From Natronomonas gomsonensis (GTDB lineage: Archaea > Halobacteriota > Halobacteria > Halobacteriales > Haloarculaceae): DNA of 64,000 nt. A program made the position numbers and the translations under genes. Location: NCBI RefSeq assembly GCF_024300825.1, contig NZ_CP101323.1, positions 1,798,001-1,862,000 of the forward strand, given 5' to 3'. Shown in pieces: positions 1 to 64,000 of the stretch; positions within the stretch are counted from its first letter, which is position 1, and every line of letters begins with the position of its first letter. The notes under the pieces were generated by a model. The model had not been told where the DNA came from. It did no database searches and saw only the letters and a program-made list of their open reading frames with translations.

Positions 1-757
1 GGAACACGACGATTGCCGTGTCGTTCAGCAGTTGCGTGACCTCCTCGTTGATGATGGCGTTGCCGAAGACGATGGCGTTCTCGCCGTGGTCGTACCCCTC
101 GACGCCGTCGACGACGTCGATGGTTCGCTGCTGGAGGCGCGCGTTGTCGGCATCGTCGGCCATCGGCGGCGTGTCGTAGGTGACGAGAATCTGTGCGACC
201 GACGCCGATGCCGACCCCGAAGAGAAGTCCGTGCTCACGGGTCCGAGCGAGTTCGCGTCCGCGGCCGACCGGATGGCGCCGTCCAGTTGTCGTTGCGAGG
301 CGCGTTCGACCGCCCGGTACCACTCCTCGGGCGTCGACGCCTCGGGGTCGAGCTGCCGGGCGATGTTCGAGGCCGGACTCATCGTCGAGGTGACCCGGAG
401 TCGGTCGTGGGTTTCGAGTCGCTGTTGGGTCTTCAACATCCGAAGCAGGCTCGGCTTCGAGAGGACGTTCCGGTCGTCTTCGATGAACACGTTGGCGTTG
501 CTGCCGCCTGAGGCCCGTGCCCCGCCGTCGAAGTTCTCCTGCATGTCTTCGAGGGCTTCGGCCTCTTCGAGGTTCTCGGTGAACTGGTCGGTGCCGGCTT
601 GCTGTTCGCCGCCGCCGCCCAACCCGGCGGCGAAGACGCCCGTCAGGACGATGAAGGCGAGGACGACCCGCAGCGGTCGCTCGGAGACGATGGTGGTGAT
701 GCGACGGCTCAGCGGGTCGATTCGCTCCGTGTCGTGGGATTCAGGGCCGTCGACCAT
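1..757 (-). CDS. RND/MMPL-type exporter, N-terminal part
   Basis: Amino-terminal 252 residues of a large membrane exporter; the rest lies beyond the left edge. A first transmembrane helix (about residues 28-46, core VVLAFIVLTGVFAAGLGGG) is followed by a long extracytoplasmic loop rich in Gln, Asp and Ser, and a second helix begins at the edge. This matches the hydrophobe exporter (HAE3/MMPL) branch of the RND superfamily, which moves lipids or hydrophobic compounds across the membrane using an ion gradient. The ATG is 3 bases after the stop of the COG1361 gene, so the two form an operon. A TetR gene and operator sit upstream. The substrate is unknown. Confidence 0.8.
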   Translation of the reverse strand, partial: MVDGPESHDTERIDPLSRRITTIVSERPLRVVLAFIVLTGVFAAGLGGGGEQQAGTDQFTENLEEAEALEDMQENFDGGARASGGSNANVFIEDDRNVLSKPSLLRMLKTQQRLETHDRLRVTSTMSPASNIARQLDPEASTPEEWYRAVERASQRQLDGAIRSAADANSLGPVSTDFSSGSASASVAQILVTYDTPPMADDADNARLQQRTIDVVDGVEGYDHGENAIVFGNAIINEEVTQLLNDTAIVVF

Positions 758-760
758 CGG

Positions 761-2359
761 TCAGTTCCGGCGCCGCCACCAGAGTCCCGCACCGACGACG
801 AGAACGGCGACGACGCCGACGGCGATGGGGACGACGGGCGGCCCCTCGTCGGTCGTCTCGGGTTCCTCGACGGAGACTGCCTGCTGGTATGTGTCCGAGA
901 GCGTGCTCTCGCCGCGGCGGTTGTCGTACTGGAAGTCGAGTTCGACGGGGTAGGTCTTGGCCATCGCGCCGCCGGCCGCCGACAGCGAAAACCGCAACTC
1001 GCCGGACTCGCCGGGCTCCAACTCGGAGATGAACGCCTCGTCGCTCGACGTCGACAGCGGGCTGTTGGCGTACAGTCGGGCGTCGATGTTCGAGAGCGTC
1101 TCCGGGCGCTCGTTCGTTATCGTGACGACGAGGTCACTCGACCCGCCTGCCTCGACGGTGGCGTTCTCGGCCGTGACCGAGAACTCTCCACGGCGTTCGT
1201 CGACGACGACCCGCTCGGAGATGGGCCCGGCGGTGACCGTCGACTCGCCCTCGTTTGCGTACTCGACGCTGAACCGGACCTGTCTCGGGCCGGCCAACGC
1301 CTGCCCGCTCACCTCGGTCGGGAAGGCGAACTCGGCTGCCTCGCCGCTGTCGAGTTCGGGCAGGGCGTATCGGCCCTCCTCGACGAACAGCGAATCGCTC
1401 GCCGGTTCGATGACCAACACGCCGTCGGAGACCGGCCGCGGACCCTCGTTGCGGAGCGTCCCGGTGATGTTGCCGGCGTAGCCGACCGACAGCGTCTCTT
1501 CGAGCCCCTCGATGTCGAAGGACTGCTCGGAAAGCGGGTCGAGGTGGCCGACGACCGGGTCCGATTGGGCCTCGGCGCCGTCGGTGTTCGTGTAGTCGAC
1601 GGTCGCTTCGATGGGTTTGGCGCCGGTCGCGACGCCCTCGGCGACGGCCGCCTCGACCGTCACGGTCACTGACTCGTCGGGTGCGAGGTCGCCGACGAAC
1701 GAGCGGGCTTCGCCGGTGCCGAGCGTCACGCCGCCGCTTCCGCGGAGCGTCACCCGCGTCGCGTTGGCTCGCTCAGAGCCGACGTTTTCGATGGTGACAT
1801 CCGCGTCGCCGGAGGTACCGGGCTGGACGTCGGTGTCGACGTCCGTGATGGCGAACCGCGGTTCGGAGACGACACGGATATCGACGGTGTGTCGCTCCGT
1901 CTCGGTTTCTCGCTGCTGGCCGGACACCGAGGAGGTTTGCTCGACGTAGGAGTACCGCACCTTCACGTCTAGCTCGTAGGTTCCCGGCTCGGTCCCTTCG
2001 GGAACGACGACCTGGAACGGCGTCGTCGCGAGGGAACCATCCGCGATGGTGCCGACCGCGGTTCGTCCGGTCCGAACGTCGAGCGGACCCTCGCCGTCGG
2101 CCGCGACGGACACCGCCCTCGCGGCGAGCACTTCCTCGCTACGGGACCCGGTGTCGAGGTCGCCGCTGTTCTGGAGTTGGATGTCGATTCGCGTGTCGCT
2201 GCCCGGCGTGACATCGGCGTCGGGCGCGTACACCGAGATGTCCGGTTCACCGCGCGTGAAATCGCGCTGGGTCTGTTGGCCGACGACTGCACCGGCCGAG
2301 ACGGTCAGACAGACGAACAGGACGGCGACGGCGACCGCCACCAGGGACCTACGAACCAC
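761..2359 (-). CDS. COG1361-type surface protein with C-terminal membrane anchor
   Basis: A 532-residue secreted or membrane-anchored protein. From the GTG at 2359 the product starts with two Arg and a hydrophobic signal segment ending near SAGAVVG, continues as tandem beta-sandwich (NEW3/CARDB-like) repeats, and ends with a transmembrane helix (VVPIAVGVVAVLVVGAGLWW) and an Arg tail. An upstream GTG at 2434 would add 25 Pro/Arg-rich residues before the signal and is less likely. The 2359 start gives exactly the length of the paralogue at 41565-43163. It is the first gene of an operon with the RND exporter and probably acts outside the membrane as an accessory or substrate-handling part; that role is inference. 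Confidence 0.82.
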   Translation of the reverse strand: MVRRSLVAVAVAVLFVCLTVSAGAVVGQQTQRDFTRGEPDISVYAPDADVTPGSDTRIDIQLQNSGDLDTGSRSEEVLAARAVSVAADGEGPLDVRTGRTAVGTIADGSLATTPFQVVVPEGTEPGTYELDVKVRYSYVEQTSSVSGQQRETETERHTVDIRVVSEPRFAITDVDTDVQPGTSGDADVTIENVGSERANATRVTLRGSGGVTLGTGEARSFVGDLAPDESVTVTVEAAVAEGVATGAKPIEATVDYTNTDGAEAQSDPVVGHLDPLSEQSFDIEGLEETLSVGYAGNITGTLRNEGPRPVSDGVLVIEPASDSLFVEEGRYALPELDSGEAAEFAFPTEVSGQALAGPRQVRFSVEYANEGESTVTAGPISERVVVDERRGEFSVTAENATVEAGGSSDLVVTITNERPETLSNIDARLYANSPLSTSSDEAFISELEPGESGELRFSLSAAGGAMAKTYPVELDFQYDNRRGESTLSDTYQQAVSVEEPETTDEGPPVVPIAVGVVAVLVVGAGLWWRRRN

Positions 2360-2479
2360 GGTTCGGACCTCTGTCGGCGGTCGGTTCGTCGGCAGTGCGA
2401 CACGTGGAGGGGCGTCGGCGGGGGCGGACGGCACTCGCTGGCATTACCGGCACGGTTATGCGCCGGGACAATAGCCGTT

Positions 2480-2499
2480 TTGATTGAATGTTCAATCAA
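2480..2499. promoter_or_regulatory. Perfect inverted repeat, probable TetR operator
   Basis: TTGATTGAATGTTCAATCAA: two perfect 9-base arms around a 2-base centre, AT-rich in GC-rich surroundings. It lies between the divergent TetR gene (start 2592) and the COG1361/RND operon. Size and symmetry are typical of a TetR-dimer operator. It probably controls the exporter and its own regulator. Confidence 0.75.
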
Positions 2500-2591
2500 T
2501 TCGGCTCGCCTCGCCCGTCGGCGACGACCGTCGGCCGCTCCCCCGACGGCCACTCGATACTTGTCGGGGCGGACGCTACGAGGTTGCAGTG

Positions 2592-3197
2592 ATGGAGTTC
2601 TTCGAGGACGCCTCAACGACGCGTGAGGAGATTCTGGCTGCGGCCTACGAGGCGCTGTGTCGGCACGGCTACAGCGACCTGACCGTCGAGAAAATCGGCG
2701 ACCACTTCGAGAAGAGCACGTCGCTGGTGTATCACCACTACGACGGGAAGGACGAACTGCTGTTGGCGTGTCTGGAGTTCGTCTTGGACCGCTACGACGA
2801 GACGTTCGCCGAGGCGGAGTCGGGCGAGCCGCGGGCAAGACTCGAAGAGCCGCTTGCGGTGTTTCTCGTCAGCGAACTGCCCGACGAACAGTTCAGATTC
2901 ATGCGCGCACTCGTCGAACTCCGCGCCCAGGCGGCCCACGACGAACGGTACCGGGAGTACTTCACCCGAAGCGACCGCCTGTTCCAGGCCCGTCTGACCG
3001 AACTCGTCGAGGCCGGCGTCGACGCCGGAGCGTTCCGTGATGTCGACCCCGAGGCCGTCGCCGCGACGATACAGACCGTCTTGGCCGGTGCGCTCGTCCG
3101 GACTACGACCTCCAACGACGACGAGTGGCTCGAAGCCGTCCGCGAGGAGGTCATCGCGTGTCTCGAAGCGCGACTCTACCGTCCGGACGGGGCCTGA
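2592..3197 (+). CDS. TetR/AcrR-family transcriptional regulator
   Basis: A 201-residue one-component repressor. Residues 8-55 form the TetR helix-turn-helix (TREEILAAAYEALCRHGYSD, then VEKIGDHFEKSTSLVYHHYDGKDELL); the remainder is an all-helical ligand domain. The ATG at 2592 is preferred because the sequence before it does not read as protein and family members start just before the HTH. The gene is divergent from the COG1361/RND operon across a perfect 20-bp palindrome, the usual arrangement for a repressor of an efflux system. The ligand is unknown, possibly a hydrophobic compound pumped by the RND protein. It converges with the acyl-CoA synthetase gene, with 5 bases between the stops. Confidence 0.92.
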   Translation: MEFFEDASTTREEILAAAYEALCRHGYSDLTVEKIGDHFEKSTSLVYHHYDGKDELLLACLEFVLDRYDETFAEAESGEPRARLEEPLAVFLVSELPDEQFRFMRALVELRAQAAHDERYREYFTRSDRLFQARLTELVEAGVDAGAFRDVDPEAVAATIQTVLAGALVRTTTSNDDEWLEAVREEVIACLEARLYRPDGA

Positions 3198-3202
3198 ACT
3201 GC

Positions 3203-4753
3203 CTATTCGAAGTCCTCCAACTCGAACTTCTGGACCTTCCCGGTCGTCGTCCGCGGGAGTTCGTCGACGAAGTTGACCTCCCGTGGGTGTTTGTACGCCG
3301 CGAGGTTCTCGAGGGCGTACTCCTTGATTTCCTCCGCGGTCACCTCGGCGTCGGGTCGCTTGACGACGAAGGCGGTGACCGTCTCCCCGCGGCGCTCGTC
3401 GGGGACGCCGACGACGGCGGCGTCGGCGATATCGGGGTGTTCGAACAGCAACTCCTCGACTTCACGGGGATAGACGTTGTAGCCGCCCGTGACTATCATG
3501 TGCTTTTCGCGGTCGACAATGAAGAAGAAGCCGTCCTCGTCGTAGTAGCCGAGGTCGCCGGTGTGGAACCAGCGGGTGCCGTTTTCATGGGTGAACGCCT
3601 CCTCGTTCGCGCCCGGGCGGTTGTAGTACTCCTTCATCACGTTCGGCCCGGAGACGACGATTTCGCCGACCACGTCGTCGAGTGCCGTCTCGTCGTCGAC
3701 GGGGCCGCGCTCGACGGGGTCGACCTCCTCGAAGTTGTGGTCGACGACCTTCGACTCGACGCCGGGCAGCGGCTTGCCGATGGAACCGGGACGGCGGTCG
3801 TCCGGCCGGTTGGCGTGGGTGACCGGTGCCGTCTCGGTCAGGCCGTACCCTTCCATGAGGTCGGGTTCGAACGTCTCCTCGAACTGTCGCATGACCTCGA
3901 GCGGGAGGCTGGAGCCGCCGGCGTTGGCGAACCGAACCGAGGCGAGGTCGTACTCTTCGGCCGCGGGGTGGTTCACGAGGTCGTTGAACATCGCGGGAAC
4001 GCCGTGGAACAGTGTGATACCTTCCGACTCGACGAGTTCCAGCGCGGCCTCGGCGTCCCACTCGGCCATCGGCCAGTAGCTGCCGCCCTCGTACAGCGTC
4101 GCCAGCATCGTCACCGTCATCCCGTAGATGTGGAACAGCGGGAGAACGCCGAGCATCTTGTCGTCGTCGTAGATGCCGTCGTGAATCTTCGGGGAGGCAC
4201 GCGCCTCGAAGGCGAGGTTCCGGTGGGTCAGAAGGACGCCCTTCGGGGTGCCGGTCGTCCCGGAGGTGTACGGCTGACACGCCACGTCGTCGTCGTCGCG
4301 GTCGACGACATCGAGTTCCTCGTCGGCGAGGAACGCATCGAATTCGACGGCGCCGTCGGCGTCGCCGCCGACGCTGACGATGGTGTGAACGTCGGTGTCG
4401 TCCTGTACCTCCTGGACCTGCGGGACGAGGTCTGCGAGGGCGACGACGGCCGTCGCGCCGCTGTCGCCGAGCAGGTGGCTGATTTCGCGGGACTTGTACT
4501 GGGGATTCATCGGGACGACGATGCCGCCGGCCCGGAGAATCCCGTGGAAGGCGATTACGTACTGCGGGAGGTTCGGGAGATAGACGCCGACGCGGTCGCC
4601 GGGTTCGACACCCGAATCCGCGAGAGCTTTGGCGAATCGACCGGTCTGTGCCCAGAACTCGGCGTAACTGAGTTCTTGGCCCCGGAAGCCGATTGCCGTG
4701 GCCTCGGGCATCTCCGCGGCGCGCTGTTCGATGTCGGCAAGCAGATTCGTCAT
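3203..4753 (-). CDS. Long-chain acyl-CoA synthetase (AMP-forming)
   Basis: A 516-residue ANL-superfamily adenylate-forming enzyme that activates a fatty or other carboxylic acid with ATP and CoA. The AMP-binding P-loop is visible as YTSGTTGTPKGVLLTHRN, the adenine-site motif as EGYGLTETAPVTHANR, the hinge as TGDLGYYDEDGFFFIVDR, and the C-terminal catalytic Lys region as PRTTTGKVQKFEL. The ATG at 4753 (MTNLLADIEQ) is chosen; 14 extra residues upstream look non-coding. Length fits the family. It stands alone, tail-to-tail with the TetR gene. The chain length of the substrate cannot be read from the sequence. Confidence 0.92.
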   Translation of the reverse strand: MTNLLADIEQRAAEMPEATAIGFRGQELSYAEFWAQTGRFAKALADSGVEPGDRVGVYLPNLPQYVIAFHGILRAGGIVVPMNPQYKSREISHLLGDSGATAVVALADLVPQVQEVQDDTDVHTIVSVGGDADGAVEFDAFLADEELDVVDRDDDDVACQPYTSGTTGTPKGVLLTHRNLAFEARASPKIHDGIYDDDKMLGVLPLFHIYGMTVTMLATLYEGGSYWPMAEWDAEAALELVESEGITLFHGVPAMFNDLVNHPAAEEYDLASVRFANAGGSSLPLEVMRQFEETFEPDLMEGYGLTETAPVTHANRPDDRRPGSIGKPLPGVESKVVDHNFEEVDPVERGPVDDETALDDVVGEIVVSGPNVMKEYYNRPGANEEAFTHENGTRWFHTGDLGYYDEDGFFFIVDREKHMIVTGGYNVYPREVEELLFEHPDIADAAVVGVPDERRGETVTAFVVKRPDAEVTAEEIKEYALENLAAYKHPREVNFVDELPRTTTGKVQKFELEDFE

Positions 4754-4811
4754 CACTCTCCCGTATCGGTCACCACGGGGTAAATCTTGCTTCACAGAAC
4801 GGGAGTTTACC

Positions 4812-6665
4812 CTACGTCGGCGATGACCCCTCGGCCGCCGGAAGTCGAAGAACCACCGTCGCGCCGCGGTCGGCGGGGTTTCGGATGTCGAGTTGCCCGC
4901 CAGCGTTCATCACTGCCCACCGAATCAGCCACAGCGTGACGCCCTGAAGGTGCTCTAGCGGGCGTTCCGCGCCGCTGGCCAGCGCCCGCCGTTCGCGTTC
5001 GGAGAACCCGGGCCCGTCGTCGTTGACACGGAGTTCGACCCACTCCCGGTCGTCCGTGTCATCGACCTCGATGTCCACTCGGGGGGTGGGTACGTCCGTG
5101 TGTTTGACCGCGTTCTCGACGAGATGTTCCAGACAGAGCCGAATCGTCGCGGGGCAGACTGCCGGGGAGGCTCCGGGCGCCGAGATGTCGATGTCGGCGT
5201 CGGGGTAACTCTCGCGGAGTTCCTCGCCCACCTCGCGGACGAACGCCGAAAGGTCGAGTTCCTGTGTCTGTGGTTTGGTGGGGTCGATGCTTCGGTTGAA
5301 CGCGCGGGCCGCGTCGGCAATCGCCAGCAGGTCCGACGCCGCGGTATCGATGTCGTCGGCTATCGCCGCCACCTCCTCGTCGCCGTCGTCTTCGAGGAGT
5401 TCCGCCAGTCCCGTGACGATGTTCAGTTTATTACGGATGTTGTGTCGGAAGATTCGGTCGAGAACCGACAGGCGGTTTTGGTACTCCTGGATTCGCGTGA
5501 TGTCACGACTGACAGCGATGATTCGCTCGCCGTAGTCGTCGGTCGCCTCCAGCCGTTGAAATCGGAACTGGAAGACGGTCGAGTTCCCGTCGGGGCCGGC
5601 CGTCGTGAGCTCCGCCGTTTGGGAGTTCCCGCCGCCCCGAACCGCGGCTATCGCCGTTCGCAACTTCGCGGCCTGTTTGCCCTCGAATAGGTTCGGAGCG
5701 GGCATTTTCACCGGAATCTCCCCATCGACGCCGAAGGCGGCTTTGGCTGCCGCGTTCGTCTCCACGATACGACCGTTTACGTCGAGCACCAAAACCGGGT
5801 CCTCGGTGGCCTCGAATATTCGTAGATGCTGTTCTAGCAACCGCTCCCGTTGCTTACGCTCGGTAACGTCACGTTGGAAGCCGAGGAAGTGCGTCACCTT
5901 GCCGTCCTCACCACGCACGGGCATGATATCGAGGTCGTTCCAGAACTGCTCGCCGGAGCGCCGGTAGTTGCGGATTTCGACCGACACCGGCCGCTCGTCA
6001 GCCAGCGCCGACCGCATCTTATCGACGGTCGCCTCCTCGGTGTTCTCGCCCTGCAGGAACCGACAGTTCCGGCCGATGACTTCCTCGCGGTCGTACCCGG
6101 TGGTTTCGAGGAACCCCTCGTTGACGTAGACGAGCGGTAGGTCGTCTTCGCTCGCGTCGGCGATGCTGATGCCGATACCGGCGCCGTCTATCGCGCGCTC
6201 GTACAGTTCGAGTTCCCGCTGGCGCTGCCGTGACTCCACCGAGTGTTCTCGCGTCGCCAACAGCCCATCGATTCGGGAGCGAATCGCTTGCCTCGGCGCC
6301 GGAATGGGCTGAATGCCGTCGAGCAACTCACCGACAGAATCGCCGTGGCGTCGCCACGCCTCGTCGACGGAGTCGGTCGTCAGCAGCAACACCGGCGCCG
6401 TGGCCGGGCGTTCGCGTTCTTTCCACGCCGACAGCGCCTCGCGAAACGCCGCGAGGCCGTCGGCATCGACGATACAGAGGTCGGTCCGCTCCGGAATCGG
6501 GTCGGCTACGTCCGTCACCTCGAACGTCGAGAGGAGCGATTCCAACAGTTCTCTGTCCCGTGGTTGGGCGACGCCGAGGGCGATTCGCGGCGTCCGCTCG
6601 GCGAACCACTCGCCGCTGTCGGAGCGCCGATGCGTCCGCGGCGACGAGCCATCCAAGGGTGCCAT
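4812..6665 (-). CDS. LOV-PAS sensor histidine kinase with N-terminal receiver-like domain
   Basis: A 617-residue cytoplasmic kinase. Residues 25-140 resemble a degenerate response-regulator (HTR-like) fold. Residues 150-272 form a PAS domain of LOV type: GRNCRFLQG with Cys201, the residue that forms the flavin adduct in LOV photoreceptors, and later NYRRSGEQFWNDL, which fits the flavin-contact strand. A second PAS covers about 280-395. The H-box is FRHNIRNKLNI (His408), the N-box ENAVKH (Asn518) and the G-box DDGPGF, so kinase motifs look intact. The start ATG overlaps the KaiC-like stop as TGATG, so the genes are translationally coupled. Blue-light sensing feeding a KaiC-like ATPase is inference. 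No transmembrane segment is seen. Confidence 0.88.
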   Translation of the reverse strand: MAPLDGSSPRTHRRSDSGEWFAERTPRIALGVAQPRDRELLESLLSTFEVTDVADPIPERTDLCIVDADGLAAFREALSAWKERERPATAPVLLLTTDSVDEAWRRHGDSVGELLDGIQPIPAPRQAIRSRIDGLLATREHSVESRQRQRELELYERAIDGAGIGISIADASEDDLPLVYVNEGFLETTGYDREEVIGRNCRFLQGENTEEATVDKMRSALADERPVSVEIRNYRRSGEQFWNDLDIMPVRGEDGKVTHFLGFQRDVTERKQRERLLEQHLRIFEATEDPVLVLDVNGRIVETNAAAKAAFGVDGEIPVKMPAPNLFEGKQAAKLRTAIAAVRGGGNSQTAELTTAGPDGNSTVFQFRFQRLEATDDYGERIIAVSRDITRIQEYQNRLSVLDRIFRHNIRNKLNIVTGLAELLEDDGDEEVAAIADDIDTAASDLLAIADAARAFNRSIDPTKPQTQELDLSAFVREVGEELRESYPDADIDISAPGASPAVCPATIRLCLEHLVENAVKHTDVPTPRVDIEVDDTDDREWVELRVNDDGPGFSERERRALASGAERPLEHLQGVTLWLIRWAVMNAGGQLDIRNPADRGATVVLRLPAAEGSSPT

Positions 6666-8119
6666 CAGCCCGACTCGTCGGTTCGCTCGGGGATGCCGGT
6701 GAGAATGCCGCGCATCCCGGTCAGTTTCGGCCCGACCTCGACGCCATCTTCGGATATCGACATTTCACGAAGCGACTGCTCGAAGTCACCGAAGCGCTTC
6801 TTCAACACGCCGACGGTCTTCCGAATCCCGCCGTCGATTTCCATATATCGGAGGAAGACGATGTTGTCGGCGAGGTAGCTAATCTGCTCGTCGGTCGCCG
6901 AGAGGTCGCCGGTGATGTTCTCGACCTCCTCGAGGAGGAGGACGGTGACGCCCATCCGCTTGAGGTAGCGACACAGCGCGTGGAGTTCCCGGGTGAGTTC
7001 GGCCTGGGAATCATCGCCACGAAGGCCGAGTCGGTAGCCGGTGATGCCGTCAATCATGACGATTTGGGCATCCTCCTCTTCGACGGCCGTCCGGACGTGA
7101 TGGGCGAACTCGTCGGGACTCTGTGCGAGTGACTCGATTTCCTCGATTCGAACGGCACCCGTCTCGACGAGCGATTCGATGTCGATATTGATTTCACCGG
7201 ACCGGTGCAGATAATCGGACTCTAGTTCCTCGAAGAGGTAGCCGAACGCCTGTTCGCCGCGGTTGCCGGCGGCTTCCAGAAACAGCGACCCGAGTGTCGT
7301 CTTGCCGGCACCCGACGGTCCGGAGAGGACGGTGACCGACCCTCGTTCGATACCGCCGCCGAGAAGCCGGTCGAGTTCCGGAAGCCCCGAGGAGAGTTGG
7401 TCCCGGGTGTGTTCGCGATGGAAATTCCCGGGGGCGAGTTTCGGATACACGCGACCGCCATCGTCGGACCGGATGCGGTAGGTGTGTCGGCCGTCGGCGG
7501 AGCCCGAACCGCGGAACTTCGTCACTTCGAGCGAGCGGTGGTCGGTCGTCCGCTGGATTTCAATCGTCAAATCGCCGAGGAACTTGAGGTCCTGTTCGAC
7601 CCGACCACTCGTCGGTTGGGTCGTACACAGCGTCGTCGTCCCGCGCTCTTTGAGTTCGTTGATGAGCGAGGAGATGTTGCGGCGGAACTGGTACTCGTCG
7701 GGCAGCAGCGACCGGAGTTCCGACAGCGGGTCGATGACGAGCCGCTCCGGTGATTCCTCGTCGATGGCCGTCGCGATGCGCTCCAGTAAGTCCTCTCCCT
7801 CGACCTCGTCGGCCGGGAACACCGTATAGGAGTCCTCCGAGAAGAACCGCTCGCCGCCGGCGCTGAGGTCGAGTATCGTCACGTCCGAGAGGTCGATGCC
7901 GAGCAGTTCGGCGTTCCGTCTGATGTCGGCCTCCCGTTCCTCGAAGCCGATATAGAGACTCGCCCCGTCGGCCGCGGTGAGAAACTGCAAGGCGAGAACC
8001 GTCTTGCCCGTCCCCGGACCGCCGTTTATTATTCCCGTCTGGCCACTGAGAAAGCCACCCTGCAGCACCTCGTCCAAGCCCGGTGTACCTGACGGGACAC
8101 GCCGGTCATCGCTGTCCAT
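6665..8119 (-). CDS. KaiC-like ATPase with two RecA domains
   Basis: A 484-residue protein of the KaiC family with two complete RecA-type domains. Domain 1 has Walker A GGPGTGKT (33-40), paired glutamates in GFEER (60-61) and Walker B LVIDPLSEL. Domain 2 has GPSGAGKT (266-273), LFEELE (296-297) and IVMIDGI. Length is near that of cyanobacterial KaiC (about 520), but there is no KaiB or KaiA here. Archaeal members usually act in signal transduction rather than as proven clocks. It is the first gene of a two-gene operon with the LOV kinase. An AT-rich promoter region lies directly upstream. Whether it has an autokinase site equivalent to the Ser/Thr pair of KaiC cannot be judged by eye. Confidence 0.9.
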   Translation of the reverse strand: MDSDDRRVPSGTPGLDEVLQGGFLSGQTGIINGGPGTGKTVLALQFLTAADGASLYIGFEEREADIRRNAELLGIDLSDVTILDLSAGGERFFSEDSYTVFPADEVEGEDLLERIATAIDEESPERLVIDPLSELRSLLPDEYQFRRNISSLINELKERGTTTLCTTQPTSGRVEQDLKFLGDLTIEIQRTTDHRSLEVTKFRGSGSADGRHTYRIRSDDGGRVYPKLAPGNFHREHTRDQLSSGLPELDRLLGGGIERGSVTVLSGPSGAGKTTLGSLFLEAAGNRGEQAFGYLFEELESDYLHRSGEINIDIESLVETGAVRIEEIESLAQSPDEFAHHVRTAVEEEDAQIVMIDGITGYRLGLRGDDSQAELTRELHALCRYLKRMGVTVLLLEEVENITGDLSATDEQISYLADNIVFLRYMEIDGGIRKTVGVLKKRFGDFEQSLREMSISEDGVEVGPKLTGMRGILTGIPERTDESG

Positions 8120-8180
8120 GTCTTATAAATACATGTTATCAAATGTTAATGTTTTCGGCCATAAAATAAATGTTTCACTG
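8120..8180 (-). promoter_or_regulatory. AT-rich promoter region of the kaiC-like/LOV kinase operon
   Basis: About 60 bases of strikingly AT-rich sequence directly upstream of the KaiC-like start. On the minus strand it holds TATA-like stretches (TTTATTTTAT and TATTTATAA). The exact start site is unclear. Confidence 0.45.
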
Positions 8181-8281
8181 TGAGTGACGGTGGGTTCAAC
8201 GTGGTTTTCCGGTCTCCAGCGGCGCCAGTCGATGGCTGCCGGCACACCAATAGTTAGGATGCTCTCGATACTGGTGGAGGT

Positions 8282-9007
8282 ATGCCCACCGTTCAACTCG
8301 TTCGTCACGCCACGCTGCTCGTCACGTTGGGGGAGACGACGTTCCTCGTCGACCCGATGCTCGGCGAACCGGGCGACATCCCGCCGATTCCGAACACGCC
8401 CAACGACCGCGAGAACCCGCTCGTCGAACGCCCGGACGTCGACCTCACACACGACGCGGTCGTCGTCACCCACCGTCACCGCGACCACTTCGACGACGCC
8501 GCCCGGGAGTTCCTCGACCGCGAGGTACCGCTGTTCTGTCATCCCGAGGAGGCCGACGAGTTCCTCGAGGAGGGCTTCGAGGACGTCCGACCGCTCGATA
8601 TCCACCACTCGTTCGGCGACGTGATACTCGAACCGACGCCGGCCCGCCACGGCCACGGCGAGTTGGCAGAGAAGATGGCGCCCGTCCTCGGCGTCGTCTT
8701 CGAGGGCGCGGAGTCGCTGTATCTCGCCGGCGACACAGTCTGGTACGACGCCGTCGCCGAAACCATCGATGCCTACGACTTCGACGCCGTCGTCGTCAAC
8801 GCCGGCGGGGCCCGGTTCGTCGAGGGCGAACCCATCACGATGGACGAAGACGACGTTGCGTCGGTCCGGGCGGCCGTCGACGACGACGTGCCCGTTATCG
8901 CCGACCACATGGACGCTATCAACCACTGCTTGGTCACGCGGGCCGACCTGCGAGCGGCCGTCGAGGGCGTGACGATACCTGAAGATGGTGAGACGGTCGA
9001 GTTCTGA
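8282..9007 (+). CDS. Metallo-beta-lactamase-fold hydrolase (UlaG-like)
   Basis: A 241-residue cytoplasmic metal-dependent hydrolase. The metal motif THRHRDHFD supplies HxHxDH; further ligands are likely in HGHGE, AGDT and ADHMD. The layout is that of the UlaG/YtnP-like subgroup (MBL-fold Zn-dependent hydrolases) that often act on lactones or phosphodiesters. A GGAGGT lies directly against the ATG at 8282. The gene stands between the KaiC-like operon and the poly-gamma-glutamate genes, with no overlap to either, so context does not reveal its substrate. Confidence 0.88.
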   Translation: MPTVQLVRHATLLVTLGETTFLVDPMLGEPGDIPPIPNTPNDRENPLVERPDVDLTHDAVVVTHRHRDHFDDAAREFLDREVPLFCHPEEADEFLEEGFEDVRPLDIHHSFGDVILEPTPARHGHGELAEKMAPVLGVVFEGAESLYLAGDTVWYDAVAETIDAYDFDAVVVNAGGARFVEGEPITMDEDDVASVRAAVDDDVPVIADHMDAINHCLVTRADLRAAVEGVTIPEDGETVEF

Positions 9008-9013
9008 GGCGAG

Positions 9014-9022
9014 AAATATATC
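9014..9022 (+). promoter_or_regulatory. TATA box upstream of pgsC
   Basis: AAATATATC, a strong archaeal TATA box. Transcription would start near 9045, giving a short leader before the PgsC-like ATG at 9065. Confidence 0.5.
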
Positions 9023-9064
9023 GTCTCGGTAACGTTTTCACGGGCCCTTTCGTAAGTCACCTCC

Positions 9065-10234
9065 ATGCTGGTGGCGGCGGGGATGATGGTGTTCGGCGTG
9101 GCTCTCGTGGCAGCCATCTCACAAACGACGGGCCTCCGGGTCGGCGGCGTGATGGTCGTCCCGTTGGTAGCGGTGTACACGTTCCGAGAGCTGTGGACGC
9201 CGGTCGTCTTTCTTGGGGGTGCGGTCGCTGCCTTCACCGCGCTGTACGCCGTCCGGGAGTTCACGCTGTGGTACGGGCGCGAACCGCTGTTGGTAGCAAT
9301 CGCGACCGGCGCACTCGCCAGCATCGCCGCCGTCCTCGCAGTGGACCGACTCACGACGACAACACTGGTCTTCCGCGATGCCGAAATCGTCGGGAGCATC
9401 TTCCCCGGTATCGCCGCCTACAACCTGATGCGCATCGACGCCGACCGCCGACGCGTCGACCTCCTCGTTGCGGTCGGGACGTACCTCGCGGTCGTCGCCG
9501 TCGGTGTCGTCGGATTGGTCGTTTCGGCCGTCGTCGAACCCGGGATACCGCCGGTCGTCTTCGCCGAGGGTGTCCCCGCGGTGGAGTTGCTCGGACTCGA
9601 CGCGCCACGAGGTCGGTTCCCGCGTGCCGTCCCGCAGGCGGTCGTCGTCTCGCTCGTTCTCGCCGACCTCGTCGTTTACGAGGGCGTCCGCCGACGGTAC
9701 GACATCTCGCTGGCTGGCGTCGTGTTGGTGCCGCTGTTGGCGGTGTTTTCGGCGCGACTCGGCGTGGCGTTTTTCCTCTATGCGCTGTTCGCGACGGCGA
9801 CGTTCCTCGTCACGACGGGGGCGTACTGGTCGATGCTGCTGTACGGGCGAAACTTACTGGCGGTCGCTCTCGTGGTCGGGACGGGGCTTGCCATCGGCGC
9901 CGCGCTGTCGAACCCCAACATTCCGGGGCTGTTGTTGCTGTTCGTCGGGCTGTTTGCGGGTGTCGGCTCGTACAACCTCCATCGGACCGCACCGCCGGTC
10001 CGCAGTGCCAGCATCTCGCTCAGTGCGGGACTGTTCGTTCTCATGTACGGTGCGCTGTTGGTCGTCATCTCGCCCGAAGCCAGCGGCCTCGCGTCGCCGT
10101 TGCGGTGGTACCACGTCGCCATCGGTGCGGCAGCGCTCGCCGTCGCTGCTCGGGACCTGTATCGACTCGAACGGGAGCGCGCCGACGGGGACGCAATCGA
10201 GGCGGCGTCGGTGTTCTCGGAGGTGTCGGGATGA
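9065..10234 (+). CDS. pgsC: Poly-gamma-glutamate export/synthesis membrane protein PgsC, tandem duplicate
   Basis: A 389-residue polytopic membrane protein of the PgsC/CapC family, which forms the membrane part of poly-gamma-glutamate synthase. Bacterial CapC is about 150 residues; here two CapC-like halves are fused. LWYGREPLLVAIATG and IFPGIAAYNLMR in the first half match LLYGRNLLAVALVVGTG and LFAGVGSYNLHR in the second. About ten hydrophobic helices are visible. The stop overlaps the PgsB-like ATG by four bases (ATGA), so the two proteins are made together. No PgsA or PgsE is nearby. The polymer would be a surface capsule or an osmoprotective slime. Confidence 0.82.
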   Translation: MLVAAGMMVFGVALVAAISQTTGLRVGGVMVVPLVAVYTFRELWTPVVFLGGAVAAFTALYAVREFTLWYGREPLLVAIATGALASIAAVLAVDRLTTTTLVFRDAEIVGSIFPGIAAYNLMRIDADRRRVDLLVAVGTYLAVVAVGVVGLVVSAVVEPGIPPVVFAEGVPAVELLGLDAPRGRFPRAVPQAVVVSLVLADLVVYEGVRRRYDISLAGVVLVPLLAVFSARLGVAFFLYALFATATFLVTTGAYWSMLLYGRNLLAVALVVGTGLAIGAALSNPNIPGLLLLFVGLFAGVGSYNLHRTAPPVRSASISLSAGLFVLMYGALLVVISPEASGLASPLRWYHVAIGAAALAVAARDLYRLERERADGDAIEAASVFSEVSG

Positions 10235-11379
10235 CCCTCCGAGGGGCCTTCGGTCGCGCCCGGGACGCCCTCACCCGCGGCCGAAAGCACTTCCAGCGCG
10301 TCCACGAAGCCGACCGCCGGGTCGTCGTCTCCGGTGTTCGCGGGAAATCGACGCTGGTGCGGTGGCTCCACGATGCACTCACGGCACAGGGCATCGACAC
10401 CTTCGCCAAAGTGACCGGCGACCACCCCTACGTGTTGGTCAACGGCGAGCGCCACGCCGCCGACCGCGACGGCATCACCCGACTGTACGAGAACGAACGA
10501 CTGTACGCCGAACACGGCCCGACAGAGGCCGTCATCGCCGAGAATCAGGGCATTCGCGAATACACAACCCGACTCGCAAGCGAGCGGTGGGACCCGGAGG
10601 TCGTCGTATTGCTCAACGTCCGACGCGACCACCTCGGGACGCTCGGCGAGGACCTTGAGGACATCGCACGAGCGTTCGCACGAACGGTCCCCGACGGACG
10701 ACACGTCGTCTGTGGCGACCGAAACGAGGCCATCGTCGAGTATCTTCGGGACCGCCTCGAACCCCGCGGCGTCGAGTTCACCCACGTCGACCCGCCGGCG
10801 GAGTACGACGTATTGGGCGCCCGGACCGCCTTCGCTATCGACCCTATTCTCCGAGAACTCGGCTGTGAGCCGATGGGTCGGGACCACGCCGTCGAGTTGC
10901 TGTCGTCGTTGCGGTCGTCGTGGACGTGGCGACGACTAGAGGGTGGCGGCCTCGCGTGTAACGCCGCCAGCCTCAACGACATCGAGAGCACCGAACACCT
11001 CCGCCGACATCTCGTCGAGGCGCTGGACGATTCCACCATCGAACCGGTCTGTTATCTCCGCCGGGACCGAGCGGGCCGGACGGCTTCCTACATCCGCTAC
11101 GCCGAGTGGCTCTACGACCACGACCTCATCGATCGGGTCCACGTCGTCGGTCCTCACCGTAGCCTGTTCCGCCGTCGCGCCGACCTGCCGGTCATCGTTC
11201 ACGACGAGACCGAACGGACGGCAATCGAGGTACTCGACACCGCCCTCGGTGGGGGCCACCCGGTCGTCTTCATGGCCAACACCGTCGCACCGCTGATGCG
11301 GGAGGTGGAATCCGAACTCGAAGCACGGACCGTCGGACGGCATAGTGCCGGCGAGTGGGAACTCACGAACGAGGCGTGA
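10231..11379 (+). CDS. pgsB: Poly-gamma-glutamate synthase PgsB (Mur-ligase-like)
   Basis: A 382-residue ATP-dependent amide ligase of the CapB/PgsB family that joins glutamate through gamma-amide bonds. The nucleotide loop is SGVRGKSTLVRW (about residues 34-45), followed by ENQGIREYTTR, LLNVRRDHLGTLG and CNAASLNDIEST, typical of Mur-ligase-related CapB. The ATG at 10231 overlaps the PgsC stop. Length is close to that of bacterial PgsB. With PgsC it makes a minimal synthase; the chain-release enzyme and PgsA are not in this window. Identity as a glutamate polymerase rather than a ligase for a related acid is by family only. Confidence 0.85.
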   Translation: MTLRGAFGRARDALTRGRKHFQRVHEADRRVVVSGVRGKSTLVRWLHDALTAQGIDTFAKVTGDHPYVLVNGERHAADRDGITRLYENERLYAEHGPTEAVIAENQGIREYTTRLASERWDPEVVVLLNVRRDHLGTLGEDLEDIARAFARTVPDGRHVVCGDRNEAIVEYLRDRLEPRGVEFTHVDPPAEYDVLGARTAFAIDPILRELGCEPMGRDHAVELLSSLRSSWTWRRLEGGGLACNAASLNDIESTEHLRRHLVEALDDSTIEPVCYLRRDRAGRTASYIRYAEWLYDHDLIDRVHVVGPHRSLFRRRADLPVIVHDETERTAIEVLDTALGGGHPVVFMANTVAPLMREVESELEARTVGRHSAGEWELTNEA

Positions 11380-11418
11380 TTCGGTGGGTTCTACCGCGTC
11401 GGTCCTGTACCCCCGACG

Positions 11419-12636
11419 ATGACACGGCCACCGACTCGCGTCGAGAACGCCGCGCTGTTGGTACTCGGTGGCCTCGGCTACGGGGCGCTGCTGTTCGTCT
11501 GGTTTTCGCTGCCCGCCTACCTCCAACCCGTCATCGAGGACCTCGGATTGACCGGGACCCAGGCGGGCGTGCTGGCGGGGGCGGTGCCGCTGACCTACAT
11601 CCCGCTGGGGCTCGCGAGCGGTCTGCTCGTCGACCGACTCGGCGCGCGAGTGGGCGTCGGTTTGGGTATCGCACTCGCCGGCGTCGGGCAGTTGAGCCGG
11701 TCGTTTGCTCCCGAATTCCCGTCGATGCTGGCGCTGACGCTGTTGCTCGGCGTCGGCGCGACGGGGCTCACCTTCGGGTTGCCCAAACTCGCCTCGGAGT
11801 TGTACCCCGCCGACCGCGTGGGGCGGGCGGCGTCGGTGTATCTCGTCGGCTCCTACGTCGGCAGCGCGACCGTCTTCGCGTTCGGCCGCCCCGTCATCGG
11901 CCCGGCGCTGGGCGGGTGGCGGCCGCTGTTTCTGTACAGCGGCGTCGGGACGCTCGTCGTCGCCGTCCTCTGGGCCGCCGCCGTGTGGTACGTCCCGGCC
12001 GGACGCCACGAGACCGATGAGGACGACGCCCTCACGCTTGCCTCGCTGGCCGATGACGTTCGGGCCGTCCTCGGCCACCGCGACCTCCGACTGCTCGTCC
12101 TGTTGGGGACGATGTACCTGTTCGTCCTCCACGGAATACAGGGGTGGCTGGTGACGATACTCGAAACGCGGGGGGTCTCGGCGGACCTCGCGGGAACCAT
12201 CGCCAGCACTCTCGTCGTCGGACAGGTCGTCGGCGTGTTGGCGATTCCCGCTCTCGCAGAGCGCTTCGGTCGCAGGCGGGCGACGTTGGTCGCCTGCGCT
12301 GCCGTCGCCTGTCTCGGGGTTGTGGGGTTGCTGGCCGAACCCGCGGCCGTCCTGTTGCTCGTCGTGCCGGTCGTCGCCATCGGACTCGGGATGGGTGGGC
12401 TCTCGCCGCTCATCCGTGCGGTGCCGGTCGAGTTGGAGGGCATCGGCCCGAAACTGACCGGCACCGCGGTCGGCGTCGTCTTCGCGGTCGGGGAAATCGG
12501 TGGCTTTCTCGGCCCGGTCGTCATCGGCGCGCTGCGGGACGCGACGGGAACGTTCACGCCGGGGATAGCCGCGGCCGCGGTCGGCACGCTCGTCGCCGCC
12601 GCCGGGGGCGCGGCGATGTCGAGTCTCGACGACTGA
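11419..12636 (+). CDS. MFS transporter
   Basis: A 405-residue transporter with about twelve hydrophobic helices in two halves. The cytoplasmic loop between helices 2 and 3 carries GLLVDRLGARVGVG, an MFS-type motif, repeated as LAERFGRRRATLV in the second half. A polar central loop (HETDEDDALTLASL) separates the halves. Helix GMGGLSPLIRAVPVE fits antiporter-type members such as CynX/NarK relatives. It lies 39 bases after PgsB on the same strand, so cotranscription is possible. The substrate cannot be assigned. Confidence 0.88.
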   Translation: MTRPPTRVENAALLVLGGLGYGALLFVWFSLPAYLQPVIEDLGLTGTQAGVLAGAVPLTYIPLGLASGLLVDRLGARVGVGLGIALAGVGQLSRSFAPEFPSMLALTLLLGVGATGLTFGLPKLASELYPADRVGRAASVYLVGSYVGSATVFAFGRPVIGPALGGWRPLFLYSGVGTLVVAVLWAAAVWYVPAGRHETDEDDALTLASLADDVRAVLGHRDLRLLVLLGTMYLFVLHGIQGWLVTILETRGVSADLAGTIASTLVVGQVVGVLAIPALAERFGRRRATLVACAAVACLGVVGLLAEPAAVLLLVVPVVAIGLGMGGLSPLIRAVPVELEGIGPKLTGTAVGVVFAVGEIGGFLGPVVIGALRDATGTFTPGIAAAAVGTLVAAAGGAAMSSLDD

Positions 12637-12694
12637 CACGCCACGCTCCGAAGCCACGCGACAGTTTCTAGTTAGCCCTCATCGAATCGGGGGT

Positions 12695-13108
12695 ATGACC
12701 GACACCAACGAGTGGTTCCTCGAAAACCACGACCACCTCCGGGACCTCGGCATCGAAATCGACGACCAGCGGGAGGGGTTTCTCCGCCTCACGCTGCCCC
12801 ACGAGGCATCGCTCACCAATCCGGGTTCGGAAGCCATTCAGGGCGGCGTCGTCGCGACGCTCATCGACCACGCCGGCGGCGCGGCCATCCGGACGACACT
12901 TGAGGAGCCAATGTCGACACCGCACGCGACGACGGAGTTGAACGTCAGTTACGTCCGACCGGCCGCCGCCGATTTGACCGCCGAGGCGACCGTCGTTCGT
13001 TCCGGTCGGAGCATGGGCGTCGTCGAGGTCGAGGTGACGATGGCCACCGACGAGGGCGAAAAGACCGTCGCGGTCGGTCGCGTCTCGCTGCATCTGGACC
13101 GAGAGTGA
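12695..13108 (+). CDS. Hotdog-fold thioesterase (PaaI family)
   Basis: A 137-residue acyl-CoA thioesterase of the PaaI/YdiI hotdog family. NPGSEAIQGGVVATLIDHAGG is the helix-bearing active-site region with the catalytic acid in the helix, and TTELNVSYVRPA is the central strand. Length is typical; such enzymes work as tetramers and release free acids from aryl- or acyl-CoA. It stands between the MFS gene and the oxidoreductase pair with ordinary gaps, so its substrate is unclear. The ATG at 12695 follows a GGGGGT stretch. Confidence 0.9.
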   Translation: MTDTNEWFLENHDHLRDLGIEIDDQREGFLRLTLPHEASLTNPGSEAIQGGVVATLIDHAGGAAIRTTLEEPMSTPHATTELNVSYVRPAAADLTAEATVVRSGRSMGVVEVEVTMATDEGEKTVAVGRVSLHLDRE

Positions 13109-13121
13109 GTCGGGGGTCGTT

Positions 13122-13144
13122 GTTCCGCACATTGACGGCGGAAC
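13122..13144. promoter_or_regulatory. Inverted repeat before the GMC oxidoreductase operon
   Basis: GTTCCGC and GCGGAAC, 7-base perfect arms with a 9-base spacer. It could be an operator for the 13207-15584 operon or a terminator hairpin for the thioesterase gene; no T-tract follows, which favours an operator. Confidence 0.4.
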
Positions 13145-13206
13145 GTTGAGGTGAGGCCGACCGCACGTGAGGGTATGGCAGCCACACGAGAGGGGGTGGG
13201 CCGTTC

Positions 13207-13806
13207 GTGAGCCACACCCGCGGAACGTTCGCCGCGCTCGTCGACGCACTCGTCCCGGAGACGCCCGAACTCGCCGACCGAGGCGAGGAACACGTTCCCG
13301 GCGGCCTCGCAGTCGGACTGGAAGAGGCGATTATCGACCGCGTGAACAACTTTCAGGAGGTCGACGGCGGCGTCCTCGGCGCCGCCGGCTACGACGCGAC
13401 GCCGATGGCACCCGCCGTCGCCGTCCTGCTCGACACTGCGGCCGCGGAACTGCTCGTCCGCCGTCGCAGTGAGGACGGTTTCAACTCGCCGGCCGAGGCG
13501 TTCGCCGGCGGGCCGTTCTCGCGACTCTCCCGTGAGGACCGCCTGCGTGCGCTTCGCTTGCTCGAAGACGAGGGTGTCTTCCCACGGTTGGCCGACCGGT
13601 TCGACTCCGCCGCCCTCGGCACCATCCAGTTCCTCGCCAGTTCCCTGCCGATTCTCGTCGAGTTCGTCTACTACTCCGAGGCGACGGCCGACGACGGCGA
13701 GGAGCGCTCGCTCGGCTGGCAGCAGGCCGACTACCCCGGGCCGGCGGACGGGTATCCGGTCGGAATGGGCTACGAAATAGAGGACTTCGAGGAGAACGAT
13801 TACTGA
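13207..13806 (+). CDS. Gluconate 2-dehydrogenase subunit 3-like partner of the GMC enzyme
   Basis: A 199-residue soluble, mostly helical protein. It starts at a GTG and opens with the FAALVDALVPETPEL pattern characteristic of gluconate 2-dehydrogenase subunit 3 proteins, which assist or accompany flavin-dependent sugar or alcohol dehydrogenases. Its stop overlaps the GMC start as TGATG, so the two are coupled. Bacterial relatives often carry a Tat signal; none is visible here, suggesting a cytoplasmic complex. No cytochrome c subunit is nearby. Confidence 0.75.
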   Translation: MSHTRGTFAALVDALVPETPELADRGEEHVPGGLAVGLEEAIIDRVNNFQEVDGGVLGAAGYDATPMAPAVAVLLDTAAAELLVRRRSEDGFNSPAEAFAGGPFSRLSREDRLRALRLLEDEGVFPRLADRFDSAALGTIQFLASSLPILVEFVYYSEATADDGEERSLGWQQADYPGPADGYPVGMGYEIEDFEENDY

Positions 13807-15584
13807 TGTACGAACGCGACACCGATGTCGTCGTCGTCGGTGCGGGCGGTGACGGCCCGGCGCTGGCGTGGCGACTCGGCCAACTCGGCATCGACGTGAC
13901 GATACTTGAGGCCGGCCCCTTCTACGGCAACGAGAAGTGGGAGGCGCCCAACGACGCCCCGGGCGGCGAACACTCCGGGAACCCCTCGGACCTCTCGGGC
14001 AAACTGTACGACGAGCAGTTCACCTCGAAGGAGGCCGACATGAACGACCCCGTCACCGGGAAACTGCGGTGGGGGCCGGCCGACTCCGACCGGCCGCCGT
14101 GGCAACGGACGGTTCCCCAGCAGGCGCTCATCTCCCAACTGTCGGGCGTCGGCGGAACGACCCAACACTACTACGCAAACCACCCACGGGCGTTCGTCAC
14201 GAGCGTCGACGACCAACCGCACTGGCCAATCGACTACGAGGAACTGGTACCGTACTACCAACTGCTGGAGGAGACCCATCCCGTCGAACCGGCGCCGACG
14301 ACGCCGAAAGCCGAGGTGTTCTTCGAGGGCGCGCGTCGGTCGGGCTACGACCTCAACGACGGATACAACGTCACCGAAGCGGGGTATCGTCCCTTCCCCA
14401 ACGCCATCCCGCAACCGGACGAGCGACTGATGCGCGACGGCGGGGGCGATGTGGAGGAAGACAACGTCCCGGGCGGCGAGAACGGCCAGTACCGCTACCC
14501 AGACTACGAGGGCGACACGCTGGCGATGCACGAACATCAGGGTGGCCCCCATCCCCGAGGCGCGCCGATGCGGGAGCGGGCGCGTCGCTCCTCGAACGTC
14601 TCGCTGGTGCCGCGGGCGCTCGACACCGGTAACGTCGAGATACGACCGAACGCGTTCGCGACGGGCATTCTCACCGAGGGCGGTGCGGCCGAGGAGGCCA
14701 CCGGCGTCGAGTTCCGCGACACGTGGGCGGGGACGACCGAGCGCATCCACGCCGACGTGGTCGTCCTCGCGGCGGGCTGTATCGAGACGCCGCGGCTGTG
14801 GCTCAACTCCGGGTTACCGGATAACGGCTGGGTCGGCCGGGGGCTGACCACCCACCACTTCGATTTCGTCGCGGGCACCTTCGACCCAGATACCCTCGAA
14901 GCGCTCATCGGCCAGCGTGCGGTCGAACCCCATCAGGGGCAGGCCGCCGGTTCGCGGGTCGACGTTCCCGGCAAAGGCGGCATCGCCGTCAACACGTTCG
15001 CGCCCGGCATCACCGCGATGGCGATGTACGCCGCCGCACAGGGCGAGTGGGCCTTCGACCGCGACACCGCGGGCGAGCCGTGGGACACCGCCGGTCGACT
15101 CGCCGGCCGGCAACTCAAAGAACAGATGGCCGACTACCGCCGGACGCTGACGCTCATCTGTCACACCGACGACCGGCCCCGACAGGAAAACGGCGTCTCC
15201 ATCGACGAGACGACCGAGGACGAACACGGTCCCGTCCCGCTCGTCGAGTGGGAGGCCCACCCCGAAGACGACGCCCGACGCGACGACCTCGCCCGACGGG
15301 CCGCGGAAATCCTCGACGAAGCCGGCGCCGAGCACGTCCACCGAACCGACGCCGCGCCGATTCTGTTGCACATGCAGTCCTCGATGGCGATGGGGAAGGT
15401 GCTCGATACGGGCTGTGAGGCGAAGGACGTGAGTCGGCTGTTCGTCGCCGACCACTCGGCGCTTTCCAACGGCGTCGGCGGCGCCAATCCCACCCACTCG
15501 GGGCAGGCGCTGGCGCTGCGGACCGCCGAAGCAGTCGCCGAACGCTACTTCGGCGGCGTCGACGACCCCATCGGGTCCGTCTGA
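13806..15584 (+). CDS. GMC-family FAD oxidoreductase
   Basis: A 592-residue flavoenzyme. The FAD-binding Rossmann motif is VVVVGAGGDGPALAWRLG, ending at acidic TILEAG; GGTTQHYYANHPRAF matches the GMC flavin loop, and the C-terminus has VADHSALSNGVGGANPTHSGQALALRTAE, the conserved substrate/flavin region. Family members oxidise alcohols, sugars, choline or sterols. The start codon overlaps the stop of the subunit 3-like gene. No Tat or Sec signal is present, so it is likely cytoplasmic. The substrate is not deducible; the closest general match is the two-subunit sugar/gluconate dehydrogenase group. Confidence 0.88.
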   Translation: MYERDTDVVVVGAGGDGPALAWRLGQLGIDVTILEAGPFYGNEKWEAPNDAPGGEHSGNPSDLSGKLYDEQFTSKEADMNDPVTGKLRWGPADSDRPPWQRTVPQQALISQLSGVGGTTQHYYANHPRAFVTSVDDQPHWPIDYEELVPYYQLLEETHPVEPAPTTPKAEVFFEGARRSGYDLNDGYNVTEAGYRPFPNAIPQPDERLMRDGGGDVEEDNVPGGENGQYRYPDYEGDTLAMHEHQGGPHPRGAPMRERARRSSNVSLVPRALDTGNVEIRPNAFATGILTEGGAAEEATGVEFRDTWAGTTERIHADVVVLAAGCIETPRLWLNSGLPDNGWVGRGLTTHHFDFVAGTFDPDTLEALIGQRAVEPHQGQAAGSRVDVPGKGGIAVNTFAPGITAMAMYAAAQGEWAFDRDTAGEPWDTAGRLAGRQLKEQMADYRRTLTLICHTDDRPRQENGVSIDETTEDEHGPVPLVEWEAHPEDDARRDDLARRAAEILDEAGAEHVHRTDAAPILLHMQSSMAMGKVLDTGCEAKDVSRLFVADHSALSNGVGGANPTHSGQALALRTAEAVAERYFGGVDDPIGSV

Positions 15585-15636
15585 GGCGGTTTCAGGGTAC
15601 TTCGAGGTGGCAACACTGCGGATACCGCCGGGCGGC

Positions 15637-15655
15637 CGTATCGAGACTCGATACG
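15637..15655. promoter_or_regulatory. Perfect 19-base palindrome upstream of DUF7504 gene
   Basis: CGTATCGAG-A-CTCGATACG: 9-base arms with a one-base centre, too tight for a stable hairpin loop and so more likely a dimer binding site. It lies 52 bases after the GMC stop and 89 bases before the start at 15744. Confidence 0.5.
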
Positions 15656-15703
15656 AACGAAACCGACTATAGGTCGCCGTATCAACACGAAACAATCGCA
15701 GTG

Positions 15704-15722
15704 TCGTGAGAACGACTCACGA
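15704..15722. promoter_or_regulatory. Second inverted repeat upstream of DUF7504 gene
   Basis: TCGTGAG-AACGA-CTCACGA: 7-base perfect arms with a 5-base centre, ending 21 bases before the start codon at 15744. It would lie in the leader or near the start of the transcript. Confidence 0.45.
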
Positions 15723-15743
15723 GGAACTGGTGAGTAATTCGAG

Positions 15744-17486
15744 ATGTCACGAACGGGTCCGACGAACGTCCTCTTCGAAACCGGCGAGCACGGCGACTGC
15801 GACGAAGCCGCGTGTATGGACCTCCTCGGTGTCGACGACCCCACCAACGTCGACGTGCTGTTCGTCACCGTCACGAAATCGGGGCGGGAGCGCATCGAGA
15901 CGCTGAAACGCCACGCCGACGCCCCGCCGTCCAACGTCGGCATCGTCACCGTCGACGTGGGCGGCTCCGACGGCAGCGCACGGCTCGGTGGCGAGTCCGG
16001 CCCCATGGTTCGTCGCATCTCCGACCCCAGCGACCTCACCGGCGTCGGCATCGCCATCTCGGAGTTCCTCTCGGCGTGGCACGGCAACGGCAACCGAACC
16101 GTGGTGTGTTTCGAGTCGGTGACGGCGCTGTTGCAGTACGTCGAGGCCAACCGCGTGTTCCAGTTCCTCAACGAAATCACCTCGAAGTTCGAGCAGTCGG
16201 GCGCCCGGGCGCACTTCCACATCACGCCGGCGGCCCACGAGGGGCAGGTGCTGAGCGTTCTCACCTCACTTTTCGACGACCGCGTCACCGCTAGGGACCT
16301 CGGACACGTCCCCGAAGAGGAATCCACCGGCGGGACGACGGCGGCCACGACGGGTGCTGCCGTCGACGACGCCTCGACCGAGGCGGCCGACGACGAACCC
16401 GAATCGACCCCGGAGGATTCCGGGGCGCCGGAGACGGACCCCGACGACGCCGACGAGAAGACGGGGTTCGTTTTCGCCGGCGCCGATGCCGAAAGCGACG
16501 CCGACGCCCCCGAAGACGGGGCTGAGACGGCTCCAACGACCGACCCGGAGACGCCGGCCACCGAGACAAGCGAGTCGGCCGGCTCCGAGTCCGGTAACGA
16601 CCCTTCCGATTCCGAAGTTGCTGACGGCCCCGTCGACTCGGAGGGGGCCGATGACCTCGCCGATTCCGATGCGGTGTCGACCGACGAGACGGTCACAGAC
16701 AGCGAGGCCTCCGCCTCGGACACCACGCCCCCGGACTCCGACGAGAGCGACGCCTCCCCGTTCGATTTCCCTGCCGAGACGACGGGCGGCGATTCGGACG
16801 CGGGGAACGACGACACCGAGGTCCAGGGAGCGGACGCCGAAGACGAGGCCAACGGGACAGACACCGAAGACACGACGGCTGATGACACCGGTGGAGAGGC
16901 ACCGACGACTGCGAACTTCGGCCGGCAGAAGCGGCGTTCGAAGCGGGACCCGATAGAACGACCGCAAGTACAGCGGCCGACGGAACCCCCCGAGGACGAC
17001 TCGGAGTACAAGTCGGCGGTGTTCTCCCGGACGACGGCGACGGTCATCGGCGTCGTCGTGATGGTCGCGCTGGTGAGCTTTCTTACTGCGGCCGTCCCGA
17101 TGCCTGCGGGTACGCCGATAAGCGACGCCGAACCCGAGGGAACGCCGACCCCGGTACCGGCAACCGGAACAGGAGCGAACGGGACCCAAGCGCAGGCGAC
17201 GCCGAGTCCGACGACGACTGTGACGCCGGAGCCCACCGCAACACCGACGGCGACGGCCACGCCGGAGCCAACGGCGACCCCAACCCCGACCAGCTCCGGC
17301 GGTTCGACCGGCGACTCCACCGACGGAACCGACGGCGGTGACACGACCGCGACGCCGGAGCCAACGGCGACCGCAACGCCGGACTCTACGCCGGAACCGA
17401 CGGCGACTCCGACGCCGGATGGCTCCCTCACTGGCGCCATCGACGACACGACCGACTCACTCGTCGGCGACGACGGCCTGTTGTAA
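15744..17486 (+). CDS. DUF7504-type protein with acidic linker, one helix and Thr/Pro-rich tail
   Basis: A 580-residue protein. Residues 1-180 form a DUF7504/HTR-like domain (TNVLFETGEHGDCDEAACMD, later VVCFESVTALLQYV), a RecA-like fold seen in haloarchaeal signalling proteins but without a clear Walker A. Residues about 190-400 are an extreme Asp/Glu/Ser/Thr linker. One transmembrane helix (ATVIGVVVMVALVSFLTAAV, from about 431) follows a basic stretch (RQKRRSKRDP), giving a cytoplasmic N-terminus. The last 130 residues are Thr/Pro-rich with four PEPTAT units, a likely O-glycosylated external tail. The role is unknown; it could link a cytoplasmic sensor to the cell surface. Two palindromes precede it. 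Confidence 0.75.
   Translation: MSRTGPTNVLFETGEHGDCDEAACMDLLGVDDPTNVDVLFVTVTKSGRERIETLKRHADAPPSNVGIVTVDVGGSDGSARLGGESGPMVRRISDPSDLTGVGIAISEFLSAWHGNGNRTVVCFESVTALLQYVEANRVFQFLNEITSKFEQSGARAHFHITPAAHEGQVLSVLTSLFDDRVTARDLGHVPEEESTGGTTAATTGAAVDDASTEAADDEPESTPEDSGAPETDPDDADEKTGFVFAGADAESDADAPEDGAETAPTTDPETPATETSESAGSESGNDPSDSEVADGPVDSEGADDLADSDAVSTDETVTDSEASASDTTPPDSDESDASPFDFPAETTGGDSDAGNDDTEVQGADAEDEANGTDTEDTTADDTGGEAPTTANFGRQKRRSKRDPIERPQVQRPTEPPEDDSEYKSAVFSRTTATVIGVVVMVALVSFLTAAVPMPAGTPISDAEPEGTPTPVPATGTGANGTQAQATPSPTTTVTPEPTATPTATATPEPTATPTPTSSGGSTGDSTDGTDGGDTTATPEPTATATPDSTPEPTATPTPDGSLTGAIDDTTDSLVGDDGLL
17143..17430 (+). repeat. Thr/Pro-rich coding repeat (PEPTAT units)
   Basis: Degenerate coding repeat in the 3' part of the DUF7504 gene. 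The protein unit PEPTAT occurs four times among further Thr, Pro and Ala; the DNA repeats CCGGAGCC-like blocks followed by ACGGCGAC. Such tracts may change length by slippage. Confidence 0.6.
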
Positions 17487-17505
17487 TCTCGGGGGCCGTC
17501 GGCGG

Positions 17506-17514
17506 TGGAATTTT
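17506..17514 (+). promoter_or_regulatory. TATA box of the Rieske gene
   Basis: AATTTTTAG, centred about 29 bases before the ATG at 17540, fitting a leaderless transcript. The same T-run may end transcription of the DUF7504 gene. Confidence 0.45.
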
Positions 17515-17539
17515 TAGACTGCTATCGGTACGGCGAGGC

Positions 17540-17947
17540 ATGGCGACGCTGCTCACCGCCGTCGATGACATCCCCGAACACGGCTCGTATCTCTTCACCG
17601 TCGAGGAGGCCGACGGCGGCCTCGAGGAGGTGATTCTCGTCCGACTTTCTGATGGCGTCTCGGCGTGGAAGAACTTCTGTCAGCACGAAACCGACCAACG
17701 TCTCGACCGCGGGCGCGGTGCGGCGATGCGGGAGGGGCAGATAATCTGTCCGAAACACGGGTCGATGTTCGACGCGGAGACGGGCTACTGCGAAAACGGG
17801 AAGGCCGCGGGGTCGACGCTCGTCGAAGTCGACGTGTCCGTCCGTCACGGGCAGGTGTATCTCACCGACGACGAGGTGTCGTTCAGCCACGAGGGCGGCA
17901 TCGACGACGGCGGCGCGCCGAGTTCGACCTCACACCTGAGCTTTTAG
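17540..17947 (+). CDS. Rieske [2Fe-2S] domain protein
   Basis: A 135-residue soluble Rieske ferredoxin-like protein. The cluster ligands are visible as FCQHET (Cys-x-His) and ICPKHGSMFDAETGYC (Cys-x-x-His). The cytoplasmic, stand-alone form resembles NirD or dioxygenase ferredoxins and probably carries electrons to an oxygenase or reductase. No obvious partner adjoins it. Its stop codon overlaps that of the convergent kinase-like gene (17944-17947). The C-terminal 20 residues are Gly/Ser-rich and probably disordered. Confidence 0.9.
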   Translation: MATLLTAVDDIPEHGSYLFTVEEADGGLEEVILVRLSDGVSAWKNFCQHETDQRLDRGRGAAMREGQIICPKHGSMFDAETGYCENGKAAGSTLVEVDVSVRHGQVYLTDDEVSFSHEGGIDDGGAPSSTSHLSF

Positions 17948-18558
17948 ATGTCGAGGTCCGCGGTCGGGAAGGCGCCCTCGTCGATCTCGGAGTCGTACGA
18001 TTCGATGGCCGTGAGCGCGAGGTCGAGGGTGTTTTCGGGCGTCCAGCGTGCCGTGTTGATACAGAGGTCGTAGATGGAGCGGTCCGAGAGGTCGATGCCG
18101 TAGTAGGATTCGTAGCGCTTCACGTCGATGACGTCGCGGACGCGCATCTCGGCGCCGATCTCTTCGCGGTCGGCGGTGCGGTCGACACGGATTTCCTCGG
18201 GTGCGTCGAGCCAAAACCGGAGGTCCGCGCGGTTGCCGGCGAGCCAGCCCGCCAGCCGCGATTCGAGGACGAAGGCCTTGTTCGCCGCGCCCCACTTCTC
18301 GGCGATGGTACGCAGACGGCGGTCGACGGCGCGGTCGATGTCTTCGTTCTCGCTGGCTTTCGCGATGAACTGCGAGAGGCTCATGTCGCGTTCGTCGGCG
18401 AGTTCGCGGAACACTTCGCCGCCGGAGATGAACCCACAGTCCATCGCCTCGGCGAGTCCCTCACACAGGGTCGTCACGCCGCTTCCCGGCGGCCCCGACA
18501 CGGTGATGAACAGGTTGCTGTCGATTTGCTGGTCCGGGCTGATGTCGTGTCCCGACAT
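17944..18558 (-). CDS. Cytidylate kinase-like protein without the P-loop lysine
   Basis: A 204-residue P-loop protein of the archaeal cytidylate kinase family. Family features are present: SGGEVFRELADERDMS, LESRLAGWLAG, FWLDAPEEIRVDR and RYESYYGIDLSD. However the Walker A loop reads GPPGSGVTT: the Lys that binds ATP phosphates is Val. An extra 15-residue acidic N-terminus precedes the first strand. From memory, other haloarchaea have a similar divergent form beside a normal Cmk. It may therefore bind nucleotides without being a standard CMP kinase. Stop codons overlap with the convergent Rieske gene. Confidence 0.78.
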   Translation of the reverse strand: MSGHDISPDQQIDSNLFITVSGPPGSGVTTLCEGLAEAMDCGFISGGEVFRELADERDMSLSQFIAKASENEDIDRAVDRRLRTIAEKWGAANKAFVLESRLAGWLAGNRADLRFWLDAPEEIRVDRTADREEIGAEMRVRDVIDVKRYESYYGIDLSDRSIYDLCINTARWTPENTLDLALTAIESYDSEIDEGAFPTADLDI

Positions 18559-18629
18559 GTGGCGGGGATTCCGTCGGCGACGGGATAAACGCGAGGGTCA
18601 CCGATTGGGAGCGAAGGACGCGGAACCGA

Positions 18630-18641
18630 CTGAAAAAACGG
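18630..18641 (-). terminator. T-tract terminator after the polyamine ABC operon
   Basis: On the minus strand GC-rich sequence is followed by TTTTTT (18633-18638), 10-20 bases after the stop of the last permease gene at 18651. Archaeal termination often uses such a T-run. Confidence 0.5.
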
Positions 18642-18650
18642 GCGCCTTGC

Positions 18651-19439
18651 TCAGGCGGAACTGAGCCGTCGACTGCTCAGCGCCACCACGAGCATGACGA
18701 CGATGAGGACGACCGACAGCGCGTTAATCGTCGGCGTCAGGCCGGTTCGCAACATCGTGTAGATGACGACCGGAACGGTGCTCGTCCCCGGTGAAATCAG
18801 GAACTGGGTCGCGGTGAACTCGCCGAAGGAGACGACGAAGGCGATGAACGAGCCAGCGATAATCGCCGGTGAGATGATGGGCCCCGTCACGTGGCGGAAC
18901 GTCGCCATCGGGCCCGCACCGAGGACGCGCGAGGCGCGTTCGAGGTCCTTGTCGTACGTGACCAACTCGGAGCGGACCAGCAGGAAGACGTACGGCAGCG
19001 ACAACACCGTGTGTCCGAGGATGAGCGCCGGGTATCCCGAGGGGAGGCTCAAACTCCCGAAGTACCGGACGAGCGCGATACCCGTGATGACCGGCGAGAT
19101 AATCATCGGCAACAGCATAATCGTCGATATCTGCTCTTTGTAGGGGAACTCACCGCGGACGAAGCCGAAGGCGGCAATCGTCCCGATAATGGCCGAGAGA
19201 ATCGACGAACTCGTGGCGACGACGAGGCTCACCTTCAGCGCGTTGAGGAGGCTCTCGTCGGCCAGGAGTTCGCCGTACCACCGCAGCGACAGCCCCTCCT
19301 GTGGGATGCCCGGGAACGACTGGGGCGTAAAGGAGGTGATAACGACGATGATGACCGGCACCAACAGGAACGCGAACACCGCGACGACGGCCGCGAGGAG
19401 TCCGACCGGTCGGGGACTCGGGAGCGAACGCTCGCTCAT
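18651..19439 (-). CDS. ABC transporter permease, PotC-like
   Basis: A 262-residue inner permease of a polyamine/thiamine/iron-type ABC importer with six hydrophobic helices. The EAA-loop that docks on the ATPase reads RASRVLGAGPMATFRHVTGPIISPAI. It is the last gene of the operon binding protein - ATPase - permease - permease; its ATG overlaps the previous stop by four bases. A T-tract follows the stop. Spermidine/putrescine is the family-level guess only. Confidence 0.88.
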   Translation of the reverse strand: MSERSLPSPRPVGLLAAVVAVFAFLLVPVIIVVITSFTPQSFPGIPQEGLSLRWYGELLADESLLNALKVSLVVATSSSILSAIIGTIAAFGFVRGEFPYKEQISTIMLLPMIISPVITGIALVRYFGSLSLPSGYPALILGHTVLSLPYVFLLVRSELVTYDKDLERASRVLGAGPMATFRHVTGPIISPAIIAGSFIAFVVSFGEFTATQFLISPGTSTVPVVIYTMLRTGLTPTINALSVVLIVVMLVVALSSRRLSSA

Positions 19440-20299
19440 ATGTTTCCGAGCACCTCCCGGAGGTCGAACACCGTGTTGAACACGAGCAGCGTGCCGACGA
19501 GCAGTATCGAGTAGATGACCGCCAGCGCCGAGGCGAACCGAATATTGAAGTTATTCAGGAACGCGCCGGCGATTTCGTTGGCAATCATCGTCTGATTGGG
19601 GCCGCCGAGGACGGCGGGGCCGAGGAACGACCCGGCCGCGAGGATGAACACGATGAGTCCCGCAGCGACGAGCCCGGGGAGGCTCAACGGGAACACGACG
19701 GAGACGAGGGTTCGCCACTGGCTGGCGCCGAGCACCCGTGAGGCGCTGATGAGTTCCCCATCGATGGCGTTCAGGGAGTTGTAAATCGGCAGGACTGCGA
19801 ACGGAAGATACACGTTCGACAGCCCGATGATGACCGCCGGCGTCGTGAACAGCAGCGACGGCTCGATGCCCGTCAGGTCGGCGAAGGGGCCTGCCGGCGA
19901 GAGGAACAGCAGGATACCGAAGTACCGGACGATGTAGGCGATCCACAGCGGAACGATGACGAGCGTCATCGTCAGGCGGACGCGATTGGTCCCGAAGGCC
20001 ATGAAGTAACTAATCAGGTACGCCAACGCGAGCGTCACGGCCGTGGTGACGATGCCGTAGAGGAACGAGCGAACGAAGGCGTCGACGTAGATGCCCCTCG
20101 TGGCCCGTCGGTACGCCTGCAACGGTTCGCCGGTACCGAACGCGAGGCTCTCCGGGACGAGCAGCAGTATCGGGAGGATGAAAAACACCCCGACGAACCC
20201 GAGTCCGAACAGGGCGAGGTGGCTGTTCGTGATTCGCCCCTCGAGCAACTCGCCGATAGAGCCGGCGACACCGTCTACGGTCGGTCGGGAGGTGCTCAT
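19436..20299 (-). CDS. ABC transporter permease, PotB-like
   Basis: A 287-residue permease with six predicted helices after a polar N-terminus. The coupling EAA-loop is ASRVLGASQWRTLVSVVFPLS. It heterodimerises with the next permease. Overlaps of four bases link it to both neighbours (ATPase stop, second permease start), so the three are translated together. Confidence 0.88.
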   Translation of the reverse strand: MSTSRPTVDGVAGSIGELLEGRITNSHLALFGLGFVGVFFILPILLLVPESLAFGTGEPLQAYRRATRGIYVDAFVRSFLYGIVTTAVTLALAYLISYFMAFGTNRVRLTMTLVIVPLWIAYIVRYFGILLFLSPAGPFADLTGIEPSLLFTTPAVIIGLSNVYLPFAVLPIYNSLNAIDGELISASRVLGASQWRTLVSVVFPLSLPGLVAAGLIVFILAAGSFLGPAVLGGPNQTMIANEIAGAFLNNFNIRFASALAVIYSILLVGTLLVFNTVFDLREVLGNI

Positions 20300-21339
20300 A
20301 GCGCAATCACCCGCTCGGGGTCGAATCGGAGGTGGACGTCGTCACCGACGTCGATGTCCGGGAACCGGTTCGTGTGGGCGAGCGCTTCGTTCCCGTCGGT
20401 CAACTCGACTGTCACCTCCGCGCGGTTGCCGAGGTTGGCGACGTTGACGACGCGACCCGTTATCTCGTTTTCCGTGCCTTCGGCCGTCCGACTTACTTCG
20501 ATGTCCTCCGGGCGGACGTACAGCGTGGCGTCGTCGCCGTCCTCGACGCCGGTTCCCTCGACCGTGATGGCCTTGTTGTGGTTGTTGACGACCGCGCGGT
20601 CGCCCTCCCGAGAGACGGGGCCGCTGAATCGGGTTGATTTCCCGACGAACTCGGCGACGAAGGGGCTGGCGGGCGACTCGTAGATGCGCTCGGGGGAGTC
20701 TATCTGCTCGGAGTGGCCGTCGTTCAACACGATGACGGTGTCGGACATCGACAGCGCGTCCTCTTGGTCGTGGGTGACGTACAGCGTCGTCACGCCGACC
20801 TCCTTTTGAATGCGGTTGAGCCAGCCGCGCATCTCCTCGCGGAGGACCCTGTCGAGGCCGGTCAGCGGTTCGTCCAACAGGAGGATGTCGGGTTCGTACG
20901 CCAGCGCCCGCGCCAGCGAGACGCGCTGCTGTTGGCCGCCGGAGAGTTCCCCCGGCTTGTGCTCACCGTGGTCGGGCATGTCGACGAGTTCCAGGGACTC
21001 CTCGACGCGCTCTTCGACGGCTGTCGAGTCGTGACCGTGCATCTTGAGCCCGAAGGCGATGTTCTCCCGGACCGTCATGTGCGGAAACAGCGCGGTGGAC
21101 TGAAACGCCATCCCGATGTTGCGTTTCTCCGGCGGGAGGTCGGTCACGTCCTCGCCGCGGAGCAGAATCTGCCCGTCGGTCGGTTCGACGAGGCCGGCGA
21201 TGGCGTGGAGCGTCGTCGATTTCCCACACCCCGAGGGGCCGAGTAGCGTGACGAACTCCCCTTCGTCGATGTCGAACGAGAGGTTCTCTACCGCACACAG
21301 GTCACCGTAATACTTCGTGAAATCGCGAACTTCGAGCAT
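20296..21339 (-). CDS. ABC transporter ATP-binding protein, PotA-like
   Basis: A 347-residue ATPase. Walker A GPSGCGKSTT (about 34-43), signature LSGGQQQRVSLARAL, Walker B ILLLDEPLTGLD and the switch His in YVTHDQEDAL are all present. The last 100 residues form a TOBE domain (VRPEDIEV, NRAEVTVELTDG), typical of PotA/MalK-type ATPases and often regulatory. It starts 9 bases after the binding-protein gene and overlaps the first permease gene by four bases. Confidence 0.93.
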   Translation of the reverse strand: MLEVRDFTKYYGDLCAVENLSFDIDEGEFVTLLGPSGCGKSTTLHAIAGLVEPTDGQILLRGEDVTDLPPEKRNIGMAFQSTALFPHMTVRENIAFGLKMHGHDSTAVEERVEESLELVDMPDHGEHKPGELSGGQQQRVSLARALAYEPDILLLDEPLTGLDRVLREEMRGWLNRIQKEVGVTTLYVTHDQEDALSMSDTVIVLNDGHSEQIDSPERIYESPASPFVAEFVGKSTRFSGPVSREGDRAVVNNHNKAITVEGTGVEDGDDATLYVRPEDIEVSRTAEGTENEITGRVVNVANLGNRAEVTVELTDGNEALAHTNRFPDIDVGDDVHLRFDPERVIAL

Positions 21340-21348
21340 GCTGCAGTA

Positions 21349-22482
21349 TTACCCCTGCTTGATTTCGTTCAATCGGTCGGTCCAGGCGTCTTCCTTCGGG
21401 AGGACAACGTCCCAATCGCGGAACGCGAGGTCCTCGGCCGGAGCGTAGTCCGGCAGTTGGGTCATCTTCTCGGGTGGGTTCTTCACCTGCACCGTGTAGT
21501 TCATCATGTCCGACAGCGTCAGCAGGTGCTCCCGCTGGTAGGTGTGGTTCAGCAGTTCGTGGGCCAACTCGCGGCTCTCGGTGCCCTTGACGATGGCGAG
21601 GTTGTCGGTCCACCCCATCGCACCCTCCTCGGGGATGACGTACTCGATGTGGTCGTACCCCTCCTCCTGCAGTGCGAGCACGCGGCCGCCCCACGCCTCA
21701 CAAATCCAGGCGTTCTCCTGTCGCAGGTACCGGATGGACGTGGCGCCGTCGCCCCAGTAGTTGAAGACGTTCTGGTCCTGTTCCTCGGCCTCGGTGAACA
21801 TCTGGTCGGTCTTCGCCTCGTCGCCGGGCACCTCGTTGACGTTGAGGTCGGCGGCGGCGGCGCAGTTCGACAGTCGGTCGATGGTTCGGTCGATGAGCGA
21901 CACCTTCCCCTCGTAGGCAGGGTCTTTGATGTCCTCCCAGGAGGAGAGTTCGCCGTCGACCTTCTCGGTGTTGTAGGCGTAGCCGGTCGCGCCGTTCTCC
22001 CGGATGAGGCCCATGGTGTCGTCGCCGTCGACGTTGAACGACAGCGAGCGGGCCGACTCCTTGATGTTCTTCTCGTAGTTCGGCACCATCGAGAGGTCGA
22101 TGGGTTCGATGACATCCTCCTGTTGGGCGCGCGCCATCCCCGTGTCGTTGAGCGCGACGATGTCGAACGAACCGGGGTTCTGCTTGATGAGCGAAATCAT
22201 CTCCGTGGTCCCGCCGGCTTCGGTGCCGGAGACTTCCGTCCCGGTCTCTTCGGCCCACGGTTCGAAGACGGTCATCTGTGCCTCCTGGGTGTTCCCACCG
22301 AAGCCGAGGAAGCGGAGTTCGCCGCCTCCGCCGCCTCCGCCGTTTCCGCCACCGTTGCCGTTTCCATTTCCGTTGCCGTTTCCGCCACCGTTACCGCCGA
22401 GACAGCCCGCCAGTCCGGCGAGTGTTCCTGCCCCAACGGTTGTCAATACGTCACGCCGTCTGTAGTTCGAGCCCTTCGACAT
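21349..22482 (-). CDS. Tat-exported substrate-binding lipoprotein, PotD-like
   Basis: A 377-residue extracellular binding protein of the PotD/spermidine-putrescine type. From the ATG at 22482 it starts MSKGSNYRRRDVLTTVGAG with twin arginines and a lipobox LAGC, so it is a Tat lipoprotein anchored outside the cell, as usual in haloarchaea. A Gly/Asn linker (GNGNGN repeats) follows. The mature part has the class I/PotD pattern (GFGGNTQEAQMTVFEPWAEETG; later LNHTYQREHLLTLSD). It is the first gene of the ABC operon. Polyamines are the likely but unproven ligand. A TATA box lies about 30 bases upstream. Confidence 0.9.
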   Translation of the reverse strand: MSKGSNYRRRDVLTTVGAGTLAGLAGCLGGNGGGNGNGNGNGNGGGNGGGGGGGELRFLGFGGNTQEAQMTVFEPWAEETGTEVSGTEAGGTTEMISLIKQNPGSFDIVALNDTGMARAQQEDVIEPIDLSMVPNYEKNIKESARSLSFNVDGDDTMGLIRENGATGYAYNTEKVDGELSSWEDIKDPAYEGKVSLIDRTIDRLSNCAAAADLNVNEVPGDEAKTDQMFTEAEEQDQNVFNYWGDGATSIRYLRQENAWICEAWGGRVLALQEEGYDHIEYVIPEEGAMGWTDNLAIVKGTESRELAHELLNHTYQREHLLTLSDMMNYTVQVKNPPEKMTQLPDYAPAEDLAFRDWDVVLPKEDAWTDRLNEIKQG

Positions 22483-22507
22483 GGCTATGAGTCTGTTACA
22501 CACACTC

Positions 22508-22517
22508 CTATAATAAA
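22508..22517 (-). promoter_or_regulatory. TATA box of the PotD-like operon
   Basis: TTTATTATAG on the minus strand, centred 31 bases before the PotD-like ATG, giving a leader of a few bases. Confidence 0.55.
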
Positions 22518-22540
22518 CTATCCCAAGATATTGCCCTCCA

Positions 22541-22557
22541 TTCGGAGATTTTCCGAA
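22541..22557. promoter_or_regulatory. Perfect inverted repeat between divergent transport and acyl-CoA operons
   Basis: TTCGGA-GATTT-TCCGAA: 6-base arms with a 5-base centre. It lies between the two TATA boxes of the divergent operons at 22482 (minus) and 22620 (plus), a place where one regulator could act on both. Confidence 0.55.
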
Positions 22558-22584
22558 CTCAAGAGACTATTTTGAAAATCAGCC

Positions 22585-22594
22585 AAAGTTTATG
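22585..22594 (+). promoter_or_regulatory. TATA box of the enoyl-CoA hydratase operon
   Basis: AAAGTTTATG, with the TATA-like core centred about 28 bases before the GTG at 22620. This favours a leaderless transcript starting at the GTG. Confidence 0.5.
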
Positions 22595-22619
22595 TGGGTG
22601 AGTCACGAGGAGTAAGCCA

Positions 22620-23429
22620 GTGGCAGACATGACGACGACAGATTCCAAGGCGGACTCCCCGACCGTCTACGAGGTCGATGGCGACATCGCCCGCATCCGA
22701 CTCAACCGACCCGACCGACTCAACGCCGTGACCGGCGAACTCTACGAAGGGGTCCAGTCGGGGCTCGAACGCGCCGAGGACGACGACGCGCGCGTCGTCG
22801 TCCTCGAAGGCGAAGGTCGAGCGTTCTGCGTCGGCGCCGACATGCAGAATCACGATGAACAACAGCGGTCGGCGAAGGAACGGCGCGACTACGCTTGGAC
22901 GGCCCAAGACGCGTGTAAGGCCGTCCAGACACATCCGGCACCGGTCATCTCGAAGGTCCACGGCTACGCCATCGGTGGCGGCGCCGAACTCGCGATGAGT
23001 GCGGACTTCATCCTCATGGGCGCCGACGCGGAGTTGCGCTTCCCCGAGGTGAGCATCGGGACCTACATCGGCGGCGGTCTCACCTACACCCTCGCCCAGC
23101 GCGTCGGCGCCGCCCGCGCGAAGGAACTCGTCCTGTCGGCGGCGACGCTGACCGGCACCGAAGCCGCCGAGGAGGGCGTCGTCACGAGAGCGGTCGAGGA
23201 ATCCGAACTCGACGACGCCGTCGACGAGTTGGCGGCCGACCTCGCCGGCAACGCACCGATACCGATGGAGTTCGCGAAATCGCAGTTCGGCCGCGTCGGC
23301 TCGGCGACCCGAGACGACATGCTGACTGCCGAGGCGGAGGCGCTGTTGGCCTGCATGGGAACGGAGGACTGGCAGGAGGGCGTCGACGCCTTCGCCGACG
23401 ACCGAGAACCGACGTTCGTGGGTGAGTGA
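22620..23429 (+). CDS. Enoyl-CoA hydratase/isomerase family protein (first copy)
   Basis: A 269-residue crotonase-fold enzyme. The oxyanion-hole segments are VVVLEGEGRAFCVGADMQ and KVHGYAIGGGAELAMSADF, and RFPEVSIGTYIGGG marks the second catalytic region. Crotonases hydrate or isomerise acyl-CoA thioesters in beta-oxidation or degrade specific carboxylic acids. The GTG at 22620 fits the TATA spacing; the ATG at 22629 is the alternative. Its stop overlaps the acyl-CoA synthetase start (GTGA). Confidence 0.9.
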   Translation: MADMTTTDSKADSPTVYEVDGDIARIRLNRPDRLNAVTGELYEGVQSGLERAEDDDARVVVLEGEGRAFCVGADMQNHDEQQRSAKERRDYAWTAQDACKAVQTHPAPVISKVHGYAIGGGAELAMSADFILMGADAELRFPEVSIGTYIGGGLTYTLAQRVGAARAKELVLSAATLTGTEAAEEGVVTRAVEESELDDAVDELAADLAGNAPIPMEFAKSQFGRVGSATRDDMLTAEAEALLACMGTEDWQEGVDAFADDREPTFVGE

Positions 23430-25615
23430 CCGTGTCGGACACAACCGACATCGACCGCATCATGGACCCCGATGCGGTCGCCATCGTTGGCGCCTCGACC
23501 GACGAGACCAAACGCGGCTATCAGGCCATCGAGACGCTCCAGGAAGGCGGCTACGAGGGCGACATCTATCCGGTCAACCCCGGTGCTGAGGAGATTCGCG
23601 GCCTCGAAGTGTATCCAACGGTCTCCGCGATTCCCAGCCGGGTCGACCTCGCACTCATCGTCACGCCTGCCCACGTCGTCCCGGACGTACTCGAAGACTG
23701 CGGCGGGACTGACCTCGCTGGCGCCGTCGTCATCGCGGTCGGCTTCGGGGAAGCCGGCACCGACGGCGAGGCCCTGGAACGCGAAATCGTCTCGCTGGCC
23801 GAACGACACGGCATCAGACTCATCGGGCCGAACACCTCCGGGATGATTAACGTCCACGCAGGGCTGAACCTCGTCGGCGCCGACGGCGTTCCCGAAGGGG
23901 GCCTCGGCTTGCTCTGTCAGAGTGGCAACATGGCGATTTCGCTGTTTACGGAGGCTGCGACGCGGGAAGGCGTCGGCTACAGCCACTACGTCGGCGTCGG
24001 CAACGAGGCGGACCTCAAGTTCCACGAGTACCTCCCGTATCTGAACGACGACCCCGAAACCGACGCCATCGTGCTGTACGTCGAGGGGATGAGCGAGGGG
24101 CGAGCGTTCCTGCAGGCCGCACGCGAGGTCACGCCGGAGACGCCAATCATCGCGCTCAAGAGCGGCCGGTCGGCCGTCGGCAAGCAGTCGGCATCCTCGC
24201 ACACCGGCGCGCTGGCGGGCGACAGCACGGTGGCCCACGCCGTCCTCGAACAGGCCGGCGTCGTCAGCGTCGAACGCTCCGACGAACTGCTCGCCGTCGC
24301 GAACTCGCTGTCGTCGCTGCCGGCCGCAGACGGCCCGAACGTCGGCATCCTCGCCGACGGCGGCGGCCACGCGACGCTCGCCGCCGACGCCCTCGCCGAA
24401 CGCGGCCTCTCGGTCCCGGAAGTGACCGACGAGACCCAACAGCGCCTCGATGAGGTGTTGCCGGACGCCGCGAGCGTCGTCAATCCCGTCGACGTGGCCG
24501 GCGGCACCGACGACGACCAGCGCGTCTTCTACGATTGTGCGGAGGCTATCGTATCCGACCCGAACGTCGACGCGCTGTTGCTCGCCGGCCTCTTCGGCGG
24601 CTACGGCATCCGCTTTGCCGAGCAGTACACCGACGTAGAATGTGGGGTCGCCGAGGAGTTGGTGACGCTGGCCGAGCGCCACGACACCCCCATCGTCGTC
24701 CAGAGCGCCTACGCGGAGTTCGACACCGAACCCCACGAGATACTCCGGGAATCGGGCATTCCGGTCGTCGAGTCGATAGACGTCGCCGCCAGCAGCCTCG
24801 AATCGCTGGCCGCCTACGGCGAGCACCTCGCCACCGCCGACGAGAAGAGCGACTTCCGATTCGACGGCGCGGACAACGATGCCGCCGAAATCCGCCACGC
24901 AATCGAGGCGGGGCGCCGACAGCTCTCTGAGTACACCGCAAAGCGGGCGCTCCGCGAGCGGGGCTTGCCCGTCGTTCCGTTCGAGTTGGCCGAATCACCC
25001 AGCGAGGCGCTCGATGCGGCGACCGACGCCGACGGCCCGGTCGCGATGAAGGTGGTGTCGCCGGACATCGTCCACAAATCCGACGCCGGCGGCGTGGCGT
25101 TGGGCGTCGACGACGACGACGTCGAGGCGACCTACGAGGAACTCCTCGCGGCCGCCGAATCGTACGCTCCCGACGCCGATATCGAAGGCGTCCTCGTCTC
25201 GCCGATGCGGGAGGGCAGCGTCGAACTCATCGTCGGCGTCGTCGACGACGAACAGTTCGGTCGCGTGATGATGGTCGGTCTCGGCGGCGTCTTCGTGGAA
25301 GTCCTCGAAGACGTGGCGTTCCGTGCGCTCCCGCTTTCGGAGGCCGACGCCCGCGACATGCTCGACGACATCGAGGCCCAAGAACTGCTGGACGGCGCCC
25401 GCGGGAACCCGCCAGTCGACCGCGATGCCGTCGTCGACTTCCTGTTGGAGGTGTCGGCGTTCGTCGAGGCCAACCCCGCGGTCGAGGAACTGGATTTGAA
25501 CCCGGTGTTCGCCGACGACGACGGCGTCGAAATCGTCGACGCTGCGGTGACGCTCCGCACTCCAGGGACCGACACTGAAACGGCCCCGGCCCCTGTAGGT
25601 GAGAGCGATGATTGA
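23426..25615 (+). CDS. ADP-forming acyl-CoA synthetase, fused alpha and beta subunits
   Basis: A 729-residue NDP-forming acyl-CoA synthetase. A CoA-binding Rossmann domain (AIVGASTDETKRGYQAIETL) is followed by ligase domains with the phospho-histidine motif SSHTGALAGD (around residue 254) and a C-terminal ATP-grasp domain from about residue 490 (SEYTAKRALRERGLPVVP; VAMKVVSPDIVHKSDAGGV). These enzymes interconvert acyl-CoA, ADP and phosphate with acid, CoA and ATP. It is the second gene of a four-gene overlapping operon with two crotonases and a nitrilase-type amidase. Substrate acid unknown; acetate is only one option. Confidence 0.92.
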   Translation: MTVSDTTDIDRIMDPDAVAIVGASTDETKRGYQAIETLQEGGYEGDIYPVNPGAEEIRGLEVYPTVSAIPSRVDLALIVTPAHVVPDVLEDCGGTDLAGAVVIAVGFGEAGTDGEALEREIVSLAERHGIRLIGPNTSGMINVHAGLNLVGADGVPEGGLGLLCQSGNMAISLFTEAATREGVGYSHYVGVGNEADLKFHEYLPYLNDDPETDAIVLYVEGMSEGRAFLQAAREVTPETPIIALKSGRSAVGKQSASSHTGALAGDSTVAHAVLEQAGVVSVERSDELLAVANSLSSLPAADGPNVGILADGGGHATLAADALAERGLSVPEVTDETQQRLDEVLPDAASVVNPVDVAGGTDDDQRVFYDCAEAIVSDPNVDALLLAGLFGGYGIRFAEQYTDVECGVAEELVTLAERHDTPIVVQSAYAEFDTEPHEILRESGIPVVESIDVAASSLESLAAYGEHLATADEKSDFRFDGADNDAAEIRHAIEAGRRQLSEYTAKRALRERGLPVVPFELAESPSEALDAATDADGPVAMKVVSPDIVHKSDAGGVALGVDDDDVEATYEELLAAAESYAPDADIEGVLVSPMREGSVELIVGVVDDEQFGRVMMVGLGGVFVEVLEDVAFRALPLSEADARDMLDDIEAQELLDGARGNPPVDRDAVVDFLLEVSAFVEANPAVEELDLNPVFADDDGVEIVDAAVTLRTPGTDTETAPAPVGESDD

Positions 25616-26405
25616 AGTCGACGCCCCCATCGAAACCGAGTGGCTCACCGAGTACGTCGCCTGCGTGAGATACGACCGCCCCGACGCGATGAACGCCTAC
25701 AACGAGGCGCTGCTCCGCGGCGCCGTCGAGGCTTTCGAGACGCTGGACGACCGCGAGGACGTCCGGGCCATTGTCCTCACCGGTGCCGGCGACGCCTTCT
25801 GTGCGGGCGTCGACCTCACGGACATGCCGTTGACGCCCGAGATGGACTTCGCGGAGTACGAGGCCGGCCTCGGCCTGTTCCAGAACGTCGTTCGGACGCT
25901 TCGCGGCATCTCGACGCCGGTCATCGCGGCCGTCAACGGCTACGCCTTGGGCGCCGGTTGTGACACCGCCCTCGCCTGTGACTTCCGCATCACGAGCGAC
26001 GAGGGCGTCATCGGTGAGACGTTCATCGACGTCGGGTTCGTCCCCGGCGACGGTGGCGCGTTCCTCCTGCCCCGGCTCATCGGCGAGGCCCGCGCCAAGG
26101 AACTCATCTTCACCGGCCGGAAGCTTTCCGGCGAGGAAATCGTCGAGTGGGACCTCGCCAGAGAGCAAGTCGCCGCCGACGAACTGCTTGACGCCGCTGT
26201 GGCCTTCGGCAGCGAACTCGCCGACCGACCGCCCGTCGCACTCGCGGAGAGCAAACGGCTGGTCAACGAGAGTTTCGACACCGAACTCGACGACGCCCTC
26301 GCGGATGCGACCCGCGCCCAGCGCATCTGCTCGCAAACCCGCGACCACGAGGAGGCCGTCGCGGCCTTCCAGGAGGACCGCGAACCGGAGTTCGAGGGGC
26401 GATGA
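25608..26405 (+). CDS. Enoyl-CoA hydratase/isomerase family protein (second copy)
   Basis: A 265-residue crotonase paralogue. AIVLTGAGDAFCAGVDLTD and AAVNGYALGAGCDTALACDF are the oxyanion-hole regions, and ETFIDVGFVPGDGGAFLLPR the catalytic loop. The ATG at 25608 overlaps the synthetase stop by eight bases; an in-frame ATG three codons earlier is less likely. It differs clearly from the first copy, so the two probably catalyse different steps. Confidence 0.9.
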   Translation: MIEVDAPIETEWLTEYVACVRYDRPDAMNAYNEALLRGAVEAFETLDDREDVRAIVLTGAGDAFCAGVDLTDMPLTPEMDFAEYEAGLGLFQNVVRTLRGISTPVIAAVNGYALGAGCDTALACDFRITSDEGVIGETFIDVGFVPGDGGAFLLPRLIGEARAKELIFTGRKLSGEEIVEWDLAREQVAADELLDAAVAFGSELADRPPVALAESKRLVNESFDTELDDALADATRAQRICSQTRDHEEAVAAFQEDREPEFEGR

Positions 26406-27190
26406 ACCCCTTCAACTGTACCGTCGTCCAGTTCGACGCGCCCCCCGAAGAGCCGAAATCGGAGACGCTTTCGAGAATGGTGGCGGCAATCGAGGCCACC
26501 GACGCCGATTTAGTGGTGTTTCCCGAACTCGCGACGACGGGGTATCACGTCTTCGACCGACTCGATGACCTCGCGGAACCGGTCGGCGGAGAGACGACGG
26601 AAACGCTCGGCGCGGCCGCCGACGCCGCCGACAGCGAGGTGCTGTTCGGGATGCCGCTGGCCGACGGTGATGCGGTGTACAACGCCGCCGTCTGGCTCGA
26701 CGCCGACGGCGACGTTCGGGGCCGCTACGACAAACGCCACCTCTGGGGTGCCGAACGGGACGCCTTCGATGCGGGCGAGCGCTATCTCGTCGTCGAGGCG
26801 CCGTTCGGCCGCGTCGGCGTCCAGATATGTTACGACCTCGCCTTCCCCGAAGCCAGCGCCGCGCTGGCCCGCGCGGAGTGTGACCTCTTGGTGAACCTCT
26901 CGGCGTGGACGGTGCAGATGGAGCGGGACTGGCAGACGCTGCTGCCGGCCCGTGCCGTCGAACAGGGTGCCTACGTCATCGGGTGTAATCGAGCGGGGAC
27001 GGAAGCCGGCGACAGTTTCTGTGGGAGCAGCATGGTCGTCGAACCCGATGGAACGACAATCGCGGAGTTGGGCAACGACGCCGGCCGACTGACGGCGACG
27101 CTGGAACCGGACATCGTCGCCGCGGAACGACGACGCAATCCCATGCGAGTCGACCGCCACGACGACCGCATCGACGCCGAAACGAGCTAA
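26402..27190 (+). CDS. Nitrilase-superfamily amidohydrolase
   Basis: A 262-residue carbon-nitrogen hydrolase. The catalytic triad is visible: Glu in VVFPELATTGYH, Lys in YDKRHLWG and Cys in VGVQICYDLAFPE. The group cleaves amides, N-carbamoyl compounds or omega-amides rather than true nitriles. It overlaps the second crotonase by four bases and ends the operon. Its place with acyl-CoA enzymes and next to a polyamine-type importer suggests removal of an amide nitrogen from an imported compound; that is inference. Confidence 0.88.
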   Translation: MNPFNCTVVQFDAPPEEPKSETLSRMVAAIEATDADLVVFPELATTGYHVFDRLDDLAEPVGGETTETLGAAADAADSEVLFGMPLADGDAVYNAAVWLDADGDVRGRYDKRHLWGAERDAFDAGERYLVVEAPFGRVGVQICYDLAFPEASAALARAECDLLVNLSAWTVQMERDWQTLLPARAVEQGAYVIGCNRAGTEAGDSFCGSSMVVEPDGTTIAELGNDAGRLTATLEPDIVAAERRRNPMRVDRHDDRIDAETS

Positions 27191-27245
27191 CAACGCCATG
27201 GAACGAACCCCACACGCCTCGGAACCCGACCGAGGCCAAGACAAG

Positions 27246-27253
27246 TTATTAAC
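27246..27253 (+). promoter_or_regulatory. TATA box of the Lrp-type regulator gene
   Basis: TTATTAAC, centred about 28 bases before the second in-frame ATG (27278) and 16 before the first (27266). The spacing favours a leaderless start at 27278. Confidence 0.5.
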
Positions 27254-27265
27254 GAACGCACATCG

Positions 27266-27775
27266 ATGAGCGAAACGATGCCAGAGGTCACGCTCGACGA
27301 GACCGACTTCGAGATACTCCGACGTCTCGACGAGGACGGCGAGGTTAGCGTTGACGAACTGAGCGACGAACTGGACGTGAGCGCGTCGACGATTTACTAC
27401 CGCCTCGAAGGGTATCGCGAACAGGGAATCGTCGAGGGACAGATTTCGAAACTCGACCCACAGAAACTCGGCCTCGGACTGACAGCGATTACCGAAATCG
27501 ACGCCAACTACGACGGTCCCGGCTACGAGGAAATCGCGGAGCGGCTCTCGGCGCTCTCCGGTGTCCAGCGGGTGTTCTTCATGCTCGGCGAGATGTCGTT
27601 TTACGTCATCTCACGGGTTCGCGACCACGAACACCTTCAGACGCTGATGGAGTCGATTATCCAGACTGAGGGCGTCGAGAACTCGAACACCAACGTCGTG
27701 CTTCGGACGTTCAAAGACGAGGACCGACTGCTCGTCAACTACGACGACGAGGATTTAGAGACGATTTTCGAGTGA
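27266..27775 (+). CDS. Lrp/AsnC-family transcriptional regulator
   Basis: A 169-residue regulator (165 if it starts at 27278, as the TATA position suggests). The N-terminal HTH reads LDETDFEILRRLDEDGEVSVDELSDELDVSASTIYYRLEGY; the rest is the ligand-binding RAM-like domain (ITEIDANYDGPGYEEIAERLSALSGVQRVFF). It follows the acyl-CoA/nitrilase operon by 75 bases with its own promoter and could control that operon or the polyamine importer through the palindrome at 22541. That link is not shown directly. Confidence 0.9.
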   Translation: MSETMPEVTLDETDFEILRRLDEDGEVSVDELSDELDVSASTIYYRLEGYREQGIVEGQISKLDPQKLGLGLTAITEIDANYDGPGYEEIAERLSALSGVQRVFFMLGEMSFYVISRVRDHEHLQTLMESIIQTEGVENSNTNVVLRTFKDEDRLLVNYDDEDLETIFE

Positions 27776-27856
27776 GGGCGTCGGCTCCGAACGGGGTAGC
27801 GGCCACGCCCACCGAACGTCTCCGCCGGGTGTGCAACGGCAGGGCCGACACACAGT

Positions 27857-29260
27857 ATGCGGTGGGGTCAAGAGGCCGGCCCCCGACGTGACGCCTACCC
27901 GATGTTTCCGTCTCTCGGCGTCGCGCTCGGCCCGTTCTTTCTCGCCGAGTCGCTACTCCAGTTCGGCGTCGACATCCGCGGACTGCTCGCCGCCGTGAAC
28001 CTCCGGTTGCTCCTCATTCCGCCGATTACGGGCGTCATCGGTTACATCACGAACTGGGTCGCTATCAGGATGCTGTTCAAACCGGTCGAGTTCCGGGGCA
28101 TCGACGTGCCCGGACTGGAGGTGGTAACGACGGCGCTTCCCCAGCGCGTCAGACAGATTCCCGGCATGATGCAGGGGCGAATCGGCTGGCAGGGCATCAT
28201 CCCCTCACGCGCACGCAAGATGGGGAGCATCTCCGTCGACACCGGCATCAGCAAAATCGCGAGCCAGCGGGAGTTCTACGAGGAGTTCGACGCCGAACGC
28301 ATCGCTGAACACATGCTCGCGGAGGGGAGCGAGGACATCCACCGGATGGTCGAGGAGATAATCCGCGAGAAACAGCCGCAACTGTGGCGGGATTCCCCCG
28401 AGGCGACCCGTCGACTGGTTCACGCACGCGTCTCCCAACAACTCCCGGAGGTCACCTATCGCATTACCGAGCGAATCGGCGAGAACATCGACGAACTGCT
28501 CGATATCAAGCTGATGGTGATGAACCATCTCGGCGAGAACCCCGAACTCGTCAACCGCATTTTCCTCGAAACCGGGGAACGGGAGTTCGATTTCCTCGTC
28601 AAGTCGGGGTTCATTTTCGGGACGCTGCTCGGCTGTTTCTCGATTCCGCTGTTCGTCTTCATCGACCGCTGGTGGGTGTTGCCCGTCGCTGGCGTGTTCG
28701 TCGGCTACTTCACCAACTGGCTCGCGCTGAAGATGATTTTCCAGCCGATGAAGCCCCACGAGGTCGGCCCGTTCACGATTCAGGGGCTGTTCATCCGCCG
28801 GCAGAACGAGGCCTCCGAGACGTATGCATCCATCGTCGCCGAGGAAGTCATCAATCTCGAAAACGTCGCCCGGAACCTCCTCAACGGCCCGAACGCCGAC
28901 CGGACACGCAAAATGATAGCCGAGGAACTCCGGGAGGCGGTCGACTCGTCGATGGGACTGGCCGCACCGCTGTTGCGGTTTACGACCGGCCCCAGACAGT
29001 ACGACGCCATCCGCGAGGGCATCGCCGACCGCGGCGTCGAGTACGCCATCGAACCGATGTCCGACCCCGAGTTCAACGCCGAACGGAGCGAGGCCATCCA
29101 GCGGTTGATGGCCGGTCGGATGAAAGACCTCCCGCCGGAGGAGTTCGCCCGCATGCTCCGGGCGGCGTTCAAAGAAGACGAATGGCTCCTCATCGGCGTC
29201 GGCGCGGCGCTCGGCTTCGTCGCCGGCTGGGTTCAACTACTCGTCGTCACCGCAGTGTGA
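27857..29260 (+). CDS. DUF445 family membrane-associated protein
   Basis: A 467-residue protein of the DUF445 family. The family mark GY-x-TNW-x-A occurs twice: GVIGYITNWVAIRMLF near residue 60 and GYFTNWLALKMIF near 290, each followed by a long amphipathic helical part. Hydrophobic helices are seen at the N-terminus, the middle and the C-terminus (LIGVGAALGFVAGWVQLLVV). The first 15 residues (Arg/Gly-rich) may be absent if translation starts at the ATG at 27902. Function is unknown in the family; in bacteria it is linked loosely to membrane shape and heat-stress phenotypes. Confidence 0.85.
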   Translation: MRWGQEAGPRRDAYPMFPSLGVALGPFFLAESLLQFGVDIRGLLAAVNLRLLLIPPITGVIGYITNWVAIRMLFKPVEFRGIDVPGLEVVTTALPQRVRQIPGMMQGRIGWQGIIPSRARKMGSISVDTGISKIASQREFYEEFDAERIAEHMLAEGSEDIHRMVEEIIREKQPQLWRDSPEATRRLVHARVSQQLPEVTYRITERIGENIDELLDIKLMVMNHLGENPELVNRIFLETGEREFDFLVKSGFIFGTLLGCFSIPLFVFIDRWWVLPVAGVFVGYFTNWLALKMIFQPMKPHEVGPFTIQGLFIRRQNEASETYASIVAEEVINLENVARNLLNGPNADRTRKMIAEELREAVDSSMGLAAPLLRFTTGPRQYDAIREGIADRGVEYAIEPMSDPEFNAERSEAIQRLMAGRMKDLPPEEFARMLRAAFKEDEWLLIGVGAALGFVAGWVQLLVVTAV

Positions 29261-29301
29261 GACGGTCGACATTTTTTGGCTGGCGCTGGACAGGCGCTGT
29301 C

Positions 29302-29619
29302 ATGGACGAGACGCTCCGCTCCCGACGGGCCCGATATCTCGCGTGGCTCTCGATACTTGTCGGTCTCGTGTTGATTCCGGTTCCGTTCTTGACCGGCACG
29401 AGTACGCTCGGGGCCTGTGAGTTCGGTGGCTTCTACGGCGCGGTGTACGACGCGGTCGGCATCTATCCGCCCGGCTACACCGTCGATGTCGTCTGGAGCG
29501 ACCTGCAGGTGGTGTGGTCGGATGGCTGTAACGGCCACGTCTCCTCGCTCGTTCCGTCGTTGTTCGGCGGTACGTTGTCGCTCGTCGGTGTCGGCGCACT
29601 CGCGTGGCTCCGACGGTGA
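29302..29619 (+). CDS. Small membrane protein, two helices
   Basis: A 105-residue hypothetical protein not recognised by family. It opens with basic residues (MDETLRSRRARYLAW), has a hydrophobic helix (LSILVGLVLIPVPFLTG), a central segment with two Cys (GACEFGG and SDGCNG) that could pair outside the cell, and a C-terminal helix. It starts 41 bases after the DUF445 stop and meets a zinc-ribbon gene head-on. Codon use and third-base GC match real genes here. Confidence 0.65.
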   Translation: MDETLRSRRARYLAWLSILVGLVLIPVPFLTGTSTLGACEFGGFYGAVYDAVGIYPPGYTVDVVWSDLQVVWSDGCNGHVSSLVPSLFGGTLSLVGVGALAWLRR

Positions 29620-29625
29620 CCGCTT

Positions 29626-29805
29626 TCAGCACCGGTCGGTCGGTGACCCGTCCCGGACGTGCCCCAGTCGCTCGCCAACCGACCCCGGGACTGGACTCCG
29701 ACAGTACCGACAGTACCACGACCGGCCGGTCGGCGTCGACTCCCGAATCAAATCGTCGACGGCACCGAGCGTCGCACCGCAATCACAGGAGTAGGTGGTT
29801 GCCAT
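29626..29805 (-). CDS. Small zinc-ribbon protein
   Basis: A 59-residue protein starting at the ATG at 29805. Four cysteines in two pairs (SCDCGATLG and YCRYCRSP) form a likely zinc ribbon. Haloarchaea encode many such micro-zinc-finger proteins, often with regulatory roles. It is convergent with the small membrane protein, 6 bases between stops, and follows the start of the ppk transcript on the same strand by 65 bases, so read-through from ppk is possible. Confidence 0.6.
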   Translation of the reverse strand: MATTYSCDCGATLGAVDDLIRESTPTGRSWYCRYCRSPVPGSVGERLGHVRDGSPTDRC

Positions 29806-29870
29806 GCGGGTCGTTGACACGCAGGGGACGTAACTGTAACGCCGGGAGGGCGCGACCGCGGCGCGGTCGG

Positions 29871-32252
29871 CTACAGTTCGGGGTCGGTGTACACTTCGTC
29901 GAGGTCGATGTTCGGCTCCCGCTGGGGCTTCGAGTCGGGCACCGTCGACTCCTCGGGGGTGGCTTCGCGGGTCCGACACATCAACACCTCGTGGGTACTC
30001 CGGGCGGCTTCGGCGTCGGCCGGTCGCTGTTGGACGTAACTGCCGTCGGGGCGCATCGTCCAGCGCTTGCGGTTGTCGTCAAGCATTATCTGGAGTATCT
30101 CGTCGAGTTGGTCCCGTAAGGTGGGGTCCTCGACGGGGGTGACGGCCTCGACTCGGCGGTCGAGGTTTCGGGTCATCCAGTCGGCGGACCCGATGAAGTA
30201 GTCGGCGTCGTCGCCGGTGCCGAACCGGAAGATGCGGGAGTGTTCGAGGAACCGCCCCACGACGCTGTGGACACGAACGGTGTCGGTGACGCCCTCGATG
30301 CCGGGTCGGAGCCGACAGATACCGCGGACGATGAGGTCGATTTCGACGCCCGCCTCGGCAGCGTCGTACAGTTTCCGGACCACGTCGGGGTCCTCCAGTG
30401 AGTTCATCTTCGCGACGATGCGGCCCTCTCCGCCGCGCTCGGCACGTTCGCGCTCGCGGTCGATGAGTTCGTGTAGCCGCTCTCGGAGCGTCTCGGGGGC
30501 GACGAGCAGTTTCCGATAGGTCTGCTGTCGGGAGTGGCCGGTAAAGGAGTTGAACAGTCGGACGATGTCCTGTCCGACGTCCGGGTCGGCGGTGAACAGC
30601 CCCAAATCGACGTACCCCTTGGCGGTGCCGGAGTGGTAGTTACCGCTTGCGACGTGGGAGTAAATGCGCACGTCGTCGTCTTCCTCGCGGACGGCGAGGG
30701 CGACCTTGCTGTGGGTTTTGAGGCCGATAGAGCCGTAGGCGACGTGGATGCCCTCCTCTTCGAGGCGCTTGACCCACCGGAGGTTGTTCTCCTCGTCGAA
30801 GCGGGCCTTCAACTCGACCATCACGGCCACCTGCTTGCCGTTCTTCGCGGCGTCGATGAGGCTCCGAATCACCTTCGAGTCGGGGGCTGTCCGGTAGATG
30901 GCGGCCTTGATAGCGAGGGTGTCGGGGTCGTGGGCGGCGGTGTCGAGAAACGACTGGACGGTGTCGGCGAAACTGTGATACGGGTGGTGGACGAGGGCGT
31001 CACCTTCGCGTATCATGTCGAAGACGGCCTCGGGTCGGTCGGGGTTCAGCCCCGCGAACCGAGGGTGCGGTTGCGGCGTCCACGAATCGAGTTTCAACGC
31101 CGGGTACTCGAGGTCGACGAGCGCCTCGAAGTCCGTCAGCGCCAGCGGCTCCGGCCGCGAGAACACCTCCTCGGTTCCGACATCGAGGTGTTCAACCAGT
31201 AGCTCTCGAACCGGGTCGGGCGTGTTCTCAGCGATTTCGAGACGGACGACCGTCGCAAAGCGACGCTGGCGGAGCACGTCCTCGATGCGCTCGATGAGGC
31301 CCTCCGCGACGTCCTCGTTGCGTCTGACCTCGGCGTTGCGCGTGACACGGAACGTCGAGGAGTGACACACGTCGACGTTCGGAAAGAGCAAATCGAGGTT
31401 CCCCTCGATGACGCCCTCCAGCGGGACGAACCGGTCGTCGCCGTCGGCCTCGGTGACGGATGCTCCGGGGTCGGACACCGAGACGAGTCGCGGTCGGTTG
31501 GCCGGCACCTTGATTCGTGAAAACCGTTCCTCGCCGTGAGAATCGCGGGTGAGCACCGCGACGGACAACGAGAGGTTCGAGATGAAGGGGAACGGATGGG
31601 CCGGGTCGAACGTCAGCGGGGTCAGCGTCGGCAGCACCGAGGACTCGAAATACGACCGCAGGCGTCGGCGTTCGGCGTCGGTGAGGTCGCCGTAGGTGAG
31701 GAGTTCGATGCCGCTGTCGGCGAGTAGCGGCCGTACCGCCTCGTGGAAGCACCGCGATTGGGTCTCGAAGAGGTCTGCGGTGACATCGAGCGCCGCAGTC
31801 CACTGTTCGCGCGGCGTCAACCCGTCGACGGTCGGTTCGGTCACGTCGGCGGCGAGTTGCTGTTTCAGCCCGCCGATTCGCTTCATGAAGAATTCATCGA
31901 GGTTCCGGGTGAGGATGCTCAGAAACCGGAGGCGCTCCAGCGGTGGGTTGCGCTCGTCGAGGGCCTCATACAGGACGCGCCACTGGAAGTTCAACTCCGA
32001 CAGTTCGCGGTTGAGGTACCACGCCGGGTCAGTCCGTGGTCGCTCCGAGTTGGGTACCTCGGGTCCGGTCGGCAGGGTCTGAGCCGGCGCGTCGATAGCC
32101 CACGTTTCCGGCGACAACTCCACGGGGGTCGTCGTCGGCTCATCTCCAGTGTCGTCGTCGGTGGCATCCTCCGAGGCGGTCTCGTCATCCGGCGTTTCCG
32201 CTCCTGATGGTGTGGCGTTCTCGCGCTCTTCGGAAGACTGCTCGCCAGCCAT
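29871..32252 (-). CDS. ppk1: Polyphosphate kinase 1
   Basis: A 793-residue Ppk1 that polymerises the ATP gamma-phosphate into polyphosphate and can run in reverse. After about 70 acidic disordered residues the N domain starts at YLNRELSELNFQWRVL; the catalytic region shows GLKTHSKVALAVR with the likely phospho-histidine, and HVASGNYHSGTAKGYVDLGLFT. The C-terminus has YFIGSADWMTRNLDRRVE. The ATG at 32252 is preferred; 26 residues upstream look non-coding. It follows the metallophosphatase stop by a single base, so the two are an operon for phosphate or nucleotide handling. Confidence 0.93.
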   Translation of the reverse strand: MAGEQSSEERENATPSGAETPDDETASEDATDDDTGDEPTTTPVELSPETWAIDAPAQTLPTGPEVPNSERPRTDPAWYLNRELSELNFQWRVLYEALDERNPPLERLRFLSILTRNLDEFFMKRIGGLKQQLAADVTEPTVDGLTPREQWTAALDVTADLFETQSRCFHEAVRPLLADSGIELLTYGDLTDAERRRLRSYFESSVLPTLTPLTFDPAHPFPFISNLSLSVAVLTRDSHGEERFSRIKVPANRPRLVSVSDPGASVTEADGDDRFVPLEGVIEGNLDLLFPNVDVCHSSTFRVTRNAEVRRNEDVAEGLIERIEDVLRQRRFATVVRLEIAENTPDPVRELLVEHLDVGTEEVFSRPEPLALTDFEALVDLEYPALKLDSWTPQPHPRFAGLNPDRPEAVFDMIREGDALVHHPYHSFADTVQSFLDTAAHDPDTLAIKAAIYRTAPDSKVIRSLIDAAKNGKQVAVMVELKARFDEENNLRWVKRLEEEGIHVAYGSIGLKTHSKVALAVREEDDDVRIYSHVASGNYHSGTAKGYVDLGLFTADPDVGQDIVRLFNSFTGHSRQQTYRKLLVAPETLRERLHELIDRERERAERGGEGRIVAKMNSLEDPDVVRKLYDAAEAGVEIDLIVRGICRLRPGIEGVTDTVRVHSVVGRFLEHSRIFRFGTGDDADYFIGSADWMTRNLDRRVEAVTPVEDPTLRDQLDEILQIMLDDNRKRWTMRPDGSYVQQRPADAEAARSTHEVLMCRTREATPEESTVPDSKPQREPNIDLDEVYTDPEL

Positions 32253-32253
32253 C

Positions 32254-32946
32254 TCAGTCGGCGGAGGTGTCGGGTGAGATGATTTTCGAGTCGCTGCGAC
32301 TGACGCCGCCCCGTTTCGACGGCACGTCACGGTAGCGACCGTTGCGCACGTCGTAGGCTGTCAGTGACCCGCCGTAGACACATCCGGTATCGAGGCCGAC
32401 CGCCCACTCTCGCTTGAGCGGTCGTTCAAGAACCGTGTGGCCGAAGAACACGCGCGGCGGACCCTCGTAGTCGTCGTACCAGAAGGGGCCTTCGTAGCCG
32501 CCGGCAGGCGACAGCGACCGGACGTTCTGGAGGTCATCGACCGTGTGTTCGGCCAGCGCCTTCCGTGGGTCGACCCCGGCGTGGACGACTAGGCCGCCGT
32601 CGAACCCGATGGCGACCGGCAGCGACCGAAGCCACTCGCGGTGGTCCTCGTCCAAACCCTCGACCACCGTCTCACCGCGCAGAACCTTCTCCTCGTTGTT
32701 GCCGCGGACGCTGTACATGTTCGGTGAGTCGCGGAGCAACTCGACGACGCCGGCGCTGTCCGGCCCCTTTCGAATCAGGTCGCCGACGAAGACGACGAGG
32801 TCCTCCTCGCCGATGTCGAGCGTCCCCAGCAGTCGGTCGAGTGACTCCCGGCAGCCGTGAACGTCTCCGACGACGTAGACGTCATCCCAGGCATCGAGGT
32901 CGAGACGAAGGTACTGTTCGGCGACATCGGGGTGGAAATCCAGCAT
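32254..32946 (-). CDS. Metallophosphoesterase (PrpE/ApaH-like)
   Basis: A 230-residue calcineurin-fold phosphatase. Metal motifs are GDVHG, GDLIRKGPDS, GNNEEKVL, HAGVDP and FFGHT, in the order expected of PPP-type or ApaH/PrpE enzymes; the usual DRG is KGP and the usual GNHE is GNNE. Such enzymes cleave phosphoproteins or dinucleoside polyphosphates. It is the first gene of the operon with ppk1, with one base between them. A near-TATA (CTTAAC) sits about 28 bases upstream and a perfect TATACATGTATA palindrome 52-63 bases upstream. Confidence 0.9.
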   Translation of the reverse strand: MLDFHPDVAEQYLRLDLDAWDDVYVVGDVHGCRESLDRLLGTLDIGEEDLVVFVGDLIRKGPDSAGVVELLRDSPNMYSVRGNNEEKVLRGETVVEGLDEDHREWLRSLPVAIGFDGGLVVHAGVDPRKALAEHTVDDLQNVRSLSPAGGYEGPFWYDDYEGPPRVFFGHTVLERPLKREWAVGLDTGCVYGGSLTAYDVRNGRYRDVPSKRGGVSRSDSKIISPDTSAD

Positions 32947-32997
32947 TCTCGACGGTGACTACTCCCTGCCGTCTGTTAAGCGGTACTAAGAGTGGTA

Positions 32998-33009
32998 TAT
33001 ACATGTATA
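32998..33009. promoter_or_regulatory. 12-base palindrome upstream of the phosphatase-ppk1 operon
   Basis: TATACATGTATA, perfect, AT-only except for its centre, lying between the end of the DUF7260 gene and the start of the phosphatase. It sits upstream of the likely TATA element, a site used by activators or repressors. Phosphate control is a guess. Confidence 0.4.
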
Positions 33010-33017
33010 GAGACGAC

Positions 33018-33812
33018 TTAGGGCCGGCAGCGAGCCATCGATCGCTCGACGGTCGCCCGGACGGTTCGGATGCGCTCGGTCAACTCGGCGACCGTCGACA
33101 TGACAGGGTAGTCGAAGGCCTCCGCTTGGTACACGTAGCAAGCGATGTCCGGTGCGCTCGACGGCAGCCACCTCGCACGGCGCTGTTCGAACAGGCTCGC
33201 CTGTCGGTCGGCGGCGATATCGTCACAGTGCTCCTCGAGGACGTGGAGTCGGGCACGGTACGCGTCGAGGGAGCCGAATGATTCCTCCGCGTAGGACCGT
33301 GCCGTGAGGTCGGCCACCTCCTCCGCGACCGGGCGTAGCTCCTCGGTCACCTCCTGGAGAGACTCGCGTTCGGAATCGAGGGCGCCGACGAGCAACTCCC
33401 GTGTCGACTGTGCCTCGGACGCCGCCGACAGCGTCGCTTGCCTGCAGCGCTCGTTGAAGTTCGTCCCCTCGGTCAGCGCTGAGGCGATATCGGGGCTGAA
33501 CTCTCCCTGAAGGCTCTCGACGTAGGTGTCGTCGTACTCCTCGGCGTAGTGCGGAACGCCCATCACCGTCGTCTCGTAGGCCTGCCGGACGCGCCGGAGC
33601 CCACTCGTCGGCTGGGACCGCACGGCGGCGACGCTTACCGTCGACCTGCCCCTCGCGGTCGTCGTCTTGGCGTCGATAGCTCGAACCCGGTCTTCGAACG
33701 CCCGGAACGCTTCGAGTTCGTCGGCCGTTCGCCGTCGCTCCCGCCTGACGGCCATCATCGCTCGCCGCAGTCGACCGTCGGTTCCGACTCCCACCTCGTC
33801 GGTGCCGTCCAT
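33018..33812 (-). CDS. DUF7260-type hypothetical protein
   Basis: A 264-residue soluble protein, largely helical, with many Arg, Glu and Ala and several stretches of coiled-coil character (ERESLQEVTEELRPVAEEVADLTARSYAEE). It resembles the haloarchaeal DUF7260 group, of unknown role. No transmembrane segment or signal is visible. A TATA-like AATTATAAC lies about 35 bases upstream of the ATG. It is followed by the ppk1 operon on the same strand. Confidence 0.75.
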   Translation of the reverse strand: MDGTDEVGVGTDGRLRRAMMAVRRERRRTADELEAFRAFEDRVRAIDAKTTTARGRSTVSVAAVRSQPTSGLRRVRQAYETTVMGVPHYAEEYDDTYVESLQGEFSPDIASALTEGTNFNERCRQATLSAASEAQSTRELLVGALDSERESLQEVTEELRPVAEEVADLTARSYAEESFGSLDAYRARLHVLEEHCDDIAADRQASLFEQRRARWLPSSAPDIACYVYQAEAFDYPVMSTVAELTERIRTVRATVERSMARCRP

Positions 33813-33938
33813 ACGAGCAGCCTCTCCAGCGGTGGGTATAGCCCGTTATAATTGGGGTACGGGGCCCTCGGTCGCACAATTGAGCGCTATATATTTCCGG
33901 AATCCGATGTACCGCCCCCCTTCCCTGGAGCGGTCGCC

Positions 33939-34163
33939 TCAGGCGAGTTCGGTGAGTGCGAGCAGTACCTGCGGAACTGCCAGCAGGACGACACCGAGCA
34001 GTATCAGTGCCGCCGGCAACACGAGCAGGCCGGCGTCGGTGAACAGCCACATCCCGAGCCCGGCTAGTATCGCCACCACGCCAAGGATACGCAGTATCCA
34101 CACGAGGGCTTCTTCGAGACCCGAATCCGCCAGTACCTCGACGACTTCGAGTGCTTCGTCCAT
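33939..34163 (-). CDS. Small two-helix membrane protein
   Basis: A 74-residue protein with two hydrophobic helices (ILRILGVVAILAGLGMWLF and LPAALILLGVVLLAVPQVLL) after an acidic N-terminus. A TATA-like TTATGTATAA lies about 30 bases upstream of the ATG. No family is recognised. It follows the pilin-like gene by 60 bases on the same strand. Confidence 0.6.
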   Translation of the reverse strand: MDEALEVVEVLADSGLEEALVWILRILGVVAILAGLGMWLFTDAGLLVLPAALILLGVVLLAVPQVLLALTELA

Positions 34164-34222
34164 CGGGCGCCTGTTTCTGTCGGCCCAGTGTTATACATAA
34201 CGGCCAACCGCGATGTCGTCGG

Positions 34223-35998
34223 TCAGGAGCCGGCGCCGGCGAACTGCACCTGGTAGGTTTCCGACTGCCCGCCGGTGTAGTAGACGGTGATTTCGGCGAC
34301 GAACACCTTCCCCCCGCCGACCTCGTAGCTGTCGCCCAGACCGAGCTTTAGGTCCGCGACTTCGCCGACGCCGAGGGACTGCAACTCCCCACCCGTAACA
34401 AACGACGGTCCTGCACCCTGAGGTGCCACAAATTCGTCATACGTGGCCGGGTCGTCACTCCCATTGTCAACCGTTATCGTCGTGATGTTCCCAGGTGTGT
34501 ACGAGACTTTGCTTACATCGGTCCCAACGAGGCCAAAGTCAATCTCGCCACCGCTCAATATTCCGGCGAGATCGCCCAGGTCGTCGACGATTCCTCCAAG
34601 GGTTCCGGATAATCCGGAGCGACTTGCCACCTCGGTTGCTGTGACCTCTTTTGCGGAGTTCAGTTCAACGCCAAGCACCTCTCGTTGTTCTCCGAGGTTC
34701 TGGACTCGGAGAGTAACCGTTCCCTCATCCGGAACACCTGCTGCACCCCGCATCACGACGGATTGGTCGCCGGCGAATCCGGTCAACACCTGCGCTGCAG
34801 TCGGGTTGAGCGTTGAGTTGTTTCTCGTAGGCGAAAACCGAACCAACTCCGAATCAAAGCTGCTGGGCGCCTCGTAAGTGACCGTCGCTACCCCGGAAGC
34901 GTTCGTCGATACGTTGACCCGGTTACCGCTCTGCTCGCCCGTTTTCAACACACCGTTACCGTCGATTGGCGTTCCGCTACCGTCAATGAACTCCGCGGTG
35001 AGGTCGACGCCGCCGACGGGGTTGTTGTACTTGTCGCGCACCTCGACGCTGACCGATCCCTCCCGGCCGACATCGACGCTGGCCGGTCCTTCTGACCCCG
35101 GTGAGGGGACCATGTACAGTGGCTCCTCGGAGTCAGCCTCGCCGAATCCGATATCGGCCATCCGGAGGTCGTAGGTGATACCGGGTTCGAGGTGGACGAC
35201 GAGGCGGTCGGTCGTGTTGTTGACGCTGAAGGATTCGACGTGGCCGCCGTTCTCGACGAGTTCGCCCTTGAGGGCCTCGCTCCACGTCTCGTTGTCAAGC
35301 GACGTCGGCACTTCGATGCGAATCGATTCGTTGGGTGCGGCGTTGTTGACCGGCACGGTCGTCGCCGGTCCGCTCACGTCGGTCGGTTCGATGAGTTCCG
35401 ACCCGCTCGACTGCGCCTCGAAGGAGCGGTTGAAGGTCACCAACTCGATGGTCGCCCCGTCGATGAACGGCTGGGTCCGGACCACGGTGCCGTCGCGAAA
35501 CTCGTCGTATCCGATGCCGACCTCCCTGACGCGTCGGGCGGCGTTGTCGTACTCGTTGTAGTCGGCCTCATAGACGAGCGAGTGGGAGTGATAGAAGTCC
35601 CGCTCTCCCCCGTTGAAAATCACACCGGCAGGTCCGGAGGCGCTCGCGTTATCGATTTGGATTTCCCCCCGGTTCTCGGTCCGCAACGAACCCTCCGGTG
35701 GCGGTGGGTTGAACGTCACCAACCGGGTCGGATACTGCGTGCCGAGTTGTACCCCGACGCCCTCGCTGTTACCGGTTTCGACGGTTCGGTCTATCGATTC
35801 ATCGAGCCGGTCGAGGTCTCCTTGGGCCGTTTGGCTGTGTTCGTATTCGACGCCGGCGTTGGCGTTCGGCACCGCCTGCAGTTGGATGATAGAGAGCAAC
35901 ATGACCAACAGGCCGAACACCAGTATCGCGCCGACGACTTCCGAGGCACCGCGTTGGTCACCGACGAGTCTCACGGAGGGTAGCGGAGGGGACTTCAT
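34223..35998 (-). CDS. Pilin-like surface protein with an Ig-like (Big) domain
   Basis: A 591-residue protein. The N-terminus ends in DQRGASEVVGAILVFG, an archaeal type IV pilin-like class III signal (cleavage after Gly, then a hydrophobic helix to VMLLSIIQ), as in DUF7289-type haloarchaeal proteins. Most of the protein is extracellular and Asn/Ser/Thr-rich, with many N-glycosylation sequons. Residues about 330-395 (SVEVRDKYNNPVGGVDLTAE, then VSTNASGVATVTYE) form a Big-1/invasin-type Ig fold. Adhesion or cell-surface structure is likely. The two TATA-like motifs upstream (36028-36036 and 36015-36022) suggest its own promoter. Confidence 0.75.
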   Translation of the reverse strand: MKSPPLPSVRLVGDQRGASEVVGAILVFGLLVMLLSIIQLQAVPNANAGVEYEHSQTAQGDLDRLDESIDRTVETGNSEGVGVQLGTQYPTRLVTFNPPPPEGSLRTENRGEIQIDNASASGPAGVIFNGGERDFYHSHSLVYEADYNEYDNAARRVREVGIGYDEFRDGTVVRTQPFIDGATIELVTFNRSFEAQSSGSELIEPTDVSGPATTVPVNNAAPNESIRIEVPTSLDNETWSEALKGELVENGGHVESFSVNNTTDRLVVHLEPGITYDLRMADIGFGEADSEEPLYMVPSPGSEGPASVDVGREGSVSVEVRDKYNNPVGGVDLTAEFIDGSGTPIDGNGVLKTGEQSGNRVNVSTNASGVATVTYEAPSSFDSELVRFSPTRNNSTLNPTAAQVLTGFAGDQSVVMRGAAGVPDEGTVTLRVQNLGEQREVLGVELNSAKEVTATEVASRSGLSGTLGGIVDDLGDLAGILSGGEIDFGLVGTDVSKVSYTPGNITTITVDNGSDDPATYDEFVAPQGAGPSFVTGGELQSLGVGEVADLKLGLGDSYEVGGGKVFVAEITVYYTGGQSETYQVQFAGAGS

Positions 35999-36027
35999 GT
36001 GGGGTTTTGAGTCACTTTTATCCGGTG

Positions 36028-36036
36028 GTTTTTATA
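36028..36036 (-). promoter_or_regulatory. TATA box of the pilin-like gene
   Basis: ATAAAAA-type element on the minus strand, about 34 bases before the ATG at 35998, giving a short leader. Confidence 0.5.
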
Positions 36037-36090
36037 GGTGCGTTTGGTTCCGAAGGCTGTGTCGCTGCGGTTCGAGAACAGCGTGGTGTC

Positions 36091-37407
36091 TCAACCGGCG
36101 GGATTACTCAACCTATCGGCCAACCCACCGAGTATCTGGAATAGGAGTCCAGGGTCAAGCAACGTCTGTGGCAGGCCGACGAATTCGATTTTACAGGGTG
36201 CCAGCGGGTTCTGCTGTAGTTGTTCGAGGTCCTTGGCGAAGGCTTCCTCTAATACGGATTCGTCGGCATCACCTTTACACGAGAGGTCGATGCCGGCCTG
36301 CTTGTCGACGACTGAGAGGACGACCCGAAGGTCGACGCCGTCCTCGTCGTACTGTGCTCGGAGCGTCTCGATTCCGTAGTCGTTCTTCCCGTCGTTGACC
36401 GACAGTTCGGTATCAAAATCGCCGAAGTCTTGCGTGGCGAGCGCGCCGATTTTCACGTCAGTACGGGGGCCGTCGGCGGACTCGTTGAGCGTGCCCGACC
36501 CATCAACGAGGATGACGCCGCCTTGACTCCCGTTGTACTCGTAGGCTCCAGCCCGCTGGATATCGAACTGCCCGCGAGGTTCGTCGGGAACATCAGTCGG
36601 GTCTATCTGTGGGTCGTTCGGGTTGAACACCTCACAGGGGGCCGGAATCAATCCGAGTAGGATACCGAAAAGCGCCTCGTTCGAGAGTAGCGTCGAGGGG
36701 ATCCCCGGAAGTTGTAGCGGTTCCGGAACGTCCTGTAGGCTCGGGAATAGCTCCAGCGGGAGGTCGCCGGGCTCGACGTTGAGTGGGTCACAGACGTTGA
36801 GCGCCGCCCGCTCGTCGCCGATGGGGAAGTCCTCCGGACCGGTCTGGTTGTTCTCGGGAATGCTCTGGAGCAACAGCCGAAGCACCTGCGCATTCTTGGG
36901 AATGTCCTCCTTGGAGTCGAACTCCACGTCGGTCAGTTCGGGGGTGTCACCCGATCCCAAATCGACCTGCGAAGTGCCGACGCCGTCGTCGCTCGGTTCG
37001 ACCGAATCGAATCCGTCGGTCGTGACAGTCGAGTCGCCGACACTGACGCCGTCAGTGCCGACGTTGACGCCGTCTTCGCCACCGGCACCGACGTTGGCAC
37101 CGTCGGCACCGGCTTCCACGTCAACGCCACGGTCGCCGCCCGCGCCGACTTCGACACCGTCGTCGCTGCCGACATCGACCGAGGCCACGTCACCACCGCC
37201 GACGCTCGCGTTGAGACCGTCCGTTCCAGCGCCGACGCTGACGCCGTCGTCGCCGCCGACGCTAACGCCGTCTGTTCCGACACCGATACCGTCCTCGCCG
37301 CCGAGGTCAACGCCGTCACCGGCCGCCGCTACCGGTGCGATACCGGTACCGACGACGACAGCAACCGCAACGAACACCGAGAGTGCTTGGAGGCTCTTGC
37401 GCCGCAT
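36091..37407 (-). CDS. Secreted protein with Gly-Asp-Val repeat region
   Basis: A 438-residue exported protein. From the ATG at 37407 it has MRRKSLQALSVFVAVAVVVG, a Sec signal ending near APVAAAG. Residues 30-126 are a degenerate repeat built on GVxVGxDG (for example DGVSVGGDDGVSVGAGTDG) with almost only Gly, Asp, Val, Ser and Ala, suggesting a flexible beta-roll-like or elastic segment. The rest has four Cys (NVCDP, PCEVFN, LSCKG, PCKIEF) and an alpha/beta domain with no family I recognise. No C-terminal anchor. It lies just upstream of the pilin-like gene, same strand. Confidence 0.75.
   Translation of the reverse strand: MRRKSLQALSVFVAVAVVVGTGIAPVAAAGDGVDLGGEDGIGVGTDGVSVGGDDGVSVGAGTDGLNASVGGGDVASVDVGSDDGVEVGAGGDRGVDVEAGADGANVGAGGEDGVNVGTDGVSVGDSTVTTDGFDSVEPSDDGVGTSQVDLGSGDTPELTDVEFDSKEDIPKNAQVLRLLLQSIPENNQTGPEDFPIGDERAALNVCDPLNVEPGDLPLELFPSLQDVPEPLQLPGIPSTLLSNEALFGILLGLIPAPCEVFNPNDPQIDPTDVPDEPRGQFDIQRAGAYEYNGSQGGVILVDGSGTLNESADGPRTDVKIGALATQDFGDFDTELSVNDGKNDYGIETLRAQYDEDGVDLRVVLSVVDKQAGIDLSCKGDADESVLEEAFAKDLEQLQQNPLAPCKIEFVGLPQTLLDPGLLFQILGGLADRLSNPAG
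37030..37320 (-). repeat. Coding repeat for Gly-Asp-Val tract
   Basis: About 290 bases in which GACGCCGTC-, TCGCCGCC- and GACGTTGA-like blocks recur with a period of 18-30 bases on the plus strand. They code for the degenerate GVxVGxDG tract of the secreted protein. Confidence 0.65.
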
Positions 37408-37562
37408 AGTGGTTCCTAACCCAATATAACAATCAGCATAACGCGAGCTATAGACGGGCATTTATATACTATCGGCGTCCCGACGCGGTTTCGGTGTCGA
37501 ACTCTTCACCGAGACACCTCTCATCGTGGCTCTCGCCGAGCCGGGACCGAACGCTCGGCCGT

Positions 37563-38018
37563 CTACGGTTCGTAGGTGCCTTCGAGCGTGGCGCTGGCGA
37601 GGATGTGACCGTCTATCGCGGCTTCGAGTTCGGCCTTCGACGCACCGGCATCTAGGGAAACCGGCGTATCGATGGCGTACAGGCGGAACCGGTAGGTGTG
37701 TTCGCGGTCCGGCGGGTTCGGGCCACCGTAGCCCGACTCGCCGTAATCGTTCGTTCCTTCGAGGGCGTCGCCGCCGTCCCAGTCTTCGGGGATGTGCGTC
37801 GTGGTAGGGTCGACGTTGTACACCACCCAGTGGTCCCACACCTTCCCGGCCGGTTCGACGGCGTCGGGGTCGTCCACCACCAGCGCCAACGCCTCGGCGT
37901 CGTCGGGAACGCCGTCTACATCCAGTGGTGGGTTCACGTTCGCCTCCGTGTAGCCGTACTGCCGTGGTATCGCGTCGCCGTCGGCGAACACCGGACTCGT
38001 GAGCCGAAGTTCGGTCAT
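37563..38018 (-). CDS. PEBP family protein (YbhB/YbcL type)
   Basis: A 151-residue phosphatidylethanolamine-binding-protein family member. Ligand-pocket motifs are present: LALVVDDPDAVEPAGKVWDHWVVYNV and GESGYGGPNPPDREHTYRFRLYA. The fold binds phosphorylated or anionic ligands; archaeal and bacterial copies have no clear role, some inhibiting proteases or kinases. No signal peptide, so cytoplasmic. It is a single gene between the repeat protein and the P450. Confidence 0.92.
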   Translation of the reverse strand: MTELRLTSPVFADGDAIPRQYGYTEANVNPPLDVDGVPDDAEALALVVDDPDAVEPAGKVWDHWVVYNVDPTTTHIPEDWDGGDALEGTNDYGESGYGGPNPPDREHTYRFRLYAIDTPVSLDAGASKAELEAAIDGHILASATLEGTYEP

Positions 38019-38121
38019 GATTGTGTCTCACACACAGGTTCGAACCGACATAAGCGTAGACGGTGGGTCCTACTGAGTGGGACCGACGGGCGTCCAAGGG
38101 TGTGGAACCGGACGCGACGAT

Positions 38122-39549
38122 TCAGGAGCGCTCGGAGACGAGGAACTCCTGTCCGGGCTCCATCCGCATCGTCATCTCGGGGGAGACCGGCGGCTCGCCG
38201 TCCGGCTGGTTCTCTCCGAGCCAGTACAGTTCGTAGTTCCGGCCGATGGTCGCAAGCGCCAGTTTCGCCTCCAACAGCGCGAACTCTCGGCCGATGCAGA
38301 TTCGGGGCCCGCCGCCGAAGGGGGCGTAGGCGAAGTCGTGCAGTTCGCGACGCAACTCACCGTCCCACCGCGAGGGTCGGAACGTCTCGGGGTCATCGAA
38401 GAATCGTGGGTCCCGCTGGATGTGTCGAATCGGCAGCAGAATACGGCTGTCGGCGGGGATTCGGTAGCCGTCGAACACCGTCTCTTCCTTGCTCTCCCGC
38501 GGCAGCGAGTACACCGGCGGGAACAGTCGCAGCGTCTCGGTCAGCACGCGGTCTGTCACCTCCAAGTCGTCTACGTCGTCCATCGTCGGCGGGCCGTCGA
38601 GTTCGTCGACCTCCGCGTGGAACCGCTCGCGCACTTCGGGGTTGTTCGCCAGCGCCCAGAAGGCAAACGTCAGGGAGGTCGTCGTCGTGTCGTGGCCGGC
38701 GAAGATGATGGTCACCATCTGGTCGCGGAGGCGCTCGTCGGTCAACATTCCCGACTCCGCGACACCGGCCTCTCGCAGTCCGACCAGAAGCGACAGCAGG
38801 TCGTCGGCCTCCGAGGGGTTCGTCGGCGCCTCCCCTGATTTCTCATCGAGCAGTCGCTGGGCCTCCTCTTGAAGCGTCGCCTTCCCCTCCCGAAACCGCC
38901 GACGTGCGGGCGTCGGAACCCACTTCGGGAGCAGATACGACGTGGGGACGAACCAGTCGTGGAGTGCCTCGGCGGCCTCCCGGATGCGACGGTCGCCGTC
39001 GAGTTCGAGTTCCCGACCCAAAACCGTCGCGAACAGCACATCTAGGGTCATGTCGGTGAGCTGCGCCTGTAAGTCGAAGCGGTCGCCGTCGCTCCAGCGG
39101 TCGCTCCGGCGTTGAATCTGCTCGACCATGCCGTCGGCGTAGTCCATCACGCTGTCGCGGGTGAAAAGCGGTTGCAGCACGTCGCGCTGTTTTCGCCACT
39201 CCTCGCCCTCGACGGTCAACAGCCCCTCCCCGAAGGCGATGTTGAAATCGTCGCTCTTGCGGAACTTCTCGCGTTCGGTCAGCAGAACGCGTTTGGTGTG
39301 GTCGGGGTGGGCCAGCGAGAACACGTCGCCCTCGCCGGGCAGGCGACTGCGAACCACGTCGCGGGTCGCGAGCGCTTTCTCCCCGAAGTCGATGACGTCC
39401 CGCATCTGATGGATGAAGTGCAGCGACGGATGGGTGAGGTTCGGCGGATACGGCGGGAGGGGTCGCTGGGCGGGGTCGCCGGGACCACTCTCGGCGGGGC
39501 CGTCGGGGTCGCCGGGAACCGACGAGCCGTGCTTGGCATCTTCACTCAT
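38122..39549 (-). CDS. Cytochrome P450
   Basis: A 475-residue soluble P450. The oxygen-activating I-helix is FAGHDTTTTSLTFA, the K-helix ETLRLFPP holds the ExxR motif, and the haem loop is FAYAPFGGGPRICIGREFALLEAKL with the Cys ligand. The ATG at 39549 is chosen; 15 residues upstream look non-coding. Family members hydroxylate fatty acids, terpenes or carotenoids. Divergent from the ABC exporter operon over 155 bases with a TATA on each side. No ferredoxin gene adjoins; the substrate is unknown. Confidence 0.93.
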   Translation of the reverse strand: MSEDAKHGSSVPGDPDGPAESGPGDPAQRPLPPYPPNLTHPSLHFIHQMRDVIDFGEKALATRDVVRSRLPGEGDVFSLAHPDHTKRVLLTEREKFRKSDDFNIAFGEGLLTVEGEEWRKQRDVLQPLFTRDSVMDYADGMVEQIQRRSDRWSDGDRFDLQAQLTDMTLDVLFATVLGRELELDGDRRIREAAEALHDWFVPTSYLLPKWVPTPARRRFREGKATLQEEAQRLLDEKSGEAPTNPSEADDLLSLLVGLREAGVAESGMLTDERLRDQMVTIIFAGHDTTTTSLTFAFWALANNPEVRERFHAEVDELDGPPTMDDVDDLEVTDRVLTETLRLFPPVYSLPRESKEETVFDGYRIPADSRILLPIRHIQRDPRFFDDPETFRPSRWDGELRRELHDFAYAPFGGGPRICIGREFALLEAKLALATIGRNYELYWLGENQPDGEPPVSPEMTMRMEPGQEFLVSERS

Positions 39550-39673
39550 ACGTACTACGTGTGTGGCCGGCACAATAACCACCGGGCCTCGCATCGCCGC
39601 GGTATTTATTACTGTCCTCCCAGTCGAGCGTCGTGTCGTTGCAGCGTTGTCCGACCGAGGGTAGGTTTATGAA

Positions 39674-39682
39674 CTTTTAAAC
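39674..39682 (+). promoter_or_regulatory. TATA box of the ABC exporter operon
   Basis: CTTTTAAAC, centred 27 bases before the ATG at 39705; ideal for a leaderless transcript. Confidence 0.65.
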
Positions 39683-39704
39683 GAAACGTGGGTCGGGGAA
39701 ACCA

Positions 39705-40700
39705 ATGCCTGTTATCGACGCCGCGGGGTTGAGCAAGTACTACGGCGACACTCGGGGTATCGAGGACCTCAGCCTCTCCGTCGAGCGGGGCGAGGTGTTC
39801 GGCTTTCTCGGGCCGAACGGTGCGGGCAAGACGACGGCGATTCGAACCTTGCTTGGGTTCCAATCGCCGACTGCGGGGTCGGCGACGGTTCTCGGCAACG
39901 ACATCGCTGACGAGCAGGCGATGGTCGAGGCTCGACGGAACATCGGTTACCTGCCGAGCGACCCGGGTCTCGACGGAACAGTGACTGGAGAGCGATTGCT
40001 CGAGTATTACGGGTCGTTGCGCGGCGAGGAGCGAAAGGGGGAGCTACTGGAGTTGTTCAGTCCACCACTGGAACGCCCCATCGGCGAGTACTCCCGTGGC
40101 AACAAGCAGATGCTCGCCATCGTTCTCGCGTTCATGCACGACCCCGAACTCGTGTTCATGGACGAACCGACGAGCGGACTCGACCCCATCAAACAGGAGC
40201 GGTTCGACGAGTTCGTCCGCACCGAACGGGAAAACGGAGTCACCTTTTTCATGTCTTCGCACATCCTCAGCGAAGTCCAGAAAATCTGCGACCGCGTCGG
40301 CATCATCCGGAACGGCCAACTCGTCGAACTCGAAAACATCGAGACGCTACGGAGTCGCGGCGGGAAATCGGTCCACCTTCGGGTGGCCGAGGCGGTTCCC
40401 CCGTCGGCTTTCGACATCGATGGCGTCGCCAATCTCACCGTTGGGTCCGGTGAGGACCCGCCACGGCGTGACGGCACCGACTCGGCCGAGGCGACCGCGT
40501 TCTCGTTTACATTCACCGGGCGCTACAACGCGCTCATCGAGCACCTGACCGACTTCGACGTACTCGATTTCACCATCGAGGACGCGCCGCTCGACGAGGT
40601 GTTCAGGCGGTTCTACGACGGGTCGGCTGGACCCGAACCGGACGACGGCACCGACGGCGAGGAGTCCTCCAAAGACACCGTGAACCGCGGAGCCTCGTGA
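39705..40700 (+). CDS. ABC exporter ATP-binding protein
   Basis: A 331-residue ATPase of the CcmA/NatA type. Walker A GPNGAGKTTA (about 37-46), the signature YSRGNKQMLAI and Walker B LVFMDEPTSGLDP are clear; the switch His is in SSHILSEV. The last 100 residues, including the acidic PEPDDGTDGEESS, form the C-terminal domain common in exporters. It opens an operon with a permease and a COG1361 surface protein; its stop overlaps the permease start as TGATG. Exported substrate unknown. Confidence 0.93.
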   Translation: MPVIDAAGLSKYYGDTRGIEDLSLSVERGEVFGFLGPNGAGKTTAIRTLLGFQSPTAGSATVLGNDIADEQAMVEARRNIGYLPSDPGLDGTVTGERLLEYYGSLRGEERKGELLELFSPPLERPIGEYSRGNKQMLAIVLAFMHDPELVFMDEPTSGLDPIKQERFDEFVRTERENGVTFFMSSHILSEVQKICDRVGIIRNGQLVELENIETLRSRGGKSVHLRVAEAVPPSAFDIDGVANLTVGSGEDPPRRDGTDSAEATAFSFTFTGRYNALIEHLTDFDVLDFTIEDAPLDEVFRRFYDGSAGPEPDDGTDGEESSKDTVNRGAS

Positions 40701-41485
40701 TGCTCGAAATCGCACGATACGAGGCCGAACGTCGGATTTCGGGGTCAGTCATCATCGCGGTCGGTCTCGCGGCGTTCGCGGCGCTTTTCATCGCCATCAC
40801 CCCCGAAATCATCGGGGAGGTGGACTACGAGGCGATGCTCGAAGACCTCCCACCGGCGTTCTCCTCGGCGTTCGGACTGGAGTCCTTCGACAGCCTCGCG
40901 GGCATCCTCGCTGGGGAGTTCTACACGCTCGGGTGGATTCTGTTGATGGGGCTGTACATGGCCTACAGCGCCGGGTCGACGATTGCGGGCGACGTCGAAC
41001 GCGACCGGATGGACATGCTGCTGTCGAATCCCGTCTCTCGGTCGAGCGTCGTCCTCGAAAAGTACCTCTCGCTTCTCGTCCCAATCGTCGTCGTCAACGT
41101 CGTCGTCGGGGCAGTCATCTACGTCGGCGCGCAGGTCGTCGACGACCCGATTCCGCTGTTCGACGTAATCGCGGTTCACGCCCTGTCGGTTCCGTATCTG
41201 CTGTGCTGTGCGGCCATCGGCCTGCTGGCGTCGGCCGCGATGGAGCGGGAGGGGTCGGCTCAGCGTGCGAGCATGGGCGTCATCTTCTCGCTGTACATGA
41301 TAGAGGCGCTGGTGACGGAGACGGATTTCGGCTGGCTGGGCGTGGTCAGCCCATCGCGGTACTTCGACACGAACGACATCCTCGTCCACGGCACCTACGA
41401 CCTCGTCGGCGCGGTCATCCTCCTCGAAGCGTCGGCGCTGCTGGTCGTCGCGAGCCTGCTGGTCTTCCAGCGGAGGGACATCTGA
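40700..41485 (+). CDS. ABC-2-type exporter permease
   Basis: A 261-residue membrane protein with six hydrophobic helices, including SVIIAVGLAAFAALFIAIT and IVVVNVVVGAVIYVGAQVV. DVERDRMDMLLSNPVSRSSVVLEKYLS is the typical amphipathic elbow of ABC-2 permeases that couples to the ATPase. The ATG at 40700 (TGATG overlap) is preferred over the GTG one codon earlier. It forms a homodimeric exporter with the ATPase. Its stop overlaps a 27-codon ORF. Confidence 0.88.
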   Translation: MLEIARYEAERRISGSVIIAVGLAAFAALFIAITPEIIGEVDYEAMLEDLPPAFSSAFGLESFDSLAGILAGEFYTLGWILLMGLYMAYSAGSTIAGDVERDRMDMLLSNPVSRSSVVLEKYLSLLVPIVVVNVVVGAVIYVGAQVVDDPIPLFDVIAVHALSVPYLLCCAAIGLLASAAMEREGSAQRASMGVIFSLYMIEALVTETDFGWLGVVSPSRYFDTNDILVHGTYDLVGAVILLEASALLVVASLLVFQRRDI

Positions 41486-41568
41486 TGAACACGACACACC
41501 CACCACGGCCGGTCGGTTCGCATCGACAGACAACTCCCCGCATCGAACCTATCGAGGTGGCTCGATGA
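41485..41568 (+). CDS. 27-residue ORF bridging permease and COG1361 genes
   Basis: MNTTHPPRPVGSHRQT is followed by TPRIEPIEVAR and a stop. Its ATG overlaps the permease stop (TGATG) and its stop overlaps the next ATG (ATGA), so it links the two genes with no gap. It may be a translated coupling ORF rather than a functional peptide; Pro, His and Thr are frequent. Real protein function is unproven. Confidence 0.35.
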   Translation: MNTTHPPRPVGSHRQTTPRIEPIEVAR

Positions 41569-43163
41569 ACCGTCTGCAGGTGGTCGTCGTGGCCGTGGTG
41601 GTCCTGCTCGTCGTCCCCGGAACGGCGACGGCAGTCGTCCGGGGCGAACCGGACCTCGACGCGAGCGTCGGGGACACCACGCTCACCGCCGGAGAAGACG
41701 GTACCCTGGAGTTGACGGTCGCCAACAGCGCCGACCTCGAGGTGGCGTCGCTGTCGAACCCCGCGTTCAACGAACGCGTCACGACCGCCCGGGGGGTCGA
41801 AATCCGCATCGACGACGGAACCCTGCCCTTCTCGGTCGACTCGCCGCGGCGAGTCGTCGGGGGCATTCCCGACGGCGCGAGCGCCACGATACCGTTCTCT
41901 GTCTCCGTCGACGACAACGCGACGGCCGGCACCTACCGGGTCCCCGTCGAGGTGGAGTACACCTACACGCGACAAATCGCCGAGCTGTCGGGCGTGACAC
42001 AGCAGCGAACGCGCTCGCAGACGCTTCACGTCCGAGTTCGAATCGAGGCGGATTCGGAGAGTCGGTTCCGCGTCGTGGGGGCGACCGCCGACGTTCGCGC
42101 CGACGACGGCGGCAGTGTCTCGGTGACGGTCGAGAACCGAGGGACCGAACCCGCCCGGGACACGGTCGTGACCCTCAGCTCCCCCAACGAGGGGTTCGAC
42201 CTCGGCGGCGCGCCCACCAACAGCCGTCGAATCGGTCGAGTGGCCCCCGGCGAGCAGCGAACGGTGACCTACGCCGTCGACGTGAGGGAGGGGATTCGGG
42301 CCCAACCGTACGTCTTCGAGGCGTCGGCGAGATACCGGAACGCCGACGGCGAGATGCGACGCGACGACTCGCTTCCGGTGGCCGTGACGGTCGGGTCGGG
42401 CCTCCGATTCAGCACCGAAGCCGTCGACTCCGAGCTGTACGTCGGCGAGCAGGGAACCCTATCAGGGCAACTCAGAAACGAGGGCGAGCGGACGGCGCGG
42501 AACGCCGTGGTCGTCATCGAGTCGTCGTCGCCGAACGTCGCAGTGTCCGAACGGACGGTCGCCGTCGGCGACCTCGCCCCCGGGTCGTCGGCGCCCTTCG
42601 AGTTCGCCGTCGACGTCGGCCCCGACGCGAGCGACGGTCCGCGGCCGTTCACGGCAATCGTCAACTACGAAACCGCCGACGGCGACACGAAGGCGAGCGA
42701 CCCGATTCGGCTCCAGCGGTCGGTCGGCGCCGACCGCGAGTTCTTCACCGTCGAAGCGGTGAACGCGACGTTCGCCGCCGACACAAGCAACCGACTCGTG
42801 GTCCGACTGACGAACGTCGGCGAGACGACGCGGACGGACGTGACGGCACGGGTGGCGGCGACGCCGCCGTTCAGCAGCGTCTCGCCGGAGGCGTACGTCT
42901 CTCGGCTCGAACCGGGCGAATCGGCCGAGGTCGCCTTCGAGGTGTCGGTCAACGAAGACACCGTTCCGAGTTCTCACGCGCTGCGGATGAACGTCACCTC
43001 CGACCCGGCCGACGGCGACGCCGCCGCCACCGATGCCTACCGGGTCCCCGTCGAGGTGGGACAAGAGGAATCCGCCGTCGACACCTCCTCGCTCGCTATC
43101 CTCGTCGTTCTCGGCATCGCGGTCGCCGTCGCCGGTGGCTACTGGTGGGTCCGTCGGCGGTAA
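41565..43163 (+). CDS. COG1361-type surface protein with C-terminal membrane anchor (second copy)
   Basis: A 532-residue paralogue of the protein at 761-2359, equal in length. It has a signal peptide (MNRLQVVVVAVVVLLVVPGTATA), repeated NEW3/CARDB-like beta-sandwiches (TVTVENRG, GQLRNEGERTARNAVVVIESSS, VRLTNVGETTRTDV), and a C-terminal helix (SLAILVVLGIAVAVAGGYWW) with an Arg tail. It completes the ABC exporter operon and is probably held on the outer face of the membrane, near the transporter. The same family stands beside an RND exporter at the left end, which suggests a general accessory role. Confidence 0.88.
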   Translation: MNRLQVVVVAVVVLLVVPGTATAVVRGEPDLDASVGDTTLTAGEDGTLELTVANSADLEVASLSNPAFNERVTTARGVEIRIDDGTLPFSVDSPRRVVGGIPDGASATIPFSVSVDDNATAGTYRVPVEVEYTYTRQIAELSGVTQQRTRSQTLHVRVRIEADSESRFRVVGATADVRADDGGSVSVTVENRGTEPARDTVVTLSSPNEGFDLGGAPTNSRRIGRVAPGEQRTVTYAVDVREGIRAQPYVFEASARYRNADGEMRRDDSLPVAVTVGSGLRFSTEAVDSELYVGEQGTLSGQLRNEGERTARNAVVVIESSSPNVAVSERTVAVGDLAPGSSAPFEFAVDVGPDASDGPRPFTAIVNYETADGDTKASDPIRLQRSVGADREFFTVEAVNATFAADTSNRLVVRLTNVGETTRTDVTARVAATPPFSSVSPEAYVSRLEPGESAEVAFEVSVNEDTVPSSHALRMNVTSDPADGDAAATDAYRVPVEVGQEESAVDTSSLAILVVLGIAVAVAGGYWWVRRR

Positions 43164-43169
43164 ACGAGT

Positions 43170-43970
43170 TCACACCACCACGAGCAGTAGAATCATGCCG
43201 CCGCCACCGGCGACGAACCCGGCGACCAGTTCCCGATACCCCTTCCCGTCGAGTTCTTCCCCCGCCTCCAGCGCGTCGGGGATGAACTCGCTCAACACGA
43301 GATAAATCATCGCACCGGCGGCGAAGCCGAACCCGGCGGGCAACAGCGGCTCTGCCAACTGGACGAACCCGAAGGCGATGACCGCGCCGAGTGGTTGGGG
43401 CAGCGAGGAGAAAATCGACCACCACACCATCTTCCACTCGGCGACGCCCATCGTCCGTAGCGGAATCGAGATGGCGACGCCCTCCGGGATGTTGTGAATC
43501 GAGATGGCGATGGTCATCGCGATTGCGAGGGCGGGGACGGTGAAGCCGAAAAGCGGGATGCCCGACCCGAGATTGAGTTCGGCGAAGGAGACGCCGATGG
43601 CGATGCCTTCCGGAAAGGAGTGGACCGTCAGGACGCCCAAGATGAGGACGAGCTTCTTGAAGTCGGCTTCCTCGTAGGTCCGGGAGTCGATGTCGGCGTC
43701 CATCAGCAGGTCGTTTGCGACCAACACGAGCAGGCCGCCGGCGACGAGTCCGACTGCGACGGTCGTCCACGGCCCCGCGTTCAGTCCCTCGGGGATGAGC
43801 CCGAATATCGAGGCGGCCATCATGATTCCCGAGGCGACTCCCCAGAGCGCCACGTTGAACTTCTCGGAGATGTCGGGGACGAAAAAGAACGGGAGCGCGC
43901 CGATGCCAGTCGCCAGGGCGGTGATGAGTCCGGCGATGAAGACGAGCGTGTAGGCGGCCCAGTCGACCAT
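43170..43970 (-). CDS. ZIP-family metal transporter
   Basis: A 266-residue divalent-metal transporter with about eight hydrophobic helices. The metal-binding transmembrane motifs are VHSFPEGIAIG and IHNIPEGVAISIP, in the order and spacing typical of ZIPs. A polar loop (DIDSRTYEEADF) lies between. The ATG at 43970 is chosen because the upstream 33 residues look non-coding. It probably imports zinc or a similar cation. It converges with the COG1361 gene (7 bases) and follows the Na+/Ca2+ exchanger gene on the same strand. Confidence 0.92.
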   Translation of the reverse strand: MVDWAAYTLVFIAGLITALATGIGALPFFFVPDISEKFNVALWGVASGIMMAASIFGLIPEGLNAGPWTTVAVGLVAGGLLVLVANDLLMDADIDSRTYEEADFKKLVLILGVLTVHSFPEGIAIGVSFAELNLGSGIPLFGFTVPALAIAMTIAISIHNIPEGVAISIPLRTMGVAEWKMVWWSIFSSLPQPLGAVIAFGFVQLAEPLLPAGFGFAAGAMIYLVLSEFIPDALEAGEELDGKGYRELVAGFVAGGGGMILLLVVV

Positions 43971-44037
43971 GATAGGACGTGTGTTGTGTCGGGTGTTGAG
44001 GCTATCGACTCGCTTGCTTTCACCGACAGCGGGGTGT

Positions 44038-45075
44038 TCAGATGCTCTTGAGGAACGCAGTCGCGCCAACGGTTTCGGCGACGACCCACGCGATGAACAG
44101 CGCGTAGGCGGCCAACAGCGTGTACGACTCGAAATCGGTCAACGAGAGTTCCGTCCGGAGCATCCCGAACAGGAGCACCGTCGCGAGCGTCAACACGCCC
44201 ATCATCGGGACTGCCACCGCGAAGTCGATGGTGATGCCGTCAACGATGAGGACGCCGACCGGAATCGCAACGAGCAAATCGAACGTGTTCGACCCGAGGA
44301 CGTTCCCGAGGCTGGTCAGTCCGTTCCCCGCCTGCGCCGACCGCACGCTCACGAGCAGGTCCGGGAGACTCGTCGCGGCCGCGACGATGGTGAGTCCCGC
44401 GATGAACTCGGGGATGCCGAACGCCGCCCCGATGGATTCGACGCCGACGACGAGTTCCTCGACGCCGACGACGATGACGACGAGTCCGGCGAGGAGTTTC
44501 GCCCACTCTCGACCGACCGAAATGCCGTCCCGGAGGTCTTCGGCGTCGTGGTCGCTGACGTCCTGCCACTGGATGAACAGGTACAGCCCGTACAACAGGA
44601 GCGGAATCACCGCCAGTGGTCGCGTAATCTCTCCAGCGAGCGCCCCGGCGTCCGGAACGGGGTAGTAAATGACTGCGAGCGCCAAGGTGATGACGAGCGC
44701 CGAGACCGCTATCATGTAGAACTGGGCTTCCTTGTAGACGATGGCGCGACTCGCTTCGAGCGGTTCGTCGGCGGCAAGCCCCGCCAGGCCGGGTATCACG
44801 AGGATGTTGAAGATTGCCGACCCGACGATGCCGCCGACGCCGATGTCGACGACGCCGGCGAACGCCGAGAAGACGACGGTGGTGAACTCGGGGAAACTCG
44901 ACCCGATTGCGACGACGATAGAGCCCTGGACGACCGCCGGCAGGCCGTAGTACGCCGACAGTTGCTCGGCGGCGCCCTCGAGCCAGCCGGTGCCAACCCA
45001 CAGCAGACTGGTCCCGAAAAGTATCAGGCCGACGCTCACGGCCGGCGTGTTCGGGAGGAAGCCGCCGAGTACCAT
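44038..45075 (-). CDS. Sodium/calcium exchanger family protein (CaCA)
   Basis: A 345-residue antiporter with about ten helices. The two alpha-repeats that bind the ions are GSSFPEFTTVVFSAFAGVVD with GSAIFN, and AAATSLPDLLVSVRSAQAG with GNVLGSNTFD. The reaction is Na+ or H+ exchange for Ca2+ across the membrane. It stands alone between the ZIP gene and glutamate dehydrogenase, with 67 bases from its stop to the ZIP start. The ATG at 45075 is followed by a hydrophobic start typical of the family. Confidence 0.93.
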   Translation of the reverse strand: MVLGGFLPNTPAVSVGLILFGTSLLWVGTGWLEGAAEQLSAYYGLPAVVQGSIVVAIGSSFPEFTTVVFSAFAGVVDIGVGGIVGSAIFNILVIPGLAGLAADEPLEASRAIVYKEAQFYMIAVSALVITLALAVIYYPVPDAGALAGEITRPLAVIPLLLYGLYLFIQWQDVSDHDAEDLRDGISVGREWAKLLAGLVVIVVGVEELVVGVESIGAAFGIPEFIAGLTIVAAATSLPDLLVSVRSAQAGNGLTSLGNVLGSNTFDLLVAIPVGVLIVDGITIDFAVAVPMMGVLTLATVLLFGMLRTELSLTDFESYTLLAAYALFIAWVVAETVGATAFLKSI

Positions 45076-45130
45076 CTCGTCGGGACAATCTCTCGGTCGG
45101 TAAATGAAGGCTCTGGATGATTGCCCGCCG

Positions 45131-46432
45131 CTACGGCCAGAGGCCGCGCGCCTCGTGGGCGGCCGCGATACGCGTGAGGGCGACGATGTAGGTCGCCTCG
45201 CGCCAGGTCACGTCGCGGGACTCGAACGTTTCGCGGATGGTGTTCCAGGCTTCGACCATCTCCGTTTCGAGTTCCTCGTTGACGCGTTCGAGCGACCACG
45301 ACCGGCGGTTGATGTCCTGGAGCCACTCGAAGTAGCTCACGGTGACGCCGCCGGCGTTCGCGATGATGTCCGGGATGACGGGAATGTCGCGTTCGGCGAA
45401 AATCGCATCGGCGGCGATGGTCGTCGGGCCGTTTGCGCCCTCGACGATGATGTCCGCCTGGATGTCGTCGGCGTTGGATTCGGTGAGGACGTTTCCGATA
45501 GCCGCCGGAATCAACACGTCCACGTCCAACTCCAGTAGTTCGTCGTTCGTGACCGTCTCGGGGGCGTCGTGTCGAAGCACGCCCTCGTGTTCCTCGTGGT
45601 GGGAGGGAATCGACCGCGTGTCCAGACCGTTCGTGTCGTAGACGCCGCCGTTAACATCGCTGACGGCGACGACGTTCGCCCCCCAGTCGTCGAGGAGTCG
45701 CGCGGCGTTGGCGCCGACGCTTCCGTACCCCTGGACGGCGACGGAGGTCTCCTTGATGTCCTTGTCGTAGTAGTCGATTACCTCTCGGGCGATGATGGCG
45801 ACGCTCCGGCCGGGCGCCTCGTCGCGACCTTCGCTGCCGCCGACTATCGGCGGCTTGCCGGTCACCACGCCGGGAATCGTCTCGCCTTCCTGCATCGAAT
45901 AGGCGTCCATCAGCCACGCCATCGTCTGGGGGTCCGTCCCCATGTCGGGGGCGGGAATGTCGAGCGTCGGGCCGATGGCCGGTCGCATCTCCTGGGCGAA
46001 CCGGCGGGTGAGCCGTTCCTTCTCGTCGTCGCTCAGCGCTTTGGGGTCGACGGCGATGCCGCCCTTCGCACCGCCGAACGGGAGGTCCATGACGGCGCAC
46101 TTCCAGGTCATCCACATCCCGAGACCGACACACTCGTCTCTGGTCACGTCGGGGTGATACCTGAGACCGCCCTTGTACGGGCCTCTGACGCTGTCGTGTT
46201 GGGCTCGATACCCCGTGAACACCTCCACGGAGCCGTCGTCCCGTTCGATGGGGACCGTAACCTCGTGGACCTTCTTGGGGTGTCTGAGCCGTTCGACGAT
46301 GCTCGGGTCGATGTCGACGTACTCGGCGGCGTATTCGAGTTGCCGGCGAGCGGTCTCCAGTGCGCTTTCGGGTTCGGACGACTCCGCTATCGTCTCCTCG
46401 GCGTCGTCACTCGGGGTCGTACTAGAAGCCAT
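45131..46432 (-). CDS. gdhB: Glutamate dehydrogenase
   Basis: A 433-residue Glu/Leu/Phe/Val dehydrogenase that links ammonia and 2-oxoglutarate. After about 30 acidic residues the fold begins. Catalytic Lys lies in [15 protein letters not shown], the glutamate site in GLRYHPDVT, and the dinucleotide loop in [15 protein letters not shown], followed by VVAVSDVNG. The start at 46432 is chosen as upstream residues look non-coding. It begins 2 bases after the stop of a 47-residue zinc-ribbon gene, so the two are cotranscribed. NAD versus NADP preference is not decided; the gdhB symbol follows haloarchaeal usage. Confidence 0.92.
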
Positions 46433-46434
46433 TC

Positions 46435-46578
46435 TCACTCGATGGGTGTACCACGGTTCCGGAGATCCCCACCACACTCGGGGCAGGAACCGGGACTCTC
46501 GGCGGTGACCACGACGGTTCCACATTCGAAGCATTCGTACCGGCGTTCGGCGTTCGGGGTTTGGGTTTTGTCTCGCAT
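46435..46578 (-). CDS. 47-residue rubrerythrin-like zinc-ribbon protein
   Basis: [20 protein letters not shown] begins a short protein with four cysteines in two pairs (YECFECGT and GSCPECGG), ending RNRGTPIE. This is the small rubrerythrin-like/DUF7129-type zinc protein common in haloarchaea. ATG at 46578; the stop lies 2 bases before the glutamate dehydrogenase start. It is probably a metal-binding or regulatory micro-protein. A TATA-like element (CTTATACACC) lies about 55 bases upstream. Confidence 0.8.
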
Positions 46579-46693
46579 GGTGTCGGGAGCACTGTCGCGC
46601 GAATCGATTGCGCTCTGGATGTGGGTAATAGGTGTATAAGGGAATATTCGGCGGTTGGCTATCGAACCTCGCTGGTCGGTGAGGGTTGGATGG

Positions 46694-49561
46694 TCAACCC
46701 CCTGCCGCCGACTGCGCCGCCGGGACGCCGATGTCGTCGAACAGCGATTCGAACAGCGTCCGTTGGACGGCCCGGATGTGGTTGTAGAACGCCGTCGAGG
46801 AGATGCCGAGCGTCGCCGCGACGTCTTCGCCGGTGCTCTCGCGGGGGGTATCGAAGAAGCCGCTGTAGTAGGCCGTCTGAACCACTTCGAGTTGCCGGTC
46901 GGTCAGGCGGTCGAAGACCCGCGAGTACAGGTCCCGGTCCGTCGAGCGGTCGAACGTCTGTTTCGACTGCAGTCGAACGTCGTCGAACAACTCGCGGACG
47001 AGTCCCGTGATGTGTCGCACGTCGATGCTCTCGGGGATGTCGACGACGAGCGTCGTCGTCGTCGGGTTCGCCGAGACGCTCCGCAACACCGCGCCGTGGT
47101 CGGCCAACTCGATTGCGAGGAACGGACTCGACAGGCCGAGTCTGAGGACGCCACCGGTGCTGTCGGCACTGATTCGGTGGACCGTCTCGATGGAGTGCAG
47201 TTCCCGTGCAGCCGCCTCGACGGCGTCGATAGAGGTGTCCTCGACGGTGACGAAGACGTAACTCCCCTCGGTGGTCTGTTGGATGCCACCTTGATAAGAG
47301 AGCGTACAGTCGGCCGCCGCGGCGAGTCTGGAGAGAACGAACCGCTGGTCGTCGATGGACAACTCGACTCGCGTCATCGAGGTGGTGAGCAAGGCGTTCT
47401 TCCGCTCGATTGCGCTTATCGCCGCCGCAATCGTCTCGCCGAGTTCGGCGATGACCGTCCGCAAGGTGTCCTCGAAGGCGTTCTGGGTCCGCGCGTACAC
47501 CGTCAGGACGCCGTAAGTGAGTTCGTTGTACGAAAGCGGGATGCTCAACACCGAGAGGTAATCCCGCGACAGCGCGTCCTTTCGCCACTCCTCCTCCCGG
47601 AGTCGCGCGGCGACGTTCGACACCAATGTCACCTCCCGTGTGGCTGCCGCCCGTCCCACCGGTTCGGCCGTCGTCTCGTCGACGTGGAACGTACGACTGT
47701 CCAGATACCCCTGTTCGTCGCCCGCCCATGCCTGCGGTTCTATCGTGTCGGTTCGAGGGTCGACGGCGCCGACCCACGCGAAGGCAAAGCGGTCGTCGTC
47801 GGTGAGCAGTTCACACACCGTGTGGTCGATTTCCTCGCGCGTCTCGGCCTCGACGAGCGCTTGGTCGATTTCGCGAATCGTCTCGTTGATTCGGTTCAGC
47901 GCCGTCAGTTGGTCGTTGCGGTGTTGGAGTTCACGGTCCTGCTCGCGGAGTCGACTCTCACGGGTCACGCGGTCGAGTGCGGCCTCGGCCGTCGCCGCGA
48001 GCAAATCGGCGAGTTCGCGCGTCACGTCGTCGAAGGCGCCGACGGTTTCCGACCCCGCGACGAATACGCCGTGGTTGCCGAGCGGGATGAACGCCGCGCT
48101 CCGGAGGTCGGTCGCGCGGTTTTCGAGCCGGTCGGATTCGTGGACGTCGTCGAAAAACAGCGGTTCGTTCTCGACGAAACTGTAACTCGTCAGCCCGCCG
48201 TCGTTGGCGTGGACCGCTCGCAGCGGCCCGTTCAGCCGCTCCATCTCGGCGGAGTGGACCACCGGGTCGAGGTCGTTGTCGTCGGCGTCGAACAGGTAGA
48301 CGGCGCTGGCGTCGACGTCGAGGACGCTCGCGGTGTCGTCGACGACGTGCTGGGCGATTTCCTGGTGGGTTTCGGCGTACAGGAAATCCCTCGCCGTCCC
48401 CTGAAGCGTCGCCAGCGCCTCCTCGCGTTGCTTCCGTTTCGTGATGTCCCGACAGCTGTAGAGGAGCGTTCCGTCCTGAATCGACACCTCCCTGACGTTG
48501 ACCAACAGGGTGTGTTCCCGTCCGGCCTTGTCGGTGGCGGTACACTCGATGTTCTTCAACACGCCCTCCTCGGCGAGTTCCTCGCGGTCGAAGAGGTCCG
48601 GGCCGAGCAACTCCTCTATCGTCCCCAACTCCCGGATTTCCTCGACGGTGTAGCCGAAGATGAAGTGAACGTTCGGACAGACGTAGGTGTACTCGCCGGA
48701 TTCGTCGGTTATCAACACCGTATCCGTCATGTTGTTCAGCGTCACCCGGTGGAGTTCCTCCGACTGCCGGAGGTCGCGTTCGAGGTCGACCCGTTCGGTG
48801 ATGTCGACGGCTTCGACGAGGATGGAGACGATACGTCCGCGTTCGTCGCGAACGGGACGGGCCGAGAGGTCGACGACGCGCTCGGTTTCGTCCGCGGCAC
48901 CGGTGACGACCGCGTTGCCGAAGGTGCCGTCCATCGCCGTCTCGACGATTCGGCGCACGTCGGCCCGCGTCTCCGCCGACGCCGGCCCCCACGGGAGCGT
49001 CCAGAACGGCTCGCCGATGGCGTCTTCGACGCCTGTTTCGACCATCTCGCGGGCGGTTTCGTTCATCCGACTGAGAGTGCCGTCCGGGTCGAGCACCCAC
49101 GTGGCCGTCCGGCTGTCTTCGAAGATGGCGTCGAACTGCCTCGCACGGTCCCGTCGGGTCCTCGTTTCTCGGGCGGCGTCGACGCTCCGTTCGATGCGGT
49201 CGAGTACGTCGTCGACGTCGACGTGCTGTCCGTCGAGGGCGATGTAGTCGGTGGCGCCGGCGGCGATTGCGTCCGCGGCGACGGCTTCGCTCCCCGAAGC
49301 CGTGGCGAGTATCACCGGGAGCGTCCCGGTTTCGGCCCGAACCGAGCGGAGCAACTCCACGCCGGTCGACTCCGGCAGTACGTACTCGCTGAGGAGACAC
49401 TCGACCGATTCGTTTCGAACGGTTTCGAGCGCCGCCGCGGCCGTGGCGGCCCGCTCGACGACCGCGTCGGTGTGGGCGGTCAACGCGTCGGCGACCGTCT
49501 CGACCCAGTCTGTCTCCCCGACGAGCAGGACTCGGGTCGAACGGAGCGTCGCAGTCGGCAT
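46694..49561 (-). CDS. Bat-type multi-sensor transcriptional regulator (REC-PAS-PAS-GAF-GAF-HTH)
   Basis: A 955-residue regulator. Residues 10-125 form a response-regulator-like domain, but the phospho-acceptor position is Glu59 (CLLSEYVLPESTG) instead of Asp. PAS domains lie at about 145-255 and 265-390, GAF-like domains at about 395-530 and 555-715, a bacterioopsin-activator (Bat) domain at about 725-870, and the HTH-10 helix-turn-helix at the C-terminus (TDRQLEVVQTAYYSGFFDTPRESTGEDVAATLGISSTAF). Such proteins read redox or ligand cues and act directly on DNA. No operon; the acetyltransferase gene starts 602 bases upstream on the same strand and ends 54 bases before it. Target genes unknown. 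Confidence 0.88.
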   Translation of the reverse strand: MPTATLRSTRVLLVGETDWVETVADALTAHTDAVVERAATAAAALETVRNESVECLLSEYVLPESTGVELLRSVRAETGTLPVILATASGSEAVAADAIAAGATDYIALDGQHVDVDDVLDRIERSVDAARETRTRRDRARQFDAIFEDSRTATWVLDPDGTLSRMNETAREMVETGVEDAIGEPFWTLPWGPASAETRADVRRIVETAMDGTFGNAVVTGAADETERVVDLSARPVRDERGRIVSILVEAVDITERVDLERDLRQSEELHRVTLNNMTDTVLITDESGEYTYVCPNVHFIFGYTVEEIRELGTIEELLGPDLFDREELAEEGVLKNIECTATDKAGREHTLLVNVREVSIQDGTLLYSCRDITKRKQREEALATLQGTARDFLYAETHQEIAQHVVDDTASVLDVDASAVYLFDADDNDLDPVVHSAEMERLNGPLRAVHANDGGLTSYSFVENEPLFFDDVHESDRLENRATDLRSAAFIPLGNHGVFVAGSETVGAFDDVTRELADLLAATAEAALDRVTRESRLREQDRELQHRNDQLTALNRINETIREIDQALVEAETREEIDHTVCELLTDDDRFAFAWVGAVDPRTDTIEPQAWAGDEQGYLDSRTFHVDETTAEPVGRAAATREVTLVSNVAARLREEEWRKDALSRDYLSVLSIPLSYNELTYGVLTVYARTQNAFEDTLRTVIAELGETIAAAISAIERKNALLTTSMTRVELSIDDQRFVLSRLAAAADCTLSYQGGIQQTTEGSYVFVTVEDTSIDAVEAAARELHSIETVHRISADSTGGVLRLGLSSPFLAIELADHGAVLRSVSANPTTTTLVVDIPESIDVRHITGLVRELFDDVRLQSKQTFDRSTDRDLYSRVFDRLTDRQLEVVQTAYYSGFFDTPRESTGEDVAATLGISSTAFYNHIRAVQRTLFESLFDDIGVPAAQSAAGG

Positions 49562-49614
49562 TGCTCGCCGGTAGACGGCCCGGACGTTTCAACACACCGC
49601 CGCGGGTCCGGGGG

Positions 49615-50163
49615 TCACCGACCGAAATCGGCCAGCGTCAGCGCCATCGTGATGTCGTAGTTGGTCGTCTCGACGACCGAGAACCCCACGTCGTTGTAGA
49701 GGTTGACCGCACGGCGATTCTCCCGCTCGACGAGAAGCCAGACGTACTCGACGCCGTGTTCCCGCCCGTAACTCAGCGTGGCTTCCAGTAGCCGAGTGCC
49801 GATGCCCGCGCTGTGGTAGTCCTGATGGAGGAAGATGGCCAACTCACAGCGTCCGGGCTCTTCCTCGATGAGGACGGCCTGTCCGACGGCGCGGTCGTCG
49901 TGCCACGCCAGCACGCAGTAATCCGAGACCATCACGTCCAGCCACTCCTGCAGTCGCGTCTCGCGAACCGGCGGAATCCCGAGCGAGCGGTGTGCCGAAT
50001 CGAAGTCGTGGTACATCGCAAGGAGGGCGTCGTACTCCGAGTCGACCGGGCCGTCACCGTAGGCCCGGACCTCGATGTCGCGGCCCTTCGCGTCCCGAAA
50101 CGACAGCGGCGGCGGCTGGGTCCCCGCCTCGGTACCCAACTCCGGGAAATGACCCCCATACAT
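49615..50163 (-). CDS. GNAT-family acetyltransferase
   Basis: A 182-residue GCN5-type N-acetyltransferase. The acetyl-CoA loop is LHQDYHSAGIGTRLLEATLSYG (Q/R-x-x-G-x-G/A pattern as AGIGTRL), with LVERENRRAVNLYNDVGF after it. It stands 54 bases upstream of the Bat-type regulator gene on the same strand and could be cotranscribed. The substrate (protein N-terminus, amine or other) is unknown. Confidence 0.9.
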   Translation of the reverse strand: MYGGHFPELGTEAGTQPPPLSFRDAKGRDIEVRAYGDGPVDSEYDALLAMYHDFDSAHRSLGIPPVRETRLQEWLDVMVSDYCVLAWHDDRAVGQAVLIEEEPGRCELAIFLHQDYHSAGIGTRLLEATLSYGREHGVEYVWLLVERENRRAVNLYNDVGFSVVETTNYDITMALTLADFGR

Positions 50164-50386
50164 CGATGCCCACCACTACGACGGGGGTTACAGTAAACGT
50201 GTGGACGGACCGTACTCCCCGAGCGGCGGTCGCAGATTCACTGGGCAGCGACCGAACCGAGATGGGTTGGTTTTGATACACGGTGTGTTTCTCCATATCG
50301 CTTTCTTATTCGAGACTAACACCACGATATTCGATGGTTTCTGAGCAGGAACTGTGTTGAATGCAGGGGACGTATACCAAAACGTT

Positions 50387-50758
50387 ATGACAACCAACAC
50401 CGACGACAGTCGACTCCTCGCGATACTGCTCGTCGTGGTCGGCGCACTCGTCGTACTCCCCGCCCTGTTCATGGGGTTCGGAATGATGGGGTACGGCTCG
50501 ATGATGGGCGGGACGTGGGGTCACGGAATGTGGGGCGACGGAACGGTCTCCGGTTGGGTCGTTCTCGCGGGACTCCTCTTCCGACTCCTGTTCCTCGCGG
50601 CCATCGTCGCCGGGGGTTACTTCCTCTACCGGGCGATGACGGGGTCGGGCGGCGACGGTGACGCGGCGCTCGAGGAACTCCGACTCGCGTACGCACGCGG
50701 CGACCTCACCGAGGAAGAGTACGAAACGCGACGCGAGAATCTCCAACGGGACTCCTGA
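50387..50758 (+). CDS. SHOCT-domain membrane protein
   Basis: A 123-residue membrane protein. It has two hydrophobic helices (LAILLVVVGALVVLPALFMGF and VVLAGLLFRLLFLAAIVAGGYFL) with a Met/Gly-rich stretch between (MMGYGSMMGGTWGHGMWGDG), and ends in a SHOCT motif (AALEELRLAYARGDLTEEEYETRRENL). SHOCT domains are short C-terminal modules of unclear function. The Met and His residues in the linker might bind soft metals; this is speculative. The ATG at 50387 is chosen over a TTG 11 codons upstream. Confidence 0.85.
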   Translation: MTTNTDDSRLLAILLVVVGALVVLPALFMGFGMMGYGSMMGGTWGHGMWGDGTVSGWVVLAGLLFRLLFLAAIVAGGYFLYRAMTGSGGDGDAALEELRLAYARGDLTEEEYETRRENLQRDS

Positions 50759-50832
50759 CGGCCGTAGGTCGTCGCTGAGGCCTGCCGTCGTCGTCCCGGG
50801 TGCGTGGACGTGGACGCAAAATCAAAATTGCT

Positions 50833-50848
50833 TGTATTTCACAATACA
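50833..50848. promoter_or_regulatory. Inverted repeat upstream of the aminotransferase
   Basis: TGTATT-TCAC-AATACA: 6-base perfect arms with a 4-base spacer, about 10 bases before the likely TATA box, where a regulator could block or assist transcription factor binding. Confidence 0.45.
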
Positions 50849-50855
50849 CACAAGA

Positions 50856-50861
50856 CTTTAG
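50856..50861 (+). promoter_or_regulatory. TATA-like box of the 22-codon ORF and aminotransferase
   Basis: CTTTAG, centred 27 bases before the ATG at 50886, consistent with a leaderless transcript beginning with the small ORF. Confidence 0.4.
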
Positions 50862-50885
50862 CCGCGAGGCGGCCTATTCGAAACT

Positions 50886-50954
50886 ATGACCGATTCAGCG
50901 ACCGAGCGAATCGACCGCGAGTGCCGGGTCCACCGAGGAGGCGTCCTCGCGTGA
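50886..50954 (+). CDS. 22-residue upstream ORF coupled to the aminotransferase
   Basis: MTDSATERIDRECRVHRGGV then LA and a stop. Its TGA overlaps the GTG start of the aminotransferase (GTGA). It would be the first ORF of a leaderless mRNA. It may act as a leader that sets translation of the next gene; no peptide family is known. Confidence 0.4.
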   Translation: MTDSATERIDRECRVHRGGVLA

Positions 50955-52084
50955 GTTCCCGTCTGGACGGCCGGTTGACCCCGCTGGAACTCCGTGCGGA
51001 CATCCCCGCGCTCGAATCGACCGCCTACTTCAACACCGGCGCCAGCGGGCCGAGTCCGCGCTACGTCGTCGAGGCCGCGGAATCCTACACCGAGCGCCAC
51101 GAGTACGACGCCCACGCGTCCGGCGACCCCTACCCGCTGGCGTTCGACACCTACGACGAGGTCCGCGAGACGGTCGCCTCGTTTCTCGGCGCCCACCCCG
51201 ACGAAATCGCGCTCACCGAGAGCACGACCGACGGCATCAACCGCTTCGCCGGCGCCCTCGATTGGACCCCCGGCGACGTGGTCGTCCGGACGGACTTGGA
51301 ACACCCCGCCGGCGTTCTGCCGTGGGAGCGACGCGAACGCGACGGCGTGGAGGTCCGCGTCGTCGAGAGCGAGGGCGGACGCCTCGACCGAGCGGCGTTC
51401 GAGGCGGCCGTCGAGGACGCGAAACTGGTGTGTCTCAGCGCCGTCTCCTGGACACGGGGCACGAAACTGCCCGTCGCGGAGTTGACCGACATCGCCCACC
51501 GACACGACGCGCTCGTGTTGGTCGACGCCGTACAGGCACCCGGACAGATGCCCGTGGATGTCCGCGAGTGGGGCGCCGACGCCGTGGCGGCGGCCGGCCA
51601 CAAGTGGCTGCTCGGCCTCTGGGGCGCCGGCTTCCTCTACGTCCGCTCGGACCTCGCGGAACGTCTGGAGCCGACCGCAATCGGCTACCGGAGCGTGACA
51701 GACTCGGGTGCCACGCCCTTCGAGTACGAAGCGGGCGCACGCCGGTTCGAAATCGGGACGACGAACCCCGCTGCTCACATCGCCTTACAGGAGGCTATCG
51801 GCGTCTTCGAGGACATCGGTCTCTCGACGGTGTCCTCGCGCATCGAACGGCTCACCGACCACCTGAAAGCGAACATCCCGGAGGACCGTCTGCTCGGGCC
51901 GCGGTCCTACGAGTCGGGACTCGTCCCCATCGCCGTCGACGACGCCGAGGCGACGGTCGAACGGCTCGCCGACCGGTCCATCGTCGTCCGGGCGCTGCCG
52001 GGCGAGGAGGCGATTCGCGTCTCCGTCCACGCGTTCAACACTGCCGACGAAATCGACCGGCTGGTCGAGACGTTGGACTTCTGA
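50951..52084 (+). CDS. Class V aminotransferase (cysteine desulfurase-like)
   Basis: A 377-residue PLP enzyme of aminotransferase class V (SufS/CsdA or isopenicillin-epimerase-like branch). ESTTDGIN (cofactor phosphate), LVDAVQAPGQMPVDV and GHKWLLGLWG with the Schiff-base Lys are visible; EIGTTNPA matches the substrate loop. A SufS-type Cys in the flexible loop is not obvious. The GTG at 50951 overlaps the upstream ORF. Actual reaction unknown: cysteine desulfuration or transamination. Confidence 0.88.
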   Translation: MSSRLDGRLTPLELRADIPALESTAYFNTGASGPSPRYVVEAAESYTERHEYDAHASGDPYPLAFDTYDEVRETVASFLGAHPDEIALTESTTDGINRFAGALDWTPGDVVVRTDLEHPAGVLPWERRERDGVEVRVVESEGGRLDRAAFEAAVEDAKLVCLSAVSWTRGTKLPVAELTDIAHRHDALVLVDAVQAPGQMPVDVREWGADAVAAAGHKWLLGLWGAGFLYVRSDLAERLEPTAIGYRSVTDSGATPFEYEAGARRFEIGTTNPAAHIALQEAIGVFEDIGLSTVSSRIERLTDHLKANIPEDRLLGPRSYESGLVPIAVDDAEATVERLADRSIVVRALPGEEAIRVSVHAFNTADEIDRLVETLDF

Positions 52085-52185
52085 ACACGCTTTTCGACTC
52101 GTCGCTTCCTCGTTCGCTATCCGGACGGTTCTTCTCTCGTGGGATTCTCCCGTACTGGTAAGAGGAGACGGGCCGAACTCCGACC

Positions 52186-52818
52186 ATGCCCGTGACCGAC
52201 CCGTTCGAGGAGCACACCGACCGGTACGACGAGTGGTTTCAGGAGTACGAACACGCCTACCGTTCCGAACTGGCGGCCCTAGAGCGACTCGTCGGCGACC
52301 CGGGTCGTGGAGTCGAAATCGGCGTCGGAACCGGCCGCTTTGCGGCGCCGCTCGGAATCGAGGTGGGCGTCGACCCCTCGACGGAGATGCTCGAACGCGC
52401 CGCCGAGCGCGGCATCGAGGTCGTCGGGGGTGTCGCGGAGGCGCTCCCGTTCCGTTCGGGACTGTTCGACACCGCACTCGTCGTGACGACGATTTGCTTC
52501 GTTGACGACATCGCCGAGACGCTACGGGAGGCACGCCGCGTGCTCGCTCCCGGCGGCCGACTCGTCGTCGGGTACGTCGACCGCGAGAGTCCGCTTGGCG
52601 AACGCTACGAGGCCAAGAAAGCGGACAACCCCTTCTATCGGGACGCGACGTTCGTCTCGACGGCGGAACTCCTCGAAGCGATGGAATCGGCCGGCTTCGA
52701 CGAGTTCGAGTCCGCCCAGACGGTGTTCCGAATGCCAGAGGAGATGACCGAACCGGACCGCGTCGAGTCGGGTCGCGGCGAGGGGTCGTTCGTCGGTCTC
52801 GCGGCGACGGCTCGCTGA
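52186..52818 (+). CDS. SAM-dependent methyltransferase
   Basis: A 210-residue class I methyltransferase. SAM motifs are GVEIGVGTGRFAAPLG (I), VGVDPSTEML (II), FDTALVVTTICFVDD and LAPGGRLVVGYVDRES. It resembles UbiE/Coq5-like small-molecule or thiol methyltransferases. The gene lies 101 bases after the aminotransferase, with possible read-through. Substrate unknown. Confidence 0.92.
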   Translation: MPVTDPFEEHTDRYDEWFQEYEHAYRSELAALERLVGDPGRGVEIGVGTGRFAAPLGIEVGVDPSTEMLERAAERGIEVVGGVAEALPFRSGLFDTALVVTTICFVDDIAETLREARRVLAPGGRLVVGYVDRESPLGERYEAKKADNPFYRDATFVSTAELLEAMESAGFDEFESAQTVFRMPEEMTEPDRVESGRGEGSFVGLAATAR

Positions 52819-52846
52819 AGCGGTTCGGAGACGAGGTTGTAGTCGG

Positions 52847-52867
52847 TGAAAAACGCGAAAACAGCGT
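52847..52867 (-). terminator. T-rich terminator after the TauE gene
   Basis: Minus-strand TTTTCGCGTTTTT, 20-40 bases past the stop of the TauE gene at 52886. Two T-runs are typical of archaeal termination. Confidence 0.45.
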
Positions 52868-52885
52868 GAATACGAGCGGTCGGCG

Positions 52886-53950
52886 TCAGTCGGCCGCTGG
52901 CGTCTGCTGACTGCGGGTCGCCCGAAGCGACCGGAGGCTGGTGTAGACGACCGCGGCGGCGACGACGACGGCCGCGCCGAGGACCAACACCAGGCCGATA
53001 GTTTCGAGGATTTCGATGTCGAGGTAGGAGCCGACCTCGCCGACACCGACGGCGACGGCACCGGCGAGCAACATTCCGCCGAAGTAAATCTTGATGCCGT
53101 CGGCGTCGACGACGCTGGTGGCCGCCGACCCGATTCGAGCGCCGAGGGCGCTACCGAACAGCAGCGGGACGACGATACCGAGGTCGACGCCGCCGCCCTG
53201 TCCGTACAGGTAACTGCCGATACCGCCCGAGAAGACGATTTCGAAGAGGTCGGTCCCGACGGCGACGGGCACCGGCGCGCCGATGGCGTAAATCATCGCG
53301 GGCATCCGGATGAAGCCACCGCCGACGCCGAGGAAGCCCGACAGTAGACCGGTCGCGAAGGCGACGGCCATGATGACCCACAGGGAGACGGTGACGTCAC
53401 CGCGCAGGTTCACCATCGGGGGAATCCGAACGGTCTGCTGAATCGTCTTTGCGATGTCGGGAATCTCGTACTCGCTGAGGTCCTTGTCGGCCTCGTCGTG
53501 GTGGCCGCCACCACTGCCGCCGTCGCTGTTCAGTGCGTCGCGGGTGACCATCAGTCCGACTCCGCCCAACAGGAGGACGTAGACGACGCTAATGATACCG
53601 CCGGCGAGTCCCATCTCCTCCAGATAGAACACGCTCGCGCGGCCGACCTCGATGCCGATAGTCGTCCCGGCAATCATGATACCGCCGAGCTTGTAGTCGA
53701 CCTGTCCGAGGTCGTGGTGTTTCAGCGTCGCGATGACGGCCGTCCCGAAGACGAACGCCATCCCGCTCCCGACGGCGACGCGGGCCGGATAACCCATCAT
53801 CAACAGCGCCGGCGTGACGAGGAACGACCCGCCCATGCCGAAGAAGCCGAACAGGATACCAACGACTAACCCGAAACCGACGAACAGCGCCAGCAGTTCG
53901 GGTGAGGCACCGAGCGTCCCGCCAAGGGTGTCGGAAATCAACTCAAGCAC
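52886..53950 (-). CDS. Sulfite exporter TauE/SafE family protein
   Basis: A 354-residue transporter with two homologous halves of about four helices. The family loops are GFFGMGGSFLVTPALLMMGY and GFLGVGGGFIRMPAMIYAIG. A long polar linker rich in His, Gly and Asp (SGGGHHDEADKDLSEYE) lies between. It moves sulfite or other organic anions out of the cell. The GTG at 53950 overlaps the end of the preceding small gene by eight bases; a GTG at 53959 is the alternative. A T-rich terminator follows. Confidence 0.9.
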   Translation of the reverse strand: MLELISDTLGGTLGASPELLALFVGFGLVVGILFGFFGMGGSFLVTPALLMMGYPARVAVGSGMAFVFGTAVIATLKHHDLGQVDYKLGGIMIAGTTIGIEVGRASVFYLEEMGLAGGIISVVYVLLLGGVGLMVTRDALNSDGGSGGGHHDEADKDLSEYEIPDIAKTIQQTVRIPPMVNLRGDVTVSLWVIMAVAFATGLLSGFLGVGGGFIRMPAMIYAIGAPVPVAVGTDLFEIVFSGGIGSYLYGQGGGVDLGIVVPLLFGSALGARIGSAATSVVDADGIKIYFGGMLLAGAVAVGVGEVGSYLDIEILETIGLVLVLGAAVVVAAAVVYTSLRSLRATRSQQTPAAD

Positions 53951-54104
53951 TGTTCTCACCCCCGACGAGGGCCTCCATCAGACGCGGGCCAATCAGTTTC
54001 TCGAGTCCACCGTACCCGACGTACAGGAGGAACGCCTCAAACAGCACGGCACCGATGAGTATCGCTGCCTGAGGGTCCCACGTCGGAACTTCTAATCCTG
54101 CCAT
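53943..54104 (-). CDS. 53-residue membrane partner of TauE (DUF7512-like)
   Basis: From the ATG at 54104: MAGLEVPTWDPQAAILIGAV, one hydrophobic helix (ILIGAVLFEAFLLYVGYGGL) and a polar tail (LIGPRLMEALVGGENSA). Its end overlaps the TauE start. It looks like the small DUF7512-type proteins found beside haloarchaeal TauE genes and may be a subunit. An AGGAG lies 7-11 bases before the ATG, unusual among leaderless genes here. Confidence 0.75.
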   Translation of the reverse strand: MAGLEVPTWDPQAAILIGAVLFEAFLLYVGYGGLEKLIGPRLMEALVGGENSA

Positions 54105-54477
54105 CGTTCTCCTATCCGTTTCGTGGTAGTTCGCACCTGGTACATTTCTGCTCGGTTGAGCGTAATCTCTTGAGGGTAATAACGGTTTTGGGATGATAGT
54201 ACAATACTATATTCGGGTAACTCCCCCGCAACCATCCATAACTTATGAGTGTGTTTTGGGGCTGATTCGCTTGCGCACACGTTCGCCGTATCCGACTGCG
54301 CTGAACGCTTCTACCGCGCGCGAGTGCGCCCGAACGAGCGCTCTATTTCCACTCGTGTCGACGACCGGCGTCCGCGCTCGGTGGTATTGGATATGGAAAA
54401 CAACACAGCCGTCGCCGCTCGCTTGTCGATGCGTTTCGTCCGAACGTTCAAACCACAACACGCGGCAATCCGTCGGC
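54105..54477. other. 373-base divergent intergenic region
   Basis: No convincing gene. It holds the promoters of the TauE operon (minus) and of the pilus-like cluster (plus), with a perfect ATAGTA-CAA-TACTAT palindrome at 54196-54210 overlapping a minus-strand TATA (AATATAG). Toward the right a weak TTCAAACC lies about 27 bases before the ATG at 54478. The centre has ordinary GC content and reading frames without family resemblance. Confidence 0.6.
54196..54210. promoter_or_regulatory. Perfect 15-base inverted repeat near the TauE promoter
   Basis: ATAGTA-CAA-TACTAT, overlapping a probable minus-strand TATA box, about 95 bases upstream of the small gene start. A likely operator of the TauE operon. 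Confidence 0.5.
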
Positions 54478-54840
54478 ATGGACCCGAACGACACCGACCA
54501 CGACCGCGAATCCGTCGAGCGCCGACTCGCGGCGGTCGAGCGCGCTCTCGCCACGGACGAACCCTTCGAGTACGCAGACCGACTCGACGACCTCGAGGGC
54601 AGAGTCGTCGAACTCGAAGCGGCCGTCCAGGCGTTGCGTGGCTACGTCGGCTCCGTCCGAGCGGTCAACGACGACATCGAACAGCGTGCGGACCTCGCGT
54701 TGCGGAAAGCCACGGCGCTTGAGCGTCACGTCGGCGGCGATGCCGTCGGCGAGAACCCACCGGGCGGCTCCGAGAACTCCGGAAACACCGACGCCGACGC
54801 CCCGGATGGCCCGTTCGACCGGCTCCGGAACTGGCCGTGA
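54478..54840 (+). CDS. Coiled-coil protein, DUF7310-like (pilus cluster)
   Basis: A 120-residue soluble protein with a central heptad-rich region (LDDLEGRVVELEAAVQALRGYVG and DDIEQRADLALRKATALERH), then a Gly/Asp/Pro-rich disordered tail (GENPPGGSENSGNTDADAPD). This is the DUF7310 pattern that opens haloarchaeal pilus-like clusters. The stop overlaps the next gene as GTGA. Confidence 0.8.
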   Translation: MDPNDTDHDRESVERRLAAVERALATDEPFEYADRLDDLEGRVVELEAAVQALRGYVGSVRAVNDDIEQRADLALRKATALERHVGGDAVGENPPGGSENSGNTDADAPDGPFDRLRNWP

Positions 54841-55328
54841 TTCGTGTCGTGTTGGCGGTAGCGGTGGCGACCGCACTCTTCGGCGTGAGCCTCCCCGTCG
54901 CCGAGCGGGTCGAACGCGACCGCAACGCCGAACTCGCAACGGACGAGTTGTCGTCGCTGGCCCACGAGGCGGAGTCTCTCGCCGCCGGCAACGCCGCTCT
55001 CGAAGCCGGTCGAACACCTGCCGGTACCACCGTCGTCGTCGACCCACCCGACCCGACGCTCACCGACGGCGGCCGACTCGTCGTCGAAAACGACCGTCTC
55101 CTGTGGGCACCACGGAGTGGCCGGAACCGGACGGTCGAAAGCGCGGTGCCGATTCGGGTCGAAACGCCGCTCGTCCTTACGGACCGGACGCGGCTCAGAC
55201 TGTCGCTGGTTTCGGCCAGCCGGATGGTGGTCATCCGAGTTCGGCGGGCGAGGGTTCAAAAGCGAAGCCGAGACCAGACACCCCGTGTTCGAGGAACTCC
55301 TGTCGACCGACGCCGACTGTCGGTGTGA
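54837..55328 (+). CDS. Small membrane/export protein, DUF7311-like
   Basis: A 163-residue protein starting at a GTG with a signal-like helix (MIRVVLAVAVATALFGVSLP) followed by Ala/Glu-rich helical sequence (ATDELSSLAHEAESLAAGNAAL) and a short beta-rich part. The last 35 residues are strongly basic (RVRRARVQKRSRDQTPRVRG), unusual for a halophile, and overlap the ATPase gene. DUF7311 proteins stand at this place in related clusters. Role unknown. Confidence 0.75.
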   Translation: MIRVVLAVAVATALFGVSLPVAERVERDRNAELATDELSSLAHEAESLAAGNAALEAGRTPAGTTVVVDPPDPTLTDGGRLVVENDRLLWAPRSGRNRTVESAVPIRVETPLVLTDRTRLRLSLVSASRMVVIRVRRARVQKRSRDQTPRVRGTPVDRRRLSV

Positions 55329-57072
55329 AGCGACCTTCGAGGGTGACCGACTCCTCCTCGATAGTTCGGCCTGCTCCGGCGAGGGGCGTCTCGCTTCGGC
55401 TCCGGCCTGCCGAGCCACGGCAATCGAGGCCCTCCGTGACCGAGATGTCGAGTCGGTTCGAACGCGGTCGGCCGGCTTCGAGCGGACCTACGAGGACGGT
55501 GCCGCGGGACTGTTGGTCGCCGCAGGCCGATTTAGCGACGCGGCGGCGTTTCACGACGACGCACTCGCCGAACGCACACGCAGTGACCCCCTCGGTGCCG
55601 CACGCGTCGCAACTGGCCGGGGCGACCCACTCGCCCGCCTCGCCGCCGAAACCGGTCTCGAAGCGTTCGTGGGTTGTGACTACGAGACGGCGCTCCGGCC
55701 ACACATCGGGCCGGCGCTCGCGCGCTCGCGAATCGCGACGCGTCCGCCCGCCGAGGCGACCCTGCAGGACCGGTACGAACTCGACACCGGTGCCGTCGTC
55801 CGCCGCTACGAGACTGCTGGGTTGGCGACGTATCACCTCACTCCAGTCGAACACCGTCTCGATGCGGCGGCGACGGCGACGCTCGCGAAAGCCCACGAAC
55901 GCCTCGCGAGCGGTGCGGTCTCCGGCGGCGAGCGAGCGCCGTCGCGGGCGGTCCGGTCGGTCGCCGAGGACGGCCAACCGGCCGAGACGCTCGCGTCGGT
56001 GTTGGAGAAGCACACCCGAGGACTCGGCGTTCTCGAGGACTGTTTCGCGGACGCGGCGGTCACCGACGTGTTCGCGACCGCGCCGGTCGCGGACAACCCG
56101 CTCCGCGTGCGTCGTGACGGCGAAACGCTGCAGACGAACGTCAGACTGACCGAGGACGGCGTCGAGTCACTCGCTTCCCGGTTTCGGCGCTCCAGCGGCC
56201 GCGCCTTTTCGCGTGCGAGCCCGACGCTCGCAGCGACCACCGACGCCGACGGCCGCAGGATTCGCGTCGCGGGCGTCACCCGGCCAGTCAGCGAGGGCGT
56301 CGGGTTCACCTTCCGTGCCCACGACGAATCCGCCTTCCGCCTCCCGGACCTCGTCGAGAACGGGACGCTCGCTCCGAGGACCGCGGCCTTTCTCTCGGTG
56401 GCCGTCGAACGCGGGGCTGCCGTCCTGTTGGCCGGCGCTCGCGGGGCCGGCAAGACGACCCTGCTCGGCGCGCTACTGTGGGAAATCCCCGAAAGCGTTC
56501 GTACCGTTGCCATCGAGGATACGCCCGAACTCCCCATCGAGGAGTTACAGTCGGGCGGACGCGACGTGCAGGCTCTCAGGGTGGAAACTGGTGATGGCAC
56601 GTCCATCGACCCAACCCAAGCGCTCCGGACAGCGCTCCGATTGGGCGATGGCGCCCTCGTCGTCGGCGAGGTTCGTGGCGAGGAGGCGACGGTACTGTAC
56701 GAGGCGATGCGCGTGGGCGCGGCCGACGGCGCCGTCCTCGGAACGATTCACGGCGGCGGTGGTGAGTCGGTCCGCGAGCGGGTCGTGACCGACCTCGGCG
56801 TCCCCGAGACGGCGTTCGCCGACACGGACCTCGTCGTCACGCTCGAAGCCTTCGACGACGGCGACGGCCGAACCCGCCGACTCCGTGACATCGAGGCGGT
56901 CCAACGCAGTCCTGCTGGCGTCACCTTCGAGTCGCTCACGGACGGAAGCGGTCGGTTCGCTCCTGGCGAGGCGTCGACGCTCTCCACGCTGGCCGGACCG
57001 ACAGAAACGCCCGAAGACGTTCGAAACGACATCGAAGCACGTGCGGACGCCCTCTCCGGTCGATGTCTCTGA
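55285..57072 (+). CDS. Type II/IV secretion system ATPase (TadA/GspE-like)
   Basis: A 595-residue motor ATPase that powers pilus assembly. Walker A is GARGAGKTT, the Asp box VAIEDTPELP, Walker B ALVVGEVRGEE and the His box GTIHGGG. The N-terminus has four Cys (DADCRCEATF, SSACSG, APACRA), perhaps a zinc site. The GTG at 55285 is chosen because CRC-x-F starts are typical; the overlap with the previous gene is 44 bases. The stop overlaps the TadC-like start by ten bases. Confidence 0.88.
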   Translation: MFEELLSTDADCRCEATFEGDRLLLDSSACSGEGRLASAPACRATAIEALRDRDVESVRTRSAGFERTYEDGAAGLLVAAGRFSDAAAFHDDALAERTRSDPLGAARVATGRGDPLARLAAETGLEAFVGCDYETALRPHIGPALARSRIATRPPAEATLQDRYELDTGAVVRRYETAGLATYHLTPVEHRLDAAATATLAKAHERLASGAVSGGERAPSRAVRSVAEDGQPAETLASVLEKHTRGLGVLEDCFADAAVTDVFATAPVADNPLRVRRDGETLQTNVRLTEDGVESLASRFRRSSGRAFSRASPTLAATTDADGRRIRVAGVTRPVSEGVGFTFRAHDESAFRLPDLVENGTLAPRTAAFLSVAVERGAAVLLAGARGAGKTTLLGALLWEIPESVRTVAIEDTPELPIEELQSGGRDVQALRVETGDGTSIDPTQALRTALRLGDGALVVGEVRGEEATVLYEAMRVGAADGAVLGTIHGGGGESVRERVVTDLGVPETAFADTDLVVTLEAFDDGDGRTRRLRDIEAVQRSPAGVTFESLTDGSGRFAPGEASTLSTLAGPTETPEDVRNDIEARADALSGRCL

Positions 57073-58745
57073 TAGCCCGACTCGCCCGTCTGTCGCCGCG
57101 GACGGCGGCACCGAAGGCGTTCCTCGACATCGCGCCGCTGCTCGACGAGGACCCGCATCTGCTGGCCGCCGCCGCCGACGGTGCGGGCATCGTCGCCGGT
57201 TCAGTGGTCGCCGTCCTCGCCGTCGTTACGATGTCGCCGGCGCTGTTCGTCGTCGCAGTCGGTGTCGGCATCGGAACGACTGCCGGATGCCGGACGGCCG
57301 TTCGAATGATTGGGAGTGCCCGCCGAAGTCGCGCACTCGGCGCGGCACCGGCGCTCGTCAGCCGTGCCGTACTGCGTATTCGCGTCGCACCGACGGTCGA
57401 AGGCGCCGCCGCCTTCGCCGCCGAGACCGACGGCCGCCTCGGCGACCACCTCGAAGAGCACGTTCGACGAGCGCGCGGGACGCCGCACTCGGGGCTTGGA
57501 GCGTTCGCCGCGATGTGGCGTGATACGTTCCCGGCGCTTCATCGGGCAGTGACGCTCGTCGACGCCGCCGCCGATTCTCCCGAGGGTGAGCGCACGCGGG
57601 CCCTCGACCGGGCGATGGACGCCGCCCTTGACGGAACGCGGGAGCGGGCGGCCGACGCCGCCGACTCGCTCCGCGGCCCCGCGACGGCGCTGTACGCCTT
57701 CGGCGTCCTCCTGCCGCTCGCACTCGTCGGTGTACTCCCCGCCGCTGGTGCGGCCGGACTCGAAGCCACGATACCCGCCATAGTCGTGATTTACGACTTG
57801 CTGTTGCCACTCGGACTGTGCTGTGCCGGCGGCTGGCTGCTCGCCAACCGCCCGGTCGCCTTTCCGCCCGCCCGCGTCGGACCGGACCACCCGGACGTGC
57901 CGAACCGGCGCTGGCGACCGGTCGTCGCCGGCGGAGTCGTCGCCGTCTGCTCGGCACTCGCTGTGTCGGTCGTTCTCCCGACGTGGAGCGTCCCGTTCGC
58001 CGGCGTCGGCCTCGGCGTCGGCGTCGCTCTCGTCGTCGCGTACCGTCCCGTGGTCGCCGTCCGCGAACGCACCGACGAACTCGAAGCGGCACTCCCGGAT
58101 GCGATGTACTTCGTCGGCCGCCGAGTGGTCGATGGCGTCTCCGTCGAGCGAGCGGTCGCCGACGCCGCGGACGAACTCGACGGCGTCGCCCGCGAGACGT
58201 TCGCGGCCGCCGCCCGACGCCAACGGCAACTCCGTGTCGGCGTCGAAGCCGCGTTCAACGGCGACCACGGCGCGTTGGGTTCGGTCCCGAGTGAGCGCAC
58301 GGCGGGTGCAGCCGAGTTGCTCGGAATCGCAGCACGGGAGGGGCGACCGGCCGGTCGGGCGCTGGTCGAAACCGCCGACCACCTCACCGACCTCCGACGC
58401 GTCGAAGCGACTGCTCGCCGCGACCTCGCTCGGGTCACGTCGACGCTCGGCAACACGGCCGCGTTTTTCGGCCCGCTCGTCGGGGGGACGACCGTCGCTC
58501 TCGCCGACAGCGTCGGGACGGCTCCGACGCTCGACGGTTCGGTGCCCGAAACCGCGCCGCTTGCCGTCGCTGTCGGTGTCTACGTCCTCCTGCTCGCGGC
58601 CGTTCTCACAGCGCTGTCGACCGGTCTCGTTCGTGGCCTCGACCGGGCAACCATCGGCTATCGGGTCGGGGCCGCGCTGTGTGCAGCGACGGTGACGTAC
58701 CTCGCGGCGTTCCGTGCCGCCGCGACCGTCACCGGAGGTTTATAA
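57063..58745 (+). CDS. TadC/GspF-like platform protein
   Basis: A 560-residue integral membrane protein with two type II secretion F domains. Cytoplasmic helical segments (LRIRVAPTVEGAAAFAAETD; PDAMYFVGRRVVDGVSVERAV) alternate with pairs of hydrophobic helices. It anchors the secretion ATPase in the membrane. The start overlaps the ATPase gene. Its TAA stop lies inside the TATA box that drives the next genes. Confidence 0.9.
   Translation: MSLIARLARLSPRTAAPKAFLDIAPLLDEDPHLLAAAADGAGIVAGSVVAVLAVVTMSPALFVVAVGVGIGTTAGCRTAVRMIGSARRSRALGAAPALVSRAVLRIRVAPTVEGAAAFAAETDGRLGDHLEEHVRRARGTPHSGLGAFAAMWRDTFPALHRAVTLVDAAADSPEGERTRALDRAMDAALDGTRERAADAADSLRGPATALYAFGVLLPLALVGVLPAAGAAGLEATIPAIVVIYDLLLPLGLCCAGGWLLANRPVAFPPARVGPDHPDVPNRRWRPVVAGGVVAVCSALAVSVVLPTWSVPFAGVGLGVGVALVVAYRPVVAVRERTDELEAALPDAMYFVGRRVVDGVSVERAVADAADELDGVARETFAAAARRQRQLRVGVEAAFNGDHGALGSVPSERTAGAAELLGIAAREGRPAGRALVETADHLTDLRRVEATARRDLARVTSTLGNTAAFFGPLVGGTTVALADSVGTAPTLDGSVPETAPLAVAVGVYVLLLAAVLTALSTGLVRGLDRATIGYRVGAALCAATVTYLAAFRAAATVTGGL
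58739..58745 (+). promoter_or_regulatory. Internal TATA box within the pilus cluster
   Basis: TTTATAA, centred 27 bases before the ATG at 58769, including the TAA stop of the platform protein gene. It fits a leaderless promoter for the pilin-like genes. Confidence 0.65.
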
Positions 58746-58768
58746 CCGAGAACGCGGCCACCGCGCGT

Positions 58769-59236
58769 ATGTTTGACGTTCCCCTCGATGCGTGGTACGT
58801 CTGGGTCGGCCTCGCCGTCGCCAGTGGCTCGGTGTTCGGTGTCGCCAGCGCGATTCCGGCCGCGGCGCCCCCCGAAGCGACCGAAGCAGCGGAGACGGTA
58901 GACAGCGTCGCGGCGAGCGACTACGCCGCCGTCGGCGACCACCCGGTTCCGAACGCCGACGCCGCCCGTATCGGCGCCCAATCGCTGTCGCTCCGCGGTT
59001 CGGGTGGGACGACACACGCCCGGTTCCGGTACGGACCCATAACGCCGGCCCGAGGGTCCGAGCGCCTTCACGACGTGTTGGAGGGAGCGCCTCCGGAATC
59101 GCACTTCGACTCGCCGACGGCCTTCAAGCGCGCCACAAACGCGGCCCGGAGCGACGCCCCGACGTGGCGAAACGTCGACCGAATCAGCGTTCGGCGAGTC
59201 TCCTGGGAGGGTGTCGATGTCGTTCTGGTCGGGTAG
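58769..59236 (+). CDS. DUF7283-like pilus cluster membrane protein
   Basis: A 155-residue protein with one N-terminal helix (YVWVGLAVASGSVFGVASAIP) and an Ala/Asp-rich extracytoplasmic domain. It lies at the place of DUF7283 proteins in haloarchaeal clusters. A TATA box 27 bases upstream suggests leaderless expression. Its end overlaps the next gene by 20 bases. Confidence 0.75.
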   Translation: MFDVPLDAWYVWVGLAVASGSVFGVASAIPAAAPPEATEAAETVDSVAASDYAAVGDHPVPNADAARIGAQSLSLRGSGGTTHARFRYGPITPARGSERLHDVLEGAPPESHFDSPTAFKRATNAARSDAPTWRNVDRISVRRVSWEGVDVVLVG

Positions 59237-59615
59237 AGCACAGGTCGAACCGCTGGCGGCGCTGGCCGCGGTGTTGGCCGTCTGTATCGGTTTGACGCTG
59301 TACGCCGGTACCGTCGAGGCGGCGTTGGCGTCGCTGTCGCCGGACCGAGCGGTCGCGCCGACGGCTGCCGACCGACTCGTCACGACGGCGTCGTCGTTCG
59401 GTTCGGTGGTGGTTCCGCTCGGTCAAAACGCGTCGAACGCTCGGCCGGCCGGCTACGAGCTGAACGCGACCGTGGCCGCCGATGGGTCCGCATGGACTGC
59501 CGGCCCGACCCCGCCGGACGAAAGCGAGTGCGCCCGGAGACGAGTCAGCGTCCGTACCGACCCTGCGACCATCCATCCCGGTACTCTGGAGGTGTGCGTG
59601 TGGCCCGTGGCGTGA
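59217..59615 (+). CDS. DUF7285-like small pilin-type protein
   Basis: A 132-residue protein. After FWSGRAQVEPLAALAAVLAV comes a hydrophobic helix, like the pseudo-pilin start (R-A-Q-V-E-P). The rest is a small, Thr/Ala-rich external domain with two Cys (ESECARR, LEVCVW). The ATG at 59217 is preceded by GGGAGG, a Shine-Dalgarno-like site. It overlaps both neighbours. Confidence 0.72.
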   Translation: MSFWSGRAQVEPLAALAAVLAVCIGLTLYAGTVEAALASLSPDRAVAPTAADRLVTTASSFGSVVVPLGQNASNARPAGYELNATVAADGSAWTAGPTPPDESECARRRVSVRTDPATIHPGTLEVCVWPVA

Positions 59616-60385
59616 GCACCGTCCTCGACGTTTCGCTCTGTCTCCTGCTCGTCGGTGTCGCCGTCACGACGCTGTTCGTCGGCGTCCCAGTCGAGGACGA
59701 AGAGCCCGCTGTGCGCGCCGATTCGACCGCCCGGACCGTCGCGACGGCCACCGCGACGGTTCCGAGCGGCCTCGGCCATGCGACCCACGACACCCTCGCG
59801 GGTCATCTCGGGGCCGCCGCTGTACTCGACAGCAGCATCGATGGGGACTGGATGACAGACTCGAAGTATCCCGGTTCGGTTCGGGAAGCGGTCGCCTCCT
59901 CGACCAGCCGGCGGGTGTTCGTCACGGCGCGGTGGGAACCGTACCCCGGTGCCCCGCTTTCCGGCGGCGTCTCGGTCGGCGACCGGCCCCCTCGCGACGC
60001 GTCCGTCGCCGTCACGAGACTAACCACCGACAGCGGCGTTCGCCAGCCGACCGACGCTACGACGTTCGAAGACCTGTCTCGTGAACTCGCTTCGGCGTAC
60101 GTTTCGTGGCTGTTTCCGCCCGAGCGGACGCGAGCACTGCTCGTCGATGCCCGAACCGCACCCGCGGTTTCGACCCGGTATCGTCGAGCAGGCGACGGCC
60201 TCGCTGTCGACGTTCGTCCGGCCGTAACCGACGCTCGGGTCCGGCGTGGGAACAATGTGCTTACAGAGGCTCTCGCGGCGCGATTACGCCGGGACCTCCG
60301 TGAGCGGTACGACTCGCCCGCGGCCGCTCGCGGAAACGTCACGACTGGATCCGTCGACATCACCGTCAGGCGGTGGGAACCGTGA
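59600..60385 (+). CDS. DUF7284-like pilin-type protein
   Basis: A 261-residue protein with MARGVSTVLDVSLCLLLVGV: an Arg-Gly then a hydrophobic stretch, like an archaeal class III (prepilin) signal. The external domain is mixed and lacks known motifs. A GTG at 59600 follows TGGAGGTG at a good distance; a GTG at 59594 is possible. Overlaps both neighbouring genes (GTGA at the end). Confidence 0.75.
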   Translation: MARGVSTVLDVSLCLLLVGVAVTTLFVGVPVEDEEPAVRADSTARTVATATATVPSGLGHATHDTLAGHLGAAAVLDSSIDGDWMTDSKYPGSVREAVASSTSRRVFVTARWEPYPGAPLSGGVSVGDRPPRDASVAVTRLTTDSGVRQPTDATTFEDLSRELASAYVSWLFPPERTRALLVDARTAPAVSTRYRRAGDGLAVDVRPAVTDARVRRGNNVLTEALAARLRRDLRERYDSPAAARGNVTTGSVDITVRRWEP

Positions 60386-63279
60386 ACGACAGAGCACGAG
60401 TCCCGTTCGCGCTCGTTGGCGTCCTGCTCGTCGTCTCAAGCGTCACGCTGACGGCGACGGTCGGACACCACCGACCCGTCTCGACCCCCGCGGTCGACCG
60501 GGCGATGGAGGGCGCAACTGCTGAATCGGTGACCGAACTCCGCGCTGCCGCCGACGATGCGGCGACCGCCGCCGCGGCCGGACCGGTAACGCGACCGGCG
60601 AACACGACGGCCGGTCGGGCGTTGAACGACAGCCACCCGTTCCGGGATGGGCTTCGCTTGCGGTTGTATCTGCGTGCGGCGGCCCGCCTCGAAACCGTCT
60701 CGTTCCGCCGCGGCGACGTCGTGGCGACCGCGTCACTCCCGCCGGTGAACGCGACCACTGACGGCTACCGTGAGGCAATCGAGCGAGTTCGGCTCTCCTC
60801 AACGGGGACGGATAACGCTGCGATTCGCGTCGAAGTAGATGGCCTCACATTCACGGCGACCCGAAACGATGACCCGGTATCGACGGTGGAGCGGTCACCG
60901 TCGTTCGTCGTCGCCAATCCCGCGCTGTCGCTCCACGACCGGACCGAGCGCTTCGAGCGCCGGGCGAACGCCGCCGTCACCGAACCGGGACTCGGCCGCC
61001 GATTGACGGCACGGCTCTACCCTATCGCGTGGACTCGCGGGTACGCACAGTACGGCGGCGCGCCGATTTCGTCGGTTCTCGGCACACGACACGTGGAACT
61101 CGCGACCAACGACGCATTGCTCGCCGAACAGCAGGCCGCCTTCGGCACGACGGACCCCGGGGGCGAGCACGGTATCGCCGCGGCCGGCCGACGCGTCGCG
61201 ACTACCGACCTGCTTTCCGCCGCCGGTGGCGAGAACGCGTGGACGGACGCGGTGTTGGAGGGCGCCGACGACCTCGGGCCGAACCCACCTGCGGAGCGAC
61301 CAGTCGGCACGTGGCGTGGGTCGCCGCCCGCGAACCCGACGGTCGAAGTCGGCGTCAACGGCTCCGCGGACCACGCCTACGCCGACGTCGTCGGCATCGG
61401 CACGTCCGGAAACGTTTCGGGCCTCATCGAGCGTGCCCACACGGTGGAGGCGAGAGTCGCGACGGAAGTGGAGTCTCGGAGCGGTCGGCACGAACCAACC
61501 CCGCCCGGCAGCGGATGGCAGCGCGTCGCCACGTCGACGGACCACCGCGTCGCGCTCGAAGAAATCGGCGGCCGTCCGCCCCGCTCTGATGGGTGGTCGA
61601 CGCGAAACGGCTCGGTGTTCGACGCCCAGGTAACGGCGACGACGACGCGAACGTGGCGGCGGGACAACGAGACGACCACGACACGAACTGTCTCCGAGTG
61701 GTCGACCCGCGTCGGTGTCGCGGTTCAAGCCCGTACCATGCCAATCGAGGGAGTCCCGACCGGCAACCTCGACGGCGTCTTGGAAGATGCGACCCGTCGG
61801 GCGAGTGCCGACGCACTGCAAGCGGCCGACGGCCTCCGCACCGCCGCCAGGGACGCCGCAGTCGGAGCGCCGCCTTCGGTGAAAACGGCGGCGACAGCGC
61901 CTGCGACGGTAGAGCGGTCGACGCTCGTCGAAGACCTCCGGCCGCTCCGTGAGCGCACCCGAAACGTCACCGTCTCGGTCCCAGCACGGGCGGTGGGCGC
62001 GGGGCGGGCGAACCCGCCGTCGAAGCTCCGGTCGGCACTCCGACAGCGACGGCCGAGCCTACGCGGTCCGAACGCGACGGACGCTCGGGGGCGAACCCGT
62101 CTCGCGGTCAGAGCCGCGTATCTCGAACGTCTCGACACCCATCTCGATTCGCGCGCCGACACCCACGACCGAACGAACGAGGGCATCACGGACGCCATCA
62201 GCCGCGGAATCGATCCCCGTAGACTCGACGGGGCGCTCGCGGCCCATCGGGAACGGAATCGGCCGGCCTCCGAGCGCCTCGTCGACCCGGCGGGGAACCT
62301 CTCGATATCGGTCGACGCGGCGCCGTCGTATCTTCCCACGAGCGAGGTGTCTCGGGACCGAATCGACGTACGCGGCGGCGGCTCGGTGTACCCGCTCAAG
62401 ACCAGAAACGTCAACGTCTTCGCCTCACCGCACGACACGGTCGCGGAATCCGTCGTCGACCGAATCCCGTTTCTCGGGACCGACCGCGTCGCCCTCTCGA
62501 CGGCTGCGGGAACGCTCGCCGCGATGGGCAACGACACGGCGCCGGCAGAGCGGCGAGCACTCGACGCCGAAGTCGAGGCGGCGTCGGCGTACGTCCGCGG
62601 CGAACTCGTCGCGGCTATGGTCAAGGAAGGCGTCCCCGAGGGCGAGGCGGAATCAGCGCTTCGAAGCGATGCCCCGACGGCGACCGAAGCCCTGCTGTTG
62701 GCAAACAGGTCGGCAATCGACCGAGCAGTCAAGGCGGTCGACACCGCAAATCGTGACCGACTCCGTGTTCGACTGAACCGCCGGCTTGCGGTGGCCCTCC
62801 GCGACGAACGGGCCCGACCGAGGCGAGCGCCCGCGAGCGAGGCAGGGGAGGCGGCTCGCAAGGCCTACCGGAAGGCGCTCACCGATGTCGTCGCGAACGG
62901 CACCCAAGGCGCAACCGAGCAGGCCCGAAAACGCGCGCTCGGCAAGCGTCTCGGCGCGCTCCCGGCGGGTCTTCCCATCGCCCCCGTCCCCGGCTACTGG
63001 TACGCCACCGGGAACGTCTGGACCGTCTCCGTCGGCGGAACCTACGAGCGCTTTACCGTCCGGGCGAACCGCGGTGATGCGAGGGCACCGGTCACGTACC
63101 TCCGCGACGGCCGGACGGTGCGGCTTCGTCACGACGGCGAGTCCCGCCGCCTCGGAACCGCCGAACGAATATCGTTCAGAACCGAGACGGTCGTGGTGGT
63201 CGTCGTGCCACCGGGGAAACGCGGCGTCGGGGACACCGACGGCGTGGTCGACGAGCGGTCACCGGGGTGGCCGCCGTGA
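60382..63279 (+). CDS. DUF7286-like large pilus-cluster protein
   Basis: A 965-residue protein with a pilin-like first helix (VPFALVGVLLVVSSVTLTATV), then nearly 900 external residues rich in Ala, Arg, Thr and Asp, many short helices (ESVTELRAAADDAATAAAA) and no other transmembrane segment until a possible short one near the C-terminus (TVVVVVVPPGK). It is larger than any pilin and may be a tip or scaffold component. GTG at 60382 overlaps the previous stop. It ends the cluster. Confidence 0.75.
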   Translation: MNDRARVPFALVGVLLVVSSVTLTATVGHHRPVSTPAVDRAMEGATAESVTELRAAADDAATAAAAGPVTRPANTTAGRALNDSHPFRDGLRLRLYLRAAARLETVSFRRGDVVATASLPPVNATTDGYREAIERVRLSSTGTDNAAIRVEVDGLTFTATRNDDPVSTVERSPSFVVANPALSLHDRTERFERRANAAVTEPGLGRRLTARLYPIAWTRGYAQYGGAPISSVLGTRHVELATNDALLAEQQAAFGTTDPGGEHGIAAAGRRVATTDLLSAAGGENAWTDAVLEGADDLGPNPPAERPVGTWRGSPPANPTVEVGVNGSADHAYADVVGIGTSGNVSGLIERAHTVEARVATEVESRSGRHEPTPPGSGWQRVATSTDHRVALEEIGGRPPRSDGWSTRNGSVFDAQVTATTTRTWRRDNETTTTRTVSEWSTRVGVAVQARTMPIEGVPTGNLDGVLEDATRRASADALQAADGLRTAARDAAVGAPPSVKTAATAPATVERSTLVEDLRPLRERTRNVTVSVPARAVGAGRANPPSKLRSALRQRRPSLRGPNATDARGRTRLAVRAAYLERLDTHLDSRADTHDRTNEGITDAISRGIDPRRLDGALAAHRERNRPASERLVDPAGNLSISVDAAPSYLPTSEVSRDRIDVRGGGSVYPLKTRNVNVFASPHDTVAESVVDRIPFLGTDRVALSTAAGTLAAMGNDTAPAERRALDAEVEAASAYVRGELVAAMVKEGVPEGEAESALRSDAPTATEALLLANRSAIDRAVKAVDTANRDRLRVRLNRRLAVALRDERARPRRAPASEAGEAARKAYRKALTDVVANGTQGATEQARKRALGKRLGALPAGLPIAPVPGYWYATGNVWTVSVGGTYERFTVRANRGDARAPVTYLRDGRTVRLRHDGESRRLGTAERISFRTETVVVVVVPPGKRGVGDTDGVVDERSPGWPP

Positions 63280-63287
63280 CGGCCGAG

Positions 63288-63294
63288 ATTTATC
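63288..63294 (+). promoter_or_regulatory. TATA box of the last gene
   Basis: ATTTATC, centred 27 bases before the ATG at 63318, which supports that ATG as the true start of the frameshifted gene. Confidence 0.5.
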
Positions 63295-63317
63295 CGCTGG
63301 GCGGTCGAACGGCGAGT

Positions 63318-64000
63318 ATGAAGCCCTCCACGGCGATTCGGGCGGCGACGTCGCGCTGCAGCGCCCGTCGGAGCTGTTGCCCGCGTACTTCCTCGCCCCG
63401 GCGATACCGGTCGTCGTTCGGGTGTTTCCAGTGGTCGGACTCGCGGTGACGTACCTGTATCTCTCGACGGCGGGGCGTCTCGCAGACCTCCGTGCCGCAC
63501 TATCGAACACCGACCTCGGCCCACCGCCACAGAACGGCGACCCGGCCGCAGTCGAGGCGTGGATGGCCGACGTTCAGTCGATTCTCGAAATCGCGATGAC
63601 GCCGACGACGCTCGCCATCCTCGGCGTCTCGCTACTCCTCGCGGTGGTCGCCGCGGTCGTCCTCAGCGTCGTCGCCACCGCGGCACAGCTGTCGGCCAGT
63701 TACGCCCGACTCCGAGACGAGCGGGGGTCGGTCGCGGCGATTCGTGGTGCCAAGCGACACTGGCTGTCGGTATTCGGTGTTCGACTCATCGAGGCAGTTC
63801 TCTGGGTCGTAATCGTTGGCACCGTCGCGGGCGCCCTCGCGGCGGCGGTTTCGGTGTCGACACTGCTCGGCGGATTGCTCGCGTTGGTCGTCGCTCCAGT
63901 GGCGCTGTTGGCGCTCGTCGCCGTCCGAGCCGTCTTCGCGTTCGCGCCGGTCGCGGTCGTCGTCGACGACATCGGTCCCCTCGATGCGATTCGCGGCGGA
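63318..64000 (+). pseudogene. Membrane protein gene (DUF7847-like) with an apparent one-base deletion, cut by the window
   Basis: The ATG at 63318 reads MKPSTAIRAATS and then goes off frame to a stop at 63447-63449. The real coding frame resumes at GCG 63353 as ALQRPSELLPAYFLAP and stays open to the right edge, with about five hydrophobic helices (VVVRVFPVVGLAVTYLYLS, LAILGVSLLLAVVAAVVLSV, and others). Codon TCG ends at 63353 where the next codon should begin, so one base (a G) is missing there. Sequencing error or true mutation cannot be told apart here. DUF7847-type membrane proteins of unknown function look alike. Confidence 0.65.

Follow-up and report, generated by a model that had tools for sequence, protein, structure and literature searches.

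The two-domain KaiC-like ATPases of Halobacteria are almost always encoded beside a protein that carries a small, divergent receiver domain, here called pRec (pseudo-receiver). Based on comparative sequence analysis, we consider it probable that pRec docks on the CI ring of KaiC and couples the state of KaiC to exchangeable sensor and output modules, in the present case a LOV domain. The starting point was a 64,000-nucleotide stretch of the Natronomonas gomsonensis genome, referred to as the window, for which the original prediction had proposed a unit of a LOV photoreceptor-type kinase and a KaiC-like ATPase. That reading had overlooked residues 28-149 of the kinase, which form the divergent receiver domain, and a second such operon in the same genome.

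Table 1. Features of the kaiC-kinase gene pair in the window (positions are those of the window).
Feature	Position	Strand	Evidence or remark
Two-domain KaiC-like ATPase gene	6665..8119	-	484 aa; Pfam KaiC (ATPase PF06745) E 2.8e-64, two stretches
CI Walker A GGPGTGKT (residues 33-40)	8000..8023	-	K39 in 129/129 homologues
CI catalytic Glu pair E60-E61	7937..7942	-	E60 103/129, E61 128/129
CII Walker A GPSGAGKTT (residues 267-275)	7295..7321	-	K273 129/129
CII catalytic Glu pair E297-E298	7226..7231	-	E297 124/129, E298 129/129
KaiC S414-Y415, positions of S. elongatus S431-T432	6875..6880	-	register from alignment to PDB KaiC
TGATG	6663..6667	-	kaiC stop TGA (6667-6665) and kinase start ATG (6665-6663), one base common
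Sensor histidine kinase gene, pRec-LOV-PAS-DHp-CA	4812..6665	-	617 aa
pRec, pseudo-receiver domain (residues 28-149), proposed KaiC-docking domain	6219..6584	-	AlphaFold, Foldseek and kaiC linkage
LOV domain (residues 150-272)	5850..6218	-	PAS_9 2.5e-31; YtvA best match in PDB, E 5e-41
LOV adduct cysteine Cys201	6063..6065	-	GRNCRFLQG
Second PAS domain, not LOV (about residues 284-390)	5496..5816	-	second PAS stretch; strands and helices in model
Phospho-acceptor His408, H-box RHNIRNKLN	5442..5444	-	invariant in alignment A2
Catalytic ATP-binding domain (HATPase_c)	4830..5267	-	PF02518 9.9e-14
Degenerate G2 box GVTLWL (residues 575-580)	4926..4943	-	GLGLWF in the paralogue

As listed in Table 1, both reading frames were found with the single-base overlap that had been described, and no response regulator is encoded next to the pair. 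A gene for an AMP-binding acyl-CoA synthetase (3203-4753, minus strand) lies 58 bp 3' of the kinase gene on the same strand and may be co-transcribed. On the other side, kaiC is divergent from a gene for a metallo-beta-lactamase-fold protein (8282-9007, plus strand), which is followed by a gene for a CapC-type (poly-gamma-glutamate/capsule) protein (9065-10234, plus strand). The assignment of the ATPase was borne out, as solved KaiC chains in the PDB align with its residues 7-480, almost the whole length, and Walker A motifs, Walker B Asp residues and Glu pairs are present in both RecA-like ATPase domains and kept across the 129 homologues, which places the protein in the two-domain KaiC superfamily. 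The protein shares 96% identity with a KaiC recorded for N. gomsonensis. Its score against TIGR02655 (circadian clock protein KaiC) is 159 bits, below the cut-off of 546 bits.

A light-entrained circadian or diurnal timer that runs on KaiC alone would fit with the two retained ATPase sites, with Ser at the S431-equivalent position in 128 of the 129 homologues and Thr or Ser at the T426-equivalent position, and with the cir genes of Haloferax volcanii, whose light-dependent expression oscillates under light/dark cycles (PMC3941300). Nevertheless, we regard such a timer as highly improbable. The S431/T432 phosphorylation pair of clock KaiC is incomplete in the window protein, with S414 present and Y415 at the T432 position, and at the latter position 111 of the 129 homologues have Tyr and not one has Thr, so the cyanobacterial Ser/Thr cycle cannot run as such. 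The lack of a nearby KaiB, pointed out in the original prediction, extends to the whole class as sampled here, since a search of 194 Halobacteria genomes gave no KaiB match over the family cut-off. KaiA has been reported in cyanobacteria only (PMC5520375). By its defining features, the absence of KaiB and a T432 position that is never Thr, the system is thus not a KaiABC clock, and KaiC may work here as an ATPase-driven switch.

The flavin-adduct motif of the kinase was present as described. Among 14 relatives (alignment A2), N200 and C201 are nearly invariant, and the flavin-contact residues N233, N243 and Q264, aligned with YtvA, are invariant. With GxNCRFLQ plus Asn, Asn and Gln, the domain is a probable LOV photoreceptor at the motif level, and flavin photochemistry is predicted. 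The matches to the NCBIfam equivalogs YtvA_fam (165 versus 250 bits) and BluLightHisKinLov (149 versus 450 bits) stay below the cut-offs and cover the LOV region only. The H-, N- and G-boxes had been called intact, and this holds for the H-box, the N-box (VENAVKH) and the G1 box (DDGPGF), but the second G-box reads GVTLW in place of GLGLW in the window kinase and two close Natronomonas orthologues. This degenerate G2 box may weaken the kinase output in the window clade.

Residues 28-149 of the kinase matched no Pfam profile at a threshold as loose as E 0.1. An AlphaFold (AF2) model of this region, built from an alignment of 42 such domains, had a pLDDT of 95.4 and a pTM of 0.89, and when used as a Foldseek query, the top structures were mostly response-regulator receivers, with TM scores up to 0.72 and none with E <1e-3. 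The receiver Lys position is unconserved and the usual acidic pair is mostly gone, while the phospho-acceptor position is Asp in 94% of the sequences, two Pro positions are conserved at 99-100%, and many of the domains have a DLC motif. pRec therefore resembles a receiver fold without the Response_reg sequence profile. A SasA-type, thioredoxin-like N-terminal KaiC-binding domain was not seen, since the N-terminal model matches receivers.

A paralogous KaiC-LOV-kinase operon is present in the same genome (C1:188028), in which a kaiC, coding for a protein 46% identical to the window KaiC, is separated by a gap of 2 bp from the gene for an 859-aa pRec-LOV-PAS(x3)-kinase with a GRNCRFLQ motif. This genome has four strict LOV motifs, two of them in the two KaiC partners; the remaining two LOV-motif proteins (G000:C1:1221140 and 1986593; L018 and L017) lie outside KaiC operons. 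The pRec profile separated three true pRec domains in this genome (95-110 bits) from the remaining receivers (<=28 bits). The third strong pRec protein is a pRec-PAS-kinase (L186 4766-6283, G000:C1:1735912), which is located away from a two-domain kaiC.

Two-domain KaiC was detected at E<1e-60 in 133 of the 194 Halobacteria genomes. After retrieval of 120 further loci, 129 two-domain kaiC genes were analysed in all. A profile search located a receiver-type domain at <=700 bp from 127 of these genes. In 107 cases the domain belongs to the gene that immediately follows kaiC on the same strand, and in 20 to a gene that diverges from kaiC head to head; the two kaiC genes without a partner are L156 and L174. 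At nine loci (L070, L071, L078, L117, L130, L143, L153, L157 and L168) partners were present although the kinase/LOV query had not matched them. Tandem pRec-kinase genes behind one kaiC occur at L095, L097, L098, L111, L112 and L131-L133, and in another genome of the genus (G037; L190 5783-6826) a kaiC remnant with most of its middle deleted lies beside a pRec-LOV-kinase with all domains detected. The KaiC-LOV-kinase pair recurs in many genera of haloarchaea, which answers the objection that it might be peculiar to this genome. The survey, together with the second operon, also led us to reject chance juxtaposition of the two genes.

Because the receiver-like profile was trained on the same survey loci, independent checks matter. 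A genome-wide search of 59 genomes yielded 61 strong pRec domains, of which 52 adjoin kaiC, and 45 of the 47 kaiC genes have a pRec, a count that includes three kaiC positions added from a separate search. Genomes that lack this type of KaiC were mostly without pRec, and the co-occurrence of KaiC and pRec gave a Fisher p of about 7e-10, a value that ignores relatedness. The nine strong pRec proteins away from a full kaiC include one in the Natronomonas genome studied here. Outside Halobacteria there were six strong matches, all in one other family (f14) of the phylum, and three of these six sit directly behind a KaiC ORF (L210, L213 and L215); KaiC is single-domain in L210 and L213.

What follows pRec varies. 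Among the 129 loci, the kinase partners comprise 42 with a LOV domain that has the adduct Cys, 10 with a LOV domain that has Pro instead, and 60 other kinases, whereas eight partners are GAF-BAT-HTH_10 DNA-binding proteins and seven have no recognised output, five of them stand-alone receivers. Stand-alone receivers directly after kaiC (L067, L120, L153 and L170) are more canonical, with the KP motif kept. Since the partners range from pRec-kinases that have no further sensor to pRec-GAF-BAT-HTH_10 proteins, no part other than pRec is shared by almost all of them. Pro at the adduct-Cys position was seen at L024, L055, L057, L064, L139-L141, L162 and L163, and in these LOV domains flavin adduct formation is expected to be impossible. 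The strict GRNCRFLQ-type motif occurs 189 times in the 194 genomes, and a published census counts about 21 kinases per genome (PMC5847659). Set against each other, these numbers suggest that LOV is enriched among KaiC partners, although related loci are counted together here. The LOV(Cys) state requires at least eight changes on the KaiC tree, and LOV was rejected as the conserved element, as it is gained and lost on that tree and adds nothing once pRec is accounted for. The proposed unit of LOV kinase and KaiC is thus real, duplicated and widespread, but LOV is one of several exchangeable sensors and the constant part is pRec.

An ordinary LOV histidine kinase, in which light sets autophosphorylation and KaiC is a mere co-transcribed neighbour kept by operon inheritance, would be an alternative explanation of the pair: LOV kinases are common and function without KaiC, and most of the LOV motifs counted above lie away from kaiC. 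However, this leaves the retention of a pRec partner through changes of sensor and output unaccounted for, as well as the survival of the pair through a flip to the divergent arrangement and the matched paralogous pairs in 18 genomes described below. We therefore judge this explanation unlikely.

Pairwise distances of KaiC and pRec correlated at 0.71 over the 127 loci. When partners were swapped among same-genome paralogous loci (18 genomes), the maximum was 0.697 and none of 2000 swaps reached the observed value. For the 112 kinase loci, KaiC correlated better with pRec (0.765) than with the kinase domain (0.588), with partial correlations of 0.63 versus 0.23; for LOV-type partners alone, the two were about equal (0.88 for pRec and 0.87 for the kinase domain), and the divergence of the LOV domain in this subset carried no KaiC signal given pRec. 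At same-strand loci, the partial correlation of pRec was 0.495 with CI and 0.075 with CII (bootstrap difference 0.24-0.57), whereas the kinase domain had no CI preference (0.532 with CI, 0.518 with CII). In this arrangement CII is encoded nearer to pRec and CI is the DNA-distal half, so the signal, which is statistical in kind, argues against simple proximity, which is disfavoured as the sole cause of co-divergence, and points towards the CI ring. In cyanobacteria, CI likewise serves as the binding domain for SasA and KaiB (PMC6378743), and we infer that it is the docking site of pRec. Of note, joint inheritance can also yield co-divergence, and the loci are not independent.

In the proposed mechanism, a two-domain KaiC, presumably a hexamer, would be co-produced with its pRec-bearing partner, whose N-terminal pRec would rest on the CI ring. 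A long helix would tie pRec to an exchangeable sensor, here the LOV flavin photoreceptor and the second PAS domain, and the output would be exchangeable as well, a histidine kinase here and a BAT-HTH_10 DNA-binding region elsewhere. In the full-length kinase model, which with a pTM of 0.45 is trustworthy for domain boundaries only, a single long helix (125-160) joins pRec to LOV and the next helix runs into PAS and on to DHp; along such a path, light and the state of KaiC would converge on one signalling helix. A single protein would thereby combine two inputs, the LOV adduct formed in light and the state of KaiC (ATP hydrolysis or phosphorylation), and could pass on the outcome either by phosphotransfer from its His to a response regulator encoded elsewhere, or by altering KaiC itself.

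The main rival of this model is a reverse flow from LOV to KaiC, in which the kinase is weak, LOV-pRec mainly controls the ATPase or autokinase activity of KaiC, and KaiC is the output hub. The degenerate G2 box of the window clade would agree with this, as would degenerate G1 boxes in some neighbours and partners in which no output was recognised, such as the pRec-PAS protein of L143 and the stand-alone receivers of L067 and L153. On the other hand, the H-, N- and G1 boxes of the window kinase are intact, and 112 of the 127 partners end in a kinase. Moreover, at L100, L117, L130 and L168 pRec is the sole sensor of a kinase, so pRec, and through it presumably KaiC, is the only input in sight, which implies a flow from KaiC to the kinase. 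For these reasons we think the reverse flow unlikely and favour docking of pRec on KaiC with integration of both signals on the partner. In its broadest form, which we put forward more tentatively as a possibility close to even, pRec and KaiC together would constitute an archaeal input/output interface, in which CI is read without KaiB or SasA and LOV, PAS, GAF, kinase and DNA-binding modules are plugged on.

KaiC-like proteins are widespread in archaea, and in Haloferax they influence motility and cell form. According to one survey, the whole cyanobacterial KaiC output pathway is missing in Archaea (PMC5520375). As a small domain encoded beside almost all two-domain KaiC proteins of haloarchaea, pRec is a direct, testable candidate for the readout of KaiC, and its LOV versions offer a light handle on this readout; if the model is right, they are photoreceptors built straight into the KaiC partner.

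Makarova, Galperin and Koonin (mBio, 2017) reportedly predicted archaeal KaiC signalling hubs, in which KaiC-family ATPases are linked to input and output domains. Those hubs likewise combine KaiC with signalling domains, whereas here pRec is a near-constant companion of two-domain KaiC. In H. volcanii, cirC adjoins 'fixL' and cir expression is light-dependent, which is likewise a two-domain KaiC beside a haloarchaeal sensor kinase, while LOV, pRec and the generality of the pair are unreported in that paper (PMC3941300). The archaeal LOV histidine kinases of Lake Diamante have similar architectures (REC/PAS/GAF-kinase) and Pro variants at the Cys position, and KaiC is unmentioned in that study (PMC12202551). 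A literature search of incomplete coverage found no paper that links archaeal KaiC to LOV or to a pseudo-receiver; KaiC hubs and the position of cirC beside fixL have already been published, and the pRec rule appears to be new. In the cyanobacterial SasA-KaiC and CikA-KaiB systems, histidine kinases likewise read KaiC via a dedicated domain, and CikA has a pseudo-receiver. Compared to these, pRec is N-terminal and has a receiver instead of a thioredoxin fold, KaiB is absent, and the photoreceptor is part of the same chain.

Follow-up and report, generated by a model that had tools for sequence, protein, structure and literature searches.

The window analysed here, a 64,000-nucleotide stretch of Natronomonas gomsonensis DNA, contains a nine-gene unit that we read, with a probability of roughly 55%, as a self-contained operon that takes up and activates one small nitrogen-bearing organic acid, either zwitterionic or supplied as an amide. 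A small carboxylate or a zwitterion, arriving in part as the amide, is the likeliest substrate. The compound would be captured by a Tat-exported lipoprotein and imported by PotABC, ammonia would be freed from the amide form by the amidase (NIT), and the acid would be joined to CoA through a phosphohistidine by the ADP-forming acyl-CoA synthetase (ACD), yielding ADP. Crotonase 1 (ECH1) would act on the acyl-CoA at its beta carbon, adding or removing water (or an amine), and crotonase 2 (ECH2) would convert the acyl-CoA once more, probably by isomerisation, to a product that enters ordinary acyl-CoA metabolism encoded elsewhere. The Lrp protein is the putative local regulator.

All nine genes of the preliminary description were recovered at the same coordinates and on the same strands (Table 1). 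The importer genes (18651-22503, minus strand) diverge from ECH1-ACD-ECH2-NIT-Lrp (22620-27775, plus strand), in which ECH1/ACD and ECH2/NIT each overlap by 4 bp, ACD and ECH2 overlap by 17 bp if GTG is taken as the ECH2 start, and 75 bp lie between NIT and the start of the regulator gene. The likely start of ECH1 is the ATG at 22629, and a conserved ATG is found at 22482 in the substrate-binding protein (SBP) gene. Both the HTH and the AsnC ligand-binding domain were found in the regulator by domain search.

Table 1. Features of the divergent importer and acyl-CoA unit in the window.
Feature	Position	Strand	Evidence
PotC-like ABC permease	18651..19439	-	PF00528; best NCBIfam PotC, 168 bits (cut-off 326); kept in every full locus
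PotB-like ABC permease	19436..20299	-	PF00528; top NCBIfam PotB, 126 bits (cut-off 348)
PotA-like ABC ATPase with TOBE domain	20296..21339	-	PF00005, PF08402; NCBIfam TIGR01187, 337 bits (cut-off 355.6)
PotD-family SBP, Tat-type lipoprotein	21349..22503	-	PF13416/PF13343; PDB matches are PotD family
Divergent promoter region	22504..22619	none	TATA-like element on either side; inverted repeat with a gap at 22541-22557, not conserved
Crotonase 1 (ECH1)	22620..23429	+	PF00378; both hydratase-type catalytic glutamates
ADP-forming acyl-CoA synthetase (ACD), single chain	23426..25615	+	CoA-binding, Succ_CoA_lig and ATP-grasp_5 domains; phosphohistidine loop; tree
Crotonase 2 (ECH2)	25599..26405	+	PF00378; lacks both hydratase glutamates
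Nitrilase-superfamily amidase (NIT)	26402..27190	+	PF00795; catalytic E42, K111, C143
Lrp/AsnC-family regulator	27266..27775	+	PF13412 and PF01037

The same nine genes occur in the same order in 13 distinct haloarchaeal genomes of several genera, where genes in the fetched loci were called by our own composition score or by ORF length rather than by a trained gene finder, and two duplicated loci (L109 = L032, L124 = L033) were each counted once. Importer and enzymes are together in 13/13 distinct full loci and are not separated in the relatives compared, indicating that the unit is no chance neighbourhood. Two further loci (L113, L114) keep the importer, the crotonase-ACD-crotonase series and Lrp, the last of which is therefore present in all 15; they have no amidase, and their binding protein is of another kind (22–23% identity). 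Since the amidase is missing in two of the 15 loci, amide hydrolysis is not essential and the amidase is accessory. The distribution of the unit is patchy: an ACD of this group was found in 11 of the 391 haloarchaea sampled, and close orthologues of SBP, ACD and NIT fell in the same two genomes out of 145 and never apart. No flanking gene was common to the four full-locus genomes whose flanks were compared.

The pairing of ECH1 with ACD is ancient, and this core is older than the haloarchaeal nine-gene unit. A crotonase lies immediately upstream of the related ACD at all 29 bacterial loci (Desulfobacterota, Syntrophomonadaceae, Spirochaetota), nine of them from an earlier set and 20 from regions picked among 36 genomes with matches, a count in which MAG duplicates were left; at six of them (L154, L156, L157, L159, L160, L162) the crotonase is just 31–35% identical to ECH1. 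Around ordinary haloarchaeal ACDs, a crotonase was found at 0/27 loci within flanks of ~1.5 kb. In the first bacterial set, leaving aside the Bradyrhizobium and Frankiales rows, the crotonase was seen in 13 of 15 loci, and the two others (L043, L053) start within the ACD at a contig end. Some of the bacterial pairs adjoin TRAP transporters, most of the 29 have no transporter in view, and no amidase was found beside those listed. The Bradyrhizobium matches (L054-L057, 31–32% identity) are distant, form a very long branch in the tree and were kept out of the argument; it should be noted that the tree holds 49 of the 68 ACDs, the 19 omitted being ordinary haloarchaeal ones.

The ACD carries the CoA-binding, ligase and ATP-grasp domains and the phosphohistidine, in a SHTGALAG loop, by which its superfamily is recognised. 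The bacterial pairs have the motifs NPVDVAGG, GLFGGYGIRF and GPNTSGM in common with the window group; in a sister haloarchaeal group these motifs are different. Scores remain below the equivalog cut-offs for the ADP-forming CoA ligases of acetate (503 bits against 1200), 4-hydroxybutyrate (4HB; 438 against 1300) and 3-hydroxypropionate (3HP; 437 against 1300), and for the acetate alpha subunit model (443 against 567). The nearest solved full-length ACDs and crotonase are the CoA ligases and 3-hydroxypropionyl-CoA dehydratase of the 3HP/4HB cycle (Nitrosopumilus, Metallosphaera), from which the window differs both by these low ACD scores and by the absence of a carbon-fixation context.

The importer had been described as polyamine-type, which is right at the level of the superfamily only; specificity for polyamines is not supported. 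Its gene content is that of the spermidine/putrescine importer PotABCD of E. coli (a TOBE-domain ATPase, two BPD_transp_1 permeases and a PotD-family SBP); unlike the latter, it is tied genetically to acyl-CoA enzymes. None of the NCBIfam Pot equivalog cut-offs is reached (PotA 341 bits against 482, PotD 46 against 582; PotB and PotC in Table 1). Of the PotD residues that we take to form the spermidine site, W229, W255 and D257 are kept in the aligned SBP, whereas D168 is replaced by Arg199 and E171 by Asp202; the position of PotD V172 is occupied by an invariant Arg. The twin arginine and the Gly-Cys of the lipobox are likewise invariant in the SBP alignment. Related SBPs (33–39% identity) are also found amid acyl-CoA dehydrogenases, CoA ligases and crotonases in four other haloarchaeal clusters (L083-L086), but there AMP-type ligases and a CoA-transferase replace the ACD, the SBP is present in 4–5 copies and no amidase was seen.

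The proposed uptake-and-activation operon is consistent with the intact catalytic residues of ACD, ECH1 and NIT, and with the presence near relatives of importers for small carboxylates or zwitterions (TRAP in bacteria, BCCT in the sister group); no enzyme of the unit reaches a substrate-specific NCBIfam cut-off. The preliminary description had combined import, removal of nitrogen, CoA activation and crotonase steps. Because importer and enzymes stay together in every full locus, and a Pot-type importer is also present in L113 and L114, the import, activation and crotonase part of this scheme stands, while nitrogen removal does not hold as a general step, given that those two loci have no amidase and that none was found next to the bacterial pairs examined. 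The accompanying statement that no such pathway has been described in haloarchaea agrees with a search of open-licence PMC papers, which yielded no description of the locus; a term search of PMC9895928 likewise gave no hit.

The sister ACD group offers another reading, in which DMSP, beta-alanine betaine or a carnitine-like betaine would be activated with CoA, lose its onium group to give an enoyl-CoA, as with DddX, and be hydrated by ECH1. This group adjoins BCCT (betaine-type) transporters, a crotonyl-CoA-reductase-like protein and a crotonase, with a GbcA-like Rieske oxygenase in addition at L119, and the SBP retains the aromatic and Asp positions of PotD. The ATP-dependent DMSP lyase DddX shares with the window ACD the superfamily (235 bits), the phosphohistidine loop and a GNEAD motif; however, the residues W391 and E432, which are key to DddX according to its description (PMC8163506), correspond in a pairwise alignment to Ala and approximately Tyr, so that identity as a DddX-type lyase was rejected, and the DddX cluster described there has a BCCT transporter and dehydrogenases where the window has PotABC, crotonases and an amidase. 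The amidase would also be superfluous for a betaine, no carnitine (cai)/betaine signature (BCCT, CoA-transferase or AMP-forming ligase with a crotonase) was found in the unit, and the window's own genome has no BCCT transporter. We regard this reading as unlikely, though not negligible.

It is quite unlikely that the genes are mere neighbours under one regulator, the importer serving general nitrogen uptake and the enzymes general short-chain fatty-acid metabolism. The different SBP of L113 and L114 and the occurrence of the bacterial ECH1-ACD pair without a Pot importer would fit such an arrangement, but in genus after genus importer and enzymes strictly occur together, and their joint presence is patchy, both of which argue against it.

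Breakdown of a beta-alanine-type compound, e.g., 3-ureidopropionate, appears improbable. Here, the nitrilase would decarbamoylate the substrate, ACD would form beta-alanyl-CoA, one crotonase would release ammonia to give acryloyl-CoA and the other would hydrate this to 3-hydroxypropionyl-CoA. The best PDB match of ECH1, whose hydratase glutamates E123 and E143 are invariant in 12/12 sequences, is indeed 3-hydroxypropionyl-CoA dehydratase (5zai), that of ACD is 3-hydroxypropionate-CoA ligase, that of NIT is named nitrilase or beta-ureidopropionase, and L125 of the sister group adjoins Pot genes and a gamma-glutamylputrescine synthetase-like gene. These matches are nevertheless weak and generic, 4-hydroxybutyrate-CoA ligase scoring about equally for ACD, and we know of no ammonia-lyase with a crotonase fold. 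Moreover, the top NCBIfam model of NIT is PRK10438 (100 bits), which we take to be omega-amidase YafV; NIT resembles this YafV/Nit2 branch in its catalytic residues (E42, K111 and C143, the Glu-Lys-Cys set, and also E118, invariant in 9/9 sequences) but misses its cut-off of 249 bits.

The PDB entries nearest to ECH2 are Thermus proteins, presumably PaaG, and in our alignments Asp and Phe occupy the positions of its hydratase glutamates. Breakdown of phenylacetamide or a similar aromatic, with NIT producing phenylacetate, ACD activating it and ECH2 (PaaG-like) and ECH1 (PaaF-like) acting after ring epoxidation, would draw on this similarity and on two PaaA/PaaC family genes elsewhere in the genome (C1:803680-805675, far from the locus, their surroundings inspected by eye only), but is highly improbable, given that the full loci with gene-called flanks showed no ring-opening genes, either inside or nearby, that ECH2 has Gly, with an Asp one residue on, at the position of D136, which we assume to be the catalytic Asp of PaaG, and that the bacterial pair is found in anaerobe lineages.

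The preliminary description pointed to a perfect palindrome at 22541-22557 as a possible site of Lrp binding. This element is in fact an inverted repeat of two 6-bp arms, TTCGGA and TCCGAA, around a 5-bp spacer (GATTT). At least one match with up to one mismatch occurs in 41 of 100 dinucleotide shuffles of the window, in which one is observed, and 30% of 200 mononucleotide shuffles of the intergenic region reach the same number of 6-bp inverted repeats. The exact repeat was found in none of the homologous intergenic regions of the first six relatives, N. gomsonensis being one of them, and among the 13 loci compared, the window included, it is present in the window alone; in the closest relatives a degenerate TTnGG...TTCnGAA remnant is visible. 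Because the repeat is gapped, expected by chance and not conserved, a role as Lrp operator in the form proposed was rejected. The TATA-like element on each side of the divergent region is conserved in most loci. Separately, the half-site TCCGAA recurs in L115-L117 and the window, an observation made post hoc.

On a broader and more tentative reading, to which we give somewhat less than even odds, Desulfobacterota, Syntrophomonadaceae, spirochaetes and haloarchaea would share a CoA-dependent route, so far undescribed, that is dedicated to one specific organic acid and has ECH1-ACD at its core. In haloarchaea this pair would have grown into a transferable unit of nine genes by the addition of an ABC importer, an amidase, a further crotonase and an Lrp regulator, so that the amide of the acid could serve as a source of both carbon and nitrogen. 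The unit is kept across haloarchaeal genera and its core is paired again in three bacterial phyla, which marks a real metabolic route whose enzymes are named in current annotation by superfamily only. If the substrate were found, a name could be put to a nitrogen compound that is consumed in brines, and perhaps also in anoxic sediments, and a group of crotonases and ADP-forming CoA ligases with generic names so far would gain a function.

The nine genes listed in the preliminary description, a Pot-type importer diverging from a crotonase, acyl-CoA synthetase and amidase operon, were borne out by open reading frames and profile scans. The ADP-forming acyl-CoA synthetase (ACD) of the window is 97% identical to that of N. 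gomsonensis.

Gene sets and other features of the window
Feature	Strand	Position	Remark
PotC-, PotB- and PotA-like proteins and PotD-family binding protein (SBP)	minus		SBP residues numbered from the ATG at 22482
First crotonase (ECH1), ACD, second crotonase (ECH2), nitrilase-superfamily amidase (NIT), Lrp/AsnC regulator	plus
Inverted repeat		22541-22557	6 bp around 5 bp
Frame matched in flank comparison		18891	antisense inside the PotC gene
Polyphosphate kinase 1 gene		29871-32330	downstream of the unit by 2.1 kb; no such neighbour seen in the other genera
GMC-type oxidoreductase behind a shorter gene		13806-15584	also at 2565-4334 of locus L091; another pair of this kind lies at a different site of the genome

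Scanning the named genomes and 391 further haloarchaeal genomes yielded 13 distinct full copies with identical gene order: the window, Natronomonas gomsonensis (L032), Natronomonas sp. CBA1123 (L033), Natrinema hispanicum (L034), Haloterrigena sp. H1 (L035), Halogranum amylolyticum (L036) and seven more haloarchaeal genomes (L090, L110, L111, L112, L115, L116 and L117). Comparison of the flanks of the unit in L034, L035, L036 and the window showed no common neighbour that reads as a gene; L034 and L035 possess a second PotA-type ATPase. Two further loci, L113 and L114, retain Lrp, ECH1-ACD-ECH2 and an importer of the Pot type; NIT is absent and the binding protein is a different one (22–23% identity). 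An ACD of the unit's group occurs in 11 of the 391 haloarchaea (16 passed the E-value, the other five with a sister-group ACD only) and in 3 of 20 genomes within the genus. Among 145 genomes, close orthologues of ACD, NIT and SBP were confined to two, which carry all three. Such a distribution is consistent with the whole block being gained and lost together. In Natronomonas sp. CBA1123 (L033 and L124, on one contig), the ACD reading frame is broken, by sequencing error or as a pseudogene.

The intergenic "perfect palindrome" reported previously is instead a gapped repeat. Allowing up to one mismatch, one such repeat was seen in the window versus 0.5 expected, at least one occurred in 41 of 100 shuffles, and it is not kept in the corresponding regions of relatives. 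TATA-like elements on both sides are retained in most of the 13 loci.

The closest ACDs outside haloarchaea (about 43–53% identical) belong to Syntrophomonadaceae, Desulfobacterota and related groups, and Spirochaetota. In all 29 such bacterial loci, a crotonase with ECH1 as best match immediately precedes the ACD in the same orientation, versus no crotonase within about 1.5 kb on each side of ordinary haloarchaeal ACDs (0/27 loci). The crotonase-ACD pair is the older core of the unit. The haloarchaeal ACDs of this group and those of the bacterial pairs have NPVDVAGG, GLFGGYGIRF and GPNTSGM in common, apart from small variations; other ACDs differ at these motifs. The tree gives the branching order between the two low support (34). 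In the spirochaete loci L037 and L052 the ACD is followed, as it is in the window, by a second crotonase, but one of a different sort. In six Syntrophomonadaceae loci (L040, L041, L042, L044, L047 and L167), the crotonase precedes two tandem ACD genes, which fall into two separate groups in the tree, and in three deltaproteobacterial loci (L039, L046 and L048) the pair adjoins an 870–880 aa gene, ClpB by eye.

ACD has its phosphohistidine loop, NIT its Glu, Lys and Cys, and ECH1 both hydratase glutamates (12/12 aligned sequences). ECH2 lacks both glutamates as well as the PaaG aspartate position, which makes a second hydratase unlikely.

SBP carries a twin-arginine and lipobox pattern, with both arginines and the Gly-Cys invariant in 19 aligned proteins. 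In PotD, W229, W255, D257 and D168 are ligand-site residues. The first three positions are kept as W264, W291 and D293, whereas that of D168 is Arg199 in all seven unit members aligned; Arg203 is invariant in 19/19 proteins. This residue pattern suggests that the ligand may carry a carboxylate next to a cationic or amide group. Large haloarchaeal clusters (L083 and L084 in genome G120, L085 and L086 in G144) combine acyl-CoA dehydrogenases, crotonases, AMP-type CoA ligases, a type III CoA-transferase and an APH-family kinase with four or five related binding proteins of the PotD type. Only one PotABC was seen there, and the arrangement looks like a single ABC core that several binding proteins serve.

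TRAP transporter genes lie nearby in 5 of 20 newly fetched bacterial loci: Pfam identifies them in L154, L159 and L161, and similarity to L161 in L169 and L173. The sister haloarchaeal ACD group (46–53%) adjoins BCCT transporters (L119 and L120 by Pfam), further crotonases and a protein resembling crotonyl-CoA carboxylase/reductase (NCBIfam match below cut-off in L119 and L121; Pfam ADH_zinc_N in L120; clustering in L125). Across L118–L121, L123 and L125, where this protein has 600–650 aa, FAD oxidases and IclR-like regulators accompany it; such a locus is a candidate for betaine or DMSP-type catabolism. All of these importer types suit small carboxylates or zwitterions, and it is chiefly on them that we propose this substrate class.

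No description of this operon was found in open-licence PMC papers. The pathway first proposed is supported in outline, with its amidase step, polyamine label and palindrome corrected. Judged from sequence, the best account of the unit would be a pathway of import, activation and crotonase steps for one small nitrogen-bearing acid, in which NIT would be accessory, opening an amide form of that acid.
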